Shown here: positions 1-64,000 of the stretch, one piece after another
Numbering within the stretch: the stretch's first letter is position 1
How the letters are laid out: every line of letters starts with the position of its first letter
NCBI GenBank assembly: GCA_028707535.1
Contig: JAQWAU010000001.1
Span: 1-64,000 of the forward strand
Direction of reading: 5' to 3'
DNA length: 64,000 bases
DNA from: Heliobacteriaceae bacterium
GTDB lineage: Bacteria > Bacillota > Desulfitobacteriia > Heliobacteriales > Heliobacteriaceae
Program-made: the position numbers and the translations under genes
The notes under the pieces: model-generated
Told to the model about the DNA's origin: nothing
Database searches by the model: none
The model's input: the letters and a program-made list of their open reading frames with translations, nothing else

Positions 1-1
1 C

Positions 2-1114
2 AGGCCGGAAGTAATCATCGGGATTGGTGGTTGTATGGTCCAACAACCAGGTATGCCCGAAAAAATCGCCACCGGTTATCCCTATGTTGACTTGGTCTTT
101 GGTACGCACAATTGGCACCGGATACCGGTCCTCTTGGCCGAAATACTGGCGGCTAAAAAGCCCAAAAGGGAAATCTGGACCGATGCCGGACCGATTGTGG
201 AAAATCTGCCCAAACGCCGGGTAGTAGGGGTTAAGGCCTTTGTAACCATCATGTACGGCTGCAATAATTTTTGCAGTTACTGTATCGTTCCCTATGTGCG
301 TGGCCGGGAACGCAGCCGGGTTCCGGAGGTAATTTTGGCCGAAATCAGGGAGTTGGTACACCAGGGGATAAAAGAAGTTACTTTACTGGGGCAAAACGTA
401 AACTCCTACGGTAAAGACTTGGTGCCGGTAATTGTTTTTGCCGATTTGTTAAAAATGGTAAACAAAGTACCCGGATTGGCCCGGATCCGGTTTGCGACTT
501 CCCACCCCAAGGACTTTGACCCCCGGCTGATCGAGGCGATGGCGGGTGCGGGTAAGGTTTGCAAACATATTCACCTGCCGGTACAAGCAGGCAGTGACCA
601 AGTCCTCCGGGCCATGAACAGAGGGTATACCCGGGATTATTATCTAAGCCTCGTTGACAACATCAGGAAAACCATGCCGGAAGTAGCCTTGACTACCGAT
701 ATTATCGTCGGTTATCCTGGTGAAACCGCTGCTGATTTTGAAGATACCCTGCATTTGGTAGAGACGGCGCGTTTTGATAATGCCTTCACATTTTTGTATT
801 CACCACGGACCGGCACCCCTGCCGCCGAAAAGGAACAACAGGTCTCACCGGAAATCAAGAAAAACCGTTTTCAACGGTTGCTTCACCTGCAACACGGGAT
901 CAGCCTGGAGCACAACCAAGCTTTAGTCGGTCAGGTGATAGAAGTGCTGGTTGAAGGACCGAGTAAAAACAAGCCGGCGGTATTGACCGGCCGCACCCGG
1001 GGAAACAAGATTGTCGTATTTCCCGGCAATTCGGAACTGATTGGACAGCTGATCGGGGTCCGGATTGAAACGGCCCGGACTTGGACTTTAACGGGGCAGG
1101 TAACAGAGACATGA
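2..1114 (+). CDS. miaB: tRNA-2-methylthio-N6-dimethylallyladenosine synthase MiaB (5' end outside window)
   Basis: Radical-SAM methylthiotransferase that adds the 2-methylthio group to i6A37 of tRNA, acting after MiaA, which is encoded downstream. The frame is open to the left edge, so about 70 N-terminal residues are missing. The visible part starts just before a GCMVQQ motif carrying a cysteine of the auxiliary [4Fe-4S] cluster. The radical-SAM signature YGCNNFCSYC (CxxxCxxC) lies near base 260. A TRAM-like tail follows at about 930-1110. The stop TGA overlaps the mutS ATG as ATGA, so translation is probably coupled. miaB-mutS-mutL-miaA order is common in Firmicutes, which supports MiaB over the related MtaB or RimO. 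Confidence 0.95.
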   Translation, partial: RPEVIIGIGGCMVQQPGMPEKIATGYPYVDLVFGTHNWHRIPVLLAEILAAKKPKREIWTDAGPIVENLPKRRVVGVKAFVTIMYGCNNFCSYCIVPYVRGRERSRVPEVILAEIRELVHQGIKEVTLLGQNVNSYGKDLVPVIVFADLLKMVNKVPGLARIRFATSHPKDFDPRLIEAMAGAGKVCKHIHLPVQAGSDQVLRAMNRGYTRDYYLSLVDNIRKTMPEVALTTDIIVGYPGETAADFEDTLHLVETARFDNAFTFLYSPRTGTPAAEKEQQVSPEIKKNRFQRLLHLQHGISLEHNQALVGQVIEVLVEGPSKNKPAVLTGRTRGNKIVVFPGNSELIGQLIGVRIETARTWTLTGQVTET

Positions 1115-3762
1115 AAGCAGTTACTCCGATGATGCGCCAATATAAAGCGATCAAATGCGATTACCCGGATGCCTTGCTTTTTTTTCGTTTAGGTGACTTT
1201 TACGAAATGTTTGGGCCGGATGCCGTCCTGGCTTCCCGGGAACTGGAGATTACCTTGACCGGCCGCGATGCCGGACTTGATGAGCGGGTGCCGATGTGCG
1301 GGGTCCCGTACCATGCGGCCCCAAATTATATTTCCCGGTTAGTCCAGAAAGGTTATAAGGTAGCCATTTGTGAACAAGTGGAAGACCCGGCTACAGCTAA
1401 AGGGATCGTTAAACGGGAAGTAGTTCGGGTGGTTACCCCAGGAACCTTGATGGATACCAATTTGTTGGAGGAAAAGGCTAATTATTATTTGCTTAGTGTC
1501 GCCCAAGTGACAGGTGAGTGGGGGGTGGCAGCTGTAGATGTGCTCACGGGTAATTTCCTGGTTACCCGGTGGCCGGAACATGACTTCGCCGGCTGCCAGG
1601 CAGAAATTTCCCGGCTTAACCCCAAGGAACTGCTGATCCACCCCGGCTTGGCCGCCCAGCACCCGGAGCAACTTAACCGGTGGGAACAACAAGGAATAAT
1701 CGTTACGGTCTTCCCGCCGGGAGGTTTAACCGTAGAACAAGCCATCACCTTGCTAAAAACCCATTTTGGGGTATCCAACCTGGCCGGATTCGGTTGTGCC
1801 GACTGGCCCGGTGCACTTTTAGCCGCCGCCCTAAACCTACGTTACGTCCAAGAAACCCAAAAAGCGACGCTGGTTCATATTACCCGGCTACGTTCCTATT
1901 CGACCGACCAGTTTATGTATCTAGATCCGGCAACCCGGCGCAACCTGGAACTGACGCAAACGATCCGGGAGGGTTCCCGCCGGGGTTCACTGCTCGCGGT
2001 GATTGATCAAACTATTACAGCCATGGGTGGCCGTTTGCTGAAACAATGGTTGGAACAACCTTTGGTAACTTGTGAGGCAATCCGGCGCCGGCAGCAGGTC
2101 GTTGCCGCTTTTGTAGCGGAGGGGCTGGTACGGGATGAAGTACGAATACGGTTAAAGGACGTTTATGATCTGGAAAGGCTGGCCGGCAAGGTAGCCTACG
2201 GCTCGGTCAACGGCCGGGATTTGTTGGGAATAGCGGCTTCACTTGAAGCCGTTAGTCAGATAGTCGACCGGTTAACCAATGGGCCAGTCGTTTTAGCCCG
2301 GTTAGCCACAAAGATTGATCCCTTACCCCAAATTGTAACCCGCATTTACCAGACGCTGGTGGACCAACCACCACCTTCGGTTCGCGACGGGGAACTGATC
2401 CGACCGGGTTTTGATCCGCAAGTAGACCAATTGCGGGAGGCGGCTACTTCGGGTAAAGAATGGTTGACCAGGTTTGAACGACAGGAAAAAGAACGCACGG
2501 GGATCCGTTCCTTGAAAGTAGGCTTCAACAAGGTCTTCGGTTACTACATAGAAGTAACCCGCACACATTTAGCCAATGTACCGGAAAATTACATCCGCAA
2601 ACAAACACTGGTCAATTGTGAGCGTTACATCACAACAGAACTTAAGTCTTATGAAGAGAAAATCCTCGGCGCAGAAGAAAGACTGACCCAGCTGGAGTAT
2701 CAGTTATTTCTGTCCCTCCGCGATGAAATTATTAAATCCTTACCGGCTATACAGGAAACCGCCCGGCAAATTGCCCGGTTAGATATCTGGGCAGCCTTAG
2801 CCCGGTTAGCGGTAAATCAGGGCTATGTGTGTCCGGAGATTCATGAAGACAATTCCCTCTTGATCCGGGGTGGCAAGCACCCGGTAGTAGAAGCCCATTT
2901 AGGGCCGGGAGTATTCGTGCCCAACGACACCATTTTTGATGACAACCAGTCCTTGTTGTTGATCACCGGTCCTAATATGGCCGGAAAAAGTACCTATATG
3001 CGCCAAGTTGCCTTGCTCGTGCTTATGGCCCAAATCGGCTCATTTATCCCGGCTGAGGAAGCCAGGATTGGTCTTGTCGACCGGATTTTTACCCGGGTAG
3101 GCGCTGCTGACGACTTGGCTTCAGGCCAAAGCACTTTTATGGTGGAAATGACCGAAGTAGCCCACATTTTGCACCATGCAAGCCCTCACAGCCTAGTTGT
3201 GCTTGATGAAGTAGGACGAGGTACCGGAACTTATGACGGCATGGCCATTGCTTGGGCAGTCGTCGAGGCTATTCACCGGTTAGGGACCAAAGCTTTGTTT
3301 GCTACCCATTATCACGAGCTAATCCGTTTGGAAGAGCGGTTGCCCGGGGTGCGCTGTTACAATGTAGCAATCCGGGAATCCGGTGATGATATCATTTTTT
3401 TACACCAGGTCCGCCCCGGTGGGGTCGATAAAAGCTACGGGATCCAAGTGGCCCGCTTGGCCGGATTGCCATCAGTAGTGATTACCAGGGCAAAAACAAT
3501 TCTAAATACATTAAGTAAAGATATAGGCAAGGATCCGGATATCCTGTCATCCCTGGCGCCAACGAATCCCGAAGCCGGGGTGGTGGCGGATCAGCTGGCG
3601 CTTTTTCCCGGTGCTCAAATGGTTACCGGTTCCCCACCGCAAAATGCCCGGCAAATTGCCCAGGTAATGGAGGAGATTGTACGCTTGGAAATCAACCGCC
3701 TAACACCCCTAGAAGCCCTTAACCGGTTGGCCCGGTTCCAGCAAAAATTACAGCGGGGATGA
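1111..3762 (+). CDS. mutS: DNA mismatch repair protein MutS
   Basis: Mismatch-recognition ATPase, 883 residues, of normal MutS length. The N-terminal mismatch-binding Phe-x-Glu sits in GDFYEMF near residue 30. The C-terminal ATPase has Walker A GPNMAGKST and a Walker B/ABC segment DEVGRGTGTYDG, where Gly replaces the usual Ser of GRGTSTYDG. I take the ATG at 1111 as start because it overlaps the miaB stop and begins the conserved KAVTPMMRQY region. A TTG ten codons upstream at 1081 is open but would run back into miaB. mutL follows after 6 bases, forming the usual mutSL pair. Confidence 0.97.
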   Translation: MKAVTPMMRQYKAIKCDYPDALLFFRLGDFYEMFGPDAVLASRELEITLTGRDAGLDERVPMCGVPYHAAPNYISRLVQKGYKVAICEQVEDPATAKGIVKREVVRVVTPGTLMDTNLLEEKANYYLLSVAQVTGEWGVAAVDVLTGNFLVTRWPEHDFAGCQAEISRLNPKELLIHPGLAAQHPEQLNRWEQQGIIVTVFPPGGLTVEQAITLLKTHFGVSNLAGFGCADWPGALLAAALNLRYVQETQKATLVHITRLRSYSTDQFMYLDPATRRNLELTQTIREGSRRGSLLAVIDQTITAMGGRLLKQWLEQPLVTCEAIRRRQQVVAAFVAEGLVRDEVRIRLKDVYDLERLAGKVAYGSVNGRDLLGIAASLEAVSQIVDRLTNGPVVLARLATKIDPLPQIVTRIYQTLVDQPPPSVRDGELIRPGFDPQVDQLREAATSGKEWLTRFERQEKERTGIRSLKVGFNKVFGYYIEVTRTHLANVPENYIRKQTLVNCERYITTELKSYEEKILGAEERLTQLEYQLFLSLRDEIIKSLPAIQETARQIARLDIWAALARLAVNQGYVCPEIHEDNSLLIRGGKHPVVEAHLGPGVFVPNDTIFDDNQSLLLITGPNMAGKSTYMRQVALLVLMAQIGSFIPAEEARIGLVDRIFTRVGAADDLASGQSTFMVEMTEVAHILHHASPHSLVVLDEVGRGTGTYDGMAIAWAVVEAIHRLGTKALFATHYHELIRLEERLPGVRCYNVAIRESGDDIIFLHQVRPGGVDKSYGIQVARLAGLPSVVITRAKTILNTLSKDIGKDPDILSSLAPTNPEAGVVADQLALFPGAQMVTGSPPQNARQIAQVMEEIVRLEINRLTPLEALNRLARFQQKLQRG

Positions 3763-3768
3763 TCATTA

Positions 3769-5529
3769 ATGAGCCTGATCTTAGTGCTGGACCAGCATAC
3801 GGCGAATCAGATTGCCGCCGGGGAAGTGGTAGAAGGCCCGGCTTCCGTGGTAAAAGAATTAGTCGAAAACGCCTTGGATGCAGGGGCTACCCGAATTGAA
3901 ATTCAATTGACCGGTGGCGGTAAAAATACCATTAGAGTCGTAGACAATGGGTGTGGCATGTCCCGGGAAGATGCCCTGTTATGTACCGAAAGGCATGCCA
4001 CCAGTAAAATCAGCCGGCTTAGCGACTTGTCAACCGTGAAAAGCCTTGGTTTCCGGGGAGAGGCTTTACCGGCCATTGCCGCCGTATCCCGGCTGGAGAT
4101 TATGACCCGGCAAAATATTGATCCGCAGGGTGTTCGGATCCGGGTGGAAGAGGGCCACGGGTTCCTGCCGGAACCTGCCGGTCTACCGCCCGGAACGACC
4201 ATATTGGTTGCTGATTTATTTTATAACACCCCGGCCCGGTACAAGTTTCTACGGGCACCAACCACCGAAGGGGCGGCGTGTACGGAAATTGTCTGGCGGC
4301 TCGCCTTGGCCAACCCAGGCATCGCTTTTTCGTTGCAGCAAGAAAAAAAAGTTTCCTTCCGTTCCCCCGGCAATAATAAACCATTAGAAACATTGGCAGC
4401 GATATATGGTCCGGAAGTAGTGCCCCATTTACTTCCGGTGGCTGCTCAAACCCCGGAAAACTGGAAAATATCCGGTTATATCGGTGGACCAGCCCTGAAC
4501 CGGGCAAACCGGCAGCACCAAACCTGGTTTGTCAATGGACGCTGGATTCGTAGCCGCCCATTGACATTAGCCGTCGAAGCCGCTTTTCAAGGTACTCTCC
4601 CGATCCACCGGTTTCCGTTTTATGTATTACATTTGGGCTTGCCTGGCGATGACCTTGATATCAATGTCCATCCCGCCAAACAGGAAATTAAGATCTTTGG
4701 GGAACAAGAAGTAAGTGCCTTTGTTCAGGATGCCGTGAAAAATACCTTACAGTTACGCCCGTTAGCCAGGCCCTTTTGGTCTTTGCCACCTAAAGTCGAA
4801 TATTCTGCGCCGCCGGAAACGGCAGGCGGGCCGTCGGCTACCGGGGTGACCACGGCTTTGCCGGTAGTCCGGGAACCGGTTGTGCCTGTTGCGGCAAGTC
4901 CGGCGCAAACCAGACCGGTGGCTGCAGCTGAGATTGCGGATTGGGTCCCGATCGGCCAATTTCAAAATACCTATATTGTGGCCACGGCCGGGAATGCCTT
5001 GATGCTGATTGATCAGCATGCGGCCCACGAAAGAGTGCTTTTTGATTCTTACCGGGAAACATGGACCCAGGCTAATAACACTGGGTATCCCAGTCAGCAA
5101 TTGTTGCTGCCTGTAACGCTGACTCTTGCGCCTGCTGAGTTTCAAGCCGTAATTGATCATCTTGCCGGCTTAGGTAGTGTAGGCTTGACGCTGGAGCCTT
5201 TTGGCGGTCGCACAGTCTTGATCCGCAGTGTTCCGGTAGGCTTGCCCCCGGGCGAGGAAGCCGGTTTTATACGAGATGTCGTTAGCCAACTGCGAGTTAC
5301 CCCTGCTAGAAACAAGGAAGCCCTTGCCGAACGAATCGGCCGGATGGCCATGACGACCTTGGCCTGTCGGGCCGCAGTTAAGGCTGGACAAAGGTTAAGC
5401 CATGCGGAAATGGTGGCCTTATTACAACAACTGGCCCCTTTAGCCGGTACCGATACTTGCCCGCACGGACGGCCATATTTGCTCCGGATTGAACAAGGGG
5501 AACTGGAACGAAAATTTCACCGGTCTTAG
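3769..5529 (+). CDS. mutL: DNA mismatch repair protein MutL
   Basis: GHKL-family ATPase that links MutS recognition to strand incision, 586 residues. The N-terminal ATPase shows ELVENALDAG, DNGCGM and GFRGEAL. A proline/alanine-rich linker covers about residues 330-390. The C-terminal domain carries endonuclease-type motifs: DQHAAHERVLFD, ACRAAVKAGQ, CPHGRP and a final FHR. The last acidic position of the DQHA motif is Asp where Glu is usual. These motifs indicate a nicking MutL, as in bacteria without MutH, rather than the E. coli type. It follows mutS closely and precedes a methyltransferase gene by 14 bases. Confidence 0.96.
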   Translation: MSLILVLDQHTANQIAAGEVVEGPASVVKELVENALDAGATRIEIQLTGGGKNTIRVVDNGCGMSREDALLCTERHATSKISRLSDLSTVKSLGFRGEALPAIAAVSRLEIMTRQNIDPQGVRIRVEEGHGFLPEPAGLPPGTTILVADLFYNTPARYKFLRAPTTEGAACTEIVWRLALANPGIAFSLQQEKKVSFRSPGNNKPLETLAAIYGPEVVPHLLPVAAQTPENWKISGYIGGPALNRANRQHQTWFVNGRWIRSRPLTLAVEAAFQGTLPIHRFPFYVLHLGLPGDDLDINVHPAKQEIKIFGEQEVSAFVQDAVKNTLQLRPLARPFWSLPPKVEYSAPPETAGGPSATGVTTALPVVREPVVPVAASPAQTRPVAAAEIADWVPIGQFQNTYIVATAGNALMLIDQHAAHERVLFDSYRETWTQANNTGYPSQQLLLPVTLTLAPAEFQAVIDHLAGLGSVGLTLEPFGGRTVLIRSVPVGLPPGEEAGFIRDVVSQLRVTPARNKEALAERIGRMAMTTLACRAAVKAGQRLSHAEMVALLQQLAPLAGTDTCPHGRPYLLRIEQGELERKFHRS

Positions 5530-5543
5530 GGGTTGAACTTTTA

Positions 5544-6356
5544 GTGAGCAATACCGGCATTACCCTAATCGTAACCACATCCAAGCCAAATCCCGGGTTG
5601 GAAAGTCAAGCTATCATGGCGGCCCGGCATTTAGGGGTACCGTATATACCACGGGGGCAACATTCCTTAGCTTTCTTACGCCAGGAATATGGTTGTTCCC
5701 ATTTGTTAGTGTTGGAACGGGAAGGCCTGGTTTTAAGATTTGCCGGTGGAGAATTCTTTTTTCACCCTAACATGGCCAGCTTACGGATTCTGGCCTTACA
5801 ACAAGGGCGAAAAGATAACCTGGTAGAAGCCTTACAGCTTCACCCCGGGGACTTTGTTTTAGACTGTACCTTGGGCTTAGGCGCCGATGCGCTTGTAATT
5901 GCCTATGCAGTGGGAAATAAGGGGGCGGTGACCGCCATTGAATCCAGTCCGTTAATCGCCTTTCTTGTGGCCACAGGGCTCGCTAAACCGGGTGCCAAAC
6001 TGCCGGCCGGGATAGCCGAAGCCATGCAGCGCATTCAGGTTGTTCAGGGAGATCACCGGGACTTGCTGTCGGCTTATCCCGATCAGACTTTCGATGTTGT
6101 CTATTTTGACCCGATGTTCCGGCAACCGATAGCCACCGCTTCGGGATTGTGCCCCTTACGCCATCTGGCTGATCACCGGCCGGTAGATCCGGAAGTAATC
6201 AAACAAGCCCGGCGGGTAGCCAAACGCCGGGTGGTTCTAAAGGAGAACCGGCAGAGTCCCGAATGGGGGCGGTTGAATCCAAACCAGATCATCGGTGGAC
6301 GGCACGCCACCTTAGCCTATGGGGTTTGGGAAGGGCGGTTAGGTGTGGAAGGATGA
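5544..6356 (+). CDS. Class I SAM-dependent methyltransferase, RsmJ-like
   Basis: A 270-residue protein with a GTG start. A Rossmann methyltransferase core spans about residues 95-220: DCTLGLGADAL is the SAM-binding glycine motif, AIESSP the acidic-loop strand, and VVYFDPMF the substrate/catalytic motif. The DPM motif resembles RsmJ (16S rRNA m2G1516 methyltransferase, DUF548), so rRNA is a plausible substrate, but this is inference and the N-terminal 90 residues differ from the enterobacterial protein. It sits between mutL and miaA, a place such genes often occupy in Clostridia. Its TGA overlaps the miaA ATG (ATGA). Confidence 0.8.
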   Translation: MSNTGITLIVTTSKPNPGLESQAIMAARHLGVPYIPRGQHSLAFLRQEYGCSHLLVLEREGLVLRFAGGEFFFHPNMASLRILALQQGRKDNLVEALQLHPGDFVLDCTLGLGADALVIAYAVGNKGAVTAIESSPLIAFLVATGLAKPGAKLPAGIAEAMQRIQVVQGDHRDLLSAYPDQTFDVVYFDPMFRQPIATASGLCPLRHLADHRPVDPEVIKQARRVAKRRVVLKENRQSPEWGRLNPNQIIGGRHATLAYGVWEGRLGVEG

Positions 6357-7327
6357 TCTGCTTGAACGACCGGTATGACGTAAACCACCTTGATCCGCTC
6401 GTGCTCGTTGTCGGGCCTACAGCGGTCGGGAAATCGGCGGTTGCCATCGAATTGGCCAAACGCTTTAATGGTGAGATTATTTCCGGCGACTCAATGCAAG
6501 TGTACCGGGGTATGGATATTGGAACGGCAAAGCTACCGTTTGCTGCCCAGGGTGGTATTCCTCACCATTTGATTGATATCCTGGACCCGGACCAACCGTT
6601 TAGTGTGGCAGAATTTCAAAGACGGGTTACCCGTTTAATTCCCGAAATCATCAAGCGGGGGAGGCTACCCATCCTGGTTGGGGGTACAGGTTTGTATGTC
6701 CGGGCGGTAACAGACCATTATGAATTTAGCGAAGAAGCCGGTACCCCCCGTTTGCGCAACGAATTAAAAGCAAAGGCGGCTGCTATGGGACCGGTTGCTT
6801 TTCATGCCTTACTGCAAAAATTGGATCCGAAGGCAGCCGGTTATATTCACGTTAATGACGAAAAGCGTATCATTCGGGCTTTAGAGGTATATTATTTAAC
6901 CGGGCGACCACAGAGTGAGTTTCATTATGCCGCCCTTGTCCCACAACCCAAATACCGCTTGGCGCCAATTGCTTTAACGATGGAACGCCAAGAACTTTAC
7001 CACCGCATTGACCTACGCGCGACAAACATGATAAAATCGGGCTTGGTTGAAGAAGTGAAAGGACTTATTGCCAAGGGTTACGCACCGACATTGCCGGCAA
7101 TGCAAGGATTAGGCTACCGGCAAATTGTTGGTTATTTCCGGGGAGATTACGATCTAGCCCGTGCCCTCTACCTGATCCAAAGGGATACCCGCCGTTTTGC
7201 CAAGCGTCAATATACCTGGTTTCGGCGAGATGCCCGTTTGATTTGGTTTGCTACTGATGTGTCTAATCACAATGATTTGATTAACCACATCCAAAAAACC
7301 ATTGAAAAAATTCGGGGGGGCATTTAG
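6353..7327 (+). CDS. miaA: tRNA dimethylallyltransferase MiaA
   Basis: Transfers dimethylallyl from DMAPP to N6 of A37 in tRNAs reading UNN codons, giving i6A, the substrate of MiaB. Length 324 residues, normal for the family. The P-loop is GPTAVGKS near residue 20, followed by the DSMQVYRGMDIGTAK substrate-binding stretch and GGTGLY. The chosen ATG overlaps the stop of the preceding methyltransferase. An in-frame ATG 90 bases upstream would add 30 residues lying entirely inside that gene and looking non-homologous. hfq follows after 31 bases, as in many bacteria. Confidence 0.96.
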   Translation: MICLNDRYDVNHLDPLVLVVGPTAVGKSAVAIELAKRFNGEIISGDSMQVYRGMDIGTAKLPFAAQGGIPHHLIDILDPDQPFSVAEFQRRVTRLIPEIIKRGRLPILVGGTGLYVRAVTDHYEFSEEAGTPRLRNELKAKAAAMGPVAFHALLQKLDPKAAGYIHVNDEKRIIRALEVYYLTGRPQSEFHYAALVPQPKYRLAPIALTMERQELYHRIDLRATNMIKSGLVEEVKGLIAKGYAPTLPAMQGLGYRQIVGYFRGDYDLARALYLIQRDTRRFAKRQYTWFRRDARLIWFATDVSNHNDLINHIQKTIEKIRGGI

Positions 7328-7358
7328 GTAAAAATGGAAGATACGGAGGGGCCTTCAA

Positions 7359-7598
7359 ATGACAAGACAGCTTAACCTTCAGGATGCTTTTCTGAACCAG
7401 GTACGGAAAGAAAACATGGCGGTAACCATGTTCCTCGTCAATGGTTTCCAAATCAAAGGGACAGTCAAGGGGTTTGACAATTTCACCGTTATCTTGGATG
7501 TTGACGGCAAACAGCAGATGGTTTACAAACATGCCATATCCACGATCATGCCACTGCGTCCGGTAAATTTAAATACGGTAGACATGGTGAAGGCATAA
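7359..7598 (+). CDS. hfq: RNA chaperone Hfq
   Basis: Sm-like hexameric RNA chaperone of 79 residues. The Sm1 motif runs through the middle ([18 protein letters not shown]) and the Sm2 motif is YKHAIST. A GGAGG ribosome binding site lies 9 bases before the ATG. The gene closes the miaB-to-hfq operon, since an intrinsic terminator follows about 10 bases after the stop. Hfq binds A/U-rich sites in mRNAs and small RNAs. Its role in Firmicutes is usually milder than in enterobacteria. Confidence 0.97.
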
Positions 7599-7607
7599 AC
7601 CCATTAA

Positions 7608-7647
7608 AGTACGGGCACTCCAACCAGGGGTGCCCGTACTGTTTTAT
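7608..7647 (+). terminator. Intrinsic terminator after hfq
   Basis: A 14-bp inverted repeat (AGTACGGGCACTCC paired with its complement, short AACCA loop) followed by GTTTTATT. It ends the mutSL-miaA-hfq operon. Confidence 0.9.
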
Positions 7648-7715
7648 TCAGTTAAGGGCACCCTTTGATGATCGGCGCATATAATATGTGGTGGGATCGG
7701 GGGGAGGTGAACATT

Positions 7716-8750
7716 TTGAAGATCAGGGTGAACATTAACCCTGACCTAAACCTCTCAAACATACCAAAACGTTCTTGGCTTCCGGTAAGTTTGGCGGCAC
7801 CGTTACGGCGAAAGGGATTAGCTAACCGCCTGGAAGAAAGGGAAGGGGAAGGGCTGTTAAGCGAGAAGGCCCGGGAAAAAAATCCAAATCGACAAACTGA
7901 AATCATGCGGGAAATTAATAACCTGGTCGGGTTAACCGAAATAAAAACCCTCATTCACGAGTTGCGGGCATTTGTAAAAATTCGAAACCTGCGAGGTAAG
8001 GAAGGCTTAATTAACGAACCGATGGCCCTGCACATGATTTTCAAAGGCAATCCAGGAACCGGGAAAACTACCATTGCCAGGTTAATCGGTCAGTTGTTTA
8101 AGGAACTGGCAGTTTTACCGAAAGGGCATGTCGTGGAAGTCGAACGGGCCGACCTAGTCGGGGAATATATCGGTCATACCGCCCTAAAGGCCCGGGAACA
8201 AGTCAAAAAGGCCTTAGGTGGCGTGTTGTTTATCGATGAAGCATATTCTTTAGCCCGGGGCGGAGAAAAGGACTTTGGCAAAGAATGCATTGATTGCCTG
8301 GTCAAGGCGATGGAAGACCACCGAGATAATTTAATCTTGATTCTCTCCGGATACAGAGCGGAAATGGATCTTTTTTTGCGCAGCAATCCGGGAATCCGGT
8401 CCCGGTTTCCGATCCAGCTGGAGTTTCCCGATTACTTAACCGCCGAATTACTGGCCATTGCCGAAAGTATGGTCCGGCAACGGCAATACGAATTTTCCGG
8501 TGAGGCAACCCTGGCCTTGCGTAATTATTTACTCCAACAAGAACGGGAAGGACACCCTTACCGGGGTAACGCGCGGCTTGTCCGGAACATCATCGAAAAA
8601 GCAATCCGCCGCCAAGCAGTCCGCCTGGTTAATTCCGGCTCACCACCAAAGTATGGCCGGGAGCAATTAATCCTCCTGGCCGCATCAGATATCATCGAGG
8701 CTTGTCAGTTGCAAGCTAAGATTTCGCCAACCGGCTACGTTCCGGGGTAA
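7716..8750 (+). CDS. spoVK: Stage V sporulation protein K-like AAA ATPase
   Basis: AAA+ ATPase of the CbxX/CfxQ-SpoVK family, 344 residues. The variable N-terminal 70 residues are followed by one AAA module: Walker A GNPGTGKTT, Walker B VLFIDEAY, then sensor and arginine-finger region SRFPIQLEF. B. subtilis SpoVK is needed for spore maturation and is made in the mother cell; the target here is unknown. I chose the TTG at 7716 because GGGGGAGGTG sits 5 bases upstream. An ATG at 7665 is in frame but has no comparable site. The position after hfq matches several Firmicutes. Confidence 0.88.
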   Translation: MKIRVNINPDLNLSNIPKRSWLPVSLAAPLRRKGLANRLEEREGEGLLSEKAREKNPNRQTEIMREINNLVGLTEIKTLIHELRAFVKIRNLRGKEGLINEPMALHMIFKGNPGTGKTTIARLIGQLFKELAVLPKGHVVEVERADLVGEYIGHTALKAREQVKKALGGVLFIDEAYSLARGGEKDFGKECIDCLVKAMEDHRDNLILILSGYRAEMDLFLRSNPGIRSRFPIQLEFPDYLTAELLAIAESMVRQRQYEFSGEATLALRNYLLQQEREGHPYRGNARLVRNIIEKAIRRQAVRLVNSGSPPKYGREQLILLAASDIIEACQLQAKISPTGYVPG

Positions 8751-8771
8751 GCTTGCATTTTTCGGATAACC

Positions 8772-8814
8772 AGACTCCCTTTTTGGCAAAATAGCCGGGA
8801 CGGAGTCTTTTTTA
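8772..8814 (+). terminator. Intrinsic terminator after spoVK
   Basis: The stem AGACTCC/GGAGTCT, with inner pairing through CCC/GGG, is followed by a run of T. It separates spoVK from the dehydrogenase cassette. Confidence 0.8.
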
Positions 8815-8845
8815 TTTGATTAACGTGTCAAAGGGGGGGAAAATT

Positions 8846-9238
8846 GTGCCATACTTAAGCAGTTGGTCCACAGGGCAAATCCTCATCGCTTTTACTGCTG
8901 TGGCCTTTTTGTTGGTGACCATTCAGGTAACCTTGTTTCATTACCGCCAAAACTTTCGCCATTACGCCATGTGGGGACCGGTGATCGGGTTACCGCTGGC
9001 CGCTTTGGCCGGGTTAATGTTAACCTGGCAAAATACGCCTTTTTGGTATTGGGTGTTCCTGGTATTGCTCTGGGTAGAATTAGCCAGCGGGCTTGTAGGG
9101 TTTTATTTGCACAGCCGGGGCATAACCCAGCGGGTTGGCGGGTGGGGGATCAATAATGTTTTGATCGGTCCGCCGCCGGTATTACCTTTAATGGTTTCCG
9201 CCTTGGCCGTACTTGGCTTATTTGCTTTATATCTATAA
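8846..9238 (+). CDS. Four-helix membrane protein of a GMC dehydrogenase cassette
   Basis: Unrecognised 130-residue integral membrane protein with four predicted helices (about residues 8-30, 42-63, 70-95 and 108-130). The GTG start at 8846 has a GGGGGGG-rich site 6-12 bases upstream; an in-frame TTG at 8816 lies in the preceding terminator tail and is unlikely. Histidines near helix ends (FHY, RHY, LHSRG) could serve as heme or metal ligands, but that is only inference. The next gene begins 16 bases after its stop and encodes a gluconate-dehydrogenase subunit 3-like protein, with a GMC flavoprotein behind it. A role as membrane anchor or quinone-side electron acceptor is the simplest reading. 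Confidence 0.7.
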   Translation: MPYLSSWSTGQILIAFTAVAFLLVTIQVTLFHYRQNFRHYAMWGPVIGLPLAALAGLMLTWQNTPFWYWVFLVLLWVELASGLVGFYLHSRGITQRVGGWGINNVLIGPPPVLPLMVSALAVLGLFALYL

Positions 9239-9254
9239 AAGGGAGGCGGAAAAA

Positions 9255-9893
9255 ATGATGGTTGGCACCGTTTATCCCGGCTTCGATGTGATGGTGCAAA
9301 GTCCCCACTGGGACCGGAATACCCGGCATTTGATTGAAGCCAGGTTACAACCGCCAGGGCCTGCCCAGTTTTTTTCCCCACCGGAAATAGCCTTGTTGGA
9401 AGCGGTTTTGGGCCGGTTACTGGATGAACTTGATTCTACATTGTTACAGCGGGTAGCCGGACAAATTGATAGCTACTTGTTTAACAATCAACAAAACGGT
9501 GATCACAAATCTGGTTTACCACCAACGGGGGACTTGTTACGTAAAGGCCTGCATTTACTGGAAGCGAATGCCGTCCTGCTCTTCCAACGCCCTTTTCTCC
9601 AGTTAACTCCATTGGAAATGGATGAACTGCTGGGCAAGGTCCAACGGGGGGAAGTAAACTGGCAAGGGATTCCCCCGGGGGAATTCTTCCGGAAAATAAC
9701 CGGGATCGGGATCGACTTCTTTTTTTCCCAACCAGAAATTTGGTCGGAAATCGGTTTTGCCGGTCCGGCCTATCCCCGGGGTTACTATCGGCTGGAAACT
9801 GGACTAAAAGACCCCTGGGAACCAATATCAGACCCGGAAAGGGAAGATGCCCGGGTTGCCGCCGGATTAGGGCCGGCACGGAGGTTAGAATAA
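9255..9893 (+). CDS. Gluconate 2-dehydrogenase subunit 3-like protein
   Basis: A 212-residue protein resembling the small gamma subunit (subunit 3) family that partners GMC flavoprotein dehydrogenases. The recognisable part is FFSPPEIALLEAVLGRLL near residues 38-55 and the later segment VNWQGIPPGEFFRKI. The start is the ATG at 9255 after AAAGGGAGGCGG. No Tat or Sec signal is visible, unlike the periplasmic gamma subunits of proteobacteria, so the complex is probably cytoplasmic and facing the membrane. The stop abuts the GMC oxidoreductase ATG with no gap, indicating coupled translation. Confidence 0.72.
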   Translation: MMVGTVYPGFDVMVQSPHWDRNTRHLIEARLQPPGPAQFFSPPEIALLEAVLGRLLDELDSTLLQRVAGQIDSYLFNNQQNGDHKSGLPPTGDLLRKGLHLLEANAVLLFQRPFLQLTPLEMDELLGKVQRGEVNWQGIPPGEFFRKITGIGIDFFFSQPEIWSEIGFAGPAYPRGYYRLETGLKDPWEPISDPEREDARVAAGLGPARRLE

Positions 9894-11477
9894 ATGTCAC
9901 AATCAACAGATCTGCCGTGGGAATTACTGAACACCGAAGTGGATGTCATAATCATCGGTGCCGGGGCTACCGGGGGAGTGGTGGCTAGGGAGCTGGGCAC
10001 GGCCGGATTAAAGGTGGTATTAATGGAAGCGGGTCCCCATTGGGAAGTCAGCCGCGACTTTGTCAGTGATGAGCTGCATATGCGAAAAACAGCGTGGCAG
10101 GCCAGGCGGCTTACCGCCGGCAATGATCCGCCTGAATTAGGACATAACATTTCCGGTTTTGGGGTAGGGGGAGGAACGCTGCATTTTACCGCAGTGGTAC
10201 CCCGGTTTTTCCCTTCCGATTTTCAGCTGGAAACGCGTGAAGGGGTTGGTGCTGACTGGCCGGTTACCTATGAAGACCTGGTGCCTTATTGGCAGGCCTT
10301 GGAACGGGACTTGCCGGTTGCCGGACCGAAATATTATCCTTGGGGCGGCTTCCAAGGACCATATCCCTATCCGCAACGGGATCCGATAGCGGCAACCCAG
10401 CAGATTTTGCATATCGGGTGTGACAGACTTGGTATCCGTAGTGCCGGGGCGCCGCTCGCGATCTTGTCCGCACCTTATAACGACCGGCCCCCGTGCACCA
10501 ACCGTGGTTTTTGCGCCCAAGGATGTCTACCCAACGCCAAATTTTCCACCTTAATCCACCATATACCCCAGGCAATCAAAGCCGGCGTGGAATTACGAAC
10601 CGGTTGTATGGTCAATCGCGTGTTGTGCGGACCGGATGACCGCGTAGAAGGAATTTCTTTTTTGTTCAATGGCCAAGAATACCGGCAAAAGGCACGGGTT
10701 GTGGTAGTTTGCGCCTCGGCAATTGAAACCCCCAGGTTGCTCCTGATGTCGGCTAACGGCCGTCATCCCCAAGGGTTAGCTAATCGCAGCGGCCTGGTCG
10801 GCCGTTATTTTATGCTGCATTCCGGCCACGAAGTAATTGCCCGGTTTCCCTACGAAGTACTGCCTTACAAGGGAACCCCGATTACGATGACCACCCAGGA
10901 ATTCTACGAAACACCGGCCGACGGCTCCCGGGTCCGGGGGTTTAGTATTCACGCCCACGGTTCCCGGCCTTTGGCGTTTATGAGCGCAGTTTTCAAGGCC
11001 AAGCGGATTTGGGGAAAAGACCTCCGGGAAGTAGCCAGAGATTATAACTATTTCGCCCGGTTGACCTTAGTCGGGGAAGTACTGCCCAGTGCAAGCAACA
11101 CCATAACCTTATCAACAGAAAAAGATCGTTACGGACTGCCGGCCCCATTGGTTACCTTTTCCTACGGTGAAAACGATAAAAACGTAATCACGGCCGGAGT
11201 CCGGACTTGCAAACAAATTCTGGAAGCTGCCGGCGGCAGAGTCGAGTTTGTCAGCCCGGATACCTCGCACATGTTAGGGGGTTGCCGGATGGGTAGCGAC
11301 CCGCAAACATCGGTAGTGGATCAATGGGGCCGGAGTCATGACCACCCGAATTTGTTTATCGCCGATACCGCGTTATTTGTCACCTCCGGAGCCTCCAATC
11401 CGACGATCACCGCAATGGCCTTAGCCTGGCGTACCGCCGACTACATTAAAGAGGAATTCCGCCAGGGCAACCTTTAG
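9894..11477 (+). CDS. GMC family FAD-dependent oxidoreductase
   Basis: Flavoprotein of 527 residues. The N-terminal dinucleotide fold is VDVIIIGAGATGGVVAREL, and GFGVGGGTLHF and a C-terminal segment SHMLGGCRMG...NLFIADTALFVTSGASNPT complete the GMC pattern. The latter contains the active-site region, with His of SHML and Asn of SNPT as likely catalytic residues. A cysteine group CTNRGFCAQGC near residue 205 is typical of the gluconate/sorbitol dehydrogenase branch. It probably oxidises a polyol or sugar acid and passes electrons to the preceding two subunits; the substrate cannot be read from sequence. No cytochrome c gene is present. Confidence 0.85.
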   Translation: MSQSTDLPWELLNTEVDVIIIGAGATGGVVARELGTAGLKVVLMEAGPHWEVSRDFVSDELHMRKTAWQARRLTAGNDPPELGHNISGFGVGGGTLHFTAVVPRFFPSDFQLETREGVGADWPVTYEDLVPYWQALERDLPVAGPKYYPWGGFQGPYPYPQRDPIAATQQILHIGCDRLGIRSAGAPLAILSAPYNDRPPCTNRGFCAQGCLPNAKFSTLIHHIPQAIKAGVELRTGCMVNRVLCGPDDRVEGISFLFNGQEYRQKARVVVVCASAIETPRLLLMSANGRHPQGLANRSGLVGRYFMLHSGHEVIARFPYEVLPYKGTPITMTTQEFYETPADGSRVRGFSIHAHGSRPLAFMSAVFKAKRIWGKDLREVARDYNYFARLTLVGEVLPSASNTITLSTEKDRYGLPAPLVTFSYGENDKNVITAGVRTCKQILEAAGGRVEFVSPDTSHMLGGCRMGSDPQTSVVDQWGRSHDHPNLFIADTALFVTSGASNPTITAMALAWRTADYIKEEFRQGNL

Positions 11478-11490
11478 TAAACCATAAAAA

Positions 11491-11522
11491 AACGTGAGTC
11501 AGACTGTTTTCTGACTCACGTT
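11491..11522. terminator. Bidirectional terminator between converging genes
   Basis: Perfect 13-bp stem AACGTGAGTCAGA and its complement around a short CTGTTT loop. The stem is A-rich upstream and T-containing on both sides, and lies between the GMC gene (+) and the Gfo/Idh gene (-). Confidence 0.85.
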
Positions 11523-11527
11523 GCCCT

Positions 11528-12625
11528 TTATTGCCGTAAAGGACTTTGTTCCCGCAATCCGGGAGGGTATTCCGGCTGGTAACCGGCAGTTGCGTCAACA
11601 CTCACGATGGTTCCTTCCCGGATTGATTCCAGAATGGCGGTAACCGTTTTTAAGTCGCCAAATTCCATTTCCGGAGGTACACTAACCGGCTCGCTACCGG
11701 TAAGGGCATTGTAAAAATTAAGCAGTTCATTGTAATAACCTTTTTGGGGTTCATAGGGAATTTGTTCCTGGCGACCGTCATTATAAGCCAGGTTTATCGT
11801 GCCGACATCTCTTTCCTCGAGATAAATCATGCCCTGGTCACAAAAAATCCGCAGCCCGGTTAAAGGCCGCTGCATTTCTTTCCCGGCACAAAAAAAACTA
11901 AAATGACCGGTAAGCCCGCTTTGAAACAACAGGTTAACATTAATGACCGCATAAGGGGAAAAAGCGGCTGCTTGGGGCCTGCCGAAAGCCTGCAGCCGGT
12001 CGATTCCGCCAAAAATATGCCGAAGCCCGGCTAAATCGTGCAGGGCGGTATCGGTAATGACCCCTCCGGGAAAATCCGGGTACTGGCGCCATTCTTTGGC
12101 CGGAAATTCGGCTTTGTACATGTCACCGGGAAAATCAACCACCCGGTTTTGCAGAAAGTAAATGGGCTCACCGGCGCGTTTTGTCCGGACCAGATCTCTA
12201 ATCAGGTCGATTTCTTGATTATAACGATAGTTTTCGGCAATCATAACCGGTAGCCGGTATTCAGTCGCCAAATCCCGCGCGGAGCGAGCCTGCTTTAAAT
12301 CCGCAGCCAGCGGCTTTTCACAAACGATCCCTTTTGGCTGACCGGCCCAAAGCCTGGCAACGGCGACAGTAACCCGGTAATTATCCGCAATCGGTACCAT
12401 GATGTCCACCAGATCGAGTTCTTCCTCAGCCAGCATTACCTGAAAATCAGCGTAAACTTTTTCCGGACCCAATCCCAAACGTTCGGCCCACGGGCGGGCT
12501 TTCGCCGGATCCCGGTTACAAAGGGCGGTAATCACATAACGGTCGGTCAATTGCTGGTAAGCAGGGTAGTGCAACCGTTCAAAAGCCATCCCGGTGCCAA
12601 TAATTCCCACCTTAAGTCGGCGCAT
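11528..12625 (-). CDS. Gfo/Idh/MocA family oxidoreductase
   Basis: NAD(P)-dependent sugar or cyclitol dehydrogenase-like protein, 365 residues. The N-terminal Rossmann motif is VGIIGTGMAF, with CEKPLA (the conserved EKP motif) near residue 95 and the C-terminal beta-sheet domain after about residue 130. The HD-type catalytic region shows GGVITDTALHDL. The ATG at 12625 is preceded by GGGGGTGATC; the longer open frame upstream is not homologous. It runs toward the GMC gene and is preceded on its own strand by a metallophosphoesterase gene 64 bases away. Its substrate is unknown; proximity to the GMC cassette suggests carbohydrate metabolism. Confidence 0.85.
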   Translation of the reverse strand: MRRLKVGIIGTGMAFERLHYPAYQQLTDRYVITALCNRDPAKARPWAERLGLGPEKVYADFQVMLAEEELDLVDIMVPIADNYRVTVAVARLWAGQPKGIVCEKPLAADLKQARSARDLATEYRLPVMIAENYRYNQEIDLIRDLVRTKRAGEPIYFLQNRVVDFPGDMYKAEFPAKEWRQYPDFPGGVITDTALHDLAGLRHIFGGIDRLQAFGRPQAAAFSPYAVINVNLLFQSGLTGHFSFFCAGKEMQRPLTGLRIFCDQGMIYLEERDVGTINLAYNDGRQEQIPYEPQKGYYNELLNFYNALTGSEPVSVPPEMEFGDLKTVTAILESIREGTIVSVDATAGYQPEYPPGLREQSPLRQ

Positions 12626-12689
12626 ACGATCACCCCCACGGATTAATGGGGTTAGTATGGAGCAAAACAAGGCCAAATATCCCCAAGAC

Positions 12690-13868
12690 TCAACGCGATG
12701 TATTTTCCGGCGTAAAATGCACCATAACGTCAACGATTTCCGGCGTATTGCCGATCCGCACCGGTGGACCCCAGGTGCCAAAACCGGCAGATACAATCAC
12801 CTGAAGGTTGTCTTTGCGTAAAAGACCCCAATCGGTTTCAAACATCCGCCGGGTGATCAGGTTATTGGGAAATAACTGGCCCCGGTGGGTATGCCCGGAA
12901 AATTGTAAATCCACACCCTCTTTTTGGGCGGCAGCCAGTTGCAAGGGTTGATGGTCAAGAACAATCACCGGTAATTTTTTATCTACTTGCGCCAATAGTT
13001 CACCCAGCTCCAACCGGGGATAACCGGTAATCCGGGCCTGCAGATGATCATCCCGGCCAACCAGATAAAACGCATCGGCTACTTTGACCGTTTCGTCACG
13101 CAAAACCCGGACTCCTGCGGCTTGTAACCGGGCAAATACCTGGTCCCATTGCCGGCCGATATACTCGTGGTTGCCGGGCACGGCAAAAAGACCATAAGGG
13201 GGCTGCATTTGCCGGAATATAGCCGCCATGTCCTGGGCGACAAACGGTCCGACGTTTTCGTCGATCACATCACCAACCAGCAGGACAACATCCGGCTGCA
13301 ATTCTTGAATCAGCCTGACCAGCTTGGTCAGGCGACCATGATGCACAATCGTTCCGAGGTGTAAATCTGATACGGCGACGATATGCAACTGCGCTAAAGC
13401 ACCGCCGGATTTGGCGATGGTAACATCATAGCGACACACCGCCGGATTAAGGGCATTCCAGCCGCCGTAGGCAACCAACCCGGTGACGAATAAAACAATT
13501 GAAAAACCAAAACCGATGACTAAGCGGCGACGATGTTGCCAAGCGGCAGGTACAAAAGGCCAACGTTTGTTTATCCAGCGCAGCAAATCAAAAACGGCAA
13601 AAATCAACCCAAAATAGTATATAGCGGCAAGCCAATAGGCACCGGCAATCACGAACCAGCGGTTTAAGGCCGAAGGCATAATTTCGGTACTATAGCGGCC
13701 AACCCAATAAGCTGCGGCGATGAGCCAATAAAGGGCCCAATAGACCTTCCGGTCCAGTAAAGGAATAAACCGGCCGCATAGTTGCCAAATCCGGCGGCCA
13801 ATCCAGTAATTCACCCCAACATATAAGCCGATTATCACTAGCCCGATAAACGGTAAGGTCTTGCCCAT
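12690..13868 (-). CDS. Membrane-anchored metallophosphoesterase
   Basis: Calcineurin-like phosphoesterase, 392 residues. Three or four N-terminal membrane helices cover about residues 1-130. The catalytic domain then shows the full metal-binding series: SDLHLG, GDVIDE, GNHEYIG and GHTHRGQ. This is the YkuE-like, membrane-tethered branch whose natural substrates may be phospholipid-linked or cyclic dinucleotide; I cannot decide. The start ATG follows GGAAGACACC. It is transcribed divergently from the PLP enzyme gene at 13980, leaving about 110 bases for two promoters. Confidence 0.87.
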   Translation of the reverse strand: MGKTLPFIGLVIIGLYVGVNYWIGRRIWQLCGRFIPLLDRKVYWALYWLIAAAYWVGRYSTEIMPSALNRWFVIAGAYWLAAIYYFGLIFAVFDLLRWINKRWPFVPAAWQHRRRLVIGFGFSIVLFVTGLVAYGGWNALNPAVCRYDVTIAKSGGALAQLHIVAVSDLHLGTIVHHGRLTKLVRLIQELQPDVVLLVGDVIDENVGPFVAQDMAAIFRQMQPPYGLFAVPGNHEYIGRQWDQVFARLQAAGVRVLRDETVKVADAFYLVGRDDHLQARITGYPRLELGELLAQVDKKLPVIVLDHQPLQLAAAQKEGVDLQFSGHTHRGQLFPNNLITRRMFETDWGLLRKDNLQVIVSAGFGTWGPPVRIGNTPEIVDVMVHFTPENTSR

Positions 13869-13979
13869 GGTGTCTTCCTCAATTCCCGGGCCACCAACTG
13901 TTCTGGGAAAACCCGGTTTATTGTGATATTATTAGTCCATGAATGTCAAATCATGATGGAAAATGACGGGAGCAGCACA

Positions 13980-15287
13980 ATGTCCGACTTATTCACTTAC
14001 CTTCAATTAAAGGATAAACTGGCTGCGGTGATTATTCAAGCCGGCCGGCAGGCAGCCGGAGATTGTGAAGAAACAATTGCCGGGTTGGCAAGACGGCGGG
14101 ACCGGCACCAGGCAAGGGTTCTAGCCGCCTTCGAACAAGCCGGGATTTCGGATTTTCATTTCGGTATATCGACCGGTTATGGTTATGATGATGCGGGAAG
14201 GGATGCTCTGGATGTAGTAACCGCCCGCATTTTAGCGGCAGAAGCAGCCTTGGTCCGCGAACAGTTTGTATCCGGCACCCACGCGATTGCCACGGCGTTG
14301 TTCGGGATTCTGCGTCCCGGTGACGAACTGCTGTCTGCTACCGGTACCCCTTATGATACCCTGGCGGGAATGATCGGGCTTGACCCCCGACAACCGGCCG
14401 CCGGAAACCTCCGCGAATTCGGCATTACTTTTCGTCAAGTTGACCTGTTACCTGGTGGCGGGATTGATTTACCCGCATTAATCGAAACCTTACGGCCCAA
14501 TACCCGGATGGTGTTTTTTCAACGTTCCCGGGGCTACAGCCTTCGACCGGCCCTTTCGGCCCAGGTGATTGGTGAAGCCTGCCGGGCTTTACACCATTCC
14601 CGCCCGGATTTAGTCTGTTTTGTGGATAATTGTTACGGGGAACTGGTTGAAGCTGAAGAACCCAGCAGCCTTGGCGCCGATCTGATCGCCGGTTCTTTGA
14701 TTAAAAACCTGGGTGGCGGTTTAGCCCCAACCGGCGGCTATTTAGCCGGCCGTCAGGGTTACGTTACTCTGGCGGCAACCCGGCTGACGGCACCGGGAAT
14801 TGGCGCCCATGTCGGGAGCAGTCCGGGTGGGCGGCGGTTATATTTTCAGGGGCTTTTTCAAGCACCCCAGGTAGTGTTTGAGGCTTTAGCCGGGGCCGTA
14901 TTTGCCGCCCGTTTTTTTGATTTGTTGGGTTTTGCGGTGACCCCCCGGTTTGATGAGGCAAGAAAAGACATTATTCAAGCCATTACCCTCGGAAGTCCCC
15001 AAAGGATGATCGCCTTTTGTGAAGGACTTCACAAGGCTTCCCCGGTCGATAGTCATCTCACTCCGCAACCGGCGCCGATGCCCGGCTATGGTGACAAGGT
15101 AATCATGGCGGGAGGAACATTTATTCAAGGGGCAACCAGTGAACTGAGTGCGGATGGTCCCTTGCGTGAACCATATGTCCTTTATCTCCAGGGAGGACTG
15201 GCGCAAACATATGTTCGGATTGGTGTACTCCGGGCCGCCCAGGCTTTGTATGAACACAACCTGTTGCCGTTTCAGCAAGGTATGTAA
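13980..15287 (+). CDS. YnbB-type PLP enzyme (methionine gamma-lyase family, aluminium resistance protein)
   Basis: Fold-type I PLP protein of 435 residues, homologous to the Firmicute YnbB family, once named aluminium resistance protein and annotated as methionine gamma-lyase-like. The PLP lysine lies in GSLIKNLGGG near residue 245. The cofactor-binding Asp is probably in CFVDNCYGE. The start is the ATG at 13980 with GGGAG 7 bases upstream. Two ATGs 27 and 30 bases further up lack a site. In B. subtilis ynbB lies near spoVK and hflX; here it lies 5 kb beyond spoVK, suggesting an insertion between them. True substrate unproven. Confidence 0.82.
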   Translation: MSDLFTYLQLKDKLAAVIIQAGRQAAGDCEETIAGLARRRDRHQARVLAAFEQAGISDFHFGISTGYGYDDAGRDALDVVTARILAAEAALVREQFVSGTHAIATALFGILRPGDELLSATGTPYDTLAGMIGLDPRQPAAGNLREFGITFRQVDLLPGGGIDLPALIETLRPNTRMVFFQRSRGYSLRPALSAQVIGEACRALHHSRPDLVCFVDNCYGELVEAEEPSSLGADLIAGSLIKNLGGGLAPTGGYLAGRQGYVTLAATRLTAPGIGAHVGSSPGGRRLYFQGLFQAPQVVFEALAGAVFAARFFDLLGFAVTPRFDEARKDIIQAITLGSPQRMIAFCEGLHKASPVDSHLTPQPAPMPGYGDKVIMAGGTFIQGATSELSADGPLREPYVLYLQGGLAQTYVRIGVLRAAQALYEHNLLPFQQGM

Positions 15288-15311
15288 GATTTTGCCACAG
15301 GGGAGATTATT

Positions 15312-15812
15312 ATGACTCAGTATCTCGGTATGACCTATGATCTTGCTTTAATTATTGCCCTCATTGTCATGCTCATCGGGATCTTGGGTACGTTCGTTCC
15401 GGTAATTCCCGGTATCCCGCTGATTTTTGCGGCTATGGTCGGCTATGGCTTTACCGAAGGGTTCCAGTTGATGAGCCTACTTTTCTTAGGGGTTAACTTT
15501 TTGTTGGTCTTACTCGCGGTAATTCTGGACTACCTGGGCACCGCCTGGGGGGCCCGCCGGTTTGGCGCTACCCGTTCCGGAATATGGGGCGCTGTGGCCG
15601 GTGGACTAGTTGGTTTGGTAGTTTTAGGGCCGCTCGGCCTTTTCGCGGGTCCGTTTATTGGTGCGGTTGCCGGAGAACTAATGCAGGGCCGGACCTTGGA
15701 GCGGGCAATTGAGGCCGGCATCGGTACATTTCTGGGTGTGGCGGGTGCATCGCTGGTCCGGTTTATTTTGGCTTTAGGCATGACCGGTGCTTTCATCTGG
15801 CGAATATGGTAG
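15312..15812 (+). CDS. DUF456 membrane protein
   Basis: A 166-residue integral membrane protein of the DUF456 family. It has four to five hydrophobic helices and a glycine-rich core typical of the family, including VIPGIPLIF near residue 35 and LGPLGLFAGPFIGAVAGEL near residues 105-125. GGGGAGATTATT precedes the ATG. Function unknown. It lies 24 bases after ynbB and 49 bases before ddl on the same strand, so it may share a transcript with both. Confidence 0.8.
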   Translation: MTQYLGMTYDLALIIALIVMLIGILGTFVPVIPGIPLIFAAMVGYGFTEGFQLMSLLFLGVNFLLVLLAVILDYLGTAWGARRFGATRSGIWGAVAGGLVGLVVLGPLGLFAGPFIGAVAGELMQGRTLERAIEAGIGTFLGVAGASLVRFILALGMTGAFIWRIW

Positions 15813-15861
15813 GCATAACAATAAAAAGGAAACCAAATTAGGGCAGGGGAGGACCGGTTCC

Positions 15862-16959
15862 ATGAAAAAGACCATTGGGGTAATTTGTGGTGGGCGTTCC
15901 GGGGAACACGAGGTTTCCCTGGTTTCCGCCCAGGCAATTGTGGCCGCATTGGCACCGGAACAATACAGGGTAAAAACAATTGGCATCGATCAGCAGGGCC
16001 GGTGGTGGCTCGGCCCCGATGTCATTGCTAACTTGCAAACCGGCAAAGAACCTTATGGGGAGCAGGTGTTTTTTGTACCGGATCCCACGCAAGGTGGCCT
16101 GCTGCGGACCACCGGGTCCGGCTGGGAACCGGTAGCTATTGACTTATTTTTCCCGGTTCTCCACGGACCTAACGGGGAAGACGGCACTATTCAAGGACTC
16201 TTTGAATTGGGCAATGTACCTTATGCCGGTTGCGGTGTTCTCGCATCGGCCTGTGGCATGGACAAAGCAGTGACGAAAGAATTGTTCAACCAAAAGGGTT
16301 TACCCCAGGTGCCTTACCAGGTTTTTTTTCGGTCTGAATGGGAAGCAGACCCCATTAAGGTAATTACGGCAGTGGAACACCTTCCCGGTTATCCCTGTTT
16401 TGTGAAACCGGCAAATATGGGTTCCAGTGTCGGTATCGCGAAGGCAACCACGCAGGAGCAATTGCAGCGGGCATTTGCCGATGCGGTGCGTTACGACCGC
16501 AAGATTATCGTGGAGAAGGGGATTGACGCCCGGGAAATTGAAGTAAGTGTTTTAGGTAATGACCAGGCAATTGCTTCTTTGCCCGGCGAAATCGAACCAG
16601 GGGGAGAATTTTATGATTATGAAGCCAAGTATGTCGATACCCGCTCCCGGTTGTTGATTCCGGCCCCATTAAGTGAACCGGTGACCAGGCGGGTACAAGA
16701 CTTGGCCATCCGGGCATTTAACGCGGTGGATGGTTCCGGTTTATCCCGGGTGGATTTTTTCCTTGACCGGCAAACCGGGGAAGTATGGGTTAACGAAATC
16801 AATACTTTGCCAGGATTTACCAATATCAGTATGTATCCTAAACTTTGGGAGGCAACCGGGCTTTCCTACCGGGAATTATTGTCCCGGGTAATCACCTTGG
16901 GCTGGGAACGGTACGAGGAAAAACAACGTAATGCAACAAAAAGGCTGCCCCCGGTATAA
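15862..16959 (+). CDS. ddl: D-alanine--D-alanine ligase
   Basis: ATP-grasp ligase that forms the D-Ala-D-Ala dipeptide of peptidoglycan, 365 residues (DdlA-like length). Motifs: GGRSGEHEVSL at the N terminus, HGPNGEDGTIQG, CFVKPANMGSSVGI in the ATP-grasp core, and the Mg-binding end VNEINTLPGFT. The ATG at 15862 has GGGGAGGA about 12 bases upstream; an upstream in-frame ATG would start inside the DUF456 gene. A shared terminator separates it from lexA, which converges from the other side. Confidence 0.95.
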   Translation: MKKTIGVICGGRSGEHEVSLVSAQAIVAALAPEQYRVKTIGIDQQGRWWLGPDVIANLQTGKEPYGEQVFFVPDPTQGGLLRTTGSGWEPVAIDLFFPVLHGPNGEDGTIQGLFELGNVPYAGCGVLASACGMDKAVTKELFNQKGLPQVPYQVFFRSEWEADPIKVITAVEHLPGYPCFVKPANMGSSVGIAKATTQEQLQRAFADAVRYDRKIIVEKGIDAREIEVSVLGNDQAIASLPGEIEPGGEFYDYEAKYVDTRSRLLIPAPLSEPVTRRVQDLAIRAFNAVDGSGLSRVDFFLDRQTGEVWVNEINTLPGFTNISMYPKLWEATGLSYRELLSRVITLGWERYEEKQRNATKRLPPV

Positions 16960-16974
16960 AAACCGTGCCAAAAA

Positions 16975-17002
16975 AACGCCCTCCGAAAAACGGAGGGCGT
17001 TA
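16975..17002. terminator. Bidirectional terminator between ddl and lexA
   Basis: The stem AACGCCCTCCG with its exact complement flanks an AAAA loop, with A-run before and TTAATT after. It serves both converging genes. Confidence 0.85.
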
Positions 17003-17021
17003 ATTGCGTCAAACCCCTATA

Positions 17022-17636
17022 CTAACAGTTTAGCCGGCGTAAAATCGCAATGACTTTTCCTAAAATATTAACCTCTTTGATCAAAATCGGCTCCATAAAG
17101 CAATTTTCCGGTTGCAGCCGGTAATAGTCCTTTTCCTTAAAAAAGCGTTTAACAGTCATCTCGCCACCAAGTAAAGCAACCACGATATCGTCATTTTCAG
17201 CGAAATTCTGCATCACTGCTACTACCCGGTCACCATCAAAAATACCGGCGTCGACCATACTTTCCCCGTGGATATTTACCATAAACACCTGGTCATCACA
17301 ACGAACGAAGTCTTTGGGTAACGGAAAGGAACCTTGAATATTGTCGGTGGCCAAAATTGGTTTGCCTGCACTGATCCGCCCCAATATCGGTACATCAACG
17401 AGGTTTTGGCTATCTTCTTCGTCACCAACCAACACCTCAATTGCCCGGGGTTTTGACCGGTTGCGGCGGATAAACCCTAAGGACTCTAACCGAGTTAGGT
17501 AGCTATGGACGGTGGAACTAGAACTAAGACCAACCGCTTGGCCAATTTCCCTGACCGAGGGAGGATACCCACACCGCCGGATCTCCGCCCGGATAAAGTC
17601 AAGGATCAGCCTTTGACGTTCACTTAACTCTTCCAT
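17022..17636 (-). CDS. lexA: LexA repressor
   Basis: SOS repressor and autoprotease, 204 residues. The N-terminal winged helix is LSERQRLILDFI to RNRSKPRAIEVL. The self-cleavage Ala-Gly bond lies in GRISAGKP, the nucleophile Ser in GESMVDAG, and the general-base Lys in EMTVKRF. The ATG at 17636 begins the conserved helix; the open frame continues 29 codons upstream but is not homologous. A TATAAT-like -10 lies at 17689-17694. I could not find a clear CGAAC-N4-GTTCG box upstream, so self-repression cannot be shown. A divergent gene starts 166 bases away. Confidence 0.95.
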   Translation of the reverse strand: MEELSERQRLILDFIRAEIRRCGYPPSVREIGQAVGLSSSSTVHSYLTRLESLGFIRRNRSKPRAIEVLVGDEEDSQNLVDVPILGRISAGKPILATDNIQGSFPLPKDFVRCDDQVFMVNIHGESMVDAGIFDGDRVVAVMQNFAENDDIVVALLGGEMTVKRFFKEKDYYRLQPENCFMEPILIKEVNILGKVIAILRRLNC

Positions 17637-17802
17637 ACCACCACACACCACTACCAGACACCCCCGGGATTGAACGATTTCCGCCAACATTATAGCATAT
17701 TCTGCTTGTTTAATCATAGGCAATCCATAGTCTAACGATAAAACTGCGCTCTTCGGGTAATCTCACCGGTAACCGGAAATAAAAAACAGGAGGCCAAAAA
17801 CT

Positions 17803-18210
17803 ATGCCTGGCCCGTCGGCATCCCGTAAATTATTATCAGGCAAAATCATCTCACCGGATGGTAAAGTGATCCCGGTGTTTAAGCAGGCTGTGGGTAAGGG
17901 GACGTTAATTACCGTGGAAGTGGCCGATACCTTTTGGACCCGGCTGCGGGGCCTGTTGGGCCGGTCACACCTGCCCCCAGGGTACGCGTTATTACTGGCG
18001 CCATGTAATCAAATCCATACCTTAGGTATGCGGTTTCCCCTCGATGTGCTCTATTTGGACCAGGCAAATGTCATCTTGGAAATGGAAATCATGGTCAAGC
18101 CCGGCCGGATTCAACGGGCTCGACGGCAGGCAGCGAAGGTGGTCGAATTTCAGGGTAGCACCTTAAATCCGGGGGCAATCGCCACCGGTAACCGTTTGTT
18201 TTTTGAATGA
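17803..18210 (+). CDS. DUF192 family protein
   Basis: A 135-residue protein of the DUF192 family. The conserved core runs from VEVADTFWTRLRGLLGR near residue 45 to the small C-terminal beta domain, with the family signature CNQIHTLGMRFPLDVLYLD near residues 75-95. AGGAGG lies 9 bases before the ATG. The family is widespread and of unknown role; many members are secreted, but no signal peptide is visible here. It is followed by the glucan phosphorylase gene after 60 bases. Confidence 0.85.
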   Translation: MPGPSASRKLLSGKIISPDGKVIPVFKQAVGKGTLITVEVADTFWTRLRGLLGRSHLPPGYALLLAPCNQIHTLGMRFPLDVLYLDQANVILEMEIMVKPGRIQRARRQAAKVVEFQGSTLNPGAIATGNRLFFE

Positions 18211-18270
18211 GTTTCCGAATAATGCACATGCTAAAGTACAGTACTGATTCCTTGAGCGGGAGATGAGTTT

Positions 18271-19983
18271 TTGAACAATAATTCTCAACAACCTTTGCCG
18301 CGGATCGCCTATTTTTGCATGGAATACGGATTGCACGAAAAATTACCGATATATGCCGGGGGTCTCGGCATTTTAGCCGGAGATCACTTAAAAGCTGCCC
18401 AGGACAACCGACTACCCGTAGTCGGCATCGGCATTCTATGGCGGCAGGATTATACAGAACAGTTTATTGGTCAAGACGGACGCCCGTATGATGTGTTTCC
18501 GACGTATGATTTCCAAGATATAAAAGAGACTGGTATTACGGTAAAGGTACAGGTCAAGGATGCCGAGGTGACCTGTAAAGTGCACCTAGTCGACCAGTAT
18601 GGTAATGCCCCCCTGTATCTATTAGATACCAGTTTTCCCGGCAGCAAACACCCTTGGATCACCAGCCGGCTTTACGGTGGCCAGGCCGAGGACCGGATCG
18701 CGGCGGAAATCGTTTTAGGGATCGGTGGTATTCGGGCGTTACGGGCCCTAGGGATGCCGGTAGATGTTTACCACTTTAACGAAGGCCACGCCGTCTTGGC
18801 CGGTTTAGAACTAATTAGGGAAAAAATAGCCGGTGGAATGTCTTTTCACGCTGCCTGGGAGGCTGCCCGGCAAGAGGTGGTATTCACCACCCATACACCA
18901 ATCGCCGCCGGGAACGAAATTCACGAGATTGAATTACTCCAACAAATGGCTGCTAATAATGGCCTAACCTACGAGCAAATGAAGGAGATTGGCGGCGATC
19001 CGTTTAACATGACGGTCGCTGCTTTACGGCTATCCCGGATTGCCAACGGGGTATCCAAGGCCCACGGCGCAACCGCAAACCGGATGTGGCACCAAGTCGA
19101 AAAAGCTGCTCCGATCATCGCCATTACCAACGGTGTGCATGTCGATACCTGGCAAGCAAGAAACATCCATCAGAATTATAAAAACAATGGTGACCTTTGG
19201 GCAGCACACCAAACAAACAAAAAGCACCTGCTTGAGTTCATCGCCATGCACACTAAAGCCCGGTTAAATCCTGATGCTTTGTTAGTTGGTTTCGCCCGCC
19301 GGGCAGCGCCATACAAGCGAAGCGACCTGATTTTTCACACCACTGACGTAATCGAACCCTTGTTGAACAAAGGAAAACTCCAACTGGTGTTTTCCGGCAA
19401 GGCCCATCCGTATGACGGTATCGGCAAAGACATCATCAAACAGTTGGTACTTATGGACCGAAAATACGCGGACAACGTAACCTTTATTCAGAACTATAAT
19501 ATGGAAGTCGCCCGGCTGATGGTTCAGGGGTGTGACATCTGGCTGAACAATCCCCGGCGACCAATGGAAGCCAGCGGCACCTCCGGCATGAAGGCTGCCT
19601 TAAATGGGGTGCTAAACCTAAGTATCGTCGATGGCTGGGTCGGTGAGGGGATTCAACACCACGTCAGCGGTTGGCTGCTTAATCCGGCAATCAAGGAAGA
19701 TGCCGCAGAGTGGGAGCAAGACGCTGAAGACTTAAAAGAACTCTACCACGTGTTAATCAACGAAGTAATTCCAACTTATTACCAAGGTCGGGATGCTTGG
19801 ATCACGATGATGCGGGCGGCAATTACCATGGCCTTGGAAAGGTTCTCTTCCGACCGGATGCTCCGGGAATATTATGAACAAGTTTACCAAAAAACCCCCG
19901 GTTTCCAGACACAGGGTCCGGTAATAAGCGACTATTCGGTGGAAACCCGTCCGGGACCGGTTGATTATCAACCGGTAACTTAA
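18271..19983 (+). CDS. glgP: Alpha-glucan phosphorylase (GT35, short form)
   Basis: Releases glucose-1-phosphate from alpha-1,4-glucan; 570 residues, the shorter thermophile/archaeal type rather than the 800-residue glycogen phosphorylase. The PLP-lysine motif is EASGTSGMKAALNG near residue 440. FCMEYGLHEKLPIYAGGLG at the N terminus and FNEGHAV near residue 172 are family landmarks. The TTG start follows GCGGGAGATGAG at 10 bases. It stands alone between DUF192 and a terminator, with no other glycogen gene visible in the window. Confidence 0.92.
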   Translation: MNNNSQQPLPRIAYFCMEYGLHEKLPIYAGGLGILAGDHLKAAQDNRLPVVGIGILWRQDYTEQFIGQDGRPYDVFPTYDFQDIKETGITVKVQVKDAEVTCKVHLVDQYGNAPLYLLDTSFPGSKHPWITSRLYGGQAEDRIAAEIVLGIGGIRALRALGMPVDVYHFNEGHAVLAGLELIREKIAGGMSFHAAWEAARQEVVFTTHTPIAAGNEIHEIELLQQMAANNGLTYEQMKEIGGDPFNMTVAALRLSRIANGVSKAHGATANRMWHQVEKAAPIIAITNGVHVDTWQARNIHQNYKNNGDLWAAHQTNKKHLLEFIAMHTKARLNPDALLVGFARRAAPYKRSDLIFHTTDVIEPLLNKGKLQLVFSGKAHPYDGIGKDIIKQLVLMDRKYADNVTFIQNYNMEVARLMVQGCDIWLNNPRRPMEASGTSGMKAALNGVLNLSIVDGWVGEGIQHHVSGWLLNPAIKEDAAEWEQDAEDLKELYHVLINEVIPTYYQGRDAWITMMRAAITMALERFSSDRMLREYYEQVYQKTPGFQTQGPVISDYSVETRPGPVDYQPVT

Positions 19984-19996
19984 AAAGTCATCCAAC

Positions 19997-20024
19997 AAGG
20001 GGTTAAGGCCCCTTTTCCTTTTTG
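19997..20024 (+). terminator. Probable terminator after glgP
   Basis: AAGGGG/CCCCTT stem with a TTAAGG loop, followed by TTCCTTTTTG. Short but well placed, 13 bases after the stop. Confidence 0.65.
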
Positions 20025-20071
20025 TATTTTACTTCGCATAATAGGTATTATGTCAACTAATATTTTGATGC

Positions 20072-20304
20072 AAAAAAAAGAGCAGGCCCCTTAACGGTCT
20101 GCTCCCTTCAACAGAACTTTGTGCCCACAATGCCGTTGCACCAGCGTTTTGAACCTGCTTCTCGCAGGTGGGCGCCTCACGACAAACCTTTGCCTTCCAA
20201 ACTAATGTTGGCCTGACAGCCGCTGCCGGATTTTGACTCCCGGTGACTTTACGTAGGTTAAAAACCACCAGGGGCTGACGAGCATCGCAGGCAGTAGTCC
20301 TTTC
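20072..20304 (-). ncRNA. ssrS: 6S RNA-like non-coding RNA
   Basis: A gene-free stretch with its own signals on the minus strand. A TATAAT -10 lies at 20311-20316 (weak -35, TGCAAA, 17 bases further), the RNA begins near 20304, and it ends in a GAGCAG/CTGCTC hairpin with eight U at 20072-20080. Both ends can pair as a long interrupted helix. The segment GAGGCGCCCACCTG, a small hairpin, then CAGGTTCAAAACGC resembles the conserved arm of bacterial 6S RNA, which binds the RNA polymerase-sigmaA holoenzyme. At about 230 nt it is somewhat longer than typical. The identification rests on remembered motif similarity and position, not on a covariance search. Confidence 0.6.
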
Positions 20305-20321
20305 GTTGTAATTATAGCATT

Positions 20322-20423
20322 TTAGGATTGGTTTTTGCAGCGGTAATACCGTGGCAATTTAACCCACCTTTCCGCAATGAGCAGCCACAAGTCAAGGATC
20401 AATGGATTATCGTTGATTAGCAC
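20322..20423 (-). CDS. Possible 33-residue microprotein after the UPF0182 gene
   Basis: A GTG-started frame of 33 codons directly downstream of the UPF0182 stop. The stop codon TAA is immediately followed by AGGGAG, then TTATTTG and the GTG, a good site and spacing. The product would be hydrophobic then basic (PLILDLWLLIAERWVKL, RYYRCK). Its end lies just before the -10 of the 6S-like RNA. No homologue is known to me and chance is quite possible. Confidence 0.3.
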   Translation of the reverse strand: MLINDNPLILDLWLLIAERWVKLPRYYRCKNQS

Positions 20424-20436
20424 CAAATAACTCCCT

Positions 20437-23181
20437 TTAACGCTGCGCTGTTTGTTCCAGATTACTTAAGAGGCTCTCCAGTTCTTGCAATTTCGCCCCA
20501 TACCCTGACCAATCCCCTGCTTTTTGGCACTCAATGGCATTCGCGTAAGCCTCCTTAGCCTTGACGGTAAGTTCCGCTATTGAGGCAGGCACCGGTGTTG
20601 TGGTAGTCGGTGGTGGCTCCCCTGGTACCGCGGCGTGAGCCTTCGGAAGACCAAAGATCTTTTCCAGGGCGATATCCAAGGTCTCTTCCATAACCACCCG
20701 TTCACCATAAACGACGATTACCCGGCGCAAAGCCGGTAGTTTGCCTTCGGCGGATTGCAGGAACAAGGGTTCTATATAGAGCAAGGAGTTATTAATCGGC
20801 AGAACAAGCAGGTTGCCCCGGATTACGGATGAACCCTTTTGGTTCCAAAGCGTCAATTTAGCGGAAATGTCCGAATCCTGGTCAATCCGGGCTTCAATTT
20901 GGGCCGGCCCGTAAATAAGTTCTTGCTTTGGAAAGGCATAAACCAGGAGGTGACCATAGTTTTCGCCATCAGCGCGGGCGGCCATCCAAGCAATCATGTT
21001 GTCCTTTTTGGCCGGGGTAAACGGCATCATCAGGATGAATTCCGCCTCCGTTTTTCCGGGCAATTTCATCAGGGTATAATATGGTTCCATCGGTTGTTGA
21101 TTACCGGCAACTGTAAATTTCGGGATAGTCCATTCATCTTCCTTGTTATAAAATACGCCGGCATCTTCCATGTGGTAAGTGGCGAAAGTCTGGGCTTGAA
21201 TTTTAAAAAGGTCCTCCGGATAACGGACGTGAGTCCTTAAATTCGGCGGCATGTTGTCCAAAGGCTCAAACATGCCGGGAAAAATGCGGGAATAGCTTTG
21301 GACAATCGGGTCTGTCGCATCAGCGATGTAAAAGTGCATTTCCCCGGTATAGGCGTCAACTGTGGCCTTTATGGCATTGCGGATGTAGTTCCCCACTCCC
21401 TGGACTGGTTCGGAGTAAGGGTAGCGTTTAGAAGTGGTATATGCATCTGCCATCCAGGTTAACCGGCCATCATGGACCACAAGATAAGGGTCACTGTCAA
21501 AGGTTAGGAACGAAGCTACTCTGGTCAACCGGTTAACAATATTTCGCTCCATTAAAATGTGACTATTTGGTAGTAGATCAGAAGACAGCAGGATTTTAAG
21601 ATCCCCAAAGTAAGCAGCGAATAAGATTTTTTGCCAAAAGCTCCCAATTGGTACCCCGGCATCACCCTCGTACTGAGTATAGACGTTTTCCTCCCCTGCC
21701 GGGTAGTCAAATTCCTTGGCGGCAGTCTTCACAATCACATAGTCGTTGCTGCCTTCGCCGAAGTAAATTTCCGGCCGGGTTGCTATGATACTCGGAGAAG
21801 CAGCTTTAGGTGGGATATCCTTTAAGAAAAATTTCGGCAGGCCTTCTGAGGTTACCTCATTAACCGGGCTCATGGCTACCCCATAGCCATGGGTATAAAG
21901 CAACCGTTGGTTTACCCAGGTTTGGGCAGTCGTGGCCAAGGCAGTGGGATCTAATTCCCGGGCTGCCAACATCACCTGCCGGGGTTGGCCATCAATAATG
22001 TACCGGTCGATATCGATGCCTTTAAACTTGTAATATAACCGGATTTCCTGCAGTTGTCCGTAGGTCTGTTGCAAGGGCCGCCAATCCCAAAGCCGGATGT
22101 TGTTAATCGTAGCGGTATTGGCAGCGAGGTCGGCAGCTTGAAGATCGGTCTTCACAGTAAAAGGCGCATCCTGAATGTTTTCCAAGCCAAAACCAAGCCG
22201 CGTATAATAAATGTTTAGATCAATATAAGGCTTTTCCATCACAATCTCGTTGGGCTCAACTTGAAACCGTTGCAAGGCTAAGGGATACACTTGGCCGATT
22301 AAGATTGATGCCCCCACCAATACGCCAACCCCGATCAACGCCAAACGGATCCGTTTCCGGATTAGCGAAAACACCAGCACAATAGCCGTAATTACCGCCA
22401 GAACCGTTAGGATCTGATAAGCTGGTAACTGGGCATGCACATCGGTATAGCTACCCCCAAAAGCGACACCCCGGGAAGAAAAAACCAAGTTATAGATATC
22501 CAAGCGATAACCCAAGGCTTTGCCGAGGAAAAATAGGGCCCCAATCCCAGCAAAGTGAAAACGGGCCCGGGGTAGTTCCCCCCACCCAACTTTCCCGAAT
22601 CCCAGGCTATTGGTGGTTTGGTACACAATAAATAAAATTACGGCCGTAAGGACAAAAACGGTTTGCGTAATGGTGTACAGAAGTTCTAAAAAAGGCAATT
22701 GGAAAATGAAAAAGCCAACATCCAAAGCATAAAGCGGGTCTTTAACCCCAAAACTCTCCGGGTGTAGGGCCAAAAGCACCTTTTCCCATTGCGCGCCAAC
22801 CGCTTGGGTGATTAAAAAGGCCAAGCCAAGGCTGATTAACAGATAAATCGGGCCCAAATATCGAGGCTTGAACCAGTCTGCCAGCGAAAAAAGGCGTGGT
22901 TCATCAGTGAGCCCACTCTTCGCCACTTGGAGCGCTTGATTGACGACTTTTTTGGTTAATTGAAGGTTGCCCCAAATAAACAAAAAGGCAAATAGTCCTA
23001 CGGCTAATTGCAGACCCCAAGTGGTAAACCAACGGGTAACCCAAACTCCACCAAAACCTTCGCTAACAAACCATTGGTAGTCCACAAGAAAACCCAAGAT
23101 CGTACGGACAAAAGGCAACAGCAGTCCCGCCAAGGCAATAATGGCGATGAACATCAACGATCGCCAATTAATTTTTTTCAC
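20437..23181 (-). CDS. UPF0182 family membrane protein
   Basis: A 914-residue protein of the UPF0182 (COG1615) family, function unknown. About seven hydrophobic helices occupy the first 300 residues. A large soluble region follows, with family landmarks such as TRPEIYFGEGSNDYVIV near residue 480 and LPGKTEAEFILMMPFTP near residue 720. The C-terminal tail contains a proline/threonine stretch and a short helical repeat. I prefer the GTG at 23181, with GGAGG 7 bases upstream, to an in-frame TTG nine codons earlier. It lies alone between an ACT protein and the 6S-like RNA. Confidence 0.85.
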   Translation of the reverse strand: MKKINWRSLMFIAIIALAGLLLPFVRTILGFLVDYQWFVSEGFGGVWVTRWFTTWGLQLAVGLFAFLFIWGNLQLTKKVVNQALQVAKSGLTDEPRLFSLADWFKPRYLGPIYLLISLGLAFLITQAVGAQWEKVLLALHPESFGVKDPLYALDVGFFIFQLPFLELLYTITQTVFVLTAVILFIVYQTTNSLGFGKVGWGELPRARFHFAGIGALFFLGKALGYRLDIYNLVFSSRGVAFGGSYTDVHAQLPAYQILTVLAVITAIVLVFSLIRKRIRLALIGVGVLVGASILIGQVYPLALQRFQVEPNEIVMEKPYIDLNIYYTRLGFGLENIQDAPFTVKTDLQAADLAANTATINNIRLWDWRPLQQTYGQLQEIRLYYKFKGIDIDRYIIDGQPRQVMLAARELDPTALATTAQTWVNQRLLYTHGYGVAMSPVNEVTSEGLPKFFLKDIPPKAASPSIIATRPEIYFGEGSNDYVIVKTAAKEFDYPAGEENVYTQYEGDAGVPIGSFWQKILFAAYFGDLKILLSSDLLPNSHILMERNIVNRLTRVASFLTFDSDPYLVVHDGRLTWMADAYTTSKRYPYSEPVQGVGNYIRNAIKATVDAYTGEMHFYIADATDPIVQSYSRIFPGMFEPLDNMPPNLRTHVRYPEDLFKIQAQTFATYHMEDAGVFYNKEDEWTIPKFTVAGNQQPMEPYYTLMKLPGKTEAEFILMMPFTPAKKDNMIAWMAARADGENYGHLLVYAFPKQELIYGPAQIEARIDQDSDISAKLTLWNQKGSSVIRGNLLVLPINNSLLYIEPLFLQSAEGKLPALRRVIVVYGERVVMEETLDIALEKIFGLPKAHAAVPGEPPPTTTTPVPASIAELTVKAKEAYANAIECQKAGDWSGYGAKLQELESLLSNLEQTAQR

Positions 23182-23235
23182 TTTAGTTCCTCCGTTTTTT
23201 GCTTCCAAGCAAGGAATGCGGCTGAGTGCTCATTA

Positions 23236-23667
23236 TTATAGTCCATAAACTTTGTCTTCACTGACCACCGCGATCCCATTTTGCTGCAAGACACTGATTG
23301 CATCATCCAAGCGTTCGACCCGGATGATCACCAAGGCAGTATCTTTGGTCTTTTCCGGTAAGGCATAAAGATACTCAATATTGATTTGGGCCAGGGCGAG
23401 CACATCAATAATCTTAGCCAACCCCCCGGGTTTATCGGGAATTTTGACCGCAATTACCGCCGTTTCACTAACCGCACAACCGGCTTTTTTGAGGCAGTAA
23501 TAGGCGTCGACCGGCCGGTCGGCAATCAGTCGCAAAATACCAAAATCGGTGGTATCGGCGATACATAAGGCCCGGATATTAATGTTTTCGGCGGCTAAGG
23601 CCTGGGTTAAAGCCGCCAGCCGCCCGGACTTGTTTTCCAGGAAGACCGATATTTGTTTCACCTTCAT
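23236..23667 (-). CDS. ACT domain protein
   Basis: A 143-residue protein made of two ACT-type regulatory domains. The first covers about residues 1-65 (QISVFLENKSGRLAALTQAL) and the second about 70-140 (AVIAVKIPDKPGGLAKIIDV). The glycine turn of each is the usual amino-acid contact. Such proteins often lie next to phenylacetate-CoA ligase genes, as here, where the ligase gene is upstream on the same strand by 38 bases, suggesting allosteric or regulatory sensing of an aromatic amino acid or derivative. GGGGGGAGATG precedes the ATG. Confidence 0.85.
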   Translation of the reverse strand: MKVKQISVFLENKSGRLAALTQALAAENINIRALCIADTTDFGILRLIADRPVDAYYCLKKAGCAVSETAVIAVKIPDKPGGLAKIIDVLALAQINIEYLYALPEKTKDTALVIIRVERLDDAISVLQQNGIAVVSEDKVYGL

Positions 23668-23705
23668 AATTTGACATCTCCCCCCTCTAGTTGGCTTGCC
23701 AAGTC

Positions 23706-25007
23706 TTATTTTAGTTTCCGCCGGTCAATTACCCGTTTTGCTTTTCCTTCACTCCGCTCGATTGATTTCGGCTCAACAAGACGGACCCGGGCCGTCACCC
23801 CCAAAAGACTCTCTAATTCTCTTTGAATCCGGTGTTCAACAGTTTCTAAATGCTTAATCTTATCAGAAAGAACTTTCTCCGACACCTCTACCCATACCTC
23901 AAGCGTATCCAAGGCACCTTGCCGGTCGACGACTAAGAGATAATGCGGTTCGGTAAGGCCCAGATTAAGCAGCACACTTTCCACTTGGGAAGGAAAGATA
24001 TTTACCCCCCGGATAATCACCATATCATCAGTGCGACCGGCGATCTTGGCCATCCGTACATGGGTACGTCCGCAGGGACATGGTTCTTCGTAAAGGACCG
24101 AAATGTCGTGTGTCCGGTACCGGATCACCGGAAAACCTTCCTTAGTAAGGGTTGTAAACACCAATTCTCCCTTTTCCCCAAAAGGTAAGGGCTGTTCGGT
24201 TTCGGGGTCGATGATTTCAGGAATAAAATGGTCTTCAAAGATGTGTAAGCCGTTCTTTACCGGACATTCGCTGGCAACACCCGGCCCAATCACTTCACTC
24301 AATCCATAGATGTCAATAGCTAAGATCTGCAGGCGAAATTCCAATTCCCGCCGCATTTCTTCTGTCCAGGGTTCCGCGCCAAACACGCCGGCTTTAAGCT
24401 TAAACAGGTCCCGGGACAATCCCATTTCTTGCATGGTTTCCGCCATATATAGAGCATAAGAAGGTGTACAGGCAAGGATATTTGTCCCGAAATCCTGCAT
24501 TAACTTGATTTGCCGCTTAGTATTACCGCTGGACACCGGCACCACTGTAGCCCCGATGCGCTCGGCGCCATAGTGTACACCTAAGCCGCCCGTAAACAAA
24601 CCATAACCGTAACTGATCTGCACAACTGAATCAGCACCGGCCCCAGTACAAGTCAAGGTACGAGCAATTAACTCAGCCCAATTATCTAAATCCCGCCGGG
24701 TATAACCAACGACGATGGAATTCCCGGTAGTGCCTGATGACGCATGTACACGAATAATATCCCGCATTGGGGCCGCAAACAGCCCAAATGGATAACTGTC
24801 CCTTAAATCCTGTTTGGTGGTAAATGGCAGCCGGCGCAAATCAGCCAAATTTTTAATATCCAGCGGCGCTACCCTGGCAGCCTGCATTTTTTCCCGGTAA
24901 GCAGGAACATTATGGTAAACTCTGTCCACAGTGGCTTTTAACCGTTCAAGTTGCAGCCCGGCCAATTCCTCGCGGGGCATTGTCTCTAGAGGACGATTCC
25001 AAATCAT
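23706..25007 (-). CDS. paaK: Phenylacetate--CoA ligase-like adenylate-forming enzyme
   Basis: ANL-superfamily acyl-CoA ligase, 433 residues, normal for PaaK. Motifs: [17 protein letters not shown] (P-loop-like, near residue 92), [10 protein letters not shown] near residue 234, and YRTHD near residue 303. A CPCGRTH turn follows. It would activate phenylacetate or another aryl acid to its CoA ester with ATP. In anaerobes such genes often act in aromatic amino acid fermentation together with indolepyruvate oxidoreductase; that partner is not in this window. AAAGGAG precedes the ATG. Confidence 0.88.
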
Positions 25008-25031
25008 CTTTTTTCTCCTTTGGAAAGTATC

Positions 25032-25859
25032 TCAGCATTTTTGCATGGTGTTTTCCAGATCGGTCAATACCCAGGCGGGCACCTCCAGATCGCCGAGTTT
25101 AAATGGGGCAAAAGGACCGTGATAATCACTGCCACCGGTCATTAACAACCTTTGTTCCTGGGCAAAAATATAGAATTCTTTTACCCATTGTTGGCGGCTT
25201 GGTCCGTAATAGAAGTAAAAAACCTCTATGCCAATCTTTTGCCGTTTGATTAGTTCCGGGATTATTGATTGGTTGGCAATTAATGCGGGGTGGGCAATCA
25301 CCGGTATTCCGCCAGCATGCCGGATTAATTCCACCCCTTCATCAAAACTATTCGCCTGAAACTCTACATGGGCCAAACCGGCCGGGTTGAGGTAGTGTTT
25401 AACAAAGTCAAGTACCGGTGAGGCCAATAAACCATTCTGGCGTAATGCATGCACAATATGGCCCTTGCCTACCGCTCCCCGGGGGTGGGCAACTGCCGTA
25501 ACCGCATCCCAACTTAGGGGGAAACCCAGCTTTTGCAGCTTATGCACTTGCTCTAGAGCCACAGCATTGCGGGCAGCCCGCAGTTCGGCCAGCCGATCTA
25601 AAAACTCCCGATTTTGGGGATCAAGCCCGTAACCCAGTAAATGGACTTCTTCCTGGTTGTGGGTTACCAGCAATTCAACGCCGGGAATAATCCGGATCCC
25701 GGGCCTTTCTGCCTTAGCCAGCTCAAGATAACCTTCTACCGATTCGTGGTCGGTAATAGCAATGTTGGTTAAACCGGCAGCAACAGCAAGATCAAGCAAG
25801 TCACCCGGTGAGTGCAGGCCATCAGAAGCCGTTGTATGGAGATGTAAATCAATCTTCAT
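25032..25859 (-). CDS. PHP domain metal-dependent phosphoesterase (YciV/TrpH-like)
   Basis: PHP-fold phosphoesterase of 275 residues. The metal site shows DLHLHTTASDGLHSP at the N terminus, AITDHESVEG near residue 38, an internal HP in VIAHPALI and the final GGSDYHG. E. coli YciV/TrpH (RNase AM) of this group trims RNA ends and hydrolyses 3',5'-bisphosphate nucleosides, so a similar role is plausible. AAAGGAG lies 9 bases before the ATG at 25859. It overlaps nothing and is 24 bases upstream of paaK on the same strand, possibly one operon. Confidence 0.87.
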   Translation of the reverse strand: MKIDLHLHTTASDGLHSPGDLLDLAVAAGLTNIAITDHESVEGYLELAKAERPGIRIIPGVELLVTHNQEEVHLLGYGLDPQNREFLDRLAELRAARNAVALEQVHKLQKLGFPLSWDAVTAVAHPRGAVGKGHIVHALRQNGLLASPVLDFVKHYLNPAGLAHVEFQANSFDEGVELIRHAGGIPVIAHPALIANQSIIPELIKRQKIGIEVFYFYYGPSRQQWVKEFYIFAQEQRLLMTGGSDYHGPFAPFKLGDLEVPAWVLTDLENTMQKC

Positions 25860-25923
25860 TGTCCGGACTCCTTTGTTTCCCACTCTCTAAAAACAATTCA
25901 AACATCGCGGTTCAAATAGAGCA

Positions 25924-25951
25924 GGGAAACCATTAGTTTTTATGGTTTCCC
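25924..25951. terminator. Hairpin between the EF-G-like gene and the PHP gene
   Basis: Ten-bp stem GGGAAACCAT and complement around an eight-base T-rich loop, 27 bases after the EF-G-like stop. No strong U run on the minus strand, so it may be a weak terminator or an mRNA-end stabiliser. Confidence 0.45.
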
Positions 25952-25977
25952 TTTGGTCACAATCTGCTAAAAATTAA

Positions 25978-28014
25978 CTATTTCTTGGCATCATCATTTT
26001 TGACTTCTTCGATGATCGCTTGGGCCGACCTGGCCGGTACCTCCTGGTAAGAATGAAACTCCGCCTTGTAGAACCCTCTTCCCTGAGCAATTGCCTGTAA
26101 CTGAATCGGAAATTGGATCATCTCTTTTTGGGGGACTAACGCTTGAACGATTTGCCGATTGCCGACCATTTCACTGCCTAAAACCCGGCCCCGACGGGAA
26201 TTAACATCCCCTAAAATATCCCCTAGGTACTGCTCAGGTACATTGATTTCGACTTGCATAACCGGTTCGAGCAAATACGGGTCAGCCATGTCCATGCCCT
26301 TCCGGAAAGCGATATGGGCAGCCAGCTTGAAGGATAATTCGGAAGAATCAACCGGGTGGTAAGAACCATCGACTAAGGTAACTTTTAGGTTGGTGACCGG
26401 AAAACCAGCCAAATTGCCTTCGACCATAACTTCCCGGACGCCTTTTTCTACGGCCGGGATGAAATTTCGGGGGACTACACCACCAAAGATTTTTTCTTCA
26501 AAATTGAATTCCCCATCGTTTTTCGGTTCAAGCACCAGCCAAACATGGCCGTATTGACCATGGCCACCGGTTTGTTTCTTGTGTTTGCCCTCGGCTTTAG
26601 CCTGTTTCCGGATCGTTTCCCGGTAAGGAATTTTCGGCCAGCTGGTAGTAACATTGGTACCGTATTTACGCTGCAAACGCTCAACCATAACCTCCAGGTG
26701 TAACGGACCCATGCCGGTTAAAATAGTTTCCTTGGTTTCGACATTACGCTCCAGCAGTAAACAAGGCTCTTCTTCCCGCAACCGCTGTAGACTCACACCC
26801 AGTTTATCTTCGTCGGCTTTGCTGGCAGGATGGAAAGCCATGGCAAGACCGGGGCGAGGAAACACGATTGGTGGCAGGGGCTCTATTCCCGAACCTTTAG
26901 TAGTTAAGGTGTCACCGGTTGTCGTATGCTGCAATTTGGCTAAAGTGATAATGTCTCCCGCCTGCGCTTTTTCCAAAGGTTGCTGGTTTTTACCTAATAA
27001 CGACAGCAGCGGTGTCGCCTTTTCTTCTCTTTGGGTTGAAGTATTATAAACAGGCATGTCGCCGGTCAACCTACCCTGATAAATCCGGACAAAATTAACC
27101 TTACCCAAATAGGAGTCAATAACTGTCTTAAACACTTGTGCTTTTAGGGGGGCATTGGGATCAGGGGGATTGCCCGTTTCATCTTTTGGCGCCGGCAGCA
27201 ACTGAGCCAGCTTATCCATTAATACCTTTACGGTCTCATCTGCAGTAACAGAACCACCCAAAACCGGGTAGACAACCCCACTTTTCACCGCTTCAACTAA
27301 GGCCTGACTTATTTCCGCTTGAGAGATCTCTTCACCTTCCAGGTAACGCATCATGAGGTCTTCGTCAGTTTCGACGACCGCCTCAATAAGTTTTTCTCGC
27401 CATGATTTAATTGCTGCCTCTTCTGCATCTGGAAGAGTGGGCATATCTTTGACCTTAGGGTTACTCGAAATGAAACTGCCATCAAGAATATCGACCATAC
27501 CCTGCCAATTAGGGGCTGTTCCAATCGGCCATTGCAGCGGAAGAACCTGGTTGCCCCCTAGTTCCCGCAACTGTTCAAGGGCTTGCCCAAAATTAGAGTT
27601 CTCCCGGTCTAGTTTATTCACAAAAATCAACGGAATGCGTCCTTTTTCCTGGCTCTTTTGCCAGGTTACTTCCGTTTGAACTTCCACACCACTAACGCCA
27701 CAAACCACCAACAAAACGCCTTCCACAACAGAAATGGCGCCGACAGCTTCACCGATAAAGTCATTATAACCCGGGGTATCAATCAGACACAGTTTGGTCC
27801 CCTGCCAGTTTAATGGGGCCATCGCCGCCTGAATACTGACTTTTCGCTTAATTTCCTCGGGTAAATAATCAGTGGCGGTGTTGCCGTCTTCAACCTTGCC
27901 TTTACGGGAAATAAGTCCGGCATTAAATAACATGGCTTCTACTAATGAAGTCTTTCCTGCGCCATTGTGGGCAAGCACAGCAATATTACGGGTATTTGTT
28001 ACGGGTATTGTCAA
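25978..28014 (-). CDS. Elongation factor G-like GTPase (second EF-G type)
   Basis: Translational GTPase of 678 residues. The G1 motif is AHNGAGKTSL where canonical EF-G has AHIDAGKTT; G3 is DTPGYNDF and G4 NKLDRE. Domains II to V follow in the EF-G order. The N/G change in G1 marks the EF-G-like paralogue found in many Firmicutes and Actinobacteria, whose exact function is unsettled, rather than the main translocase FusA, which normally lies in the str operon. The TTG at 28014 has AAAGGAGG 8 bases upstream. In-frame ATGs further up lack a site. Divergent from spoVB. Confidence 0.88.
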   Translation of the reverse strand: MTIPVTNTRNIAVLAHNGAGKTSLVEAMLFNAGLISRKGKVEDGNTATDYLPEEIKRKVSIQAAMAPLNWQGTKLCLIDTPGYNDFIGEAVGAISVVEGVLLVVCGVSGVEVQTEVTWQKSQEKGRIPLIFVNKLDRENSNFGQALEQLRELGGNQVLPLQWPIGTAPNWQGMVDILDGSFISSNPKVKDMPTLPDAEEAAIKSWREKLIEAVVETDEDLMMRYLEGEEISQAEISQALVEAVKSGVVYPVLGGSVTADETVKVLMDKLAQLLPAPKDETGNPPDPNAPLKAQVFKTVIDSYLGKVNFVRIYQGRLTGDMPVYNTSTQREEKATPLLSLLGKNQQPLEKAQAGDIITLAKLQHTTTGDTLTTKGSGIEPLPPIVFPRPGLAMAFHPASKADEDKLGVSLQRLREEEPCLLLERNVETKETILTGMGPLHLEVMVERLQRKYGTNVTTSWPKIPYRETIRKQAKAEGKHKKQTGGHGQYGHVWLVLEPKNDGEFNFEEKIFGGVVPRNFIPAVEKGVREVMVEGNLAGFPVTNLKVTLVDGSYHPVDSSELSFKLAAHIAFRKGMDMADPYLLEPVMQVEINVPEQYLGDILGDVNSRRGRVLGSEMVGNRQIVQALVPQKEMIQFPIQLQAIAQGRGFYKAEFHSYQEVPARSAQAIIEEVKNDDAKK

Positions 28015-28155
28015 ACTAATTCCTCCTTTGTTCACGGACATACTTATTAATTTATACGTAAAAACTAAAATTCCTTTTGTCATTTTCCGAAATCGATATT
28101 TTCCATTATTAGCTTGGCCAATATAATCTGAGAATATTGCCAAGAAAGGAACACA

Positions 28156-29745
28156 ATGCCTACAGCCCTAGTATATGGCACATTAGTCTTGTTCAGCGCA
28201 ACATTGATTAACCGTCTGCTCGGTTTTTTCAACCAAGTTGTGCTGATGAAATACATTGGTCCGGAAACTGTCGGCCTGGTGCAGATGGTTTACCCGGTCT
28301 ATCTCTTGTTGCTGGTAACTGCCACCGCCGGCTTTCCGGTTGCCGTAACCAAACGGATTGCTGAAGAAGCGGCTTTTAACCATTGGGGCAACATCCGCCG
28401 CATTTTGCAGGTTGCGGCCTTGGTCCTGCTACCCTTAGGACTGTTGATCACTTGTATCGCTATATTTTTACCACACCTGATTTTTTCGCACCTTATTGTC
28501 GACAACCGCGCGGTGGCAGCGTTTTGGGCTTTGGTGCCGAGCATCCTAATCGTTGGCTTATCTTCGCTTATGCGTGCTTTTTGCCAGGGTATGCAAGCAA
28601 TGGAACCCCCTGCCCTCAGCGCTTTAATTGAACAACTGATCCGGATCATGGCCGGTCTGGCGCTGGCATTTTTCCTCTTGCCGCACGGCCCCACTTGGGC
28701 GGCAACAGGGATTGCCGCCGGCATTTCTTTAGGTGAGTTTTTCGGATTGGCCAGTATCCTAATGCTTGGTGGTCCGTACTTTTTCCAGCGGTTAAAACAT
28801 TTTTGGTATGGTCGAAAGCAACCGGCGTCACTTTCCTGCCGCCAAGCTTTTCATTTGCTGTGGCCATTGGCTTACCCGGTAGCAATTTCCCGGATCTTAA
28901 CCGGTTTAATGATTACGCTGGATGCCTCATTAATCCCCCGGTGCCTGCAAGCCTCAGGCTTATCCCTGGCTGAAGCCACAAAAACATTCGGTAGTTTTAA
29001 TGGTGGGATTGCCCCGTTGTTAAGCATCCCTACCGTTGTAACCATTCCTTTGGCTACCGGCATGTTAGCCGGTATTTCGGAAAGCTGGGCTTTAGGGCAA
29101 GTCTCCACCGTGCGTTATCGAACCCTCAAGGCCCTAAAAATCACGGCCTTCGTGGGTTGGCCCTTGATTGGCCTGCTGCTTCTGTTAGGTGAAGAAGCTA
29201 TGACCTTGCTTTTTAATTTGTCCGGATTCGGCGCTTGTTTACACATTTTAGCCATAGGAGCCATTTTTCAATATCTTCACCAAACCACGACTGGTATTTT
29301 GCAGGGGTTAGGACGGGTAGTATTCCCGCTGGTAGTCACGATTTTTGCGGGGACTACCCGCGCCCTGGTTTATTTTCACCTTGCTTCCTCGCCCAGCTGG
29401 GGCGTAATTGGGGTCGCTGTTGCCTATAGCTTAAGTAATGCATTGACCGCTTTTTGCCATCTGGCATTTTTGCGTGGCCACTTAACCCTGGCCTGGCGGG
29501 ACTACTTGGCGGTTTTCTTGCCCGGAGCAGCACTATTACCGATGGCCGGAGGGTTTATTATTGCCGGTTTGATCGCCGATTTCCCGGCTACCGGTTGGGC
29601 CGTTATCGTTTACAGTTGTTGTGCACTAGGGGCATATTTATTATCGCTGCCGTTTTTAGGCTGTATATCCCGGGATGACCTCAGAATATTTACCGGTAAT
29701 GTTTGGTTTTCCCGATTAATTGGTTGGAAGAATTTTTTCCGATAG
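28156..29745 (+). CDS. spoVB: Stage V sporulation protein B-like polysaccharide flippase
   Basis: MATE/MOP-superfamily membrane protein of 529 residues with about 14 predicted helices. It fits the SpoVB/YtgP branch, which includes lipid II and polysaccharide flippases and whose SpoVB member is needed for spore cortex synthesis. The N-terminal LINRLLGFFNQVVLMKYIG is characteristic. AGAAAGGAAC precedes the ATG. It is followed after 55 bases by a spore coat DNA protein gene, which fits a sporulation role. A non-sporulation MurJ-like role cannot be excluded by sequence. Confidence 0.85.
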   Translation: MPTALVYGTLVLFSATLINRLLGFFNQVVLMKYIGPETVGLVQMVYPVYLLLLVTATAGFPVAVTKRIAEEAAFNHWGNIRRILQVAALVLLPLGLLITCIAIFLPHLIFSHLIVDNRAVAAFWALVPSILIVGLSSLMRAFCQGMQAMEPPALSALIEQLIRIMAGLALAFFLLPHGPTWAATGIAAGISLGEFFGLASILMLGGPYFFQRLKHFWYGRKQPASLSCRQAFHLLWPLAYPVAISRILTGLMITLDASLIPRCLQASGLSLAEATKTFGSFNGGIAPLLSIPTVVTIPLATGMLAGISESWALGQVSTVRYRTLKALKITAFVGWPLIGLLLLLGEEAMTLLFNLSGFGACLHILAIGAIFQYLHQTTTGILQGLGRVVFPLVVTIFAGTTRALVYFHLASSPSWGVIGVAVAYSLSNALTAFCHLAFLRGHLTLAWRDYLAVFLPGAALLPMAGGFIIAGLIADFPATGWAVIVYSCCALGAYLLSLPFLGCISRDDLRIFTGNVWFSRLIGWKNFFR

Positions 29746-29800
29746 AAGTACCTTGCCCAGCGGAAACTAGATATACAATCTAAAAAGGAGGTGAACAAGC

Positions 29801-30037
29801 ATGGCCCAGTTTTTCCCCACCGGTAAAATCCTGTCCGAAACAGTGCGTCACGATTTTAAGTACGAGCTCGCTGAAGAACTCGGGCTTACCGGTCAAATCA
29901 AAAACGGCTATTGGGGCAATTTATCTAGCCGCGATTGCGGTCGTGTTGGGGGTAAAATCGGCGGAAATATGGTTAAAGTCATGGTCAAACGGGCAGAAAC
30001 CCTGTTAGCCCAACAAGATTCCCTTAATCCGCACTAG
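29801..30037 (+). CDS. Alpha/beta-type small acid-soluble spore protein
   Basis: A 78-residue SASP that coats spore DNA. The germination-protease site region is KYELAEELGL near residue 20 and the second conserved block is GNLSSRDCGRVGGKIGGNMVK near residues 40-60. Perfect AAGGAGGTGA ribosome site 9 bases before the ATG, expected for a very highly made spore protein. A sigmaG-like -10 (TATACAA) lies just upstream, but the -35 is not convincing. Its 3' end overlaps the converging surE gene by 14 bases. One Cys in the second block is unusual. Confidence 0.9.
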   Translation: MAQFFPTGKILSETVRHDFKYELAEELGLTGQIKNGYWGNLSSRDCGRVGGKIGGNMVKVMVKRAETLLAQQDSLNPH

Positions 30038-30803
30038 GAACCTGAACTCTGCTAATCCAATCATTGACTTCTTTGATTAGTTGGTGTTTTGTCAGATCGA
30101 AATGAATCGGCGTAACCGAAATATAGCCGTTCTTAATGGCCCAGATGTCCGTACCATGGCCGGCGTCAAGGTCTTTTACCTCGCCGGCCATCCAATAATA
30201 TACCCTGCCCCGAGGATCCTCGCGTTTATCGAAAATATTCTGGTAGCGCCGACTGCCCAGTTTAGTTACTTGAATCCCTTTAATCTTGTCCGGAACAATA
30301 TTAGGTACATTGACATTGAGCAAGGTGTCCGGGGCCAGATGGCTTTGGTAAATTTGTTCACAAAGATCGCGCGAAAACTTGGCCGCGACCTGGTATTCAA
30401 GGTTTTCCCATCCGGCAACAGATACGGCCACCGACGGAAAACCATAAATTACCCCTTCAATTGCCGCAGAAACGGTTCCCGAATATAACACATCAGTAGC
30501 AAGGTTTGGTCCCTTGTTAATTCCGGAAACAATCAGATTAGGTGGCTTGTCCAGCAGCATTTCAACCGCCAATTTGACACAATCGGTTGGTGTGCCGTTT
30601 ATTGCCCAACTATGAACATTCGGACCAAATAAGGTAACTTTTTCCACCCGCAATGGTTTATGCACGGTAATTCCGTGTCCGGTTGCACTACGTTCCTCTT
30701 CCGGGGCAACAACAAAAATTTCTGCCCAATTCGCCAAAGCTTTTCCTAAGGCCTTAATCCCAGGGGCTCCAATCCCATCGTCATTGGTCAATAAAATACG
30801 CAA
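30024..30803 (-). CDS. surE: 5'/3'-nucleotidase SurE
   Basis: Survival protein E nucleotidase, 259 residues. It begins LLTNDDGIGAPG with the metal-binding DD pair; the other landmarks are GINKGPNLATDVLYSGTV near residue 95 and VSVTP-like VTPIHFD near the end. It hydrolyses nucleoside monophosphates and short polyphosphate. The start is TTG at 30803 with GGAGG 7 bases upstream. The stop of the preceding small zinc protein lies directly against this start, so translation is probably coupled. Confidence 0.94.
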   Translation of the reverse strand: MRILLTNDDGIGAPGIKALGKALANWAEIFVVAPEEERSATGHGITVHKPLRVEKVTLFGPNVHSWAINGTPTDCVKLAVEMLLDKPPNLIVSGINKGPNLATDVLYSGTVSAAIEGVIYGFPSVAVSVAGWENLEYQVAAKFSRDLCEQIYQSHLAPDTLLNVNVPNIVPDKIKGIQVTKLGSRRYQNIFDKREDPRGRVYYWMAGEVKDLDAGHGTDIWAIKNGYISVTPIHFDLTKHQLIKEVNDWISRVQVPSAD

Positions 30804-31001
30804 TCAAAATCCTCCAATCACTGGCCGCGTCGTCCCAGAAGGGCTGGAAACCCAAAGTTTGGATTCGGGACCCCAAGAATGAAGGGTCCGGCACCGCGGA
30901 CAACGAAAAACGTGTAGCCATTCTCTGGCTATTATAATTTCCCACTGCTCAGCGTGTAAATCTAAATAACAGTTTAGGCAAAAAGGCAATTCTTTCATCA
31001 T
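30804..31001 (-). CDS. Small zinc-binding protein (two CxxC)
   Basis: Unrecognised 65-residue protein with CLNC near residue 8 and CPRC near residue 35, a likely zinc ribbon. GGGGGCAGTC precedes tandem ATGs; I use the first (31001). Stop and surE start are adjacent, so it belongs to the surE transcript and may accompany it. No function can be inferred from sequence. Confidence 0.65.
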   Translation of the reverse strand: MMKELPFCLNCYLDLHAEQWEIIIAREWLHVFRCPRCRTLHSWGPESKLWVSSPSGTTRPVIGGF

Positions 31002-31078
31002 GACTGCCCCCACAAGCTGCCCTTAATTGGGAGAACTTTACTTCAGTTTATACCGGGGTTCCGCAACCTGTGTCATGC

Positions 31079-31255
31079 CTAGACTTCATAGATGGAAATT
31101 GTCATTGTGTCGGCGTTCTTACTCAAGCCAAACATTAAGTTTTTATGCTTTAAGTTCTTGTTGAGAAAATCAACAACTTTATACAAGTCCGGATTTGCCG
31201 GAAGAGTTTTTGTCGACAATACTTCAAGTTTGGCTGAGGAGTTTTGTTTCGGCAA
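31079..31255 (-). CDS. ypmA: YpmA family protein (DUF4264)
   Basis: Small gene of 58 codons with a TTG start at 31255 and a perfect AGGAGG 8 bases upstream. The product, with the central run DLYKVVDFLNKNLKHKNLMF and the ending TISIYEV, matches the DUF4264/YpmA family of Firmicutes as I remember it. Function unknown. It lies between folE and the surE group on the same strand. Easily missed because of its size and TTG start. Confidence 0.85.
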   Translation of the reverse strand: MPKQNSSAKLEVLSTKTLPANPDLYKVVDFLNKNLKHKNLMFGLSKNADTMTISIYEV

Positions 31256-31306
31256 AAGACAAAACCTCCTTATTTATTTGGCACTGTTCTGCTAGCTAAA
31301 GCACTA

Positions 31307-31879
31307 TTATGGGAGCAGGTGTTTGTCCCGAATTAAGGAAAAAGCTTCATTTCTGGTTGCCTTATTAGTACGAAATATACCCCGGACTGCCGAAGTTATT
31401 GTCCGGGAACCCGGCTTCTTTACCCCCCGCATAGTCATACACATATGTTCCGCCTCGATGACTACCAAAACCCCCCGGGGGTTAAGCACTTCCATTATCG
31501 AATCGGCAACTTGCGTCGTCAGGCGTTCCTGTAGTTGGGGCCGCCGCGAGTAGCCTTCTACTACCCGGGCCAACTTACTTAACCCGGTAATGTGCCCGGT
31601 CTTGGGAATATAAGCAACATGGGCAAGCCCATAAAAAGGTAAAAGATGATGTTCACAAAGTGAATAAACCGGGATGTCTTTAATTAAGACCATTTCTTCA
31701 TGGGCTTCGGTGAAAAGCACTCCCAGATGTTCCCGTGGATCTTCCTGCAAGCCGCCTAAGATTTCTTGATACATCCGGGCAACCCGTTTGGGGGTACCGG
31801 CCAGACCTTCCCGGTCCGGGTCTTCACCAATTGCTTCCAGAATCATTCGAACAGCTTTAGCGATTTTTTCTTCATCCAT
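31307..31879 (-). CDS. folE: GTP cyclohydrolase I
   Basis: Converts GTP to 7,8-dihydroneopterin triphosphate, the first step of folate and 7-deazaguanine synthesis; 190 residues. Zinc ligands in [12 protein letters not shown] (Cys and two His) near residue 75 and the later Cys of [27 protein letters not shown] is the signature. I use the ATG at 31879; an in-frame GTG three codons earlier is possible. It follows queE by 15 bases, which favours a role in queuosine precursor supply, though it can also serve folate. Confidence 0.95.
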
Positions 31880-31894
31880 CGGTCCCACCCACTT

Positions 31895-32641
31895 TCAGTG
31901 AAATCGCAAGTAACGGTGTGTTTGGGGAATAATCCGGACATCCTGGTGTTCCTGCAAGGCTGTTGTCTGAAATAGCCAGAGCATCCTGGCCGTTACCGCC
32001 GGCAAACCATTATTGTCGGTCATCGGCTGCAAAACCAAGGGGAATTCCGGGGCTTGCCGGCCGACCAATTTGGCCGCTTGCCTAACATTGGCTGCCGTGG
32101 TGTCCGGGGTTACGATCAATTTTGCAAATCCTGACTTTTGCGCGGCAAGGCGCAAGAACTGTTCGTGTTCCCGCCAGGTCTCCTGCCCTGTGGCCAAAGG
32201 CAATTTTATATCCATAGCAATAAAGTCAATCGTCTCAATAATTGGGGCCAATTCCTCCGGTAAAGTGCCATTGGTTTCCAAATAAAAGGATGGTTTTCGG
32301 GGCTGCAGAAAGCGGGCCAGCCCGTCAATAAAGCCGGCATGCAAGAGCGGTTCCCCCCCCGTGAGGCTTACCGAATGAACCATTAACAAGTTCTGCCGGA
32401 TAAAATCCCCTACCTGGGAAACTGACAAAGGGTTACTCCAAGACACAAACCGGCCACTGCCCGGTGTTTGTTCAGCCAAGCAATCTTGGTGCCAAGGTAT
32501 CCGCCCACCCGGTGTATCACAGTAGGCGCAGGCCAAATTACAACCGGCAAACCGAAGAAATATCTGTCGTCTCCCTACCCAGGGCCCTTCCCCCTGCACT
32601 GAAACCATGAGTTCAACCAGGTTTGCCACTAGTTCCGTCAA
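31895..32641 (-). CDS. queE: 7-carboxy-7-deazaguanine synthase
   Basis: Radical-SAM enzyme converting 6-carboxytetrahydropterin to 7-carboxy-7-deazaguanine on the route to queuosine; 248 residues. The cluster motif is CNLACAYCDT, preceded by VSVQGEGPWVGRRQIFLRF, a QueE landmark. SLTGGEPLLH follows. The start is probably the TTG at 32641, two bases after the DUF366 stop with GGGGGG 10 bases ahead; longer open frames upstream are not homologous. Likely one transcript DUF366-queE-folE. queD and queC are not in the window. Confidence 0.9.
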   Translation of the reverse strand: MTELVANLVELMVSVQGEGPWVGRRQIFLRFAGCNLACAYCDTPGGRIPWHQDCLAEQTPGSGRFVSWSNPLSVSQVGDFIRQNLLMVHSVSLTGGEPLLHAGFIDGLARFLQPRKPSFYLETNGTLPEELAPIIETIDFIAMDIKLPLATGQETWREHEQFLRLAAQKSGFAKLIVTPDTTAANVRQAAKLVGRQAPEFPLVLQPMTDNNGLPAVTARMLWLFQTTALQEHQDVRIIPQTHRYLRFH

Positions 32642-32643
32642 TG

Positions 32644-33204
32644 TCAGCCAACCCCCCGCACCTTGCACCGGGCCAAGTGGATATCCGCAATTTCGGCCAC
32701 ATAACGGTCCATAATCCGGCAGCCAAACCCCTGCGGATCGTTTTCCCCCAACTGGGCCAAGGAAACTGTTGGCACCGGCGTTCCTTCGGTACACAGGTTC
32801 AATCCCACATGGATCATGGCCGACACAGGCGATAACGTTGCAATCGAAACCGATAACTTCTTGCCCTCCCAGTATAAATCATCCCCACATCTGATCAGTA
32901 CCCGGTTTACCCTTGCTGCCAATTCTTCCTTAATCATCACAATTAACAACCGTTGCCGCAAAACAGCCTTCTCCAGGTCCTGATCAAACTGCTCGACAAT
33001 AAAATGAAGCATTTCGGGACTGTATATAAAATCACCGGCTAATACATCTTCAAGGTCAACCATCTTGTCCAGGGCAACACGACAGGATCCCCGGAAAGCC
33101 ACAATACTGTCACCCATAATTTTATACCGGCGGTAGGCCCAGAGTGATGATAACTGGGTGCCATCATAAGACTGCGGTTCTTCTCCGAAAAACGTTTTTA
33201 ACAT
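32644..33204 (-). CDS. DUF366 family protein
   Basis: A 186-residue protein assigned from memory to DUF366 (COG2029), whose function is unknown to me. Typical parts are LSSLWAYRRYKIMGDSIVAF near the start and ERRLLIV-type helix followed by DDLYWEGKKLSVSI near residue 108, resembling a lipoate-ligase-like fold. GGAGGGGCAAT precedes the ATG. It is translationally coupled to queE and folE, which suggests a step or a control in pterin/deazaguanine synthesis. Also near a Fur gene upstream, but separated by a terminator. Confidence 0.75.
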   Translation of the reverse strand: MLKTFFGEEPQSYDGTQLSSLWAYRRYKIMGDSIVAFRGSCRVALDKMVDLEDVLAGDFIYSPEMLHFIVEQFDQDLEKAVLRQRLLIVMIKEELAARVNRVLIRCGDDLYWEGKKLSVSIATLSPVSAMIHVGLNLCTEGTPVPTVSLAQLGENDPQGFGCRIMDRYVAEIADIHLARCKVRGVG

Positions 33205-33244
33205 ATTGCCCCTCCAAAATTGTTAGGTATCAGCGTTATAAATG

Positions 33245-33273
33245 AAAAAACAACCAGGTTCTTGACCCTGGTT
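33245..33273 (-). terminator. Intrinsic terminator after the Fur-family gene
   Basis: On the minus strand AACCAGG, an eight-base loop, CCTGGTT and then GTTTTTT. It starts right at the end of the coding region. Confidence 0.85.
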
Positions 33274-33708
33274 TCATTTTTCTTGACACTTCTTGCATAG
33301 GCCATAGAACTTGAGTTGATGGTCGATGATGTTAAAACCATTGCGGATTTGAATCGCCTGTTCCAATGAGTCCAATAAATCGTCCTCAAATTCAAATACC
33401 TGCCCACAGTTCACACAAATCAGGTGGTGGTGATGGTGGGTATCATGGCTGGCAAACTCATAGCGGAACCTGCCGTCACCAAAATTAATTTTCTCCAGGA
33501 TATCAAGTTCGGCTAATAAGTCTAGCGTTCGATAAACGGTCGCCAACCCAATCTCCGGGTGTTGCTTTTTAACTATGCCGTAAACATCTTCCGCACTTAA
33601 ATGACCGGTCTCGTAATTAATAAAGGTCCGTAAAATAACCCGGCGTTGGGGGGTGAGTTTATACTCTTTTTCGTGGAGCCTCTTACACAGAGCCTGAAAA
33701 CGGTCCAC
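33274..33708 (-). CDS. Fur family transcriptional regulator
   Basis: Metal-sensing repressor of 144 residues. The winged helix is LTPQRRVILRTF to GLATVYRTLDLL. The metal region has HDTHHHHHLICVNCGQVFEFED and a final CKKC, forming the structural CxxC pair and a histidine-rich sensory site. Sequence alone does not tell Fur, Zur and PerR apart; the tandem histidines do not settle it. The start is GTG with GGGGGGTGG upstream. A consensus sigmaA promoter lies at 33745-33774. Confidence 0.9.
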   Translation of the reverse strand: MDRFQALCKRLHEKEYKLTPQRRVILRTFINYETGHLSAEDVYGIVKKQHPEIGLATVYRTLDLLAELDILEKINFGDGRFRYEFASHDTHHHHHLICVNCGQVFEFEDDLLDSLEQAIQIRNGFNIIDHQLKFYGLCKKCQEK

Positions 33709-33720
33709 CCGGCCACCCCC

Positions 33721-33789
33721 CTATCCAAAATATGTTTCATAGCCATTATACTTTTCCCAAATTACAAGTGTCAAACTCACCAGTTTCAT
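33721..33789 (-). CDS. Possible 22-residue microORF ahead of the Fur gene
   Basis: TTAAGGAGGCAAAA leads directly to an ATG and a 22-codon frame ending in TAG, 12 bases before the Fur GTG. The frame contains the -35 and -10 of the Fur promoter, so it could only be read on transcripts from the upstream SIMPL gene. The ribosome site is textbook quality, but the product (MKLVSLTLVIWEKYNGYETY start) has no known relative. It could be a leader peptide or chance. Confidence 0.3.
   Translation of the reverse strand: MKLVSLTLVIWEKYNGYETYFG
33745..33774 (-). promoter_or_regulatory. sigmaA promoter of the Fur-family gene
   Basis: TTGACA (33769-33774), an 18-base spacer and TATAAT (33745-33750), both consensus. 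It points at the Fur gene. The downstream segment ATGAAACATATTTTGGAT is AT-rich but not a clear Fur/PerR box. Confidence 0.8.
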
Positions 33790-33822
33790 TTTTGCCTCCT
33801 TAATCCAACAGCCCCCTAAAGC

Positions 33823-34584
33823 TTAATATTTTAACCGATATACTGCAATAATCCGGATAGTGGTTGCTGCTGTCTGCCTATCATTTTGGCTGGTTAGGAT
33901 CTCGTTAGTTCCATCCGGAAGACGGGTAGTTTCAGGCAAATTCTTCCCTGTACCGGTCTCATCTACAGCTACTAGATCACCCAAGTCCCTACCCATAGAG
34001 GCGGCAATTTGCTTGGCCCGGTTTTTAGCATCTGCCAAAGCCAATTGTAAGGCTTCTTGGGAAGCCTCCGGGCCCGGCAACCGGTAGGTTTCAGCCAACA
34101 ATATTTGCGTAGCCCCATTAGCCAAGGCGGCCTTTACCACCTCTTCCTGCCGTTCAGTGGCCAACCCGGAAACTTCTAACTTGGAGGTGGCCAAAAAACC
34201 TTGGGGAGCCGGCCGACGCCCCTCGGTACTGTCCGGCCAAAGCGGCTGTAACTGCCGCCCTCCGGTTTTAATCGCTTCCCCGGCCACACCGAGGCCGTTT
34301 AAGGCCTTAAGCAGTTCATCCAGAACTCTGTTGCGGTTATTGTCCGCTTCCAGGGCTGACCGGCCCCCTTGTTGCACTGCCAGGACCAGGCGGAACGCTT
34401 CTGTGGTATGAGGGACAGTGCCATACCCGGAAACCGTAATCGACCCTTCTCTGGGATCCAGAGCAACGACCGGATCCAGTGGTGCGGGCGGTACTCGGTG
34501 GGTAGACAAATAAAAGGCGGCGAAAATAATTAAACCAAGAAAAACAGCAACCACTTTATTTGCGATCGATTTTTGGGTTAACAT
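33823..34584 (-). CDS. SIMPL domain protein (DUF541)
   Basis: A 253-residue exported or membrane-anchored protein. One N-terminal helix (about residues 10-28) is followed by the SIMPL domain, starting SITVSGYGTV near residue 48 and ending ATTIRIIAVYRL. Function unknown; relatives are periplasmic or envelope proteins linked to stress tolerance. GGGGGGGAG lies before the ATG. Divergent from the small membrane gene at 34665 with an 80-base gap. Confidence 0.82.
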   Translation of the reverse strand: MLTQKSIANKVVAVFLGLIIFAAFYLSTHRVPPAPLDPVVALDPREGSITVSGYGTVPHTTEAFRLVLAVQQGGRSALEADNNRNRVLDELLKALNGLGVAGEAIKTGGRQLQPLWPDSTEGRRPAPQGFLATSKLEVSGLATERQEEVVKAALANGATQILLAETYRLPGPEASQEALQLALADAKNRAKQIAASMGRDLGDLVAVDETGTGKNLPETTRLPDGTNEILTSQNDRQTAATTIRIIAVYRLKY

Positions 34585-34664
34585 TGGCTCCCCCCCTGGA
34601 ACGGTTAAATCTCGTCCTAAATCCCCCGAAACCTGAATAAAGTTTTGATCAGGGGGTGGGACGG

Positions 34665-35057
34665 ATGACGGATGATAAGAAAACCACGTTTTCTATGGTT
34701 CCCTTGGTGATCGGTACCGGCCAGGCACTCCTTGCCTCGCTCGGCGCTTCCCTCATTCTGGCGACTTGTTTCTATTTTACCGACTTGTCAGACACCTATA
34801 CCATGCCGGTGGTCCACACTGTATATGCTTTGTGTTCCCTCTGGGCGGGGTGGGCGGCCGCCCGCAAAGCGGGAGGTAAAGGGCTGATTTACGGCTGTTT
34901 GGCTGGCTTATGTTTTTTCATCCTTACCTGGCTAATCGGCTATCTAGTGGCAGCACCTGCTTATCCGCTAACTGTTTGGTGGAAAAAGCTGGCTTATGCA
35001 TTTGTCAGTGGTGCTGCCGGGGGGATGGCCGCTGTTGCCTGGCGACGCGAAGAGTAG
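34665..35057 (+). CDS. TIGR04086-type small membrane protein
   Basis: A 130-residue protein with four predicted helices (about residues 14-36, 46-64, 74-98 and 108-124) and the paired glycine pattern of the TIGR04086 family of Firmicute membrane proteins: AGWAAARKAGGKGLIYGCLAG. Function unknown. GGGGGTGGGACGG precedes the ATG at 34665; a GTG three codons earlier is also possible. A terminator follows the gene. Confidence 0.75.
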   Translation: MTDDKKTTFSMVPLVIGTGQALLASLGASLILATCFYFTDLSDTYTMPVVHTVYALCSLWAGWAAARKAGGKGLIYGCLAGLCFFILTWLIGYLVAAPAYPLTVWWKKLAYAFVSGAAGGMAAVAWRREE

Positions 35058-35105
35058 TCGACACATTAATCCCATTTTAACACGGGATAGCAGGTTGCGA
35101 AATAT

Positions 35106-35144
35106 AAACCGCCGGAAAGAGGCAGCCCCTCATCCCGGCGGTTT
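35106..35144. terminator. Bidirectional terminator
   Basis: AAACCGCCGG and its exact complement with a loop of about 19 bases, T-tract on the plus side. It separates the converging TIGR04086 and plsY-like genes. The remainder of 35058-35276 shows nothing else. Confidence 0.75.
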
Positions 35145-35276
35145 TGGCTAGAAGGCAACAACTATCTCCAGATCTTGAGGAGTACGTTCCGTAAAAACCC
35201 CGGCAAGCGTAAGAAATAAACCCGCATTTTGGCTCACCCCTTCGTTGTGGTTTTCCGGTGTTCATTTCTTTCCCCA

Positions 35277-35849
35277 TCATATTTTTTTTGCCGCCATTTG
35301 GTGATAAAACACCAGCCAATTTTGAAAAATCACGATGGCGGCCGCGAGAGTCAATACCAGAGCCATAAATACAGGTGTTTCCACCAGCCAGCCAAGAACA
35401 CATACCGTCAGCATTGCGGTACTGGCTGCCAGTGAAGACGAGCGGGACAAGACCAGCCCGGCGACCGCTGCCGCCAAGGCAAATTGAGCCAGTTCCGGAG
35501 CCTGGACAAACAAAAAACCGCAAAACGGTACCCAACTGTTACCACCACGGCCCTGCAATACGGGTGACCAACCGTGGCCAACCATTAAAAATAAACCGGC
35601 TAACCATTGACAAGCCGGAGAAACCACAAAAATGCCGGGTAAAAGACCTGCTACCACCCCTTTGGTGGTCTCCCCAAGCCAACCTAGGGCCATGGATTCG
35701 GGACCAGCCAAACGCAAGAGCTTAACCGGGCCGATCGAGCCGGGCCCATAATCATCCCGGACTAAACCATAACCCAAGCGACCGACCCAATAAGCAATCG
35801 GCAAAGCACCGATCAGATAAGCACACATAGCCATCAAGGCGGAAAACAA
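35277..35849 (-). CDS. plsY: Glycerol-3-phosphate acyltransferase PlsY-like protein
   Basis: Integral membrane protein of 190 residues with about six helices, related to PlsY, which uses acyl-phosphate to make lysophosphatidate. The recognisable motifs are altered: GPGSIGPVKLLR for the usual GSGNPGATN(V)LR, GHGWSPVLQGRGGNSW for GHxFPxFLxFKGGKGVAT. The loss of the GGKG Lys makes it a divergent member, perhaps not catalysing the standard reaction. TTG start with GGGGGAG upstream. Confidence 0.6.
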   Translation of the reverse strand: MFSALMAMCAYLIGALPIAYWVGRLGYGLVRDDYGPGSIGPVKLLRLAGPESMALGWLGETTKGVVAGLLPGIFVVSPACQWLAGLFLMVGHGWSPVLQGRGGNSWVPFCGFLFVQAPELAQFALAAAVAGLVLSRSSSLAASTAMLTVCVLGWLVETPVFMALVLTLAAAIVIFQNWLVFYHQMAAKKI

Positions 35850-35876
35850 ACACCACTCCCCCTCAGCCAGTTAGCT

Positions 35877-35901
35877 TTGTACAAGATTTATGCTTGTACA
35901 A
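35877..35901. promoter_or_regulatory. 25-bp inverted repeat TTGTACAAG-N7-CTTGTACAA
   Basis: Perfect nine-base arms separated by seven bases. The eight-base core TTGTACAA is itself a palindrome. It lies in the divergent control region between the plsY-like gene (-) and the hypothetical gene at 35983 (+), so it looks like an operator for a dimeric or tetrameric repressor. No such regulator is evident beside it except possibly the winged-helix-like 88-residue protein. Confidence 0.55.
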
Positions 35902-35982
35902 TTAGTCCTAGAACTAAGCGGTTGGCAAAGGAGGAAGAAAAGACATCCTGTCGTATGTTAAATATTGAGGGAGGGAGCGTAA

Positions 35983-36249
35983 ATGTGGTTGGAAGATAAA
36001 CATTTTAACCTGCTGGCGACCCTATACTTGCAGGGGCCGCAAACCAACGCTTTTCTGCTTGCCCAGTTCGGTAGCCGGTCCGAAGTCAACCGGCAAATCA
36101 ACTTCCTTACTGCCCTGAGTTACATAAAATATAGCACCACCACCCCCGAGGCCGTAGAAATTACGGAAAGAGGGTGGCGACTGGTTAAAGATCGTGAGCA
36201 TTTTGTATCTGCCCTTAACCGGGCTACCGGCAAGCCTTCCGGTCGTTGA
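35983..36249 (+). CDS. Small winged-helix-like protein, hypothetical
   Basis: An 88-residue soluble protein. HFNLLATLYLQGPQTNAFLL, SRSEVNRQINFLTALSYIKY and AVEITERGWRLVKD read as helix-helix-helix-wing, as in MarR/PadR-like DNA-binding domains, but no family is certain. GAGGGAGGGAGCG lies before the ATG. The upstream palindrome at 35877-35901 could be its own operator. It converges on the zinc protein gene at 36251, touching it within one base. Confidence 0.55.
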   Translation: MWLEDKHFNLLATLYLQGPQTNAFLLAQFGSRSEVNRQINFLTALSYIKYSTTTPEAVEITERGWRLVKDREHFVSALNRATGKPSGR

Positions 36250-36250
36250 G

Positions 36251-36457
36251 TCACCAGGCCGTCTTCAAGGGTAGCTGGGTACAACGATCCATTCCCTTAC
36301 GGCAGGCGGCACAGATAAACCGCCCACAGTCTTGGCAAACAAGCATGTTAATTTGTTTTTCTTCCATGCAATCATAACAATACATTGTATCGCAATGCCC
36401 ACAGACAACTCCCTGGGTATCTTTGGTGCCACAACGTTCACAATATGGAATTTTCAT
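36251..36457 (-). CDS. Cysteine-rich zinc-binding protein
   Basis: A 68-residue protein with five CxxC pairs (CERC, CGHC, CYDC, CQDC, CAAC) spread through residues 6-50 in a treble-clef or B-box-like pattern, so it should bind two zinc ions. Function unknown. GGGAGGAGGAG lies 10 bases ahead of the ATG. Its mRNA leader seems to contain the structured element at 36511-36579. Confidence 0.65.
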   Translation of the reverse strand: MKIPYCERCGTKDTQGVVCGHCDTMYCYDCMEEKQINMLVCQDCGRFICAACRKGMDRCTQLPLKTAW

Positions 36458-36483
36458 GGAAAGATCTCCTCCTCCCGAATAAA

Positions 36484-36591
36484 TAAAAAGACCTGGTGTT
36501 ATGCTAGAGGAGAGGAAGTCCCCTGCCGGCGAGCTGGTTCCTTTCCGGCTAACCTAACCAGTGAAGAGGGACTTCCTCTGCTTTTATTATA
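36484..36591 (-). ncRNA. Structured leader RNA candidate upstream of the zinc protein
   Basis: A TATAAT at 36586-36591 (minus strand) places the RNA 5' end near 36579, exactly where a perfect 12-bp helix AGAGGAAGTCCC/GGGACTTCCTCT (36511-36522 with 36568-36579) begins. Inside the 45-base loop lie a second helix (CTGGTT/AACCAG, 36534-36539 with 36556-36561) and a possible pseudoknot (GCCGG with CCGGC, 36525-36529 with 36545-36549). A pyrimidine-rich tail with CTCTCCTCT could pair with the downstream GGAGGAGG ribosome site. It resembles no riboswitch class I know. Confidence 0.5.
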
Positions 36592-36608
36592 TCAGTTTCC
36601 CCGTAAGG

Positions 36609-36645
36609 CAAACAGAACCCCCGGCCTGAACTGCCGGGGGTTCTG
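36609..36645 (-). terminator. Terminator after pssA
   Basis: Thirteen-bp GC-rich stem CAGAACCCCCGGC with its complement, seven-base loop, then TTTGCCTT on the minus strand. It lies five bases beyond the pssA stop. Confidence 0.8.
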
Positions 36646-36649
36646 TTGC

Positions 36650-37162
36650 TCATATTTTTGGTACTCGTAGGTTAGAAACCATCAGTGCGGATAACAAGAC
36701 CATCGCAATCGGAAAAAATAACCCCGGTAACCGATCACCGGCCAAAGAGAAGATCGCCATCAGGGGACCGGCAACAGTAATCGGGATACCCAAAAAATGG
36801 GTGGTGATACTTAGAATGTTAAACCGGGCTAACCGAACCGCACCACACAACACAAATAAAATGGCAATTACCAGTCCCCACCCTCCAAAGGGGTTAAAAA
36901 GGTGGGCGGCGTAGATTAGGATCGCCGGCGCCACGCCAAAAGACACCAGGTCCGAAAGGGAGTCAAGTTCTTTGCCGAATGGTGAGGCAACATCCAATTT
37001 CCGCGCTACTTTGCCATCCATCCCGTCCAGCACCATGGCTAACAGGATCATTATAGCCGCCATCCGGTAAGCATGATCCATAGTGTAAACCAATGAAAGG
37101 ATCCCAAGCAACAAATTGGCTAACGTAAATACGTTGGGAATAACCACTTTGTGGTTCATCAT
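36650..37162 (-). CDS. pssA: CDP-diacylglycerol--serine O-phosphatidyltransferase
   Basis: Makes phosphatidylserine from CDP-diacylglycerol and serine, the route to phosphatidylethanolamine; 170 residues, the compact Bacillus-type enzyme. The CDP-alcohol phosphotransferase motif is DGMDGKVARKLDVASPFGKELDSLSD near residues 46-70 (D..DG..AR..G...D...D). Six helices. Start at the first of two ATGs, with GGAGG upstream. psd is not present beside it. Confidence 0.88.
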   Translation of the reverse strand: MMNHKVVIPNVFTLANLLLGILSLVYTMDHAYRMAAIMILLAMVLDGMDGKVARKLDVASPFGKELDSLSDLVSFGVAPAILIYAAHLFNPFGGWGLVIAILFVLCGAVRLARFNILSITTHFLGIPITVAGPLMAIFSLAGDRLPGLFFPIAMVLLSALMVSNLRVPKI

Positions 37163-37200
37163 ACAACCTCCGTGATTTTCACTTCGGCTGGGTCGGCGAT

Positions 37201-37527
37201 TCACTTGATTTTATCATTTTTGGGCGGCGATAAAAAGGTGGTTTCCGAGAATTTGGTAAAACGTTCCCAACTATGGTCACATTCATTCCAATAATAACCA
37301 CGCACACCGATCCCCTTCTGTTTTAAGCAAACCAAAAACCGGGGGAAATCCGCCGGCCGAACCCGGAGTGCCAAACCGCACCCTTCACTAATTTCCCGGG
37401 GTACCGGCAGGAGGATACACGGGATTAGGCAGTCCTTGCCGGTTTGCTCACCAGCGATAGCCTCCTGAGTGGAGGTAAACGTTACCAAAGGATAGGTACG
37501 TTGCCACCACATTTCCTTATCCGGCAT
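37201..37527 (-). CDS. DUF3343 family protein (putative Se/S carrier-like)
   Basis: A 108-residue protein with the DUF3343 pattern: VTFTSTQEAIAGEQ near residue 15 and LLPVPREISEGCGLALRV near residues 40-57, the last carrying the conserved Cys. Members are thought to act as sulfur or selenium carrier-like proteins and often neighbour selenium metabolism genes; selA lies 14 kb away, so a direct link is only a suggestion. Its 5' end overlaps the HAD gene by 11 bases, giving coupled translation. Confidence 0.7.
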   Translation of the reverse strand: MPDKEMWWQRTYPLVTFTSTQEAIAGEQTGKDCLIPCILLPVPREISEGCGLALRVRPADFPRFLVCLKQKGIGVRGYYWNECDHSWERFTKFSETTFLSPPKNDKIK

Positions 37528-38236
37528 GGTTTACCCGTCCACCTGCGCATCTGCCTACACTAAGGAAATCAATAATCATTGCCCAAGCTGTTTCCAAGTT
37601 GTTGCTCTCAACAACTCCCGGTACAGCCTTTTTAACGGCCTGGACTTCCTTAGTTACCGGATCCGGCTTGTCGGCTGCCGGCACTAGCATAATCGGTAGT
37701 TGAACCTGCCGGAACATAGGAATATCGCCGGAAGAATCACCGATCGCCACAGTATGCGCTAAGTCTACCCCATATATACGACAAAAATAACGGACCCAAG
37801 CCCCTTTATCTTGGGGGCCATAGTCACCGGACACCCGAATCTCGACCCGGCCGGTAGCAAACCCATCCGTTAACTCCAATTCATTGGCAACGGCATCACT
37901 AATGCCCGCTTCCCGAGCGACCCGATCGGTCAATAAGGTTAATCCGGTCGACAATAAGACAATCCGACACGACCGGGCAGATAAGTCAGTTAAAATTTCC
38001 ACTGCCTGGGAGCGAAGAGGTATCCCGGCCGCCCATCCCCTAAGTTGTGTTACTCCAGTACCCCTAAAATGCATCGCATCCCGCTGGGCAAATTCCCGGT
38101 AATCAATCAAACCATCAAAATAACATGTTTGGATCGGAATTCCCACAGTCTCCCAAATACCCATTGAACGGTAAATATGCTCCCAAACATTAGGTCCCTG
38201 GGTCAGGGTACCGTCAACATCAAAAAAAATCAGCAA
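37517..38236 (-). CDS. HAD-IB family phosphatase (SerB-like)
   Basis: Haloacid dehalogenase-like phosphatase, 239 residues. Motif I is FFDVDGTLTQ, motif II STGLTL near residue 97, motif III the Lys of QDKGAW near residue 142, motif IV IGDSSGDIPMF. The cap insertion between motifs I and II fits subclass IB, like phosphoserine phosphatase. Substrate unknown. TTG start with GAGGAGATCGCC ahead. It lies between ahcY and DUF3343 on one strand. Confidence 0.8.
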   Translation of the reverse strand: MLIFFDVDGTLTQGPNVWEHIYRSMGIWETVGIPIQTCYFDGLIDYREFAQRDAMHFRGTGVTQLRGWAAGIPLRSQAVEILTDLSARSCRIVLLSTGLTLLTDRVAREAGISDAVANELELTDGFATGRVEIRVSGDYGPQDKGAWVRYFCRIYGVDLAHTVAIGDSSGDIPMFRQVQLPIMLVPAADKPDPVTKEVQAVKKAVPGVVESNNLETAWAMIIDFLSVGRCAGGRVNHAG

Positions 38237-38247
38237 GGCGATCTCCT

Positions 38248-39495
38248 CTACCAGGTACTGCTTAGGTATTTTTGTTGGATTGGGGTCAAATGGTCAATCA
38301 TTATCCCCAGGGCTGCCAATCTTAACTCAGCTACCTTCCGGTCAATTTCTGCCGACACCGGATATACTCCTGGCTTAAGAACACCCTGGTTTTCGTTCAA
38401 ATAGGCTAGAGCCAAAGCCTGGATCCCAAAGGATAAATCCATGACCTCTGCCGGGTGGCCGTCACCGGCAGCCAAGTTGACTAAACGTCCTTCTCCCAAC
38501 AGAAAAACCTTACGTCCATCCCGAAAGGTGTATTCCTCGACATTTTGGCGGATTGTGGCAACCTCGACCGCAACGGCTGCCAGATCTTGTTTGTTAATTT
38601 CCACGTCAAAATGACCGGCATTGGCAAGAATCGCTTTATCTTTAATCACCGTAAAGTGTTCCGCCTTAATAATATCACGGTTTCCCGTCGTAGTAACAAA
38701 CACATCCCCAAGCTGGGCCGCCCGCTGCATGGGCATTACCGAAAAACCATCCATCAAAGCCTCGTTCGCTTTCACCGGATCAATTTCCGTAACGATGACC
38801 CTAGCCCCAAGTCCTTTGGCTCGGGAGGCAACTCCTTTGCCACACCAGCCATAACCGGCAACCACTACTACCTTGCCGGCGACAACCAGATTGGTTGTGC
38901 GCATAATACCGTCCCAAACGGATTGTCCGGTACCATACCGGTTGTCAAAAAGGTATTTCATTCGGGCATCGTTAACGGCCATCATGGGAAACAACAAGCG
39001 GTCGGCTGCCGCCAACAAACGTAACCGGTGCAGACCGGTCGTGGTTTCTTCCGCACCACCGATAATGTGGCGGGCTTGCTCAGGCCTCTCGGTATGCAAT
39101 AAAGTAACCAAATCCCCACCATCATCAATCAAGAGATCGGGTTGGCAATCTAAAGCCCGCGTTAAATGGATGTTATATTCATCATCGGTCGCGCCATGCC
39201 AGGCAAAAGCCTTCACCCCATTGGCGACCAGGGCGGCAACGACATCATCTTGGGTGGAAAGCGGATTCGAGGCACAAACGGCAACATCCGCACCGGCAGC
39301 CTGCAAGGTTAAGGCTAAATAAGCGGTCTTGGCCTCAAGGTGTAAACAAATTGCCACTTTCTTTCCAGCCAACGGTTTATGCCTGGTAAAATCCATTTTA
39401 ATCCGGTTTAAAACAGGCATATGTAGAGCTACCCAGTCAATTTTGCGTTGACCTGGCCCAGCAAGTCCAAGATCGCGAATCATCGAGACCACCAA
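38248..39495 (-). CDS. ahcY: Adenosylhomocysteinase
   Basis: NAD-dependent hydrolysis of S-adenosylhomocysteine to homocysteine and adenosine, removing the inhibitor left by SAM methyltransferases; 415 residues (the shorter archaeal-type length). NAD site GYGWCGKGVASRAKGLGA near residue 216; ICLHLEAKTAYL near residue 49 is the substrate-side signature, and AGHFDVEI near residue 293 follows. TTG start, GGGGG upstream. It links the methyl cycle with the methylene-THF reductase at the other end of the window. Confidence 0.93.
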   Translation of the reverse strand: MVVSMIRDLGLAGPGQRKIDWVALHMPVLNRIKMDFTRHKPLAGKKVAICLHLEAKTAYLALTLQAAGADVAVCASNPLSTQDDVVAALVANGVKAFAWHGATDDEYNIHLTRALDCQPDLLIDDGGDLVTLLHTERPEQARHIIGGAEETTTGLHRLRLLAAADRLLFPMMAVNDARMKYLFDNRYGTGQSVWDGIMRTTNLVVAGKVVVVAGYGWCGKGVASRAKGLGARVIVTEIDPVKANEALMDGFSVMPMQRAAQLGDVFVTTTGNRDIIKAEHFTVIKDKAILANAGHFDVEINKQDLAAVAVEVATIRQNVEEYTFRDGRKVFLLGEGRLVNLAAGDGHPAEVMDLSFGIQALALAYLNENQGVLKPGVYPVSAEIDRKVAELRLAALGIMIDHLTPIQQKYLSSTW

Positions 39496-39504
39496 AACAA
39501 CCCC

Positions 39505-40800
39505 CTAACTTTTCTTGCCGGAATCAACCGGCTGCGGCATGACTAACGATTGCTGTTCTTCCGGAATAGTCGGTTGCTGAAAAGGTGGAGCTTCCACCCC
39601 GGAAGGAACTGTGGGTAGCTGGGGATAATCAGGCTCCACTTTATCCGGGTCCACGTCACCGGACTGAACACCCGGCGGATTTTGGGGTGAAACCGGCGTT
39701 ACCGGGGCTTTTGGCGGCACCGGAGTTGGTTGCGGCTGTTTTTCTTCCGGCTTTGGCGGCGTTTTTGCTTCTTGCTCCCCCTTGATCGGTGTACTTACGG
39801 GAACCTCTTCTTGGTCGGCGCCTTCAGTGCCGGCCGGTTTACTACGGGGCTTTTCCACCAGGACAATTGTTCCTTCATCGATTACTTCCGTGCTGATGAT
39901 CCCCTGCATAAAATCAGTAGCCGCTTGGCGTGCTTTGATGGGGTCCACGTACCAGTAGCTGATCCCGTTCAGGTCCATAAAGTTGCCCGGCAAGGTATGG
40001 GCAATGATATCTTCACCTTGCCAATCATTAGCAAGGGTAGCTAAAGAAACCAAGTCGCTAATGCCCAAATTTGTATCAACAGCCTTAGCCAATTGGGGTA
40101 CAAGAGCAGGTAATTTCCATACCGTATTCACCTGGAGCATTTGTTTGGCCAACGCCTGCAAAAACTTCTGTTGGCGCTGGGTCCGGCTGATATCGCCCAA
40201 CTCATCAGACCGGAACCGGACATACTGTAAGGCCTGCTTGCCATCCAGTTTTTGCGAACCCTTTTTTAGATTAATGTAATCCGTCGGGTCACCTTCGTTA
40301 TGGTACATATTCTTGTCTACAAGCAATTCTACGCCGCCCAAGGTGTCGACGATTTCGCGAAAGCCGTTGAAATCCGTCTTGATGTAATAATCCACCGGAA
40401 TGCCGAGTAATTCGGTCAACGTTTTTTGCGTCAAGGACACTCCCCCATACATATGGGCCGCATTTATTTTGTCCATACCGTAACCGCTGATGTGTACCCT
40501 GGTATCCCGGGGAATTGACAATAGATAGGCTTTATTTTCCTGCCGGTCAATGCTGGCGAGGATCATGGTATCAGTGCGTCCGGTCGCTTCGCCGGGACGG
40601 GCATCCAACGCTAAAAGCAAGATATTGATCCGCTTATTTTTTTCTTCCGTAGAAACAAAAGGCCTGTTGTCGTCAGTTTGCTTTTCCTTGCTGCTGGCTT
40701 GCAGCTGCATGACGCCGAAGGTAACTCCTGCGGACAGGAAAAACAATAATAATAACCCCAAACCGAGTCGAAGCCTGGGGCTAACCTCCAGCCTACCCAT
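39505..40800 (-). CDS. LCP (LytR-CpsA-Psr) family protein
   Basis: Membrane-anchored transferase that attaches glycopolymers to peptidoglycan; 431 residues. One N-terminal helix (about residues 10-30), then the LCP domain with RTDTMILASID near residue 75 and SIPRDTRVHISGYG near residue 95 (catalytic Arg/Asp). Residues 320-431 are a proline/glutamate-rich low-complexity tail, probably spanning the wall. A promoter is visible at 40836-40864. The acceptor polymer cannot be named. Confidence 0.9.
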   Translation of the reverse strand: MGRLEVSPRLRLGLGLLLLFFLSAGVTFGVMQLQASSKEKQTDDNRPFVSTEEKNKRINILLLALDARPGEATGRTDTMILASIDRQENKAYLLSIPRDTRVHISGYGMDKINAAHMYGGVSLTQKTLTELLGIPVDYYIKTDFNGFREIVDTLGGVELLVDKNMYHNEGDPTDYINLKKGSQKLDGKQALQYVRFRSDELGDISRTQRQQKFLQALAKQMLQVNTVWKLPALVPQLAKAVDTNLGISDLVSLATLANDWQGEDIIAHTLPGNFMDLNGISYWYVDPIKARQAATDFMQGIISTEVIDEGTIVLVEKPRSKPAGTEGADQEEVPVSTPIKGEQEAKTPPKPEEKQPQPTPVPPKAPVTPVSPQNPPGVQSGDVDPDKVEPDYPQLPTVPSGVEAPPFQQPTIPEEQQSLVMPQPVDSGKKS

Positions 40801-40835
40801 TGCTGTCTCACCTCTAAAAGCAGGGTTCCCCCGCC

Positions 40836-40864
40836 ATTATAAAATGTTGCATGCGGCAAAGCAA
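40836..40864 (-). promoter_or_regulatory. sigmaA-type promoter of the LCP gene
   Basis: TTGCTT (40859-40864), a 17-base spacer and TATAAT (40836-40841) on the minus strand, about 35 bases before the LCP ATG. Confidence 0.6.
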
Positions 40865-40915
40865 GAAAAGGGTGGGATTTGGTGCATTAAGTTGACTAAT
40901 TACATAAACCTGTAA

Positions 40916-40947
40916 GAAAAAATAGTAAGGAGGCTGCCTGCCTCCTT
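40916..40947 (-). terminator. Terminator after the small zinc protein
   Basis: AAGGAGGC/GCCTCCTT stem with a five-base loop, followed on the minus strand by ACTATTTTTT. Confidence 0.75.
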
Positions 40948-40958
40948 GACCGATGCAG

Positions 40959-41144
40959 CTATTTTGTAATTGGTGCCCCACATACCAGGCACCGTTCCAA
41001 ATCATCACCTTCTACATTGTCGCATTCCCTACATTGGGGAGATTTTTCCACTACGCCCCCTTCAATATATTTTTCACGAAAACGGGCTAACTCTTTCGCT
41101 TTTTCCCGGCGACATTCCCGGCATTTTTCACAGAGGGTCATCAT
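40959..41144 (-). CDS. Small zinc-ribbon protein
   Basis: A 61-residue protein with CEKC-REC near the N terminus and two further pairs CREC and CLVC, separated by a charged helix. It should bind one or two zinc ions. No recognised family. AAGGAGG lies a few bases before two ATGs; the second may be the true start. It has its own terminator. Confidence 0.55.
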   Translation of the reverse strand: MMTLCEKCRECRREKAKELARFREKYIEGGVVEKSPQCRECDNVEGDDLERCLVCGAPITK

Positions 41145-41203
41145 TATGCCTCCTTCCAAATCTTATTATAACCCCGGAACCACCATGTCACCAAACCGGC
41201 AAT

Positions 41204-42730
41204 TTATGGCTGCACACTGGTCCATAGCTCATTCCCAATGAAGATTCGCCATAGCTCCGGGTCGATTTTGCCTTCACTCACCATAATACCCAGGGTTTCA
41301 AGCGCTTTTGACACCGGCATTGCTTTTTTGTAAGGGCGATCCGCCGCAGTCAACGCATCAAAAATATCTAACAAGGCCAAGATTCTAGCCTCCAATGGAA
41401 TTTCTTCCCCGGCCATTCCCCGTGGATAGCCCTTCCCATCCAATTGTTCGTGATGTAATGTCGCCCAATAAGGAACGTTCTGGAAATGGCGGGCAAACGG
41501 CACCTTAGCCAACAACCGGCTGGTCACGGTGACGTGTTCTTCCATGATCCGGCGTTCCGCCGGCGTTAAAGTACCCCGCGGAACAAGCAAGGCGGCAAGC
41601 TCTTCCGGAGCCAGCCAAGACTGGGGGTTGCCATTACAATCGATATAGGTACGGAAGGCAATAATTTGCAATTCCCTAACCAGTTCAGGACCAACAAACG
41701 TAGTGGGATCATTGGCCCGTAAAATTATTTCCCGGGTCTGAGCCACCATCTGCTGGTCCTTTTCCCAAGACCGCTCCAATTCTATTATTCCTTCACCGGA
41801 TTCCCGGCCTGCTAAAGCCAGTTTTTGTTCCAGGTACGCAATCTTACAGCAGGCGGAAATATAATCCAGTCTGGCCAACACTAATTCAAGGCGACCAGCC
41901 AACCGGGTAGCTTTATTCATCACCTCGAGAGGAGTGGCAATTTTGCCGATATCATGTAACCAAGCAGCCATAACCAATTGTTTGCCCCGAATCAAATCAA
42001 ATGTCTCATTCGCCAATTTACCGTCGGTTGTTTCATTTATCGCCTGAATCATCGCTCTAGTCATTTCCGCCACCCGCCGGGTATGGTTTGCGTTATAAGG
42101 GGTTCGGGCGTCAATCGCGGTCGCCATTACCTCAACGAAGGAGCGGAAGAGATTCTCTATATCTGCTAACAACTGCATATTTGTTAAGGAAATGGCTGCC
42201 TGTGATCCAAGTGAATTAACGACTTTTTCCAAGCAAGGAGCAAATGCTACCACTTTGCCGGTCTGATCCCGGGCATTGATTAACTGTAAAACACCGATAA
42301 TATCCCCTTCGTGATTTTCCAGGGGAACCACCAACAAAGAGGTAGTCCGGTAGCCGGTTAATTGATCATATCTTTTGGGGCCGGAAAAATCAAAATCTTT
42401 GGTTTGGTATACATCGGCAATATTCACCGTTGACCGGGTCAAGGCTACATAAGCGGAGACATTTTCTTTACGTAACGGCACCGGTGGTAATTCGATGGTC
42501 TCATTATGACTGCCTTGAAACACCTGAAGGGTTTCGTTTTGAATTATCTTAAAGACTAAATGGTCCTTTTCCCGTAAGTAAAGCGTTCCCGCATCAGCAC
42601 CGGTAATTCGCCGGGCAACGGTGACAATCATTTCCAGTAACCGATTGTGGTCCTTTTCGGCTGATAATGCGATCCCGATATTCAGCAATGGTTCTACTTG
42701 TTTTAATATCTTGGCGGAATAGATCTGCAT
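41204..42730 (-). CDS. GAF and HD-GYP domain protein
   Basis: A 508-residue signalling protein. The N-terminal GAF domain covers about residues 15-180 (AGTLYLREKDHLVFKI; GVLQLIN). The HD-GYP part starts near 190, with WLHDIGK near residue 253 and the HHEQLDGKGYP motif near residue 424. HD-GYP proteins hydrolyse cyclic di-GMP. About 115 residues separate the HD and GYP halves, longer than usual, so there is an inserted segment. No membrane helix is evident. It is divergent from a cNMP-binding protein gene. Confidence 0.87.
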   Translation of the reverse strand: MQIYSAKILKQVEPLLNIGIALSAEKDHNRLLEMIVTVARRITGADAGTLYLREKDHLVFKIIQNETLQVFQGSHNETIELPPVPLRKENVSAYVALTRSTVNIADVYQTKDFDFSGPKRYDQLTGYRTTSLLVVPLENHEGDIIGVLQLINARDQTGKVVAFAPCLEKVVNSLGSQAAISLTNMQLLADIENLFRSFVEVMATAIDARTPYNANHTRRVAEMTRAMIQAINETTDGKLANETFDLIRGKQLVMAAWLHDIGKIATPLEVMNKATRLAGRLELVLARLDYISACCKIAYLEQKLALAGRESGEGIIELERSWEKDQQMVAQTREIILRANDPTTFVGPELVRELQIIAFRTYIDCNGNPQSWLAPEELAALLVPRGTLTPAERRIMEEHVTVTSRLLAKVPFARHFQNVPYWATLHHEQLDGKGYPRGMAGEEIPLEARILALLDIFDALTAADRPYKKAMPVSKALETLGIMVSEGKIDPELWRIFIGNELWTSVQP

Positions 42731-42965
42731 TAATCAATACCATCTCCTTGGAACTCTCTACGTATTCCCAATAAGAAATTCGATTTACATTGCTTTTTTA
42801 CCTGCTATTTTTCGTTATTACGAGCTTAAACGACGAGAAAAGCAGATCCCAGCCGCTAGAGCGAACAAGTCCTAAAACAGCAGGAATTTTCCTGCTGCTG
42901 CAGAAATTTGAATGATGGGTTTTAATCGGCAGTCTTAAGTATAAAATCCGGGAGGAACTGCAAGA

Positions 42966-44168
42966 TTGAATGTTAATCAATTGGCCCAAGCGGGTTTGGT
43001 AAAACGCTACAGTGCTGATGACATAATTTTTTACGAAGGAGACTTGGGAAAAGAACTATACATCATTTTATCCGGCAAGGTAAATATCTACATAAATTCC
43101 ATTGATGGTTTTCCGATGGATATCGCCCACCTCGGCCCTGGCGACTTTTTTGGTGAAATGTCCCTACTGGAAGACCTCCCCCGCAGTGCCACCGTACAAG
43201 CCTTTGAGAACACAATTGTATTGGTTATTGATGAAAGCAATTTTGAGGCAATTATCAGCCGCCAACCAAAACTAGCCCTGGGGATTATGAAGGGGCTCAG
43301 TATACGCCTACGGCAGCACAATGAAGAAATCCGCAATTTGCGACAAACCACGGCGAAGAAAGAACCACCGGGGCAAAATGCCCTCGCGATCAGCCGGGAA
43401 CCCTTAGAGGAAAACCAAGCCCCGGAAGAAAGCAAGTTTCCGGGTGATTCACTATTTCCTCCCGGCCATAAATCTTATCCGGGAAAAGCCTCAGAAAGTG
43501 ATCACTCCTTACTCTTTGACAAGAATGTCACCTGTCCGGTCTGCCAAGCTAATTTTGGGGCAAAAATGATCCGTTCTTCAAAACTAAAATTAAAAGGGAT
43601 TGAACCTGATTTTCGCCAGCGTTTTATCGGGTTTGAACCGCTTTGGTATGTGGTTTGGGTTTGCCCAGCTTGTTATTTCGCCAACTTTAACGTAGAGTTT
43701 CCTCAGGTATCCGCAGCAGCAAAAAAGAAGATTGCCCAAGCCGCACCCCAGTTAAAACAGCAATTAGCCTTTGAGGTTACTTCCCCCCGAAAAATAGACC
43801 AGGTGTTTACCTCCTTCTATTTGGCGTTGCACGCCGCAGGCTTCACGGATGATGCAGCCAAGACCGCTAAAATTTGGTTGCGGCTGTATTGGTTATATTC
43901 CGATGTTAACGACCCAGCGATGGCTGATTTTGCCGCCCGCCAAGCTTTGACGTACTACCAAAAAACTTTTTACGAGACCACCCAAAATACCCCTTTGGAG
44001 CAAGAACAACGTCTCACCTATTTGCTTGGTGAGTTATCTTTACGAAACGGCGAAAAGGACCAGGCTTTCAACTTTTTCCGGAGTGCGATTATCCGAAAAG
44101 GTGGCAGTCCTCACATAAACCAGCAAGCCCGGGACCGATTGTACGAATTGAAACAAAAGCAGCAGTAA
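42966..44168 (+). CDS. Cyclic nucleotide-binding domain fused to DUF2225
   Basis: A 400-residue protein. Residues 5-120 form a cNMP-binding (Crp-like) domain with GDFFGEMSLLEDLPRSATV, the phosphate-binding cassette. A Pro/Glu-rich linker (about 130-180) follows. The rest is DUF2225, with zinc-ribbon Cys pairs CPVC and CPAC and a TPR-like helical end. There is no DNA-binding helix-turn-helix, so it is not a Crp repressor. TTG start; GGGAGG 12 bases ahead. Upstream of the PBP gene by 18 bases. Confidence 0.82.
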   Translation: MNVNQLAQAGLVKRYSADDIIFYEGDLGKELYIILSGKVNIYINSIDGFPMDIAHLGPGDFFGEMSLLEDLPRSATVQAFENTIVLVIDESNFEAIISRQPKLALGIMKGLSIRLRQHNEEIRNLRQTTAKKEPPGQNALAISREPLEENQAPEESKFPGDSLFPPGHKSYPGKASESDHSLLFDKNVTCPVCQANFGAKMIRSSKLKLKGIEPDFRQRFIGFEPLWYVVWVCPACYFANFNVEFPQVSAAAKKKIAQAAPQLKQQLAFEVTSPRKIDQVFTSFYLALHAAGFTDDAAKTAKIWLRLYWLYSDVNDPAMADFAARQALTYYQKTFYETTQNTPLEQEQRLTYLLGELSLRNGEKDQAFNFFRSAIIRKGGSPHINQQARDRLYELKQKQQ

Positions 44169-44186
44169 ACTTCGGGAGGGCTTTCA

Positions 44187-46091
44187 CTGACTAAACAAAT
44201 TAAGGGTTTTTGGGGGAAACGTCTGCTGATCATCATTGTTTCACTGCTCAGCAGCATTATTTTAGGTGTTGGCATGGTGGGCGGCTATTGGTTTTACCTT
44301 TTTTTTTCGGTGGTACCCAATTTTCAAACGGAAGACTTTATGGTTCCCGCGACCTCGTTTGTTTACGATCAAAACGGGCAACCCGTTTGCCAACTGCATG
44401 GACCCCAACACCGGATTCCCCTTCCCTTGAGCCGGATCCCTAATCATTTACAGTTAGCCATAATTGCGGCCGAGGATGTGCGGTTTTTCGAGCACCCCGG
44501 CTTTGATCTCTACGCCATCTTCCGCGCAATTAAAACAAACTACGTCGCCGGGGAAATCCTGGAAGGCGCCTCAACAATCCCCCAACAACTGGTAAAAAAC
44601 TTATATTTGGGTCCGGAAAAAACCTGGACCCGTAAGTTTCGGGAAATTCACCTGGCCTACCATTTGGACCACCAATTAGGCAAAGAACGAATTCTGGAAC
44701 TTTACCTCAACCAGATCTATTTCGGCCAAGGTGCTTACGGTGTGGAATCTGCCGCCCGGACTTACTTTGCCAAACCAGTTAAAGATCTAACCTTGGCAGA
44801 ATGTGCCTTGCTGGCCGGCATTCCTAAAAACCCCGGACGCTACACACCGGTTTGTTCGATGCCGGCAGCCATAGACCGCCGTAATACAGTATTGGATCAG
44901 ATGTATGCCTACCGGTTTATCACTAATGACCAGTGGGTGGCAGCCCGGCAGGAACCTGTCCGGTTAAACCCCGAACCACCCGCCCGGGAACAACCTTACC
45001 CGTTCCCCTTTTTCATTGATGAAATCTTAAGGGAAGCAATCGAAATTCACCACCTGCCTGAAGAAAAACTGTTCGGTGGGGGTTTACATATTTACACGAC
45101 TTTAGACCGCCGCGTCCAGAGTTTAGCCGAAGAATTATTTTTGACTGGCGACTATTTTCCGGCGCCTACGACAAACCGGGCAGTCGAGGCCGCCCTGGCC
45201 TGTATCGACCCTTATACCGGTAACGTAAAGGCTATAGTCGGTGGACGTTCCTACGTTACCCGCCGCGGTTTCAACCGGGCAACAATGATGCGACGTTCAC
45301 CCGGTTCAGCCCTTAAACCCTTAGCTGTTTATGCCCCGGCCATCGAACAGGGCTGGCAGCCGGATAGTCTGCTACCGGATGAACCGCTTAACTTTCGGGG
45401 CTACCAACCAAAAAATTACGATGGAGTTTACCGGGGGCAGGTAACCATCCGGCAGGCGATCAGGCAATCAATCAACATACCGGCTGTCTGGTTGTTGGAC
45501 CGGATTGGGGTACATAGGGCGGTTGCCACCTTGCAGGCCTTGGAAATCCCGGTTACCAATAATGATGCCCATCTCTCTCTAGCCCTCGGTGGTATCGAGC
45601 AAGGAGTTTCCCCGCTACAATTGGCTACAGGTTACGGCACTTTGGCTAATGAAGGCACCTTGGTACCAACCCGGGCGATCATTCAGGTATATGACCAAAA
45701 TGGGCAACCATTATTAAAACCTGCAGTCAAAAACCAAATTTTTAGTCCGGCTACAGCTAAAGTTATGACCGAAATGTTGCAGGATACCGTAATGTATGGC
45801 ACTGCCCGGGAAGCCCAGTTGAACCGGCCGGTAGCGGGCAAAACCGGCACTGCTGAACTGCCGGCTTTGCCAATGTTTGAAGGAATCCAAGGGAACCGTG
45901 ATGCCTGGTTTGTTGGCTATACCCCGGAATTAGTGACCGCTGTATGGATGGGCTATGATTACACCGACCGGGAGAACTATCTGCACCGGATTTATGGCGG
46001 TACCTACCCGGCAAGGCTATTCCGGGCTTTCATGGAACAAGCCTTGGCTGAGATCGAGCCTCGGGCTTGTAATGAAGCAGAGCAAAACTAA
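44187..46091 (+). CDS. Class A penicillin-binding protein (PBP1A family)
   Basis: Bifunctional glycosyltransferase-transpeptidase, 634 residues from a proposed CTG start. Transglycosylase: EDVRFFEHPGFD and GASTIPQQLVKNLYL near residues 92 and 128. Transpeptidase: SALK (in SPGSALKPLAV), SIN (SINIPAVW) and KTG (GKTGTAEL). The CTG at 44187 has GGGAGGG 6 bases ahead and restores a basic N terminus (TKQIKGFWGKR) and a full membrane helix. The first ATG at 44274 would start inside that helix. No ATG, GTG or TTG lies in between. Confidence 0.9.
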   Translation: MTKQIKGFWGKRLLIIIVSLLSSIILGVGMVGGYWFYLFFSVVPNFQTEDFMVPATSFVYDQNGQPVCQLHGPQHRIPLPLSRIPNHLQLAIIAAEDVRFFEHPGFDLYAIFRAIKTNYVAGEILEGASTIPQQLVKNLYLGPEKTWTRKFREIHLAYHLDHQLGKERILELYLNQIYFGQGAYGVESAARTYFAKPVKDLTLAECALLAGIPKNPGRYTPVCSMPAAIDRRNTVLDQMYAYRFITNDQWVAARQEPVRLNPEPPAREQPYPFPFFIDEILREAIEIHHLPEEKLFGGGLHIYTTLDRRVQSLAEELFLTGDYFPAPTTNRAVEAALACIDPYTGNVKAIVGGRSYVTRRGFNRATMMRRSPGSALKPLAVYAPAIEQGWQPDSLLPDEPLNFRGYQPKNYDGVYRGQVTIRQAIRQSINIPAVWLLDRIGVHRAVATLQALEIPVTNNDAHLSLALGGIEQGVSPLQLATGYGTLANEGTLVPTRAIIQVYDQNGQPLLKPAVKNQIFSPATAKVMTEMLQDTVMYGTAREAQLNRPVAGKTGTAELPALPMFEGIQGNRDAWFVGYTPELVTAVWMGYDYTDRENYLHRIYGGTYPARLFRAFMEQALAEIEPRACNEAEQN

Positions 46092-46096
46092 AGGCT

Positions 46097-46124
46097 AAAA
46101 AAAACCGGCCGTCACCAGCCGGTT
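46097..46124 (-). terminator. Terminator after the 33-residue zinc protein
   Basis: AACCGGC, eight-base loop, GCCGGTT and then TTTTTTT on the minus strand. It also separates the PBP gene from the opposite strand. Confidence 0.8.
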
Positions 46125-46139
46125 GCCCAAACCTTGGGA

Positions 46140-46241
46140 TTATTTTTCGTCCGTTAATTCAGGTTCAGGGATCTCATTGCCACAGTTGCAACAAAAGCCA
46201 TACTGGGAAACTTCTGCGCCACAGTATCCGCACCATTCCAC
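46140..46241 (-). CDS. 33-residue zinc-ribbon microprotein
   Basis: A small gene with GTG start at 46241, GGGAGG 9 bases upstream and a stop just ahead of a strong terminator. The product begins with CGYC and continues to CCNC, then an acidic tail (EIPEPELTDEK), so it can form a complete four-cysteine zinc ribbon. It has its own promoter (46283-46312). No family recognised; small CxxC proteins of this type are known from Firmicutes. Confidence 0.65.
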   Translation of the reverse strand: MEWCGYCGAEVSQYGFCCNCGNEIPEPELTDEK

Positions 46242-46282
46242 GCTTTGCCACCTCCCGGATCAATGAACCTGCTCTCACCAAT

Positions 46283-46312
46283 ATAATACACCACATTTAA
46301 GGCAAATGTCAG
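46283..46312 (-). promoter_or_regulatory. Promoter of the 33-residue zinc-ribbon gene
   Basis: CTGACA (46307-46312), 18-base spacer and TATTAT (46283-46288) on the minus strand, about 42 bases ahead of the GTG start. The rest of 46242-46399 shows nothing else. Confidence 0.5.
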
Positions 46313-46399
46313 CAATTAATTTATTTATCCGGGGTGTTTTTGCAAATAGTATAGCATAATTTTAGCGTGGGAGTAAATATTGCGATTTACTAGCAAGCC

Positions 46400-47908
46400 T
46401 TAAAAGATAAACCTACCGGCGGGAGTATTAATGACGCTAAAGATTTTTTCTTCCCGGCCATTTTGGTTGTTGATATAAATCAGATAATCCTGCCCGGCTC
46501 TTATACAGGAAAATTCCCAGCATTCAACTTCCTGATAATTATCTTTGGCCAATAAGACCTGTTTGGTCCCGGTAACCTGTACATAAGGGGACAATTTTTT
46601 TTGGGCTTCTTCCCGGGTTATTTTTGGTTTTGCCAGTTGCCGATTGTGGTGAAACGTCAGGTAGGCAGTTGCATCATAGCCGACAACTTCCCGGTCGTCC
46701 ATAGCCACCCGCACTTTGATTTTATCAGGATATAATGACAGATCTCCTTGCTTTGGTACCAAAATAATAACCGCCATGTTTTGGTACTCTTCAGCCGTGA
46801 CAACCTCAAAATTACGCATTCCCCGGCGGTCCAGATAAGCCTTAGCCGCTGCCGCACATTCATCGCGGGAAACCTTGATCCCGTCTACCGGCCGGTCTTT
46901 CAGCATCCAAACGACATGACCACCGGTTTTGGAGATATCCAGATTGATTACGGTCTTTTCCGGGGCATCATTAGGAACTACGCTGACAGCAAAGGCGGGA
47001 ATGGCGGCTTTACCTTCACCGGCTACTTTAAGTGTATGCCCTTCCAAGTTATCTTTACCCAGAAAAGACTGGGCAATTTGCAGTGCTTGTTCCTGCGTGA
47101 TTTGTCCGGTACCCAGACCGCGAGGGGACACCTTGATAGTTTCCGAAAATTTGCCGTCGTATTCTAAGGAACTAAATTTCTGGAGCTCGGTTTCAACGAA
47201 TTGAAAGTTGGCTAAAATTGGCGGTGCTTGGCTTTCCGGGCCTTGTCCGGCCAAAGCCGTAATCACTTTGTTCCAAAGACCGGGCAACCAAGCCGTTTGG
47301 GATTGGGAACCGGTTTGTTCCTGCTTGCGGGCATTCCGTTCCAGGTCAATCCAAGTAATCGTCCGCGAATTTAGTTGCTCACCCATCTTCCGTAGTTCGT
47401 CCCGGAGGAAAAGGGTCTGACGCTGCAATTCGCTTAGTTGTTTTAATTCCGTCGGTGTCAAAGATCCGGGATCATTTACCTTTTTTTGACTTAAGTTATA
47501 ACAGTAATCACCGGCTTGGTTGATAAATTGATTAGTTCGGGATAAAAGTAGGTTGACCAGTGGGAGTTGCCCCAAATCACCAGCGGCATGGGATGCCTCC
47601 CTGGTTACATCACTTAACCCACTGATTCCGGTATTGGCCGAGTTGCTTACCAAAACCTTGGACATTTCCAGTTCCATATTCTCGATGTGTCCGGACATAT
47701 CCAAAAAGGCCCGTTGATACTGGTTTTCAGTTTTCATTTGGTAGGCCCGATTTTGTTCATACTGTTGGAAATACAAAAATCCCAGTAACGCTGTACTCAG
47801 GGCTAACACCCCGGTGAAAAACCGGAATACACTCCGGGAGCGCCGAACATCATCGGCTACATTTTCCTGCAGTTTACTGGTAGTACGTTCGGTGTTTTCG
47901 TTATTCAA
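46400..47908 (-). CDS. ypeB: Germination protein YpeB
   Basis: A 502-residue membrane-anchored protein with an N-terminal helix near residues 28-47, a coiled helical region to about 250 and C-terminal PepSY repeats (after residue 275; ALQIAQSFLGKDNLEGH is one). YpeB is required for SleB stability and location in spores, and sleB precedes it on the same strand with 34 bases between them. TTG start; AAGAAGGG upstream. PepSY domains are thought to inhibit the partner lytic enzyme. Confidence 0.92.
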   Translation of the reverse strand: MNNENTERTTSKLQENVADDVRRSRSVFRFFTGVLALSTALLGFLYFQQYEQNRAYQMKTENQYQRAFLDMSGHIENMELEMSKVLVSNSANTGISGLSDVTREASHAAGDLGQLPLVNLLLSRTNQFINQAGDYCYNLSQKKVNDPGSLTPTELKQLSELQRQTLFLRDELRKMGEQLNSRTITWIDLERNARKQEQTGSQSQTAWLPGLWNKVITALAGQGPESQAPPILANFQFVETELQKFSSLEYDGKFSETIKVSPRGLGTGQITQEQALQIAQSFLGKDNLEGHTLKVAGEGKAAIPAFAVSVVPNDAPEKTVINLDISKTGGHVVWMLKDRPVDGIKVSRDECAAAAKAYLDRRGMRNFEVVTAEEYQNMAVIILVPKQGDLSLYPDKIKVRVAMDDREVVGYDATAYLTFHHNRQLAKPKITREEAQKKLSPYVQVTGTKQVLLAKDNYQEVECWEFSCIRAGQDYLIYINNQNGREEKIFSVINTPAGRFIF

Positions 47909-47942
47909 GGTTTTATCCCTTCTTCCTTTCCGCTTTTATCGT

Positions 47943-48476
47943 CTACTTCGCAAAGTAGTGTTTACCGATCGATTTAACAACCGGACGGCTCCAAATCCAT
48001 TTGCTTGTAGCGGTAGCTGGATTCCAGTAATAAATGCAGCCACCAGTAGGATCCCAACCGGCCAACGCATCCCGGGCAGCCTTGAAGGCCGGCGCATCGG
48101 TGGCCAACGGGGTCCAGATTTGGCCATCAGAAACGGCAGTAAACGCCCCTGGCTGAAAAATTACCCCGTGTACCGAGTTGGGAAACGATGCGTGGCGTAC
48201 CCGGTTTAAGATCACCGCCCCAACGGCCACCTGTCCTTCATAAGGTTCTCCTCTGGCTTCACCGTGAATGGCCCGGGCCATCGTCTGTAAATCCCCTTGC
48301 TTCGGATAACCCGTCCCATCAGTGGCCTCAGCAGTTTCTAAGGCGAATTTTTCGCCAACGCTTCCCAAGGGCCCTGGTACTACAGCTTTCGGGGTGCCCA
48401 CTCCCAAATACCAGCCACCCCCCAAACACACCCCTAGACATAGCAGCAAAACAGCAATAAGTCTTCCGTACCGCAA
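47943..48476 (-). CDS. sleB: Spore cortex-lytic enzyme SleB (catalytic domain only)
   Basis: Lytic transglycosylase that opens cortex peptidoglycan on germination; 177 residues. Signal or anchor helix near residues 5-22, then the Hydrolase_2 domain: MARAIHGEARGEP with catalytic Glu, NRVRHASFPNSVHGVIFQPG and YYWNP. It lacks the N-terminal peptidoglycan-binding domain of Bacillus SleB. TTG start with AAAGGAGGG. A possible sigmaG-like promoter (TGTATA and CAAACAATA) lies upstream, but is not sure. Confidence 0.88.
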   Translation of the reverse strand: MRYGRLIAVLLLCLGVCLGGGWYLGVGTPKAVVPGPLGSVGEKFALETAEATDGTGYPKQGDLQTMARAIHGEARGEPYEGQVAVGAVILNRVRHASFPNSVHGVIFQPGAFTAVSDGQIWTPLATDAPAFKAARDALAGWDPTGGCIYYWNPATATSKWIWSRPVVKSIGKHYFAK

Positions 48477-48541
48477 GTCCCTTCCCTCCTTTAGATCATG
48501 TTGTTCTAGGGTATTGTTTGAGTCGCTAATGTTCTCTATAC

Positions 48542-48574
48542 AAAAAAAGACGCCTTCCACAGCGTCTTTTTTTG
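48542..48574. terminator. Terminator between the regulator gene and sleB
   Basis: AAAAAAGACGC, loop, GCGTCTTTTTTT. Ends the regulator transcript eight bases after its stop. Confidence 0.9.
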
Positions 48575-48581
48575 CGTCTAT

Positions 48582-50297
48582 TTACTCGCCGATATTATAT
48601 TTTAGCAGCTTTTGATACAAGCCGGCCCGAGATATTCCCAAGATCTGGGCAGCCTGCATTTTGTTGCCGTTAGAAGTGAACAAGGCCCGAAGAATTGCTG
48701 CTCTTTCCGTCTGTTCGAGCAGGCTCTGCAAATTTTGGTGGGCGGGAAACCCCGTTTCCTCACGGCCAAACTGATGCAGATACATGGGTAAGTGACTGAC
48801 GGTAATAACTTCACCGTCAACAAAATTAAAGGCTTGCTCAATTACACTGCTTAATTCCGTGGCATTTCCCGGCCAATGGTAGCTCTGCAGTAAGCGCATG
48901 GCTTCCGTATTCATTCCTTTTACCGCCAGGCCGAAGTCCTGGTTGTATTTACGAATAAACAAATTAACCAGTTCGGGTAAATCTTGAATCCGCTCTCTTA
49001 ATGGAGGGATAAACAAACTGACCATAATCAGGGAGCAATACAGGTCTTCGCGAAACAGGCCTTTCTTAACCAAATATTCCAGGTTGTGGGTGGTAGTGGC
49101 AATTACCCGCAGATCTAACGGGTTAGGCTTTTCGGAATCCGCCGCAAAAAAAGCGGGTTCCCGTAAAAGTCCTACAAGCTTCTCCTGCAACATCAGCGGT
49201 AGGGCGTTGATTTCCTCCAGAAACAGCGTACCTTGGTGAGCCAAGCACACTTTTCCCGGCAATGCCGGTGATTTCCCTTTACCCGGGCTCCCGAACAATT
49301 CTACCGCCAAGGTGCCTGGTGGCAAACCGGCGCAGTTCACTTGGATAAACGGCCCGTTTTTACGTGCAGATTCAATATGTAGAGCATGGGCAAGCAGTTG
49401 TTTGCCGGTACCAGGCTCCCCACGGATCAAGATGGGCGAATCGGTACGGGCCACTCGCTTTACCGTTTCCTTAAGGTTTTGGACCGCCCGGCTATTCCCG
49501 ACAAAGGCCTCTAGATTGTAGCGGGCCCCACGGAATTTTTGGAGTTCATCTTTGTAATAAGCCAATTCGTTTTTTAGGGCATTTACTTTCCGGGCCAGTA
49601 TATTTAACTCGCGGATGTTCTTGAACATAATCTTACCCATGGCGCCGGTAATTTTCCCATCTTTAATTATCGGTACCCGCATCGCCACGAAAGCTTGCCG
49701 CCCTGTACGCTGCAGTTCTCCCACTTCCGGTTTCCCGGTTCCCAGCACAATGTGTAGTCTGGTGTTTTCCACTACGGAAGCAACGGGTTTGCCCAATAAT
49801 TGGTGTTCTTCAAAGCCAAGAAATTTACAGTAAGCCCGGTTTACCATGGTGATAATGCCGGTAGCGTTAACTACCATAATGCCGTCATAGGCATCTTCCA
49901 GGACCATCTCCAGGGTGCTCTTCAACTCTTTTTCCCGGGCCAGTTCCTCCTGCAGCACCCGGAGGACGGATACATCTCTAAAAACGGCAACAAAGCCGGC
50001 AATTTCTCCCTGCTGTGGCCATGGTAACACAGAGACTTCGAAATATTCCCCAGAAGGGCCACAGACAGGCCCGACTGAGGGGTTGTTGTTATGGATTGGA
50101 TCTAAACAGATTTCCGGAAAATTCCGGGCGGGCCGCCCTAAAACCTGGTGTTGCTCCGAGCCAAAAACCTTGCTCGCCTTTTGATTAAATGCTTGGATGA
50201 TCCCCCGGGTGTCAACGGCAATAACCGGATCGGGAAAACTGTCCAGAATCGCTATTTCAGAAAATAACGGGGTGATCAGTTCGTTGTTGACGGCCAA
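48582..50297 (-). CDS. PAS-PAS-AAA-Fis regulator of the sigma54-activator family, GAFTGA motif lost
   Basis: A 571-residue protein with two PAS domains (about residues 20-115 and 135-240), an AAA+ domain from residue 275 (Walker A GEPGTGKQ, Walker B TLFLEEI) and a C-terminal Fis-type helix-turn-helix (MQAAQILGISRAGLYQKL). The sigma54-contact motif GAFTGA, expected soon after ELFG, is replaced by GKGKSPA, and the Walker B Asp is Glu. It probably does not activate sigma54 and may act as a PAS-sensing regulator like TyrR. TTG start with GGGGGGAG 4 bases away. Confidence 0.85.
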   Translation of the reverse strand: MAVNNELITPLFSEIAILDSFPDPVIAVDTRGIIQAFNQKASKVFGSEQHQVLGRPARNFPEICLDPIHNNNPSVGPVCGPSGEYFEVSVLPWPQQGEIAGFVAVFRDVSVLRVLQEELAREKELKSTLEMVLEDAYDGIMVVNATGIITMVNRAYCKFLGFEEHQLLGKPVASVVENTRLHIVLGTGKPEVGELQRTGRQAFVAMRVPIIKDGKITGAMGKIMFKNIRELNILARKVNALKNELAYYKDELQKFRGARYNLEAFVGNSRAVQNLKETVKRVARTDSPILIRGEPGTGKQLLAHALHIESARKNGPFIQVNCAGLPPGTLAVELFGSPGKGKSPALPGKVCLAHQGTLFLEEINALPLMLQEKLVGLLREPAFFAADSEKPNPLDLRVIATTTHNLEYLVKKGLFREDLYCSLIMVSLFIPPLRERIQDLPELVNLFIRKYNQDFGLAVKGMNTEAMRLLQSYHWPGNATELSSVIEQAFNFVDGEVITVSHLPMYLHQFGREETGFPAHQNLQSLLEQTERAAILRALFTSNGNKMQAAQILGISRAGLYQKLLKYNIGE

Positions 50298-50420
50298 GAA
50301 ACTCCCCCCTCTGTTCTGAATCAACTATATTATTCTTACGCCATGTTTCCTTTGTTTTCCTGCCGAGGAAACAATTTTCTAAAGATCTGTAGGCCAAATT
50401 CAATTACAATTTAAGGAGCT

Positions 50421-50575
50421 GCGATAAAAAGCCGAATCCTTTGCAGCAGGTACGGAGAAACCAGCCGGTAGAAAACCGGTCGCTGTCACGCGATAGATCA
50501 GACAGCAGGGGTGAATCTTCTTCTGAAGTAGGACAACCTTTTCATCCGAACCCTTCAGCTAACTCCGGAGGCTAT
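50421..50575 (+). promoter_or_regulatory. c-di-AMP riboswitch (ydaO/yuaA)
   Basis: The sequence carries the characteristic ydaO blocks in order: GCCGAATCCT near 50431, GGGGTGAATC near 50508, TAGGACAACCTT near 50529, CATCCGAACCC and CAGCTAACTCCGGAGGC near 50543-50572. It lies 15 bases before the LysM-hydrolase gene. ydaO riboswitches switch off expression when c-di-AMP is high and commonly control cell-wall hydrolases and osmolyte or potassium transport, which fits this target. Confidence 0.92.
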
Positions 50576-50590
50576 GGAAAGGATGGTTCA

Positions 50591-51211
50591 ATGAGTTTGC
50601 GTCTCGTTTCTCAAGCTTGGCGGGTTTTATTGTTAGTGGCACTTGGCATTTTTCTTTATGGTGCCTTGCCGGTTCCCGCCCATGCCTGGCAGTACACGGT
50701 TTCCGCGGGTGATACTTATTATTTGCTGGGCGAACGTTTCGGGCTACCGTGGGAAATAATTCAAGTGGCAAACAACCTGCCTGCCGACAATCTTCCCATT
50801 GGCCAAGTCTTAACTATCCCTGATGTTAACACTTTAGCCTCCCGGTCAATCCCGGCAACCCAGGAAGATATCGACCTTTTGGCCCGCCTGATCGAGGCTG
50901 AAGCCAGTGGGGAACCATACTCCGGCAAAGTTGGTGTCGGTATGGTGATCTTGAACCGGGTCGATAGTGATCTGTTCCCTAACACTATCCGGGAGGTAAT
51001 TTTCGAACCCTGGCAGTTCGAGCCGGTCCAAAATGGCTGGATCTACTTTCCGGCCACGGCAGAATCCTTTCAGGCAGCCCAAGATGCCCTTGACGGTGTC
51101 AATCCGGTAAACGATGCCCTCTATTTCTTCAACCCTGATAAAACAGCCGACACCTGGATGCACCAAAGACCAATTATCTGCCGGATTGGCAATCATCTTT
51201 TCACCCAGTAA
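50591..51211 (+). CDS. LysM-cell wall hydrolase (SleB-type)
   Basis: A 206-residue exported hydrolase. Signal peptide about residues 1-33 ending in PAHAW, LysM domain about 34-80 (YTVSAGDTYYLLGERFGLPW), and the Hydrolase_2 domain from 95 with IEAEASGEPYSGKVGVGM, NRVDSDLFPNTIREVIFEP and YFFNP. It is a paralogue of SleB at 47943. ATG at 50591 with GGATGG upstream; the open frame extends back through the riboswitch but has no start function. Expected to be regulated by c-di-AMP. Confidence 0.9.
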   Translation: MSLRLVSQAWRVLLLVALGIFLYGALPVPAHAWQYTVSAGDTYYLLGERFGLPWEIIQVANNLPADNLPIGQVLTIPDVNTLASRSIPATQEDIDLLARLIEAEASGEPYSGKVGVGMVILNRVDSDLFPNTIREVIFEPWQFEPVQNGWIYFPATAESFQAAQDALDGVNPVNDALYFFNPDKTADTWMHQRPIICRIGNHLFTQ

Positions 51212-51225
51212 TCAGTAATTAAGAA

Positions 51226-51260
51226 AATGGCACCCTAACATCGGGTGCCATTTTCTTTTC
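51226..51260 (+). terminator. Terminator after the LysM hydrolase
   Basis: AATGGCACCC, seven-base loop, GGGTGCCATT and TTCTTTT. Confidence 0.9.
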
Positions 51261-51282
51261 CGGTAAATACCGGATTCGAAGA

Positions 51283-52707
51283 TTATCCCGGGGCCATGGC
51301 CATTACAACCAGCCGGGTGAACTCAGCCAATTTCGGCGGTGGAATAGTCCGCAGGTCCAGCCACAAAGCATCTGTCACTACTCTCCCAAGTACCGGCACT
51401 TCCCCGGTCCGCAAACGTTCGGCGAGGGCATGTGCCCCGCCTTGCGGCGGGCGCACGACAACACACCAACTGGGCAACTCAACTTCGGGTAGAGCGCCAC
51501 CACCCACTTGGGACATACCTGGCTGTACCTGAATCTGCCATGCCGGATGGGTTTCCGTCAAAATCTGAGCAACTTCCCGAGCCCTGGCCTCAATCCGACC
51601 AGCCGGTTGAAGCAGAAAGGACAAAGTGGGAATATGGCTAACCACCTGTTGGGGATGCCGGTAAAGTTGCAGCGTTGCCTCCAAGGCAGCCAGGGTCAAT
51701 TTATCTACCCGTAACGCCCGGTTAAGGGGATGGCCGGCCAGTTGGGCAATCAAATCCCGCCGACCGACAATAATGCCGCTTTGGGGACCCCCAAGCAGTT
51801 TATCACCACTGAAAGTAACCAGATCGATTCCTGCCCGGACAACTGATTGCACACTGGGTTCTCCCCAAAAATCACCGGAGCCAGATTGTTCATAAAGCAC
51901 GCCACTGCCCAAATCTTCCACTACCAATAAACCACGTTGCCGGGCTAAAGAGACAAGTTCCTCCCGGGCAACCGCAGCCGTGAAACCGACTATCCGGAAA
52001 TTGCTAGGGTGAACCTTCATGAGCAGCCGGGTGTTTTCCCCGATCGCCGCTGCGTAATCGGCCAAACGGGTCTTGTTGGTCGTACCAACTTCAACGAGCT
52101 GTGCCCCGCTTAAGGCCATAACATCAGGAATCCGGAAAGCCCCACCGATCTCGACTAATTCACCCCGGGATACAATAACCTGGTGTTCCCGGGCAAGAAC
52201 AGTTAAGATTAAAAGCACCGCCGCCGCATTGTTATTAACTACTAAGGCATCATCCGCCCCGGTTAAAATTTGGAGTAATTCCCGCACATGGTCGTAACGC
52301 CGGCCGCGTTTACCGGTGTTCAGGTTTAGTTCGAGGTTACAGTATCCACCGGCAACTGCCTCAATTGCGGCAAGCGCTTCCGGGGCAAGTGGGGCCCGGC
52401 CCAAATTAGTATGTAACACAACCCCGGTGGCATTAAAGACAGGCCGCAGTCTGGCCTGATCCGCTTTAGCCAGTGCCTCCCGAACCGCCACACAAATGCC
52501 GGCAAAGGATAAATCCACCTTATCCCCGGCCACAAGCGGACCGGCGGCAATAATTGCCTGCCGCAACTCGGCCAAATGCCGTTGAATCTCCTGCAACAAA
52601 CGCTCCCGGCCGTACTTTTCCGCCAGTTCCGCCATACCGGGGTAAGTTAATACTTGATTTATAGCGGGAATCTTCCGTAAACAGGCCGCCAATTCTACCT
52701 CAAGCAA
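51283..52707 (-). CDS. selA: L-seryl-tRNA(Sec) selenium transferase
   Basis: PLP enzyme that converts seryl-tRNA(Sec) to selenocysteinyl-tRNA; 474 residues. The PLP-lysine lies in TFSGDKLLGGPQSG near residue 288, with NNNAAAVLL near residue 155. The start is the TTG at 52707 with GGGAGG ahead. Its presence implies the organism can make selenoproteins; selB, selC and selD are not in this window and no Sec TGA is evident in the genes here. Confidence 0.94.
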   Translation of the reverse strand: MLEVELAACLRKIPAINQVLTYPGMAELAEKYGRERLLQEIQRHLAELRQAIIAAGPLVAGDKVDLSFAGICVAVREALAKADQARLRPVFNATGVVLHTNLGRAPLAPEALAAIEAVAGGYCNLELNLNTGKRGRRYDHVRELLQILTGADDALVVNNNAAAVLLILTVLAREHQVIVSRGELVEIGGAFRIPDVMALSGAQLVEVGTTNKTRLADYAAAIGENTRLLMKVHPSNFRIVGFTAAVAREELVSLARQRGLLVVEDLGSGVLYEQSGSGDFWGEPSVQSVVRAGIDLVTFSGDKLLGGPQSGIIVGRRDLIAQLAGHPLNRALRVDKLTLAALEATLQLYRHPQQVVSHIPTLSFLLQPAGRIEARAREVAQILTETHPAWQIQVQPGMSQVGGGALPEVELPSWCVVVRPPQGGAHALAERLRTGEVPVLGRVVTDALWLDLRTIPPPKLAEFTRLVVMAMAPG

Positions 52708-52779
52708 AACCGGTCCTCCCTTTTCCCTCAACATTTTCCGGCGGCGCTTGTAAGCACCACCGGTGTTGATGCTTAAAGT

Positions 52780-52953
52780 TTATTCTTCCGGATTAGGTGC
52801 ATCTACCGGACAAACTTCGGCACAGGCACCACAATCGATGCATTTTTCCGGATCAATGTGGTATTTGTCCTCACCTTCACTAATCGCATCTGTTGGACAT
52901 TCCGGAGCACAAGCACCACAGGAAATACAGTCATCATTGATTATGTGGGTCAA
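52780..52953 (-). CDS. 4Fe-4S ferredoxin (internal start)
   Basis: Same frame as the previous entry, from TTG at 52953 with GGAGGTGAATTTC directly before it. The 57-residue product has two CxxCxxCxxxCP motifs (CISCGACAPECP, CIDCGACAEVCP), the standard Clostridial-type ferredoxin. A small electron carrier; donor and acceptor unknown. I think this is expressed independently of the GIY-YIG part. Confidence 0.8.
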   Translation of the reverse strand: MTHIINDDCISCGACAPECPTDAISEGEDKYHIDPEKCIDCGACAEVCPVDAPNPEE

Positions 52954-53256
52954 GAAATTCACCTCCACCGCTAATTTATCCATTTGTGGCACCACCTTAT
53001 ACGGAAAAAACTGCTTAATTAATTGCAGCTTAGCCTTGCGGGGCATTTTCTTGATCGCCGCTTCCCGGCGTAAAGCATTACAGCGGTCAGCAACAGATTC
53101 CTGGTATACCAGGTGAACCGGTAGCCGCGAACGAGTATATTTACTGGCTTTACCTTGCTGATGTTGTTTAATCCGCCATTCTACCCGATTTGTCCACCCG
53201 GTATATAAAGTACCATCTCCACACAACAAGATATATACGTAAGTGCCGGAGGACAT
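52780..53256 (-). CDS. GIY-YIG endonuclease-like domain running into a ferredoxin domain
   Basis: A single open frame of 158 codons. Residues 1-80 match the YhbQ/YazA (UPF0213) GIY-YIG family: TYVYILLCGDGTLYTGWTN and the later Arg/Glu residues. Residues 100-158 are a 2[4Fe-4S] ferredoxin. There is no stop between them, although both domains normally stand alone. An internal GGAGGTG-TTG (52951) gives a separate ferredoxin start. The fusion could be real read-through or a lost stop; see next entry. Confidence 0.75.
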   Translation of the reverse strand: MSSGTYVYILLCGDGTLYTGWTNRVEWRIKQHQQGKASKYTRSRLPVHLVYQESVADRCNALRREAAIKKMPRKAKLQLIKQFFPYKVVPQMDKLAVEVNFLTHIINDDCISCGACAPECPTDAISEGEDKYHIDPEKCIDCGACAEVCPVDAPNPEE

Positions 53257-53257
53257 A

Positions 53258-54886
53258 TCAACTTACTCGCCCCATCAGCTGTAAAACCGAACCTTCGAGG
53301 TTCTGAATTTGTTTTAACAACTGACCATAATTACCTTTGTCATACTCAATTTCTACCATTTCCCGGATTAGCATCCGGAGTTGGAGATATGCTCTTTCTA
53401 CAGTTTCGGGTGTGACTGGTCCATCCACGGCCGGCATCGTCCGTAACACCGCACCATATTCACCAGCAGGAGCCATCGCCGATGCTTCCTCACCGGTAAT
53501 CGTAATCTCTTCCAGCAAGGAAGGCCCATGAGTCAGAAGACCCAACTCCTTTTCGACCACTTCGGCCAATGCACTAATGTAATGCGGCTCACCATGGGTA
53601 AGAAAGACTTTCTTCGGTGGCTTATTAAAATTACGCAGCCAGTTAACCAGCCCTGCTTGGTCGGCGTGGGCTGAAAACCCAGGAATATTGCGAATTTCGG
53701 CCTTAACCTTGATTTCCTCCCCGTGAATCCGGACTAATTTTTCCCCATCCAACAAGCGCCGCCCCAATGTACCTTCCGCCTGGAATCCGACGAATAAAAC
53801 GGTTGCTTCCGGGCGCCACAAATTATGTTTGAGGTGGTGTTTAATCCGACCGGCGTCAGCCATCCCCGACCCGGCAATAATAATTGCCCGTCCTCTAAGC
53901 TGATTCAAGGCAATCGATTCCTCTGTATTCCGGGAAAAATGCATTTGCGGAAGGGAGAACAGGCCCCGCGTGGTGAAAAAAAATGATTTCGCTTCATTAT
54001 CAAAAAAATACATGTTCTTGGAGAAAATTTCGGTTGCCGCAATTGCTAAAGGGCTGTCGATAAAAATATCGACTTCCGGAATAGCCTTGCTTTGGTAAAG
54101 TTGGGCAAGTTCAAAAAGTAAGTCTTGCGTCCGTTCAATGGCAAACGACGGAATTAATAATTTGCCCCCTTTTTCATAGGTGGTCATAATTGCTTCCTGG
54201 AGTAAGTCTAACCGGGAACGAGAACGGTCATGTAACCGATCCCCATAAGTTGACTCAACAACCACGTAGTCAGCTTCGGTTACCGGAACAGGATCATTAA
54301 CCAGAGGCAAACCTGTATTGCCGACATCCCCGGAAAAAACGATCTTTGACTCCCGGTTTTGTTCTCTTACCCACAACTCCAAGGATGCCGAGCCTAAAAT
54401 GTGCCCTGCATCCTGAAAGCGAATCCGGATTTCCGGATTCAATTGCACCAATTCTTGATAGGCCACCGGGCGAAAAAACTTCATCGTTTCCGCTGCTTCC
54501 TTGGCGGTATAGATCGGTGCCAGCAAAGGGTTTCCGCTCCGGGCAGCTTTCCGGTTTTTCCGTTCAACCTCCATCTCCTGAATATGCCCGGAATCAGGCA
54601 GCATTATTGAACACAAGTCAATGGTCGGCCCTGTAGCCAGGATCTGACCGCGAAACCCTGAACGCGCTAACTTGGGTAATAACCCGGAATGATCAATATG
54701 GGCGTGGGTTAGACAAACAAAGTCGATTTCACCCGGATTAAACGGAAAATCGCCGTAGTTACGTTCCTTTATTTGTTTACTGCCCTGAAACATGCCGCAA
54801 TCGACCAACAATTTAGTGTTGGCTGTTTCCACCAAGTAACAGGACCCGGTTACGGTTTGGGCCGCCCCTAAAAATCGAATTTTCAA
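53258..54886 (-). CDS. MBL-fold beta-CASP RNA-processing exonuclease-like protein
   Basis: A 542-residue metallo-beta-lactamase protein with beta-CASP and RMMBL parts. Zinc motif LTHAHIDHSG near residue 60, GDVGNTG near residue 191, GMADAGRIKHHL near residue 340 and GFSAHADQAGL near residue 410. The CPSF/Ysh1-like architecture suggests nuclease action on RNA, unlike RNase J; substrates are not known. Distal residues 460-542 are helical. TTG start. Convergent with nothing; it is followed directly by the GIY-YIG frame. Confidence 0.85.
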   Translation of the reverse strand: MKIRFLGAAQTVTGSCYLVETANTKLLVDCGMFQGSKQIKERNYGDFPFNPGEIDFVCLTHAHIDHSGLLPKLARSGFRGQILATGPTIDLCSIMLPDSGHIQEMEVERKNRKAARSGNPLLAPIYTAKEAAETMKFFRPVAYQELVQLNPEIRIRFQDAGHILGSASLELWVREQNRESKIVFSGDVGNTGLPLVNDPVPVTEADYVVVESTYGDRLHDRSRSRLDLLQEAIMTTYEKGGKLLIPSFAIERTQDLLFELAQLYQSKAIPEVDIFIDSPLAIAATEIFSKNMYFFDNEAKSFFFTTRGLFSLPQMHFSRNTEESIALNQLRGRAIIIAGSGMADAGRIKHHLKHNLWRPEATVLFVGFQAEGTLGRRLLDGEKLVRIHGEEIKVKAEIRNIPGFSAHADQAGLVNWLRNFNKPPKKVFLTHGEPHYISALAEVVEKELGLLTHGPSLLEEITITGEEASAMAPAGEYGAVLRTMPAVDGPVTPETVERAYLQLRMLIREMVEIEYDKGNYGQLLKQIQNLEGSVLQLMGRVS

Positions 54887-55019
54887 AGGTTCCCCCCCCT
54901 TATTTTTTCTTTTTTTATTAAATCAGTTATGGGCATTACTAAAACGGTTTACTCAAGATTAAGTACTAACATATTCTAAAGATCTTCGGCATTAAAGTGA
55001 CAATGTCCTTGTTGAACGA

Positions 55020-55055
55020 CAAAAAAGCCTTCATCCCTCCAAGGGGATAAAGGCT
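55020..55055 (-). terminator. Terminator after the four-helix membrane protein
   Basis: AGCCTTTATCCC, loop, GGGATGAAGGCT followed by TTTTTTG on the minus strand. Confidence 0.8.
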
Positions 55056-55060
55056 CAAAT

Positions 55061-55549
55061 TTACACCGGTCGATCCCGCCGGTTAATCGAACGCCGGGAA
55101 CGTGCAGGTTTTGCCCGGGGGTTAGGCCACATTTCCCGGCCGGCACATAAAATACCCCCCAGGGTCCCACCCCCGACCAAAACAACCGAACCGGACAGGC
55201 TCGTCCTCACGTTGGCCTGCTCATCAAAGCCACCGGATAATAGAATCAACACTAAGCCAATGGCTAGACCCGGTAGTAGTTTGCGAGTTAAAGTCAGCCT
55301 CGTGGCGATCAACGCACCACCAAAAGCAGCCACTGCAAACGCCCACCTGATCACCACATTGCCCCAAAACTGCCAAGCCGGACCCCAGCGGGACACGACC
55401 AAGCTTGGTAAAACCAAAACTGCTAAAATAAAAAACGCAAAAATAAGGCCGCCCCAAAAACTCCGCCAAGATTTCCTGGTCCTAGCCGAATCAGCATTCT
55501 TTTTGACTCTTGAGCTAATTACCGGACGCCGGTGCAGGTAGTTTTTCAC
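55061..55549 (-). CDS. Hypothetical small membrane protein
   Basis: A 162-residue protein with a basic N-terminal 30 residues, four predicted helices (about residues 32-52, 62-84, 90-108 and 120-137) and a very basic tail (KPARSRRSINRRDRP). It resembles the TIGR04086 type seen at 34665, but not certainly. GTG start. Terminator follows. Function unknown. Confidence 0.55.
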   Translation of the reverse strand: MKNYLHRRPVISSRVKKNADSARTRKSWRSFWGGLIFAFFILAVLVLPSLVVSRWGPAWQFWGNVVIRWAFAVAAFGGALIATRLTLTRKLLPGLAIGLVLILLSGGFDEQANVRTSLSGSVVLVGGGTLGGILCAGREMWPNPRAKPARSRRSINRRDRPV

Positions 55550-55589
55550 CAGGCAGGCTCCCCTTTTTTACGAATGCTTTGCTCTTATT

Positions 55590-56315
55590 CTACCGGTTAT
55601 TCGGGGAAGGGACAACTGCTTTCACCGGAAAGCCGGCCTGCAATAGACACCGTTTTAATCGGGTAGGACTGTGCATGTCCATTGGCAGGACATAAACAAT
55701 CCTTAACCCCAAGTTGCGGCAAGCCAATTCCCGGCGACCAGCCGTCTTGGGTATTGGTCCCCCGATCACCACCAACTTTTTTGCCGGGATGTAGGCGGCA
55801 ATTCCCTTCATACCTACCGGACCACCAACAATCACTTCCATTGTCGGATACAACCGGCGCAAATTGCGAACAAGCAGTACTTCGGAAAATTCGGTAGGTG
55901 GTTGACTCTCCGGTTTTGCCATCGTTGCTATGACTTCCACCGAACCGTCATCCCCGGCCGGTTCCGGCAGGGCAAGCAGCTCCGGACTAATTTCCCCAGC
56001 TTGGGGTGTTAAGGCCAAACCAGCCCGGATGTATTCTGCCAAAACATTTTGAAACTCACCAAAACTGCGCATTACCGCCGGATGGGGCAGCCGTTGCTGC
56101 AACAATTGTTCCACAGTGGCGTGTACATACTCCTGCCGTCCATCCACCAGTTCCTCACAAAGAGCAGCCAATTGTTCCACGGTTTTAATTCCTTCCTGAA
56201 ACCGTTCCTCCCGGTAAGGCCCAGCTAACATGCTAATTTGGCTAGCCTCATCAATAATCTGATCCAATAAACGGAATATTTTTCTCTCTAAGTCACTGCG
56301 CTGCTCACCAGTCAA
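55590..56315 (-). CDS. Hypothetical protein
   Basis: A 241-residue soluble protein. The first part is helical (SDLERKIFRLLDQII and more); the C-terminal 100 residues alternate beta and alpha (AAYIPAKKLVVIGGPIP, LGLRIVYVLPMD), perhaps a Rossmann-like domain. I recognise no family. TTG start at 56315 with AAGGAGG upstream; longer frames upstream lack a site. It is divergent from the 77-residue gene at 56452. Confidence 0.55.
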   Translation of the reverse strand: MTGEQRSDLERKIFRLLDQIIDEASQISMLAGPYREERFQEGIKTVEQLAALCEELVDGRQEYVHATVEQLLQQRLPHPAVMRSFGEFQNVLAEYIRAGLALTPQAGEISPELLALPEPAGDDGSVEVIATMAKPESQPPTEFSEVLLVRNLRRLYPTMEVIVGGPVGMKGIAAYIPAKKLVVIGGPIPKTAGRRELACRNLGLRIVYVLPMDMHSPTRLKRCLLQAGFPVKAVVPSPNNR

Positions 56316-56451
56316 AGTTATTCCTCCTTCCTGGATAAACCTGGTTGTTAACCAGTTTATGCAGTTCAAATATGGCTTAGACCGGTTCTAGAACAGATCG
56401 CTCTCGCATCTATTATTAGAGTGCAGCCTGTTTAGAAGGGGGTATTAGTAG

Positions 56452-56685
56452 GTGAATAGTCAACCGGCTTTGTCTTTTCAAGAATACAAGATTCTCACCC
56501 GGGTAAAAGAATATTTTCGCACCAGCCGCATGTCCTTGGAAGAAAAATTGTTTTACGCAAAGCTGATTGCCACTTTGGATTTGGAGTCCGGAAATTATTC
56601 CGCAGATCGGGAAAAAGACCGGCTGCTGGTCTTTGCCAACCATGTCGACCAACTACGCCGAAAACTTAAAAACAGCGTCAGTTAA
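56452..56685 (+). CDS. Hypothetical 77-residue protein
   Basis: A soluble, strongly helical, charged protein (LSFQEYKILTRVKEYF; SLEEKLFYAKLIATLD) with no recognised family. GTG start; GAAGGGGG 12 bases ahead. It ends in the strong hairpin shared with metF. Convergent with the metF operon. Confidence 0.5.
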   Translation: MNSQPALSFQEYKILTRVKEYFRTSRMSLEEKLFYAKLIATLDLESGNYSADREKDRLLVFANHVDQLRRKLKNSVS

Positions 56686-56686
56686 A

Positions 56687-56731
56687 AACAAGGGGCTGTC
56701 TCAACTTTTACTTTTGAGACAGCCCCTTGTT
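56687..56731. terminator. Strong bidirectional terminator ending the metF operon
   Basis: Perfect 18-bp stem AACAAGGGGCTGTCTCAA with its complement, nine-base loop. A run of T (GTTTTTAA) follows on the minus strand, ending metF, and it also closes the 77-residue gene. Confidence 0.85.
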
Positions 56732-56758
56732 ACTTTATACCTGTTTGGAATTCGACGT

Positions 56759-57673
56759 TCATACAAGCTGGGGACGGGGCAACAGGCCTGCTTGTTCGGC
56801 AATCGCGGGAACGATTTCCTCCCAGTTGACCGCCATAATATGTACCCCTTTAACTCCCGGGATTTGCCTGATGTGCTTAATCTGTTCGACACAGATCTTG
56901 ACGCCTTCTTCCTTAGGATTCGCCGCCTTTTTCATCCGCTCGATCAATTCGTCAGCTACCAACATCCCGGCCACATTTTTTTGCATATAAGCCGCCGCCC
57001 GCCAGGACTTTAACGGCATCAGCCCGGCCATGATATAGGCCTTTTCGTGCAAACCCCGTTCCCTGACCTTTGCCATAAAGAGCTCAAAACGCTCCATATC
57101 CAAGATACACTGGGTCTGCACAAATTCCGCCCCGGCGTTAATCTTTTTTTCTAAGCGGAGCACCCGCCATTCAAACGGATCAGCAAATGGGTTAGCCACA
57201 CAGCCGATGAAAAACCGCGGTTCATGGTCTTTAATTTCTTCTCCGCAAAGAAATTGACGTTCGTCCCGCATGTTTTTGACGGTTTGAATCAACTGAATGG
57301 AATCAATATCAAAAACATTCTTGCTGGTGCCGTGATTACCGAAAGATTGGTGGTCACCGGATAAACACAATACGTTCTTAACCCCTAAAGAATACGCCCC
57401 CAACAAGTCGCTTTGAATGCCGATCCGGTTACGGTCCCGGCAAGTCATCTGCATGACCGGTTCCCCGCCGGTCTGCAATACATGCACTGCAGCGGCAATC
57501 GAAGATAGCCGGACAATCGCTGTTTGATTGTCGGTCAGGTTCACACCATCCACATACTCATTCAACATAGCGGCATGGTGCCGAACCACTTCCCCGTCGG
57601 CCGATTTTGGGGGGCCAACTTCACCGGTAACGACGAATTGGCCGGCTTCAAACATTTTTTTTAGTTTGCTCAT
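56759..57673 (-). CDS. metF: Methylenetetrahydrofolate reductase MetF
   Basis: TIM-barrel enzyme reducing 5,10-methylene-THF to 5-methyl-THF; 304 residues. VTGEVGPPKSADGE near the start holds a catalytic Glu, and MTCRDRNRIGIQSDL near residue 100 is the flavin/pterin region. Its ATG overlaps the metV stop (ATGA), so both are made in step. In acetogens of the Moorella group MetF works with MetV and Hdr/Mvh proteins rather than directly with NAD(P)H. A strong terminator closes the operon after it. Confidence 0.93.
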   Translation of the reverse strand: MSKLKKMFEAGQFVVTGEVGPPKSADGEVVRHHAAMLNEYVDGVNLTDNQTAIVRLSSIAAAVHVLQTGGEPVMQMTCRDRNRIGIQSDLLGAYSLGVKNVLCLSGDHQSFGNHGTSKNVFDIDSIQLIQTVKNMRDERQFLCGEEIKDHEPRFFIGCVANPFADPFEWRVLRLEKKINAGAEFVQTQCILDMERFELFMAKVRERGLHEKAYIMAGLMPLKSWRAAAYMQKNVAGMLVADELIERMKKAANPKEEGVKICVEQIKHIRQIPGVKGVHIMAVNWEEIVPAIAEQAGLLPRPQLV

Positions 57674-58338
57674 AAGGCCACATCCTCCTTAACCACCCGG
57701 CGCGGTCCCCCATCACGCGCTTTACTCCAGTCTTTAACCGGCTCAATGGTAAGGAGCGCTTCCAGTTTCCCTAATTTCGCCATTTTGTCGTAAATCAGTT
57801 GCCAGGCACAGGGGGTGGTTGGTGAAATCTCGCACTTCCCGTTCTGGGAACCACCACACGGTCCGTTTAGAATCGATTTGGAACAACGGATAATCGGGCA
57901 AATACCCCCGGTTTTATGCAGTACACAGTCCCCACAAAGGCCACAGCGTTCTTCCCAAACACCATGTTCCAAGGTTCCGCCGATCAGCTTGGTATTTAAA
58001 GCCGGGATGGTCCACTGGTCGAACCGTTCCGCCACATATTGCACACCTACCCCGCAGGCCATGGAAATGATCAGGTCGATATCCGGGGTGACGATTTTAG
58101 CCATCGCTTCCAAATATTCCTGGTCACACTGGCGGGTAGCGGTGTATTCTACCGTTTCCAGGGACCGGCCCGTTTGGGCCCGTAAGAGCCGCAGAGCAGC
58201 AGCCAAAACACCTACTTCTTTTTCCCCACCCGCCAAACAGACAGTCACACACATGGAACAACCCACGATCAGTACCTTATTGGCCTCTTTGATCCGTTCG
58301 GCAATTTCCACCAAGGGTTTTTGTTCAGCCACAATCAT
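57670..58338 (-). CDS. metV: Methylenetetrahydrofolate reductase subunit MetV
   Basis: Zinc- and iron-sulfur-type partner of MetF; 222 residues. N-terminal cysteines (VGCSMCVTVC) and the cysteine-rich segment CGLCGDCVLHKTGG, C..PIIRC, GPCGGS near residues 130-160 fit the MetV C-terminal domain. It relays electrons to the MetF flavin. Gene order mvhD-metV-metF agrees with the Moorella-type complex. Start 9 bases from the mvhD end; RBS GGTGACTTG. Confidence 0.9.
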   Translation of the reverse strand: MIVAEQKPLVEIAERIKEANKVLIVGCSMCVTVCLAGGEKEVGVLAAALRLLRAQTGRSLETVEYTATRQCDQEYLEAMAKIVTPDIDLIISMACGVGVQYVAERFDQWTIPALNTKLIGGTLEHGVWEERCGLCGDCVLHKTGGICPIIRCSKSILNGPCGGSQNGKCEISPTTPCAWQLIYDKMAKLGKLEALLTIEPVKDWSKARDGGPRRVVKEDVAL

Positions 58339-58346
58339 TGATCAAG

Positions 58347-58799
58347 TCACCTCTTTTCCTCGGTAAGCCTGACTGCCGGCTTGATGTTTTCCGGATTAAC
58401 CGGGCTGGGACCGAGGCTGCGGATCCTGGCGGTAAACTCCCGGGCCACCTCCGCAAACCGGGACCCCATAGAACTGGAAAGATTGTACATCTCTAACCGC
58501 TGTCCACCAATACCTATTTCATCCAGTAACCGTTTCAGCTGGTGTACCCGCTGCTTTGCCCGGATATTTCCTTTGAGAAAATGGCAGTCACCCTCCACAC
58601 AGGCAGCCACATATACCCCATCGGCCCCTTCTTCAAACGCTCTCAGTAAAATCAGGGGATCTATTTTACCCGAACAAGGCTGTTCAACCATCCGAACATT
58701 AGCCGGGTACTGTAAACGCAGCGAACCGGCCAAATCGGCAGCCGCATAGGCACAGTAATAGCAACAGAAAGCAACAATCTTGGGGTGCCAGTCGTTCAT
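58347..58799 (-). CDS. mvhD: MvhD/FrhD-type hydrogenase-heterodisulfide reductase connector
   Basis: Small [2Fe-2S] delta subunit, 150 residues. AFCCYYCAYAAADLAG and VEQPCSGKIDP and EGADGVYVAACVEGDCHFLKGN carry the cluster cysteines. It docks HdrA onto its electron source. All positions are Cys; no Sec is used, unlike some VhuD. Between hdrA and metV, 12 and 8 bases apart. Confidence 0.92.
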   Translation of the reverse strand: MNDWHPKIVAFCCYYCAYAAADLAGSLRLQYPANVRMVEQPCSGKIDPLILLRAFEEGADGVYVAACVEGDCHFLKGNIRAKQRVHQLKRLLDEIGIGGQRLEMYNLSSSMGSRFAEVAREFTARIRSLGPSPVNPENIKPAVRLTEEKR

Positions 58800-58811
58800 C
58801 TTCGCCCCCTC

Positions 58812-61800
58812 CTAACCCAAACCACTGACCTTGGCCAACATCTGCTCATCCGTATAGTGCTGCAATTGAATCGCTTTCCCCGGACATTCACCGCAACAGG
58901 TCCCACAACCATGACACTGTACGGCTTCAATCATCGCCTTGTGGTCGGCGCCAATTTGCGGAACCCCGTATGGACACACCCGGACACAGGTCAAACAGGC
59001 CGCACATTTAGCTGGATCCACCGTCGCCACAACCCCGCCAACCATCAGTTGACCGGCCGCCAAAATCGTTACCGCCCGGGCAACCGCCCCTTGCGCCTGA
59101 CTAATTGCTTCACCGATAGATTTCGGTGCATGAGCAGAGCCACAGAGAAACAGACCGGCAGAAGGGAAATCAATCGGTCCCAGTTTGGCATGGTTCTCAA
59201 CAAAGAACTTGTCTTCATTAAGCGGTAGCTTAAGTACACCCGCTAATTCCTCGATGCCTTGCGGCGCCACCGTAGCGGTAGCCAGCACCACCTGGTCGGC
59301 CGGCAGCTTGGTCATGACCCCTTCGGCGGCATCCTGAAACTCGACAGTAATCGGACTTAAGTCCCCACCCTTACCGCCGGTGACAATCACCGGCTGACCA
59401 TGGGCAACCGGGTCATACGGGAAAAAGAGCACACCCCGCTCCCGGGCCGACTTGTAGTATTTCTCCAGGAATCCGTAAGTCCGGATGTCCCGGTATAAAA
59501 CATAAATTTCCGCTGCCGGGTTCAGTTCCTTCAGCCGGAGAGCATTTTTTACCGACTGCTGGCAACAAGTACGGGAACAATACGCCCTTTCACTATCCCG
59601 GGAACCGACACACTGAATAAACACCACCCGGCGTTTACCGGCCCATTTAGCCGGTTCTTTCACCAAAGCCTTTTCCAATTGGAGATTGGTCAACACTGCC
59701 CCCCCGGTGGGGTAATTCGCCGGCGGCAGTTCCCGGCCCCCGGTGGCAATGATTACCACCCCAAATTCCAGCCATACGTTCGCCGGCTCCCCGGTGTCCG
59801 GTTGTTCGCTGACCACCTGGGCATTAAAGTGACCCTGATGACCACCAAAATCAGTTAGCTTCGCCCCGGTAAAAACTTTGATTTTCTGCTCAGCCATCAC
59901 CTGCCGGACCAGGTCTTGCCCGAAAGCCTGCAGGTTCTGCCCGTCAATCGACCGGTAAAGCTTTCGGATTAGCCCACCCAAAACCGGCTCCTTTTCCACA
60001 ATAAAAGACTCGAAACCTTGTTCGGCCAGGTTGAGTGCTGCGGTCATCCCGGCAACTCCGCCGCCAATGATTAAAGCCTTCGGAATTACCGGTACCGGCA
60101 GGAGTTGCAGTGGTTGGTGGTGTTTTACCTTTTCCACCGCCATACGCACTAAATCTTTGGCTTTTTCCGTCGCCCCAACCGGATCTTCACGGTGTACCCA
60201 GGAACACTGGTCCCGGATATTAGCCATTTCAAACAGAAACTGGTTTAGGCCTGCTTCCCGCAAAGCCTCCCGGAATAAAAGCTGGTGGGTACGAATGGTA
60301 CAGGAAGCAACTACGATCCGGTTTAACCCTTGTTCTTGAGCGATTTCTTTTATTTTTTTAACTGTATCCTGGGAACAGGTATACAAGAACTCTTCCGTAT
60401 AGATAACCCCAGGCAAATCCTTGGCAAAAGCAGCTACTGCCGGAACATCGACAACCCCGGCAATATTGCTGCCACAACGGCAAACAAAAACCCCCACTTT
60501 TGGCACCTGCCCGGAAACATCAATTTCCGGGGGGTAAACTTTAGGTGTAATCATGGTATTGCGCACCGGGGCCAGCAAGGAGCCGGCTGTTGCCGCCGCC
60601 GCCGCCGCGTTCATTACCGTTTCCGGAATGTCCCTTGGACCCTGAAAACCCCCAGCAACAAAAATTCCCTTACGGCTTGTCTCTGTAGGGTTAAACGGCC
60701 CTGTAGCGGCAAAACCGTATTCATTCAAGTCAAAATCGAGAATTTCCGCCAAGGCAGCCCCCCGCTTTGGCGGCTGTACCCCGGTAGCCAAAACGACCAA
60801 GTCAAATTCTTCGGTTATGGCCTCTCCTTGGGCATCAATATAGGTAATCAAAAGATTTTTCGTCCGGGGCACCTGTTTAACCGCCGAAACCATCGACCGG
60901 ACATACCGGACACCACCAAGTTTAGCTGCCTCGACATATTTGTCGAAGTTTTTACCGTAGGACCGGAGATCCAGGTAAAAAATAACCGGCTGAATGTCAG
61001 GAGCGTGTTCGCGGGCAATTAATGCTTCCTTGGTCGCATACATACAACAAATCGAAGAGCAATACTCCACACCATGCCCGCAATCACGAGAGCCGACACA
61101 TTGGATAAAGGCTACCCGGTGAGGAGGGGTGCCGTCCGAAGGCCGGATGACCTGCCCTGCCGTATGTCCGGTCGAAGATAACATCCGTTCGAAGTCCATG
61201 GCAGTTACCACGTTGGGGTATCTGCCGTAGCCAAACTCGCCCTTGGTGGTAGCCTTGATCAGATCGAATCCGGGCGCCAAAATGACGGCCCCGACCTGAA
61301 GGTCAAGCACCTCGTCCGGCATTTCGGGTTCGATTGCCTTCTTTTTGCAGGCCTCAATACATTGAAAACATTCGCAACAGACCCCACAATTTAAACAGCG
61401 CTCAGCTTCGGCGATTGCCGTTGCTTGATCCCACGGCTGGTAAACTTCCCGAAAATCCTGATTCCTTTCCCGGGCCGGGGCATGTTCCACCGCGTGTCGA
61501 TCACAAGTACTGTAAATAGTATCGGTGGGGGGCGGCAATTTTGGCGACCGGTCCCACGAACGGCCGGCAGCCGGATCTTCACCATTGATAAACCGTTCAA
61601 TAGAAACCGCAACCCGGTGGGCACTACCCACCGCTTCTACCACAGAACGGGCGCCATGCGCCAGGTCACCACAGGTAAACAACCACGGAATGTTTGTTTG
61701 CAAGGTCAGCGGCTCTACTTGCGGCACCCCGTTAGGCAGCATAACCAGGCCTTCCTGAAGCCCCTGCAACCGGGCCTCCTGACCAATGGAAACAAGAACG

Positions 61801-63290
61801 ATATCGGCGGCAAAATTGCGGGTTACACTTTCATCGTACTTAAGGCCCCGCCGCCCGTTTTCGTCAAAAACACTGCGGCAATGACAAGCCTGTAAGCCTG
61901 TCACCCGCCCGTTTCCCCCGGTAAAATACCGTGGGGCCCAGGAGTTGTGTAAAGTCACCCCTTCAGCCAAGGCTTCTTCCACTTCCCAAGGCCAAGCCGG
62001 CATTTCTTCCCGGGTCCGCCGGTATACAATATGCACTTCCTGGGCCCCTTTACGTAAAGCGGTCCGGGCAGTGTCGACAGCGACATTCCCCCCACCGATC
62101 ACCACTACTTTTTTGCCGTTTACAGCCGGTTCTTGTCCTAACTGAACTTGCCGCAAATAGTCGACGCCACCATGAATACCGGCCTGTTCGCTGCCCTCCA
62201 AAGCGGTCAGCTGGCTGTGGGGCAACCCGGCAGCCAACAAAACAGCGGTATAACCCTGTTCCCGCAAATCCCGGAGGGAAAAATCCCGGCCCAAGGCCAC
62301 ATTAGTTTTTAACTCAATCCCCAAACTGAGAATATACCCAATTTCCCGTTCGATCAGTTCTTCCGGCAGGCGAAAGCGGGGAATCCCGTAGCGCAGCATT
62401 CCTCCAGGCTGGGGGTTTTGTTCAAAAACCGTTACCTTAAACCCTCGCCGCGTCAGGTCTTGGGCTGCGGTCAACCCCCCGGGACCAGCCCCGATAACCG
62501 CAATTTTCGCGGACTGCTGTTCTACGCCGGCCGGCAAAGACTGCCCAGCACCCAGTTCCGGCCAGCCAAAATCCGCCGCCGCCCTTTTCAAAGCGCCAAT
62601 CGCTACCGGAGCGTCAATTTCGCCCCGGTTGCACTCTTCCTCACAAGGGTGATGACATACCCGGCCGCAAATATGGGCAAACGGCATCTCCCGCAGAATA
62701 ACAGTTAAGGCTTCCTTAAACTTTCCCGCCGCCAACAAGGCAATATAACCCTGCGCATTACACCCGGCAGGACAGGTGCTCCGGCAAGGGGGTATCCCCA
62801 GTTTTTCAATTAAGTATTTATTTGGCACCGCTTGGGGAAACGCCTTATAAATTGCCTTACGTTCATCTTTGTGCTCATTGAAGGCGTTTTTAACCCGCAC
62901 CGGGCAAACCTGTTCACAATCAGCACAAGCAGTACATTCGATAATGTCAACATAACGGGCTTTTTTCCGGAGGGTGATGGTAAAGTCGCCCGCTACGCCG
63001 GCTACCTTTTCAATCTGGGCCTGCGTATGCAAACGAATATTTGGGTGGCTGTTGGTATCTGTCATGGTTGGTCCTAATAAACACATGGCACACTCGTTGG
63101 TAGGAAAGGTCTTATCCAACTGGGCCATTTTCCCCCCAATTGAAGGACCATCGATCACCATGTGCACAAGATAACCACCGTTGGCCAAATCCAAGGCCGA
63201 ACGCATCCCGGCGATGCCGCCGCCAACTACCATAACCGACCCCACCAGGTTATTTGTGCCCGCCGGATTATATTTATTTGTCACGGGCAT
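58812..63290 (-). CDS. hdrA: Heterodisulfide reductase subunit A-like protein with GltD-type insertion, tandem HdrA
   Basis: A 1492-residue flavin/iron-sulfur protein. Order: HdrA N-terminal FAD motif (VVGGGIAGMRSAL, residue 22) and CTACADCEQVCP (119); GltD/NADPH-oxidoreductase block about 163-640 (CRSTCPAGCNAQGYI, AVIGAGPGGLTAA at 265, VVVIGGGNVAVDTA at 396); rest of HdrA to about 985 (CVGSRDCGHG, FVCRCGSN); second HdrA (IIGGGVAGMTAALNLAEQG near 1112) and C-terminal ferredoxins (CAACLTCVRVCP, CHGCGTCCGECP). It is the flavin core of the MTHFR complex. Moorella HdrA is shorter as I recall; the insertion may take NAD(P)H directly. Confidence 0.9.
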   Translation of the reverse strand: MPVTNKYNPAGTNNLVGSVMVVGGGIAGMRSALDLANGGYLVHMVIDGPSIGGKMAQLDKTFPTNECAMCLLGPTMTDTNSHPNIRLHTQAQIEKVAGVAGDFTITLRKKARYVDIIECTACADCEQVCPVRVKNAFNEHKDERKAIYKAFPQAVPNKYLIEKLGIPPCRSTCPAGCNAQGYIALLAAGKFKEALTVILREMPFAHICGRVCHHPCEEECNRGEIDAPVAIGALKRAAADFGWPELGAGQSLPAGVEQQSAKIAVIGAGPGGLTAAQDLTRRGFKVTVFEQNPQPGGMLRYGIPRFRLPEELIEREIGYILSLGIELKTNVALGRDFSLRDLREQGYTAVLLAAGLPHSQLTALEGSEQAGIHGGVDYLRQVQLGQEPAVNGKKVVVIGGGNVAVDTARTALRKGAQEVHIVYRRTREEMPAWPWEVEEALAEGVTLHNSWAPRYFTGGNGRVTGLQACHCRSVFDENGRRGLKYDESVTRNFAADIVLVSIGQEARLQGLQEGLVMLPNGVPQVEPLTLQTNIPWLFTCGDLAHGARSVVEAVGSAHRVAVSIERFINGEDPAAGRSWDRSPKLPPPTDTIYSTCDRHAVEHAPARERNQDFREVYQPWDQATAIAEAERCLNCGVCCECFQCIEACKKKAIEPEMPDEVLDLQVGAVILAPGFDLIKATTKGEFGYGRYPNVVTAMDFERMLSSTGHTAGQVIRPSDGTPPHRVAFIQCVGSRDCGHGVEYCSSICCMYATKEALIAREHAPDIQPVIFYLDLRSYGKNFDKYVEAAKLGGVRYVRSMVSAVKQVPRTKNLLITYIDAQGEAITEEFDLVVLATGVQPPKRGAALAEILDFDLNEYGFAATGPFNPTETSRKGIFVAGGFQGPRDIPETVMNAAAAAATAGSLLAPVRNTMITPKVYPPEIDVSGQVPKVGVFVCRCGSNIAGVVDVPAVAAFAKDLPGVIYTEEFLYTCSQDTVKKIKEIAQEQGLNRIVVASCTIRTHQLLFREALREAGLNQFLFEMANIRDQCSWVHREDPVGATEKAKDLVRMAVEKVKHHQPLQLLPVPVIPKALIIGGGVAGMTAALNLAEQGFESFIVEKEPVLGGLIRKLYRSIDGQNLQAFGQDLVRQVMAEQKIKVFTGAKLTDFGGHQGHFNAQVVSEQPDTGEPANVWLEFGVVIIATGGRELPPANYPTGGAVLTNLQLEKALVKEPAKWAGKRRVVFIQCVGSRDSERAYCSRTCCQQSVKNALRLKELNPAAEIYVLYRDIRTYGFLEKYYKSARERGVLFFPYDPVAHGQPVIVTGGKGGDLSPITVEFQDAAEGVMTKLPADQVVLATATVAPQGIEELAGVLKLPLNEDKFFVENHAKLGPIDFPSAGLFLCGSAHAPKSIGEAISQAQGAVARAVTILAAGQLMVGGVVATVDPAKCAACLTCVRVCPYGVPQIGADHKAMIEAVQCHGCGTCCGECPGKAIQLQHYTDEQMLAKVSGLG

Positions 63291-63313
63291 TCACTCCAAT
63301 TTTTTATGGATAA

Positions 63314-64000
63314 TCAGATTAATCTTTTTTGGCGTAACAGCGGCACCGGATCGACCAAATGTTTAGCCCACCAGTCATCCTGATTGATCCCCATGGCCAA
63401 CGCCATCAATTCCGTTATGTAAAACACCGGCAAAGCAGCCGGACCGGCATTTTGCCTGGTATCTAAGTTTGCCATACACATCGGACAAGCAGTAACCAAA
63501 GCTTCAGCCCCTGCCTCCCGGGCGTGATCGACCAAATTACTGACCAAAGCAACCGCCAGATCTGTTTTTGTCAGGGCCAAACTCCCGCCGCAACAATCTG
63601 TCTGGTATGACCAGTCCGTTACTCCCGCCCCAAGTCTGATTAGAATCCGGGCCAGCGCCTCCGGCTGTTCGGGATCGTCAAAAGCCACAACCTCACCGGG
63701 CCGCACCAAATAACATCCATAATAAGGCGCCAGACACAAACCGGCCAGAGGGCGGGTAACCTTTTGCCGGAGCGAATTAAGGTGATCCTTTTGCTGAAAT
63801 AATTCCAACGGGTGCCGTACCATAATGCTGCCCTGGTAAGCATGTCCGGTGATTTCCTTCAGGTCCTGAATAATCTCCCGGATGGCACCCCGCTTAGCCT
63901 GGTAATCAACCAATTTTAAATTTTGATAACAGGCAGCACAAGGGACCAGCAAATCATCCCCTTGCTGTTCGGCCAATACTAGGTTGCGTAACGGTAATGC
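63314..64000 (-). CDS. hdrB: Heterodisulfide reductase subunit B-like protein (5' end outside window)
   Basis: 228 residues are visible; the N-terminal CCG half runs off the edge (frame open at 64000). The second CCG domain shows LLVPCAACYQNLK, LAPYYGCYLVRPG, TDCCGGSLALTKTDL and TACPMCMANLD, the non-cubane [4Fe-4S] ligands. It passes electrons in the MetFV-Hdr complex. 23 bases from hdrA. hdrC is expected beyond the edge. Confidence 0.92.
   Translation of the reverse strand, partial: ALPLRNLVLAEQQGDDLLVPCAACYQNLKLVDYQAKRGAIREIIQDLKEITGHAYQGSIMVRHPLELFQQKDHLNSLRQKVTRPLAGLCLAPYYGCYLVRPGEVVAFDDPEQPEALARILIRLGAGVTDWSYQTDCCGGSLALTKTDLAVALVSNLVDHAREAGAEALVTACPMCMANLDTRQNAGPAALPVFYITELMALAMGINQDDWWAKHLVDPVPLLRQKRLI

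Follow-up and report, generated by a model that had tools for sequence, protein, structure and literature searches.

The window, a 64,000-nucleotide stretch of a Heliobacteriaceae contig, raises the question of what an NAD(P)H oxidoreductase does inside an HdrA protein, and whether it is fed by NADH or NADPH. The open reading frame hdrA at 58812..63290 on the minus strand, the strand of all features described here, starts with ATG and encodes 1492 amino acids in the order HdrA1(N)-GltD-HdrA1(C)-HdrA2. Its product is one of the giant electron-transfer proteins of anaerobic bacteria, an enzyme with an additional, NAD(P)H-oxidizing module built into it.

The domain layout was analyzed by Pfam and NCBIfam scan, which placed Fer4_20 at residues 167 to 241, Pyr_redox_2 at 262 to 556, and the GltD-type model PRK12771 at 129 to 655 (486 bits), flanked on both sides by HdrA models. 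The first HdrA consists of residues 17 to 163 (62802..63242) and 638 to 905 (60576..61379), the latter holding a TrxR-like FAD domain, and is split by the GltD-like module. The core of this module, residues 164 to 575 (61566..62801), matched PF14691 and PF07992, aligned with NfnL, GltD, and StnC, and had 9bov_A as a Foldseek match (E=6e-51). The solved HdrA of Methanothermococcus (5odc) served as the reference for the insertion point. In phmmer alignments, residues 49 to 163 corresponded to 5odc_A 176 to 290 and residues 638 to 852 to 293 to 509, so the N-terminal half ends at 290, the C-terminal half resumes at 293, and the module sits between neighboring residues of the HdrA fold. One cluster motif of the "inserted ferredoxin" thereby lies before the insert and the other behind it. 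This domain handles ferredoxin in methanogen HdrA, and the location of the insert in the first TrxR-like/ferredoxin part is that of the Moorella subtype. An AlphaFold model of residues 14 to 912, built with 29 sequences, reached a mean pLDDT of 87.7 and a pTM of 0.82. In Foldseek searches with this model, the insert matched GltD-type chains of NfnABC/StnC and the rest matched archaeal HdrA, with 8rwn_A spanning the gap at a target TM of 0.95. The claim of the first-pass annotation that a GltD-like module lies inside the first HdrA was thus borne out by profiles, alignment, and structure.

The same annotation had described a second HdrA copy behind the module. A second HdrA is present at residues 928 to 1492 (58815..60509), with residues 929 to 1105 aligned to 5odc_A 3 to 179 and 1347 to 1491 to 502 to 649, but it is not a plain copy. 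It carries an N-terminal Fe-S domain, a TrxR-like FAD domain, and a C-terminal 2[4Fe-4S] ferredoxin and lacks the inserted ferredoxin, whereas the first HdrA has neither the N-terminal Fe-S domain nor the C-terminal ferredoxin; the two parts complement each other. Chance or misassembly as the origin of the layout was rejected, as 102 further full-length homologs were aligned and had the same layout. Promoter and terminator scans returned no more matches than in shuffled sequences.

The three flavin sites and several [4Fe-4S] clusters proposed earlier agree with the residues found. FAD motifs are located at residues 22 to 28 (VGGGIAG), 264 to 273 (AVIGAGPGGL), and 1072 to 1082, and an NAD(P) motif, VIGGGNVAVD, at residues 397 to 406 in the GltD-like core. 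The core has three elements of a GltD/NfnL-like module, namely, Fer4_20, the FAD GxGxxG, and the NAD(P) GxGxxA. The half ferredoxin in the N-terminal half of the first HdrA is formed by C119, C122, C125, and C129, at least 98% conserved in homologs, and the second half of the inserted ferredoxin by C638, C641, C644, and C648; the core contributes C169, C173, C208, C212, C216, and C220. The cysteines suggest eight or nine putative [4Fe-4S] clusters per chain. Conservation over 104 aligned rows was 96 to 100% for the FAD-motif glycines, for the NAD(P) motif GGGNVA.D, and for almost every Fe-S cysteine, and most of the missing 2% came from two rows that are wrong-strand reading frames; C208 was conserved in 85%, and C177 was not conserved. 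A Glu/Lys pair as in bifurcating HdrA (E356 and K409 in M. thermolithotrophicus) occurs in both HdrA parts, as E701 (100%) and K754 (98%) in the first and as E1206 (94%) and K1248 (91%) in the second, where it is lost in several homologs.

The weaker conservation of C208, an Fe-S ligand position, would fit an insert that has no redox function and persists as a structural or regulatory remnant. We regard this as highly improbable, as 100 homologs from many phyla show almost no variation in the FAD and NAD(P) residues and in most Fe-S residues, and the Moorella homolog is active. The binding residues whose loss would have spoken against a functional module are thus intact.

The module differs from free-standing GltD in its segment order. 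The RCLxC segment was not found N-terminal to the GltD core but after it, at residues 596 to 637 (61380..61505), ending in AEAERCLNCGV. A family profile of these residues matched residues 15 to 53 of NfnL from the same genome (E=3e-15) and residues 12 to 51 of E. coli GltD (E=5e-13), and PreT weakly; among 2000 shuffled proteins the best score was 4.8 bits. The segment that opens GltD and NfnL closes the module here, which is therefore circularly permuted relative to them. The same order, with RCLxC after the core, is present in StnC and the NfnABC large chain, and the permutation of the GltD module of HdrA appears to be new. It would place both module ends at its Fe-S cluster, fitting insertion into a ferredoxin loop.

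The genes around hdrA indicate the enzyme to which it belongs. Downstream lie mvhD (flpD; 58347..58799, 150 amino acids, PF02662, 1.5e-48), metV (57670..58338, 222 amino acids, PF12225, 3e-36), and metF (56759..57673, 304 amino acids, PF02219, 1.1e-41). Upstream in the contig are HdrB (63314..64000, PF02754, cut by the window end and 284 amino acids long in the contig), HdrC, AcsE, AcsD, CooC, and AcsC, read from the ORFs of locus L008, which extend the window operon. The Acs and CooC names were taken from translations and the conserved order in related loci. HdrC was assigned by position, Cys motifs, translation, and homologous ORFs adjoining HdrB in related loci; HdrA, HdrB, MvhD, MetV, and MetF have Pfam matches. 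With hdrCBA, mvhD, metV, and metF together, the gene set of a type IV (Hdr-type) methylene-THF reductase is complete, in an operon order known from Moorella thermoacetica (PMC6895022; PMC5736913). The genome also encodes NfnAB, NiFe hydrogenases, UbiA-family and NuoF-like proteins, and four molybdopterin oxidoreductase frames with one internal TGA each.

The architecture as such is already known. In the methylene-THF reductase of Moorella thermoacetica, the NADH-oxidizing subunit is an HdrA of this same architecture (PMC9430772, from 2022; PMC8760232); the heterologously produced protein was the site of NADH oxidation (PMC8760232), with 190 U/mg NADH:benzyl viologen as quoted in PMC9430772. 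One homolog in our set, L095, agrees exactly with the published protein in length (1487), mass (162.76 kDa), and E696/K750/E1204/K1246, and from these numbers was taken as M. thermoacetica HdrA or a near-identical protein. The window protein shares with that MetVF-HdrABC-MvhD system the domain order, the length (1492 versus 1487 amino acids), the E/K pairs in both HdrA parts, and the gene order acsE-hdrC-hdrB-hdrA-mvhD-metV-metF; compared with L095, it is about 53% identical over GltD and 63% identical over the second HdrA. In methane-metabolizing archaea, HdrA with GltD in its ferredoxin domain was named "type III" in 2025 (PMC12054007); by the text of that paper, the archaeal insert lies in type I HdrA and the double TrxR-like form is a separate type II, whereas the bacterial form has both. 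The StnC/NfnABC large subunit (8oh5, 9bov) is the best structural match of the GltD block and shares the RCLxC segment after the core, but in StnC the module is fused to a NuoG-like part and not to HdrA. The HdrA of Sporomusa ovata is likewise MetVF linked with two TrxR-like domains but lacks the GltD module.

A scan of genome contigs found 80 loci with GltD-inserted HdrA, nearly all full length, in Bacillota, Chloroflexota, Thermodesulfobacteriota, Nitrospirota, Planctomycetota, Acidobacteriota, and other phyla. MetV loci were surveyed in 399 genomes of the window's phylum, counting those with a same-strand HdrA match no more than 9 kb away and clearly with or without GltD. The GltD form was found in 41 of the 55 classifiable loci (about 40, as G034 among them is doubtful) and was lacking in 14, with the unclear locus G046 outside the 55. 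The insert is thus common but not universal among MetV-linked HdrAs, and the prospect that every MetFV HdrA carries it was contradicted by these 14 loci and by Sporomusa ovata. In the same survey, 12 GltD-HdrA frames had no MetV nearby; one MetV-less locus, L052, combines GltD-HdrA with EtfAB, an Fe-S oxidoreductase, HdrBC, a Flx-like flavoprotein, and a separate GltD-like protein. A 593-amino-acid protein (L151, genome G031) consists of a CLE-type permuted GltD fused to the MetV C-terminal domain. This fusion lends independent support to the idea that electrons pass between MetV and modules of this kind.

The homologs split cleanly at the point where the second Rossmann beta strand ends: 53 of 102 sequences read YRR there, and the other 49 had Glu at position 425, mostly as CLE. 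Positions 423 to 425 correspond to the 2'-phosphate contact region of GltD-type enzymes. The window protein carries the NADPH-type YRR (Y423-R424-R425, 62016..62024). The NADPH enzymes NfnL, StnC, and E. coli GltD, used as controls, all had YRR, whereas E. coli PreT, which uses NADH (PMC7332683), had A-R-E with Glu at the position equivalent to 425, and the Moorella-like NADH enzyme L095 had CLE. On a calibration by few characterized enzymes, YRR leads to the prediction that the window HdrA uses NADPH, in contrast to the Moorella enzyme, which has CLE and uses NADH. The first-pass annotation drew no line between the two cofactors; the sequence favors NADPH. The GxGxxA motif, used as an NADP test in the literature, was rejected as a discriminator, since GGGNVA is present in the Moorella-like NADH enzyme as well. 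The NADH/NADPH motif split of the module appears to be new.

In a GltD tree built without the motif columns, the window protein fell into the CLE clade with support of 99, where L111 alone shares its YRR. The YRR of the window protein thus goes back to a substitution or was regained, and a module swap as its source was rejected on this grouping. The same enzyme could use NADH, or both cofactors, as in Moorella, if YRR is not decisive: its module groups outside the motif positions with the Moorella-like subfamily, the Moorella enzyme uses NADH, and Nfn in the genome could equilibrate the NADH and NADPH pools. We consider this rather unlikely, as the 423 to 425 region, which corresponds to the 2'-phosphate contact, separates the NADPH from the NADH controls tried.

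Other members point to similar changes. L174, of the same class, has YRR although its GltD shares 66% identity with that of a CLE protein. In G152, two full-length tandem paralogs lie on one contig, with opposite motifs and 68% identical GltD. With the wrong-strand frames L053 and L063 removed, 13 changes of motif label were needed on the HdrA-only tree and 5 on the GltD tree. By HdrA, family f14 was nested in a Bacillota clade (support 100), and grouping the other Bacillota rows without it was rejected (p-AU 0.0006); by GltD it was not nested, and a single clade was rejected (p-AU 0.015). A module swap is supported for f14 only suggestively, because the groups were named after tree inspection and the trees were quick. 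Going by the sequences, cofactor motif and module have switched repeatedly. We lean slightly toward the view that type IV methylene-THF reductases exist in NADPH and NADH forms, with three residues of a permuted GltD cassette deciding between them; the cassette would have mutated back and forth and been swapped whole between HdrA hosts, and the window enzyme would be an NADPH form derived from an NADH form.

With good probability, the protein is the HdrA of a type IV, Moorella-type methylene-THF reductase HdrCBA-MvhD-MetVF, with an NADPH-fed permuted GltD as the entry. Hydride from NAD(P)H would pass to the FAD of this module. Each end of the module would connect, by way of the module's Fe-S clusters, to one half of the inserted ferredoxin, and the ferredoxin-electron port of methanogen HdrA would thereby become a pyridine-nucleotide port. 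From the GltD clusters, electrons would reach the first HdrA flavin, then the second HdrA, MvhD, and HdrBC, and finally MetV and MetF, where methylene-THF would be reduced or methyl-THF oxidized. The Glu/Lys pairs kept at both HdrA flavins make coupling to a third carrier likely, probably menaquinone. The UbiA-family genes and Nfn of the genome count in favor of this explanation, although UbiA-family matches are no proof of menaquinone synthesis. For the homolog, methylene-THF reduction by MetF has been shown by others; against the explanation counts that NADH-dependent methylene-THF reduction by the Moorella complex was not observed in vitro, where ferredoxin as the partner was not confirmed either (PMC8760232).

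Electrons may also run in reverse in the cell, with methyl-THF oxidation and menaquinone driving NAD(P)+ reduction in a methylotrophic or syntrophic acetate-oxidizing lifestyle. Such a scheme was proposed for M. thermoacetica on methanol (PMC13391211), and the enzyme should be reversible, but the acs genes around the operon serve both directions and these data do not indicate the lifestyle; we consider it somewhat unlikely. For the NADPH-fed methylene-THF reductase, the direct pyridine-nucleotide entry suggested by the first-pass annotation remains the best reading and is experimentally supported for the Moorella homolog, but its implied novelty does not stand, having already been published. 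The mechanism given there is reasonable; beyond it, the testable NADPH/NADH split is the most useful gain.

These results bear on the way acetogens couple methylene-THF reduction to energy conservation. Cells keep NADPH more reduced than NADH by about 90 mV (PMC10482914), and use of NADPH by about half of these enzymes, if true, would alter the available energy and the possible coupling partner. Given two motif classes and a tandem pair in which the motifs differ, the cofactor question can be tested by simple kinetics.

Two full-length GltD-HdrA genes were located on a single contig in locus L155 (G152, contig C42, positions 5937-10352 and 15611-20017), and their cofactor motifs were opposite, one being of the YRR and the other of the CLE type. 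A CLE-type GltD module was joined to the C-terminal domain of MetV (DUF5981) in a 593-aa fusion encoded on the reverse strand of another locus (L151:4010-5791), and matches resembling this fusion were observed in genomes G073, G111, and G147. In locus L052, the cluster around GltD-HdrA was devoid of MetVF; besides MvhD and HdrBC, it comprised EtfAB and an Fe-S oxidoreductase, together with a Flx-like NAD-binding protein and a GltD-like protein separate from the HdrA.

Upstream of hdrA, the acs genes ended with AcsC and a CooC-like protein (L008:8865-11077). In contrast to Moorella, in which acsA/acsB come next, neither was found after these genes, and a CODH-like (Prismane) frame was present on a different contig, C22. 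A SelA-like protein was encoded in the window at 51283-52734 (reverse strand), and four molybdopterin oxidoreductase frames of the same genome (L167-L170) each contained one in-frame TGA, consistent with selenocysteine. In the 158-aa frame at 52780-53256 (reverse strand), a GIY-YIG-like protein ran directly into a 2[4Fe-4S] ferredoxin, which may represent a fusion or two genes without an intervening stop.

The eight other genomes sampled from the host's family contained no match to the window HdrA at the threshold applied, so the HdrA cluster may have been either acquired or lost widely.
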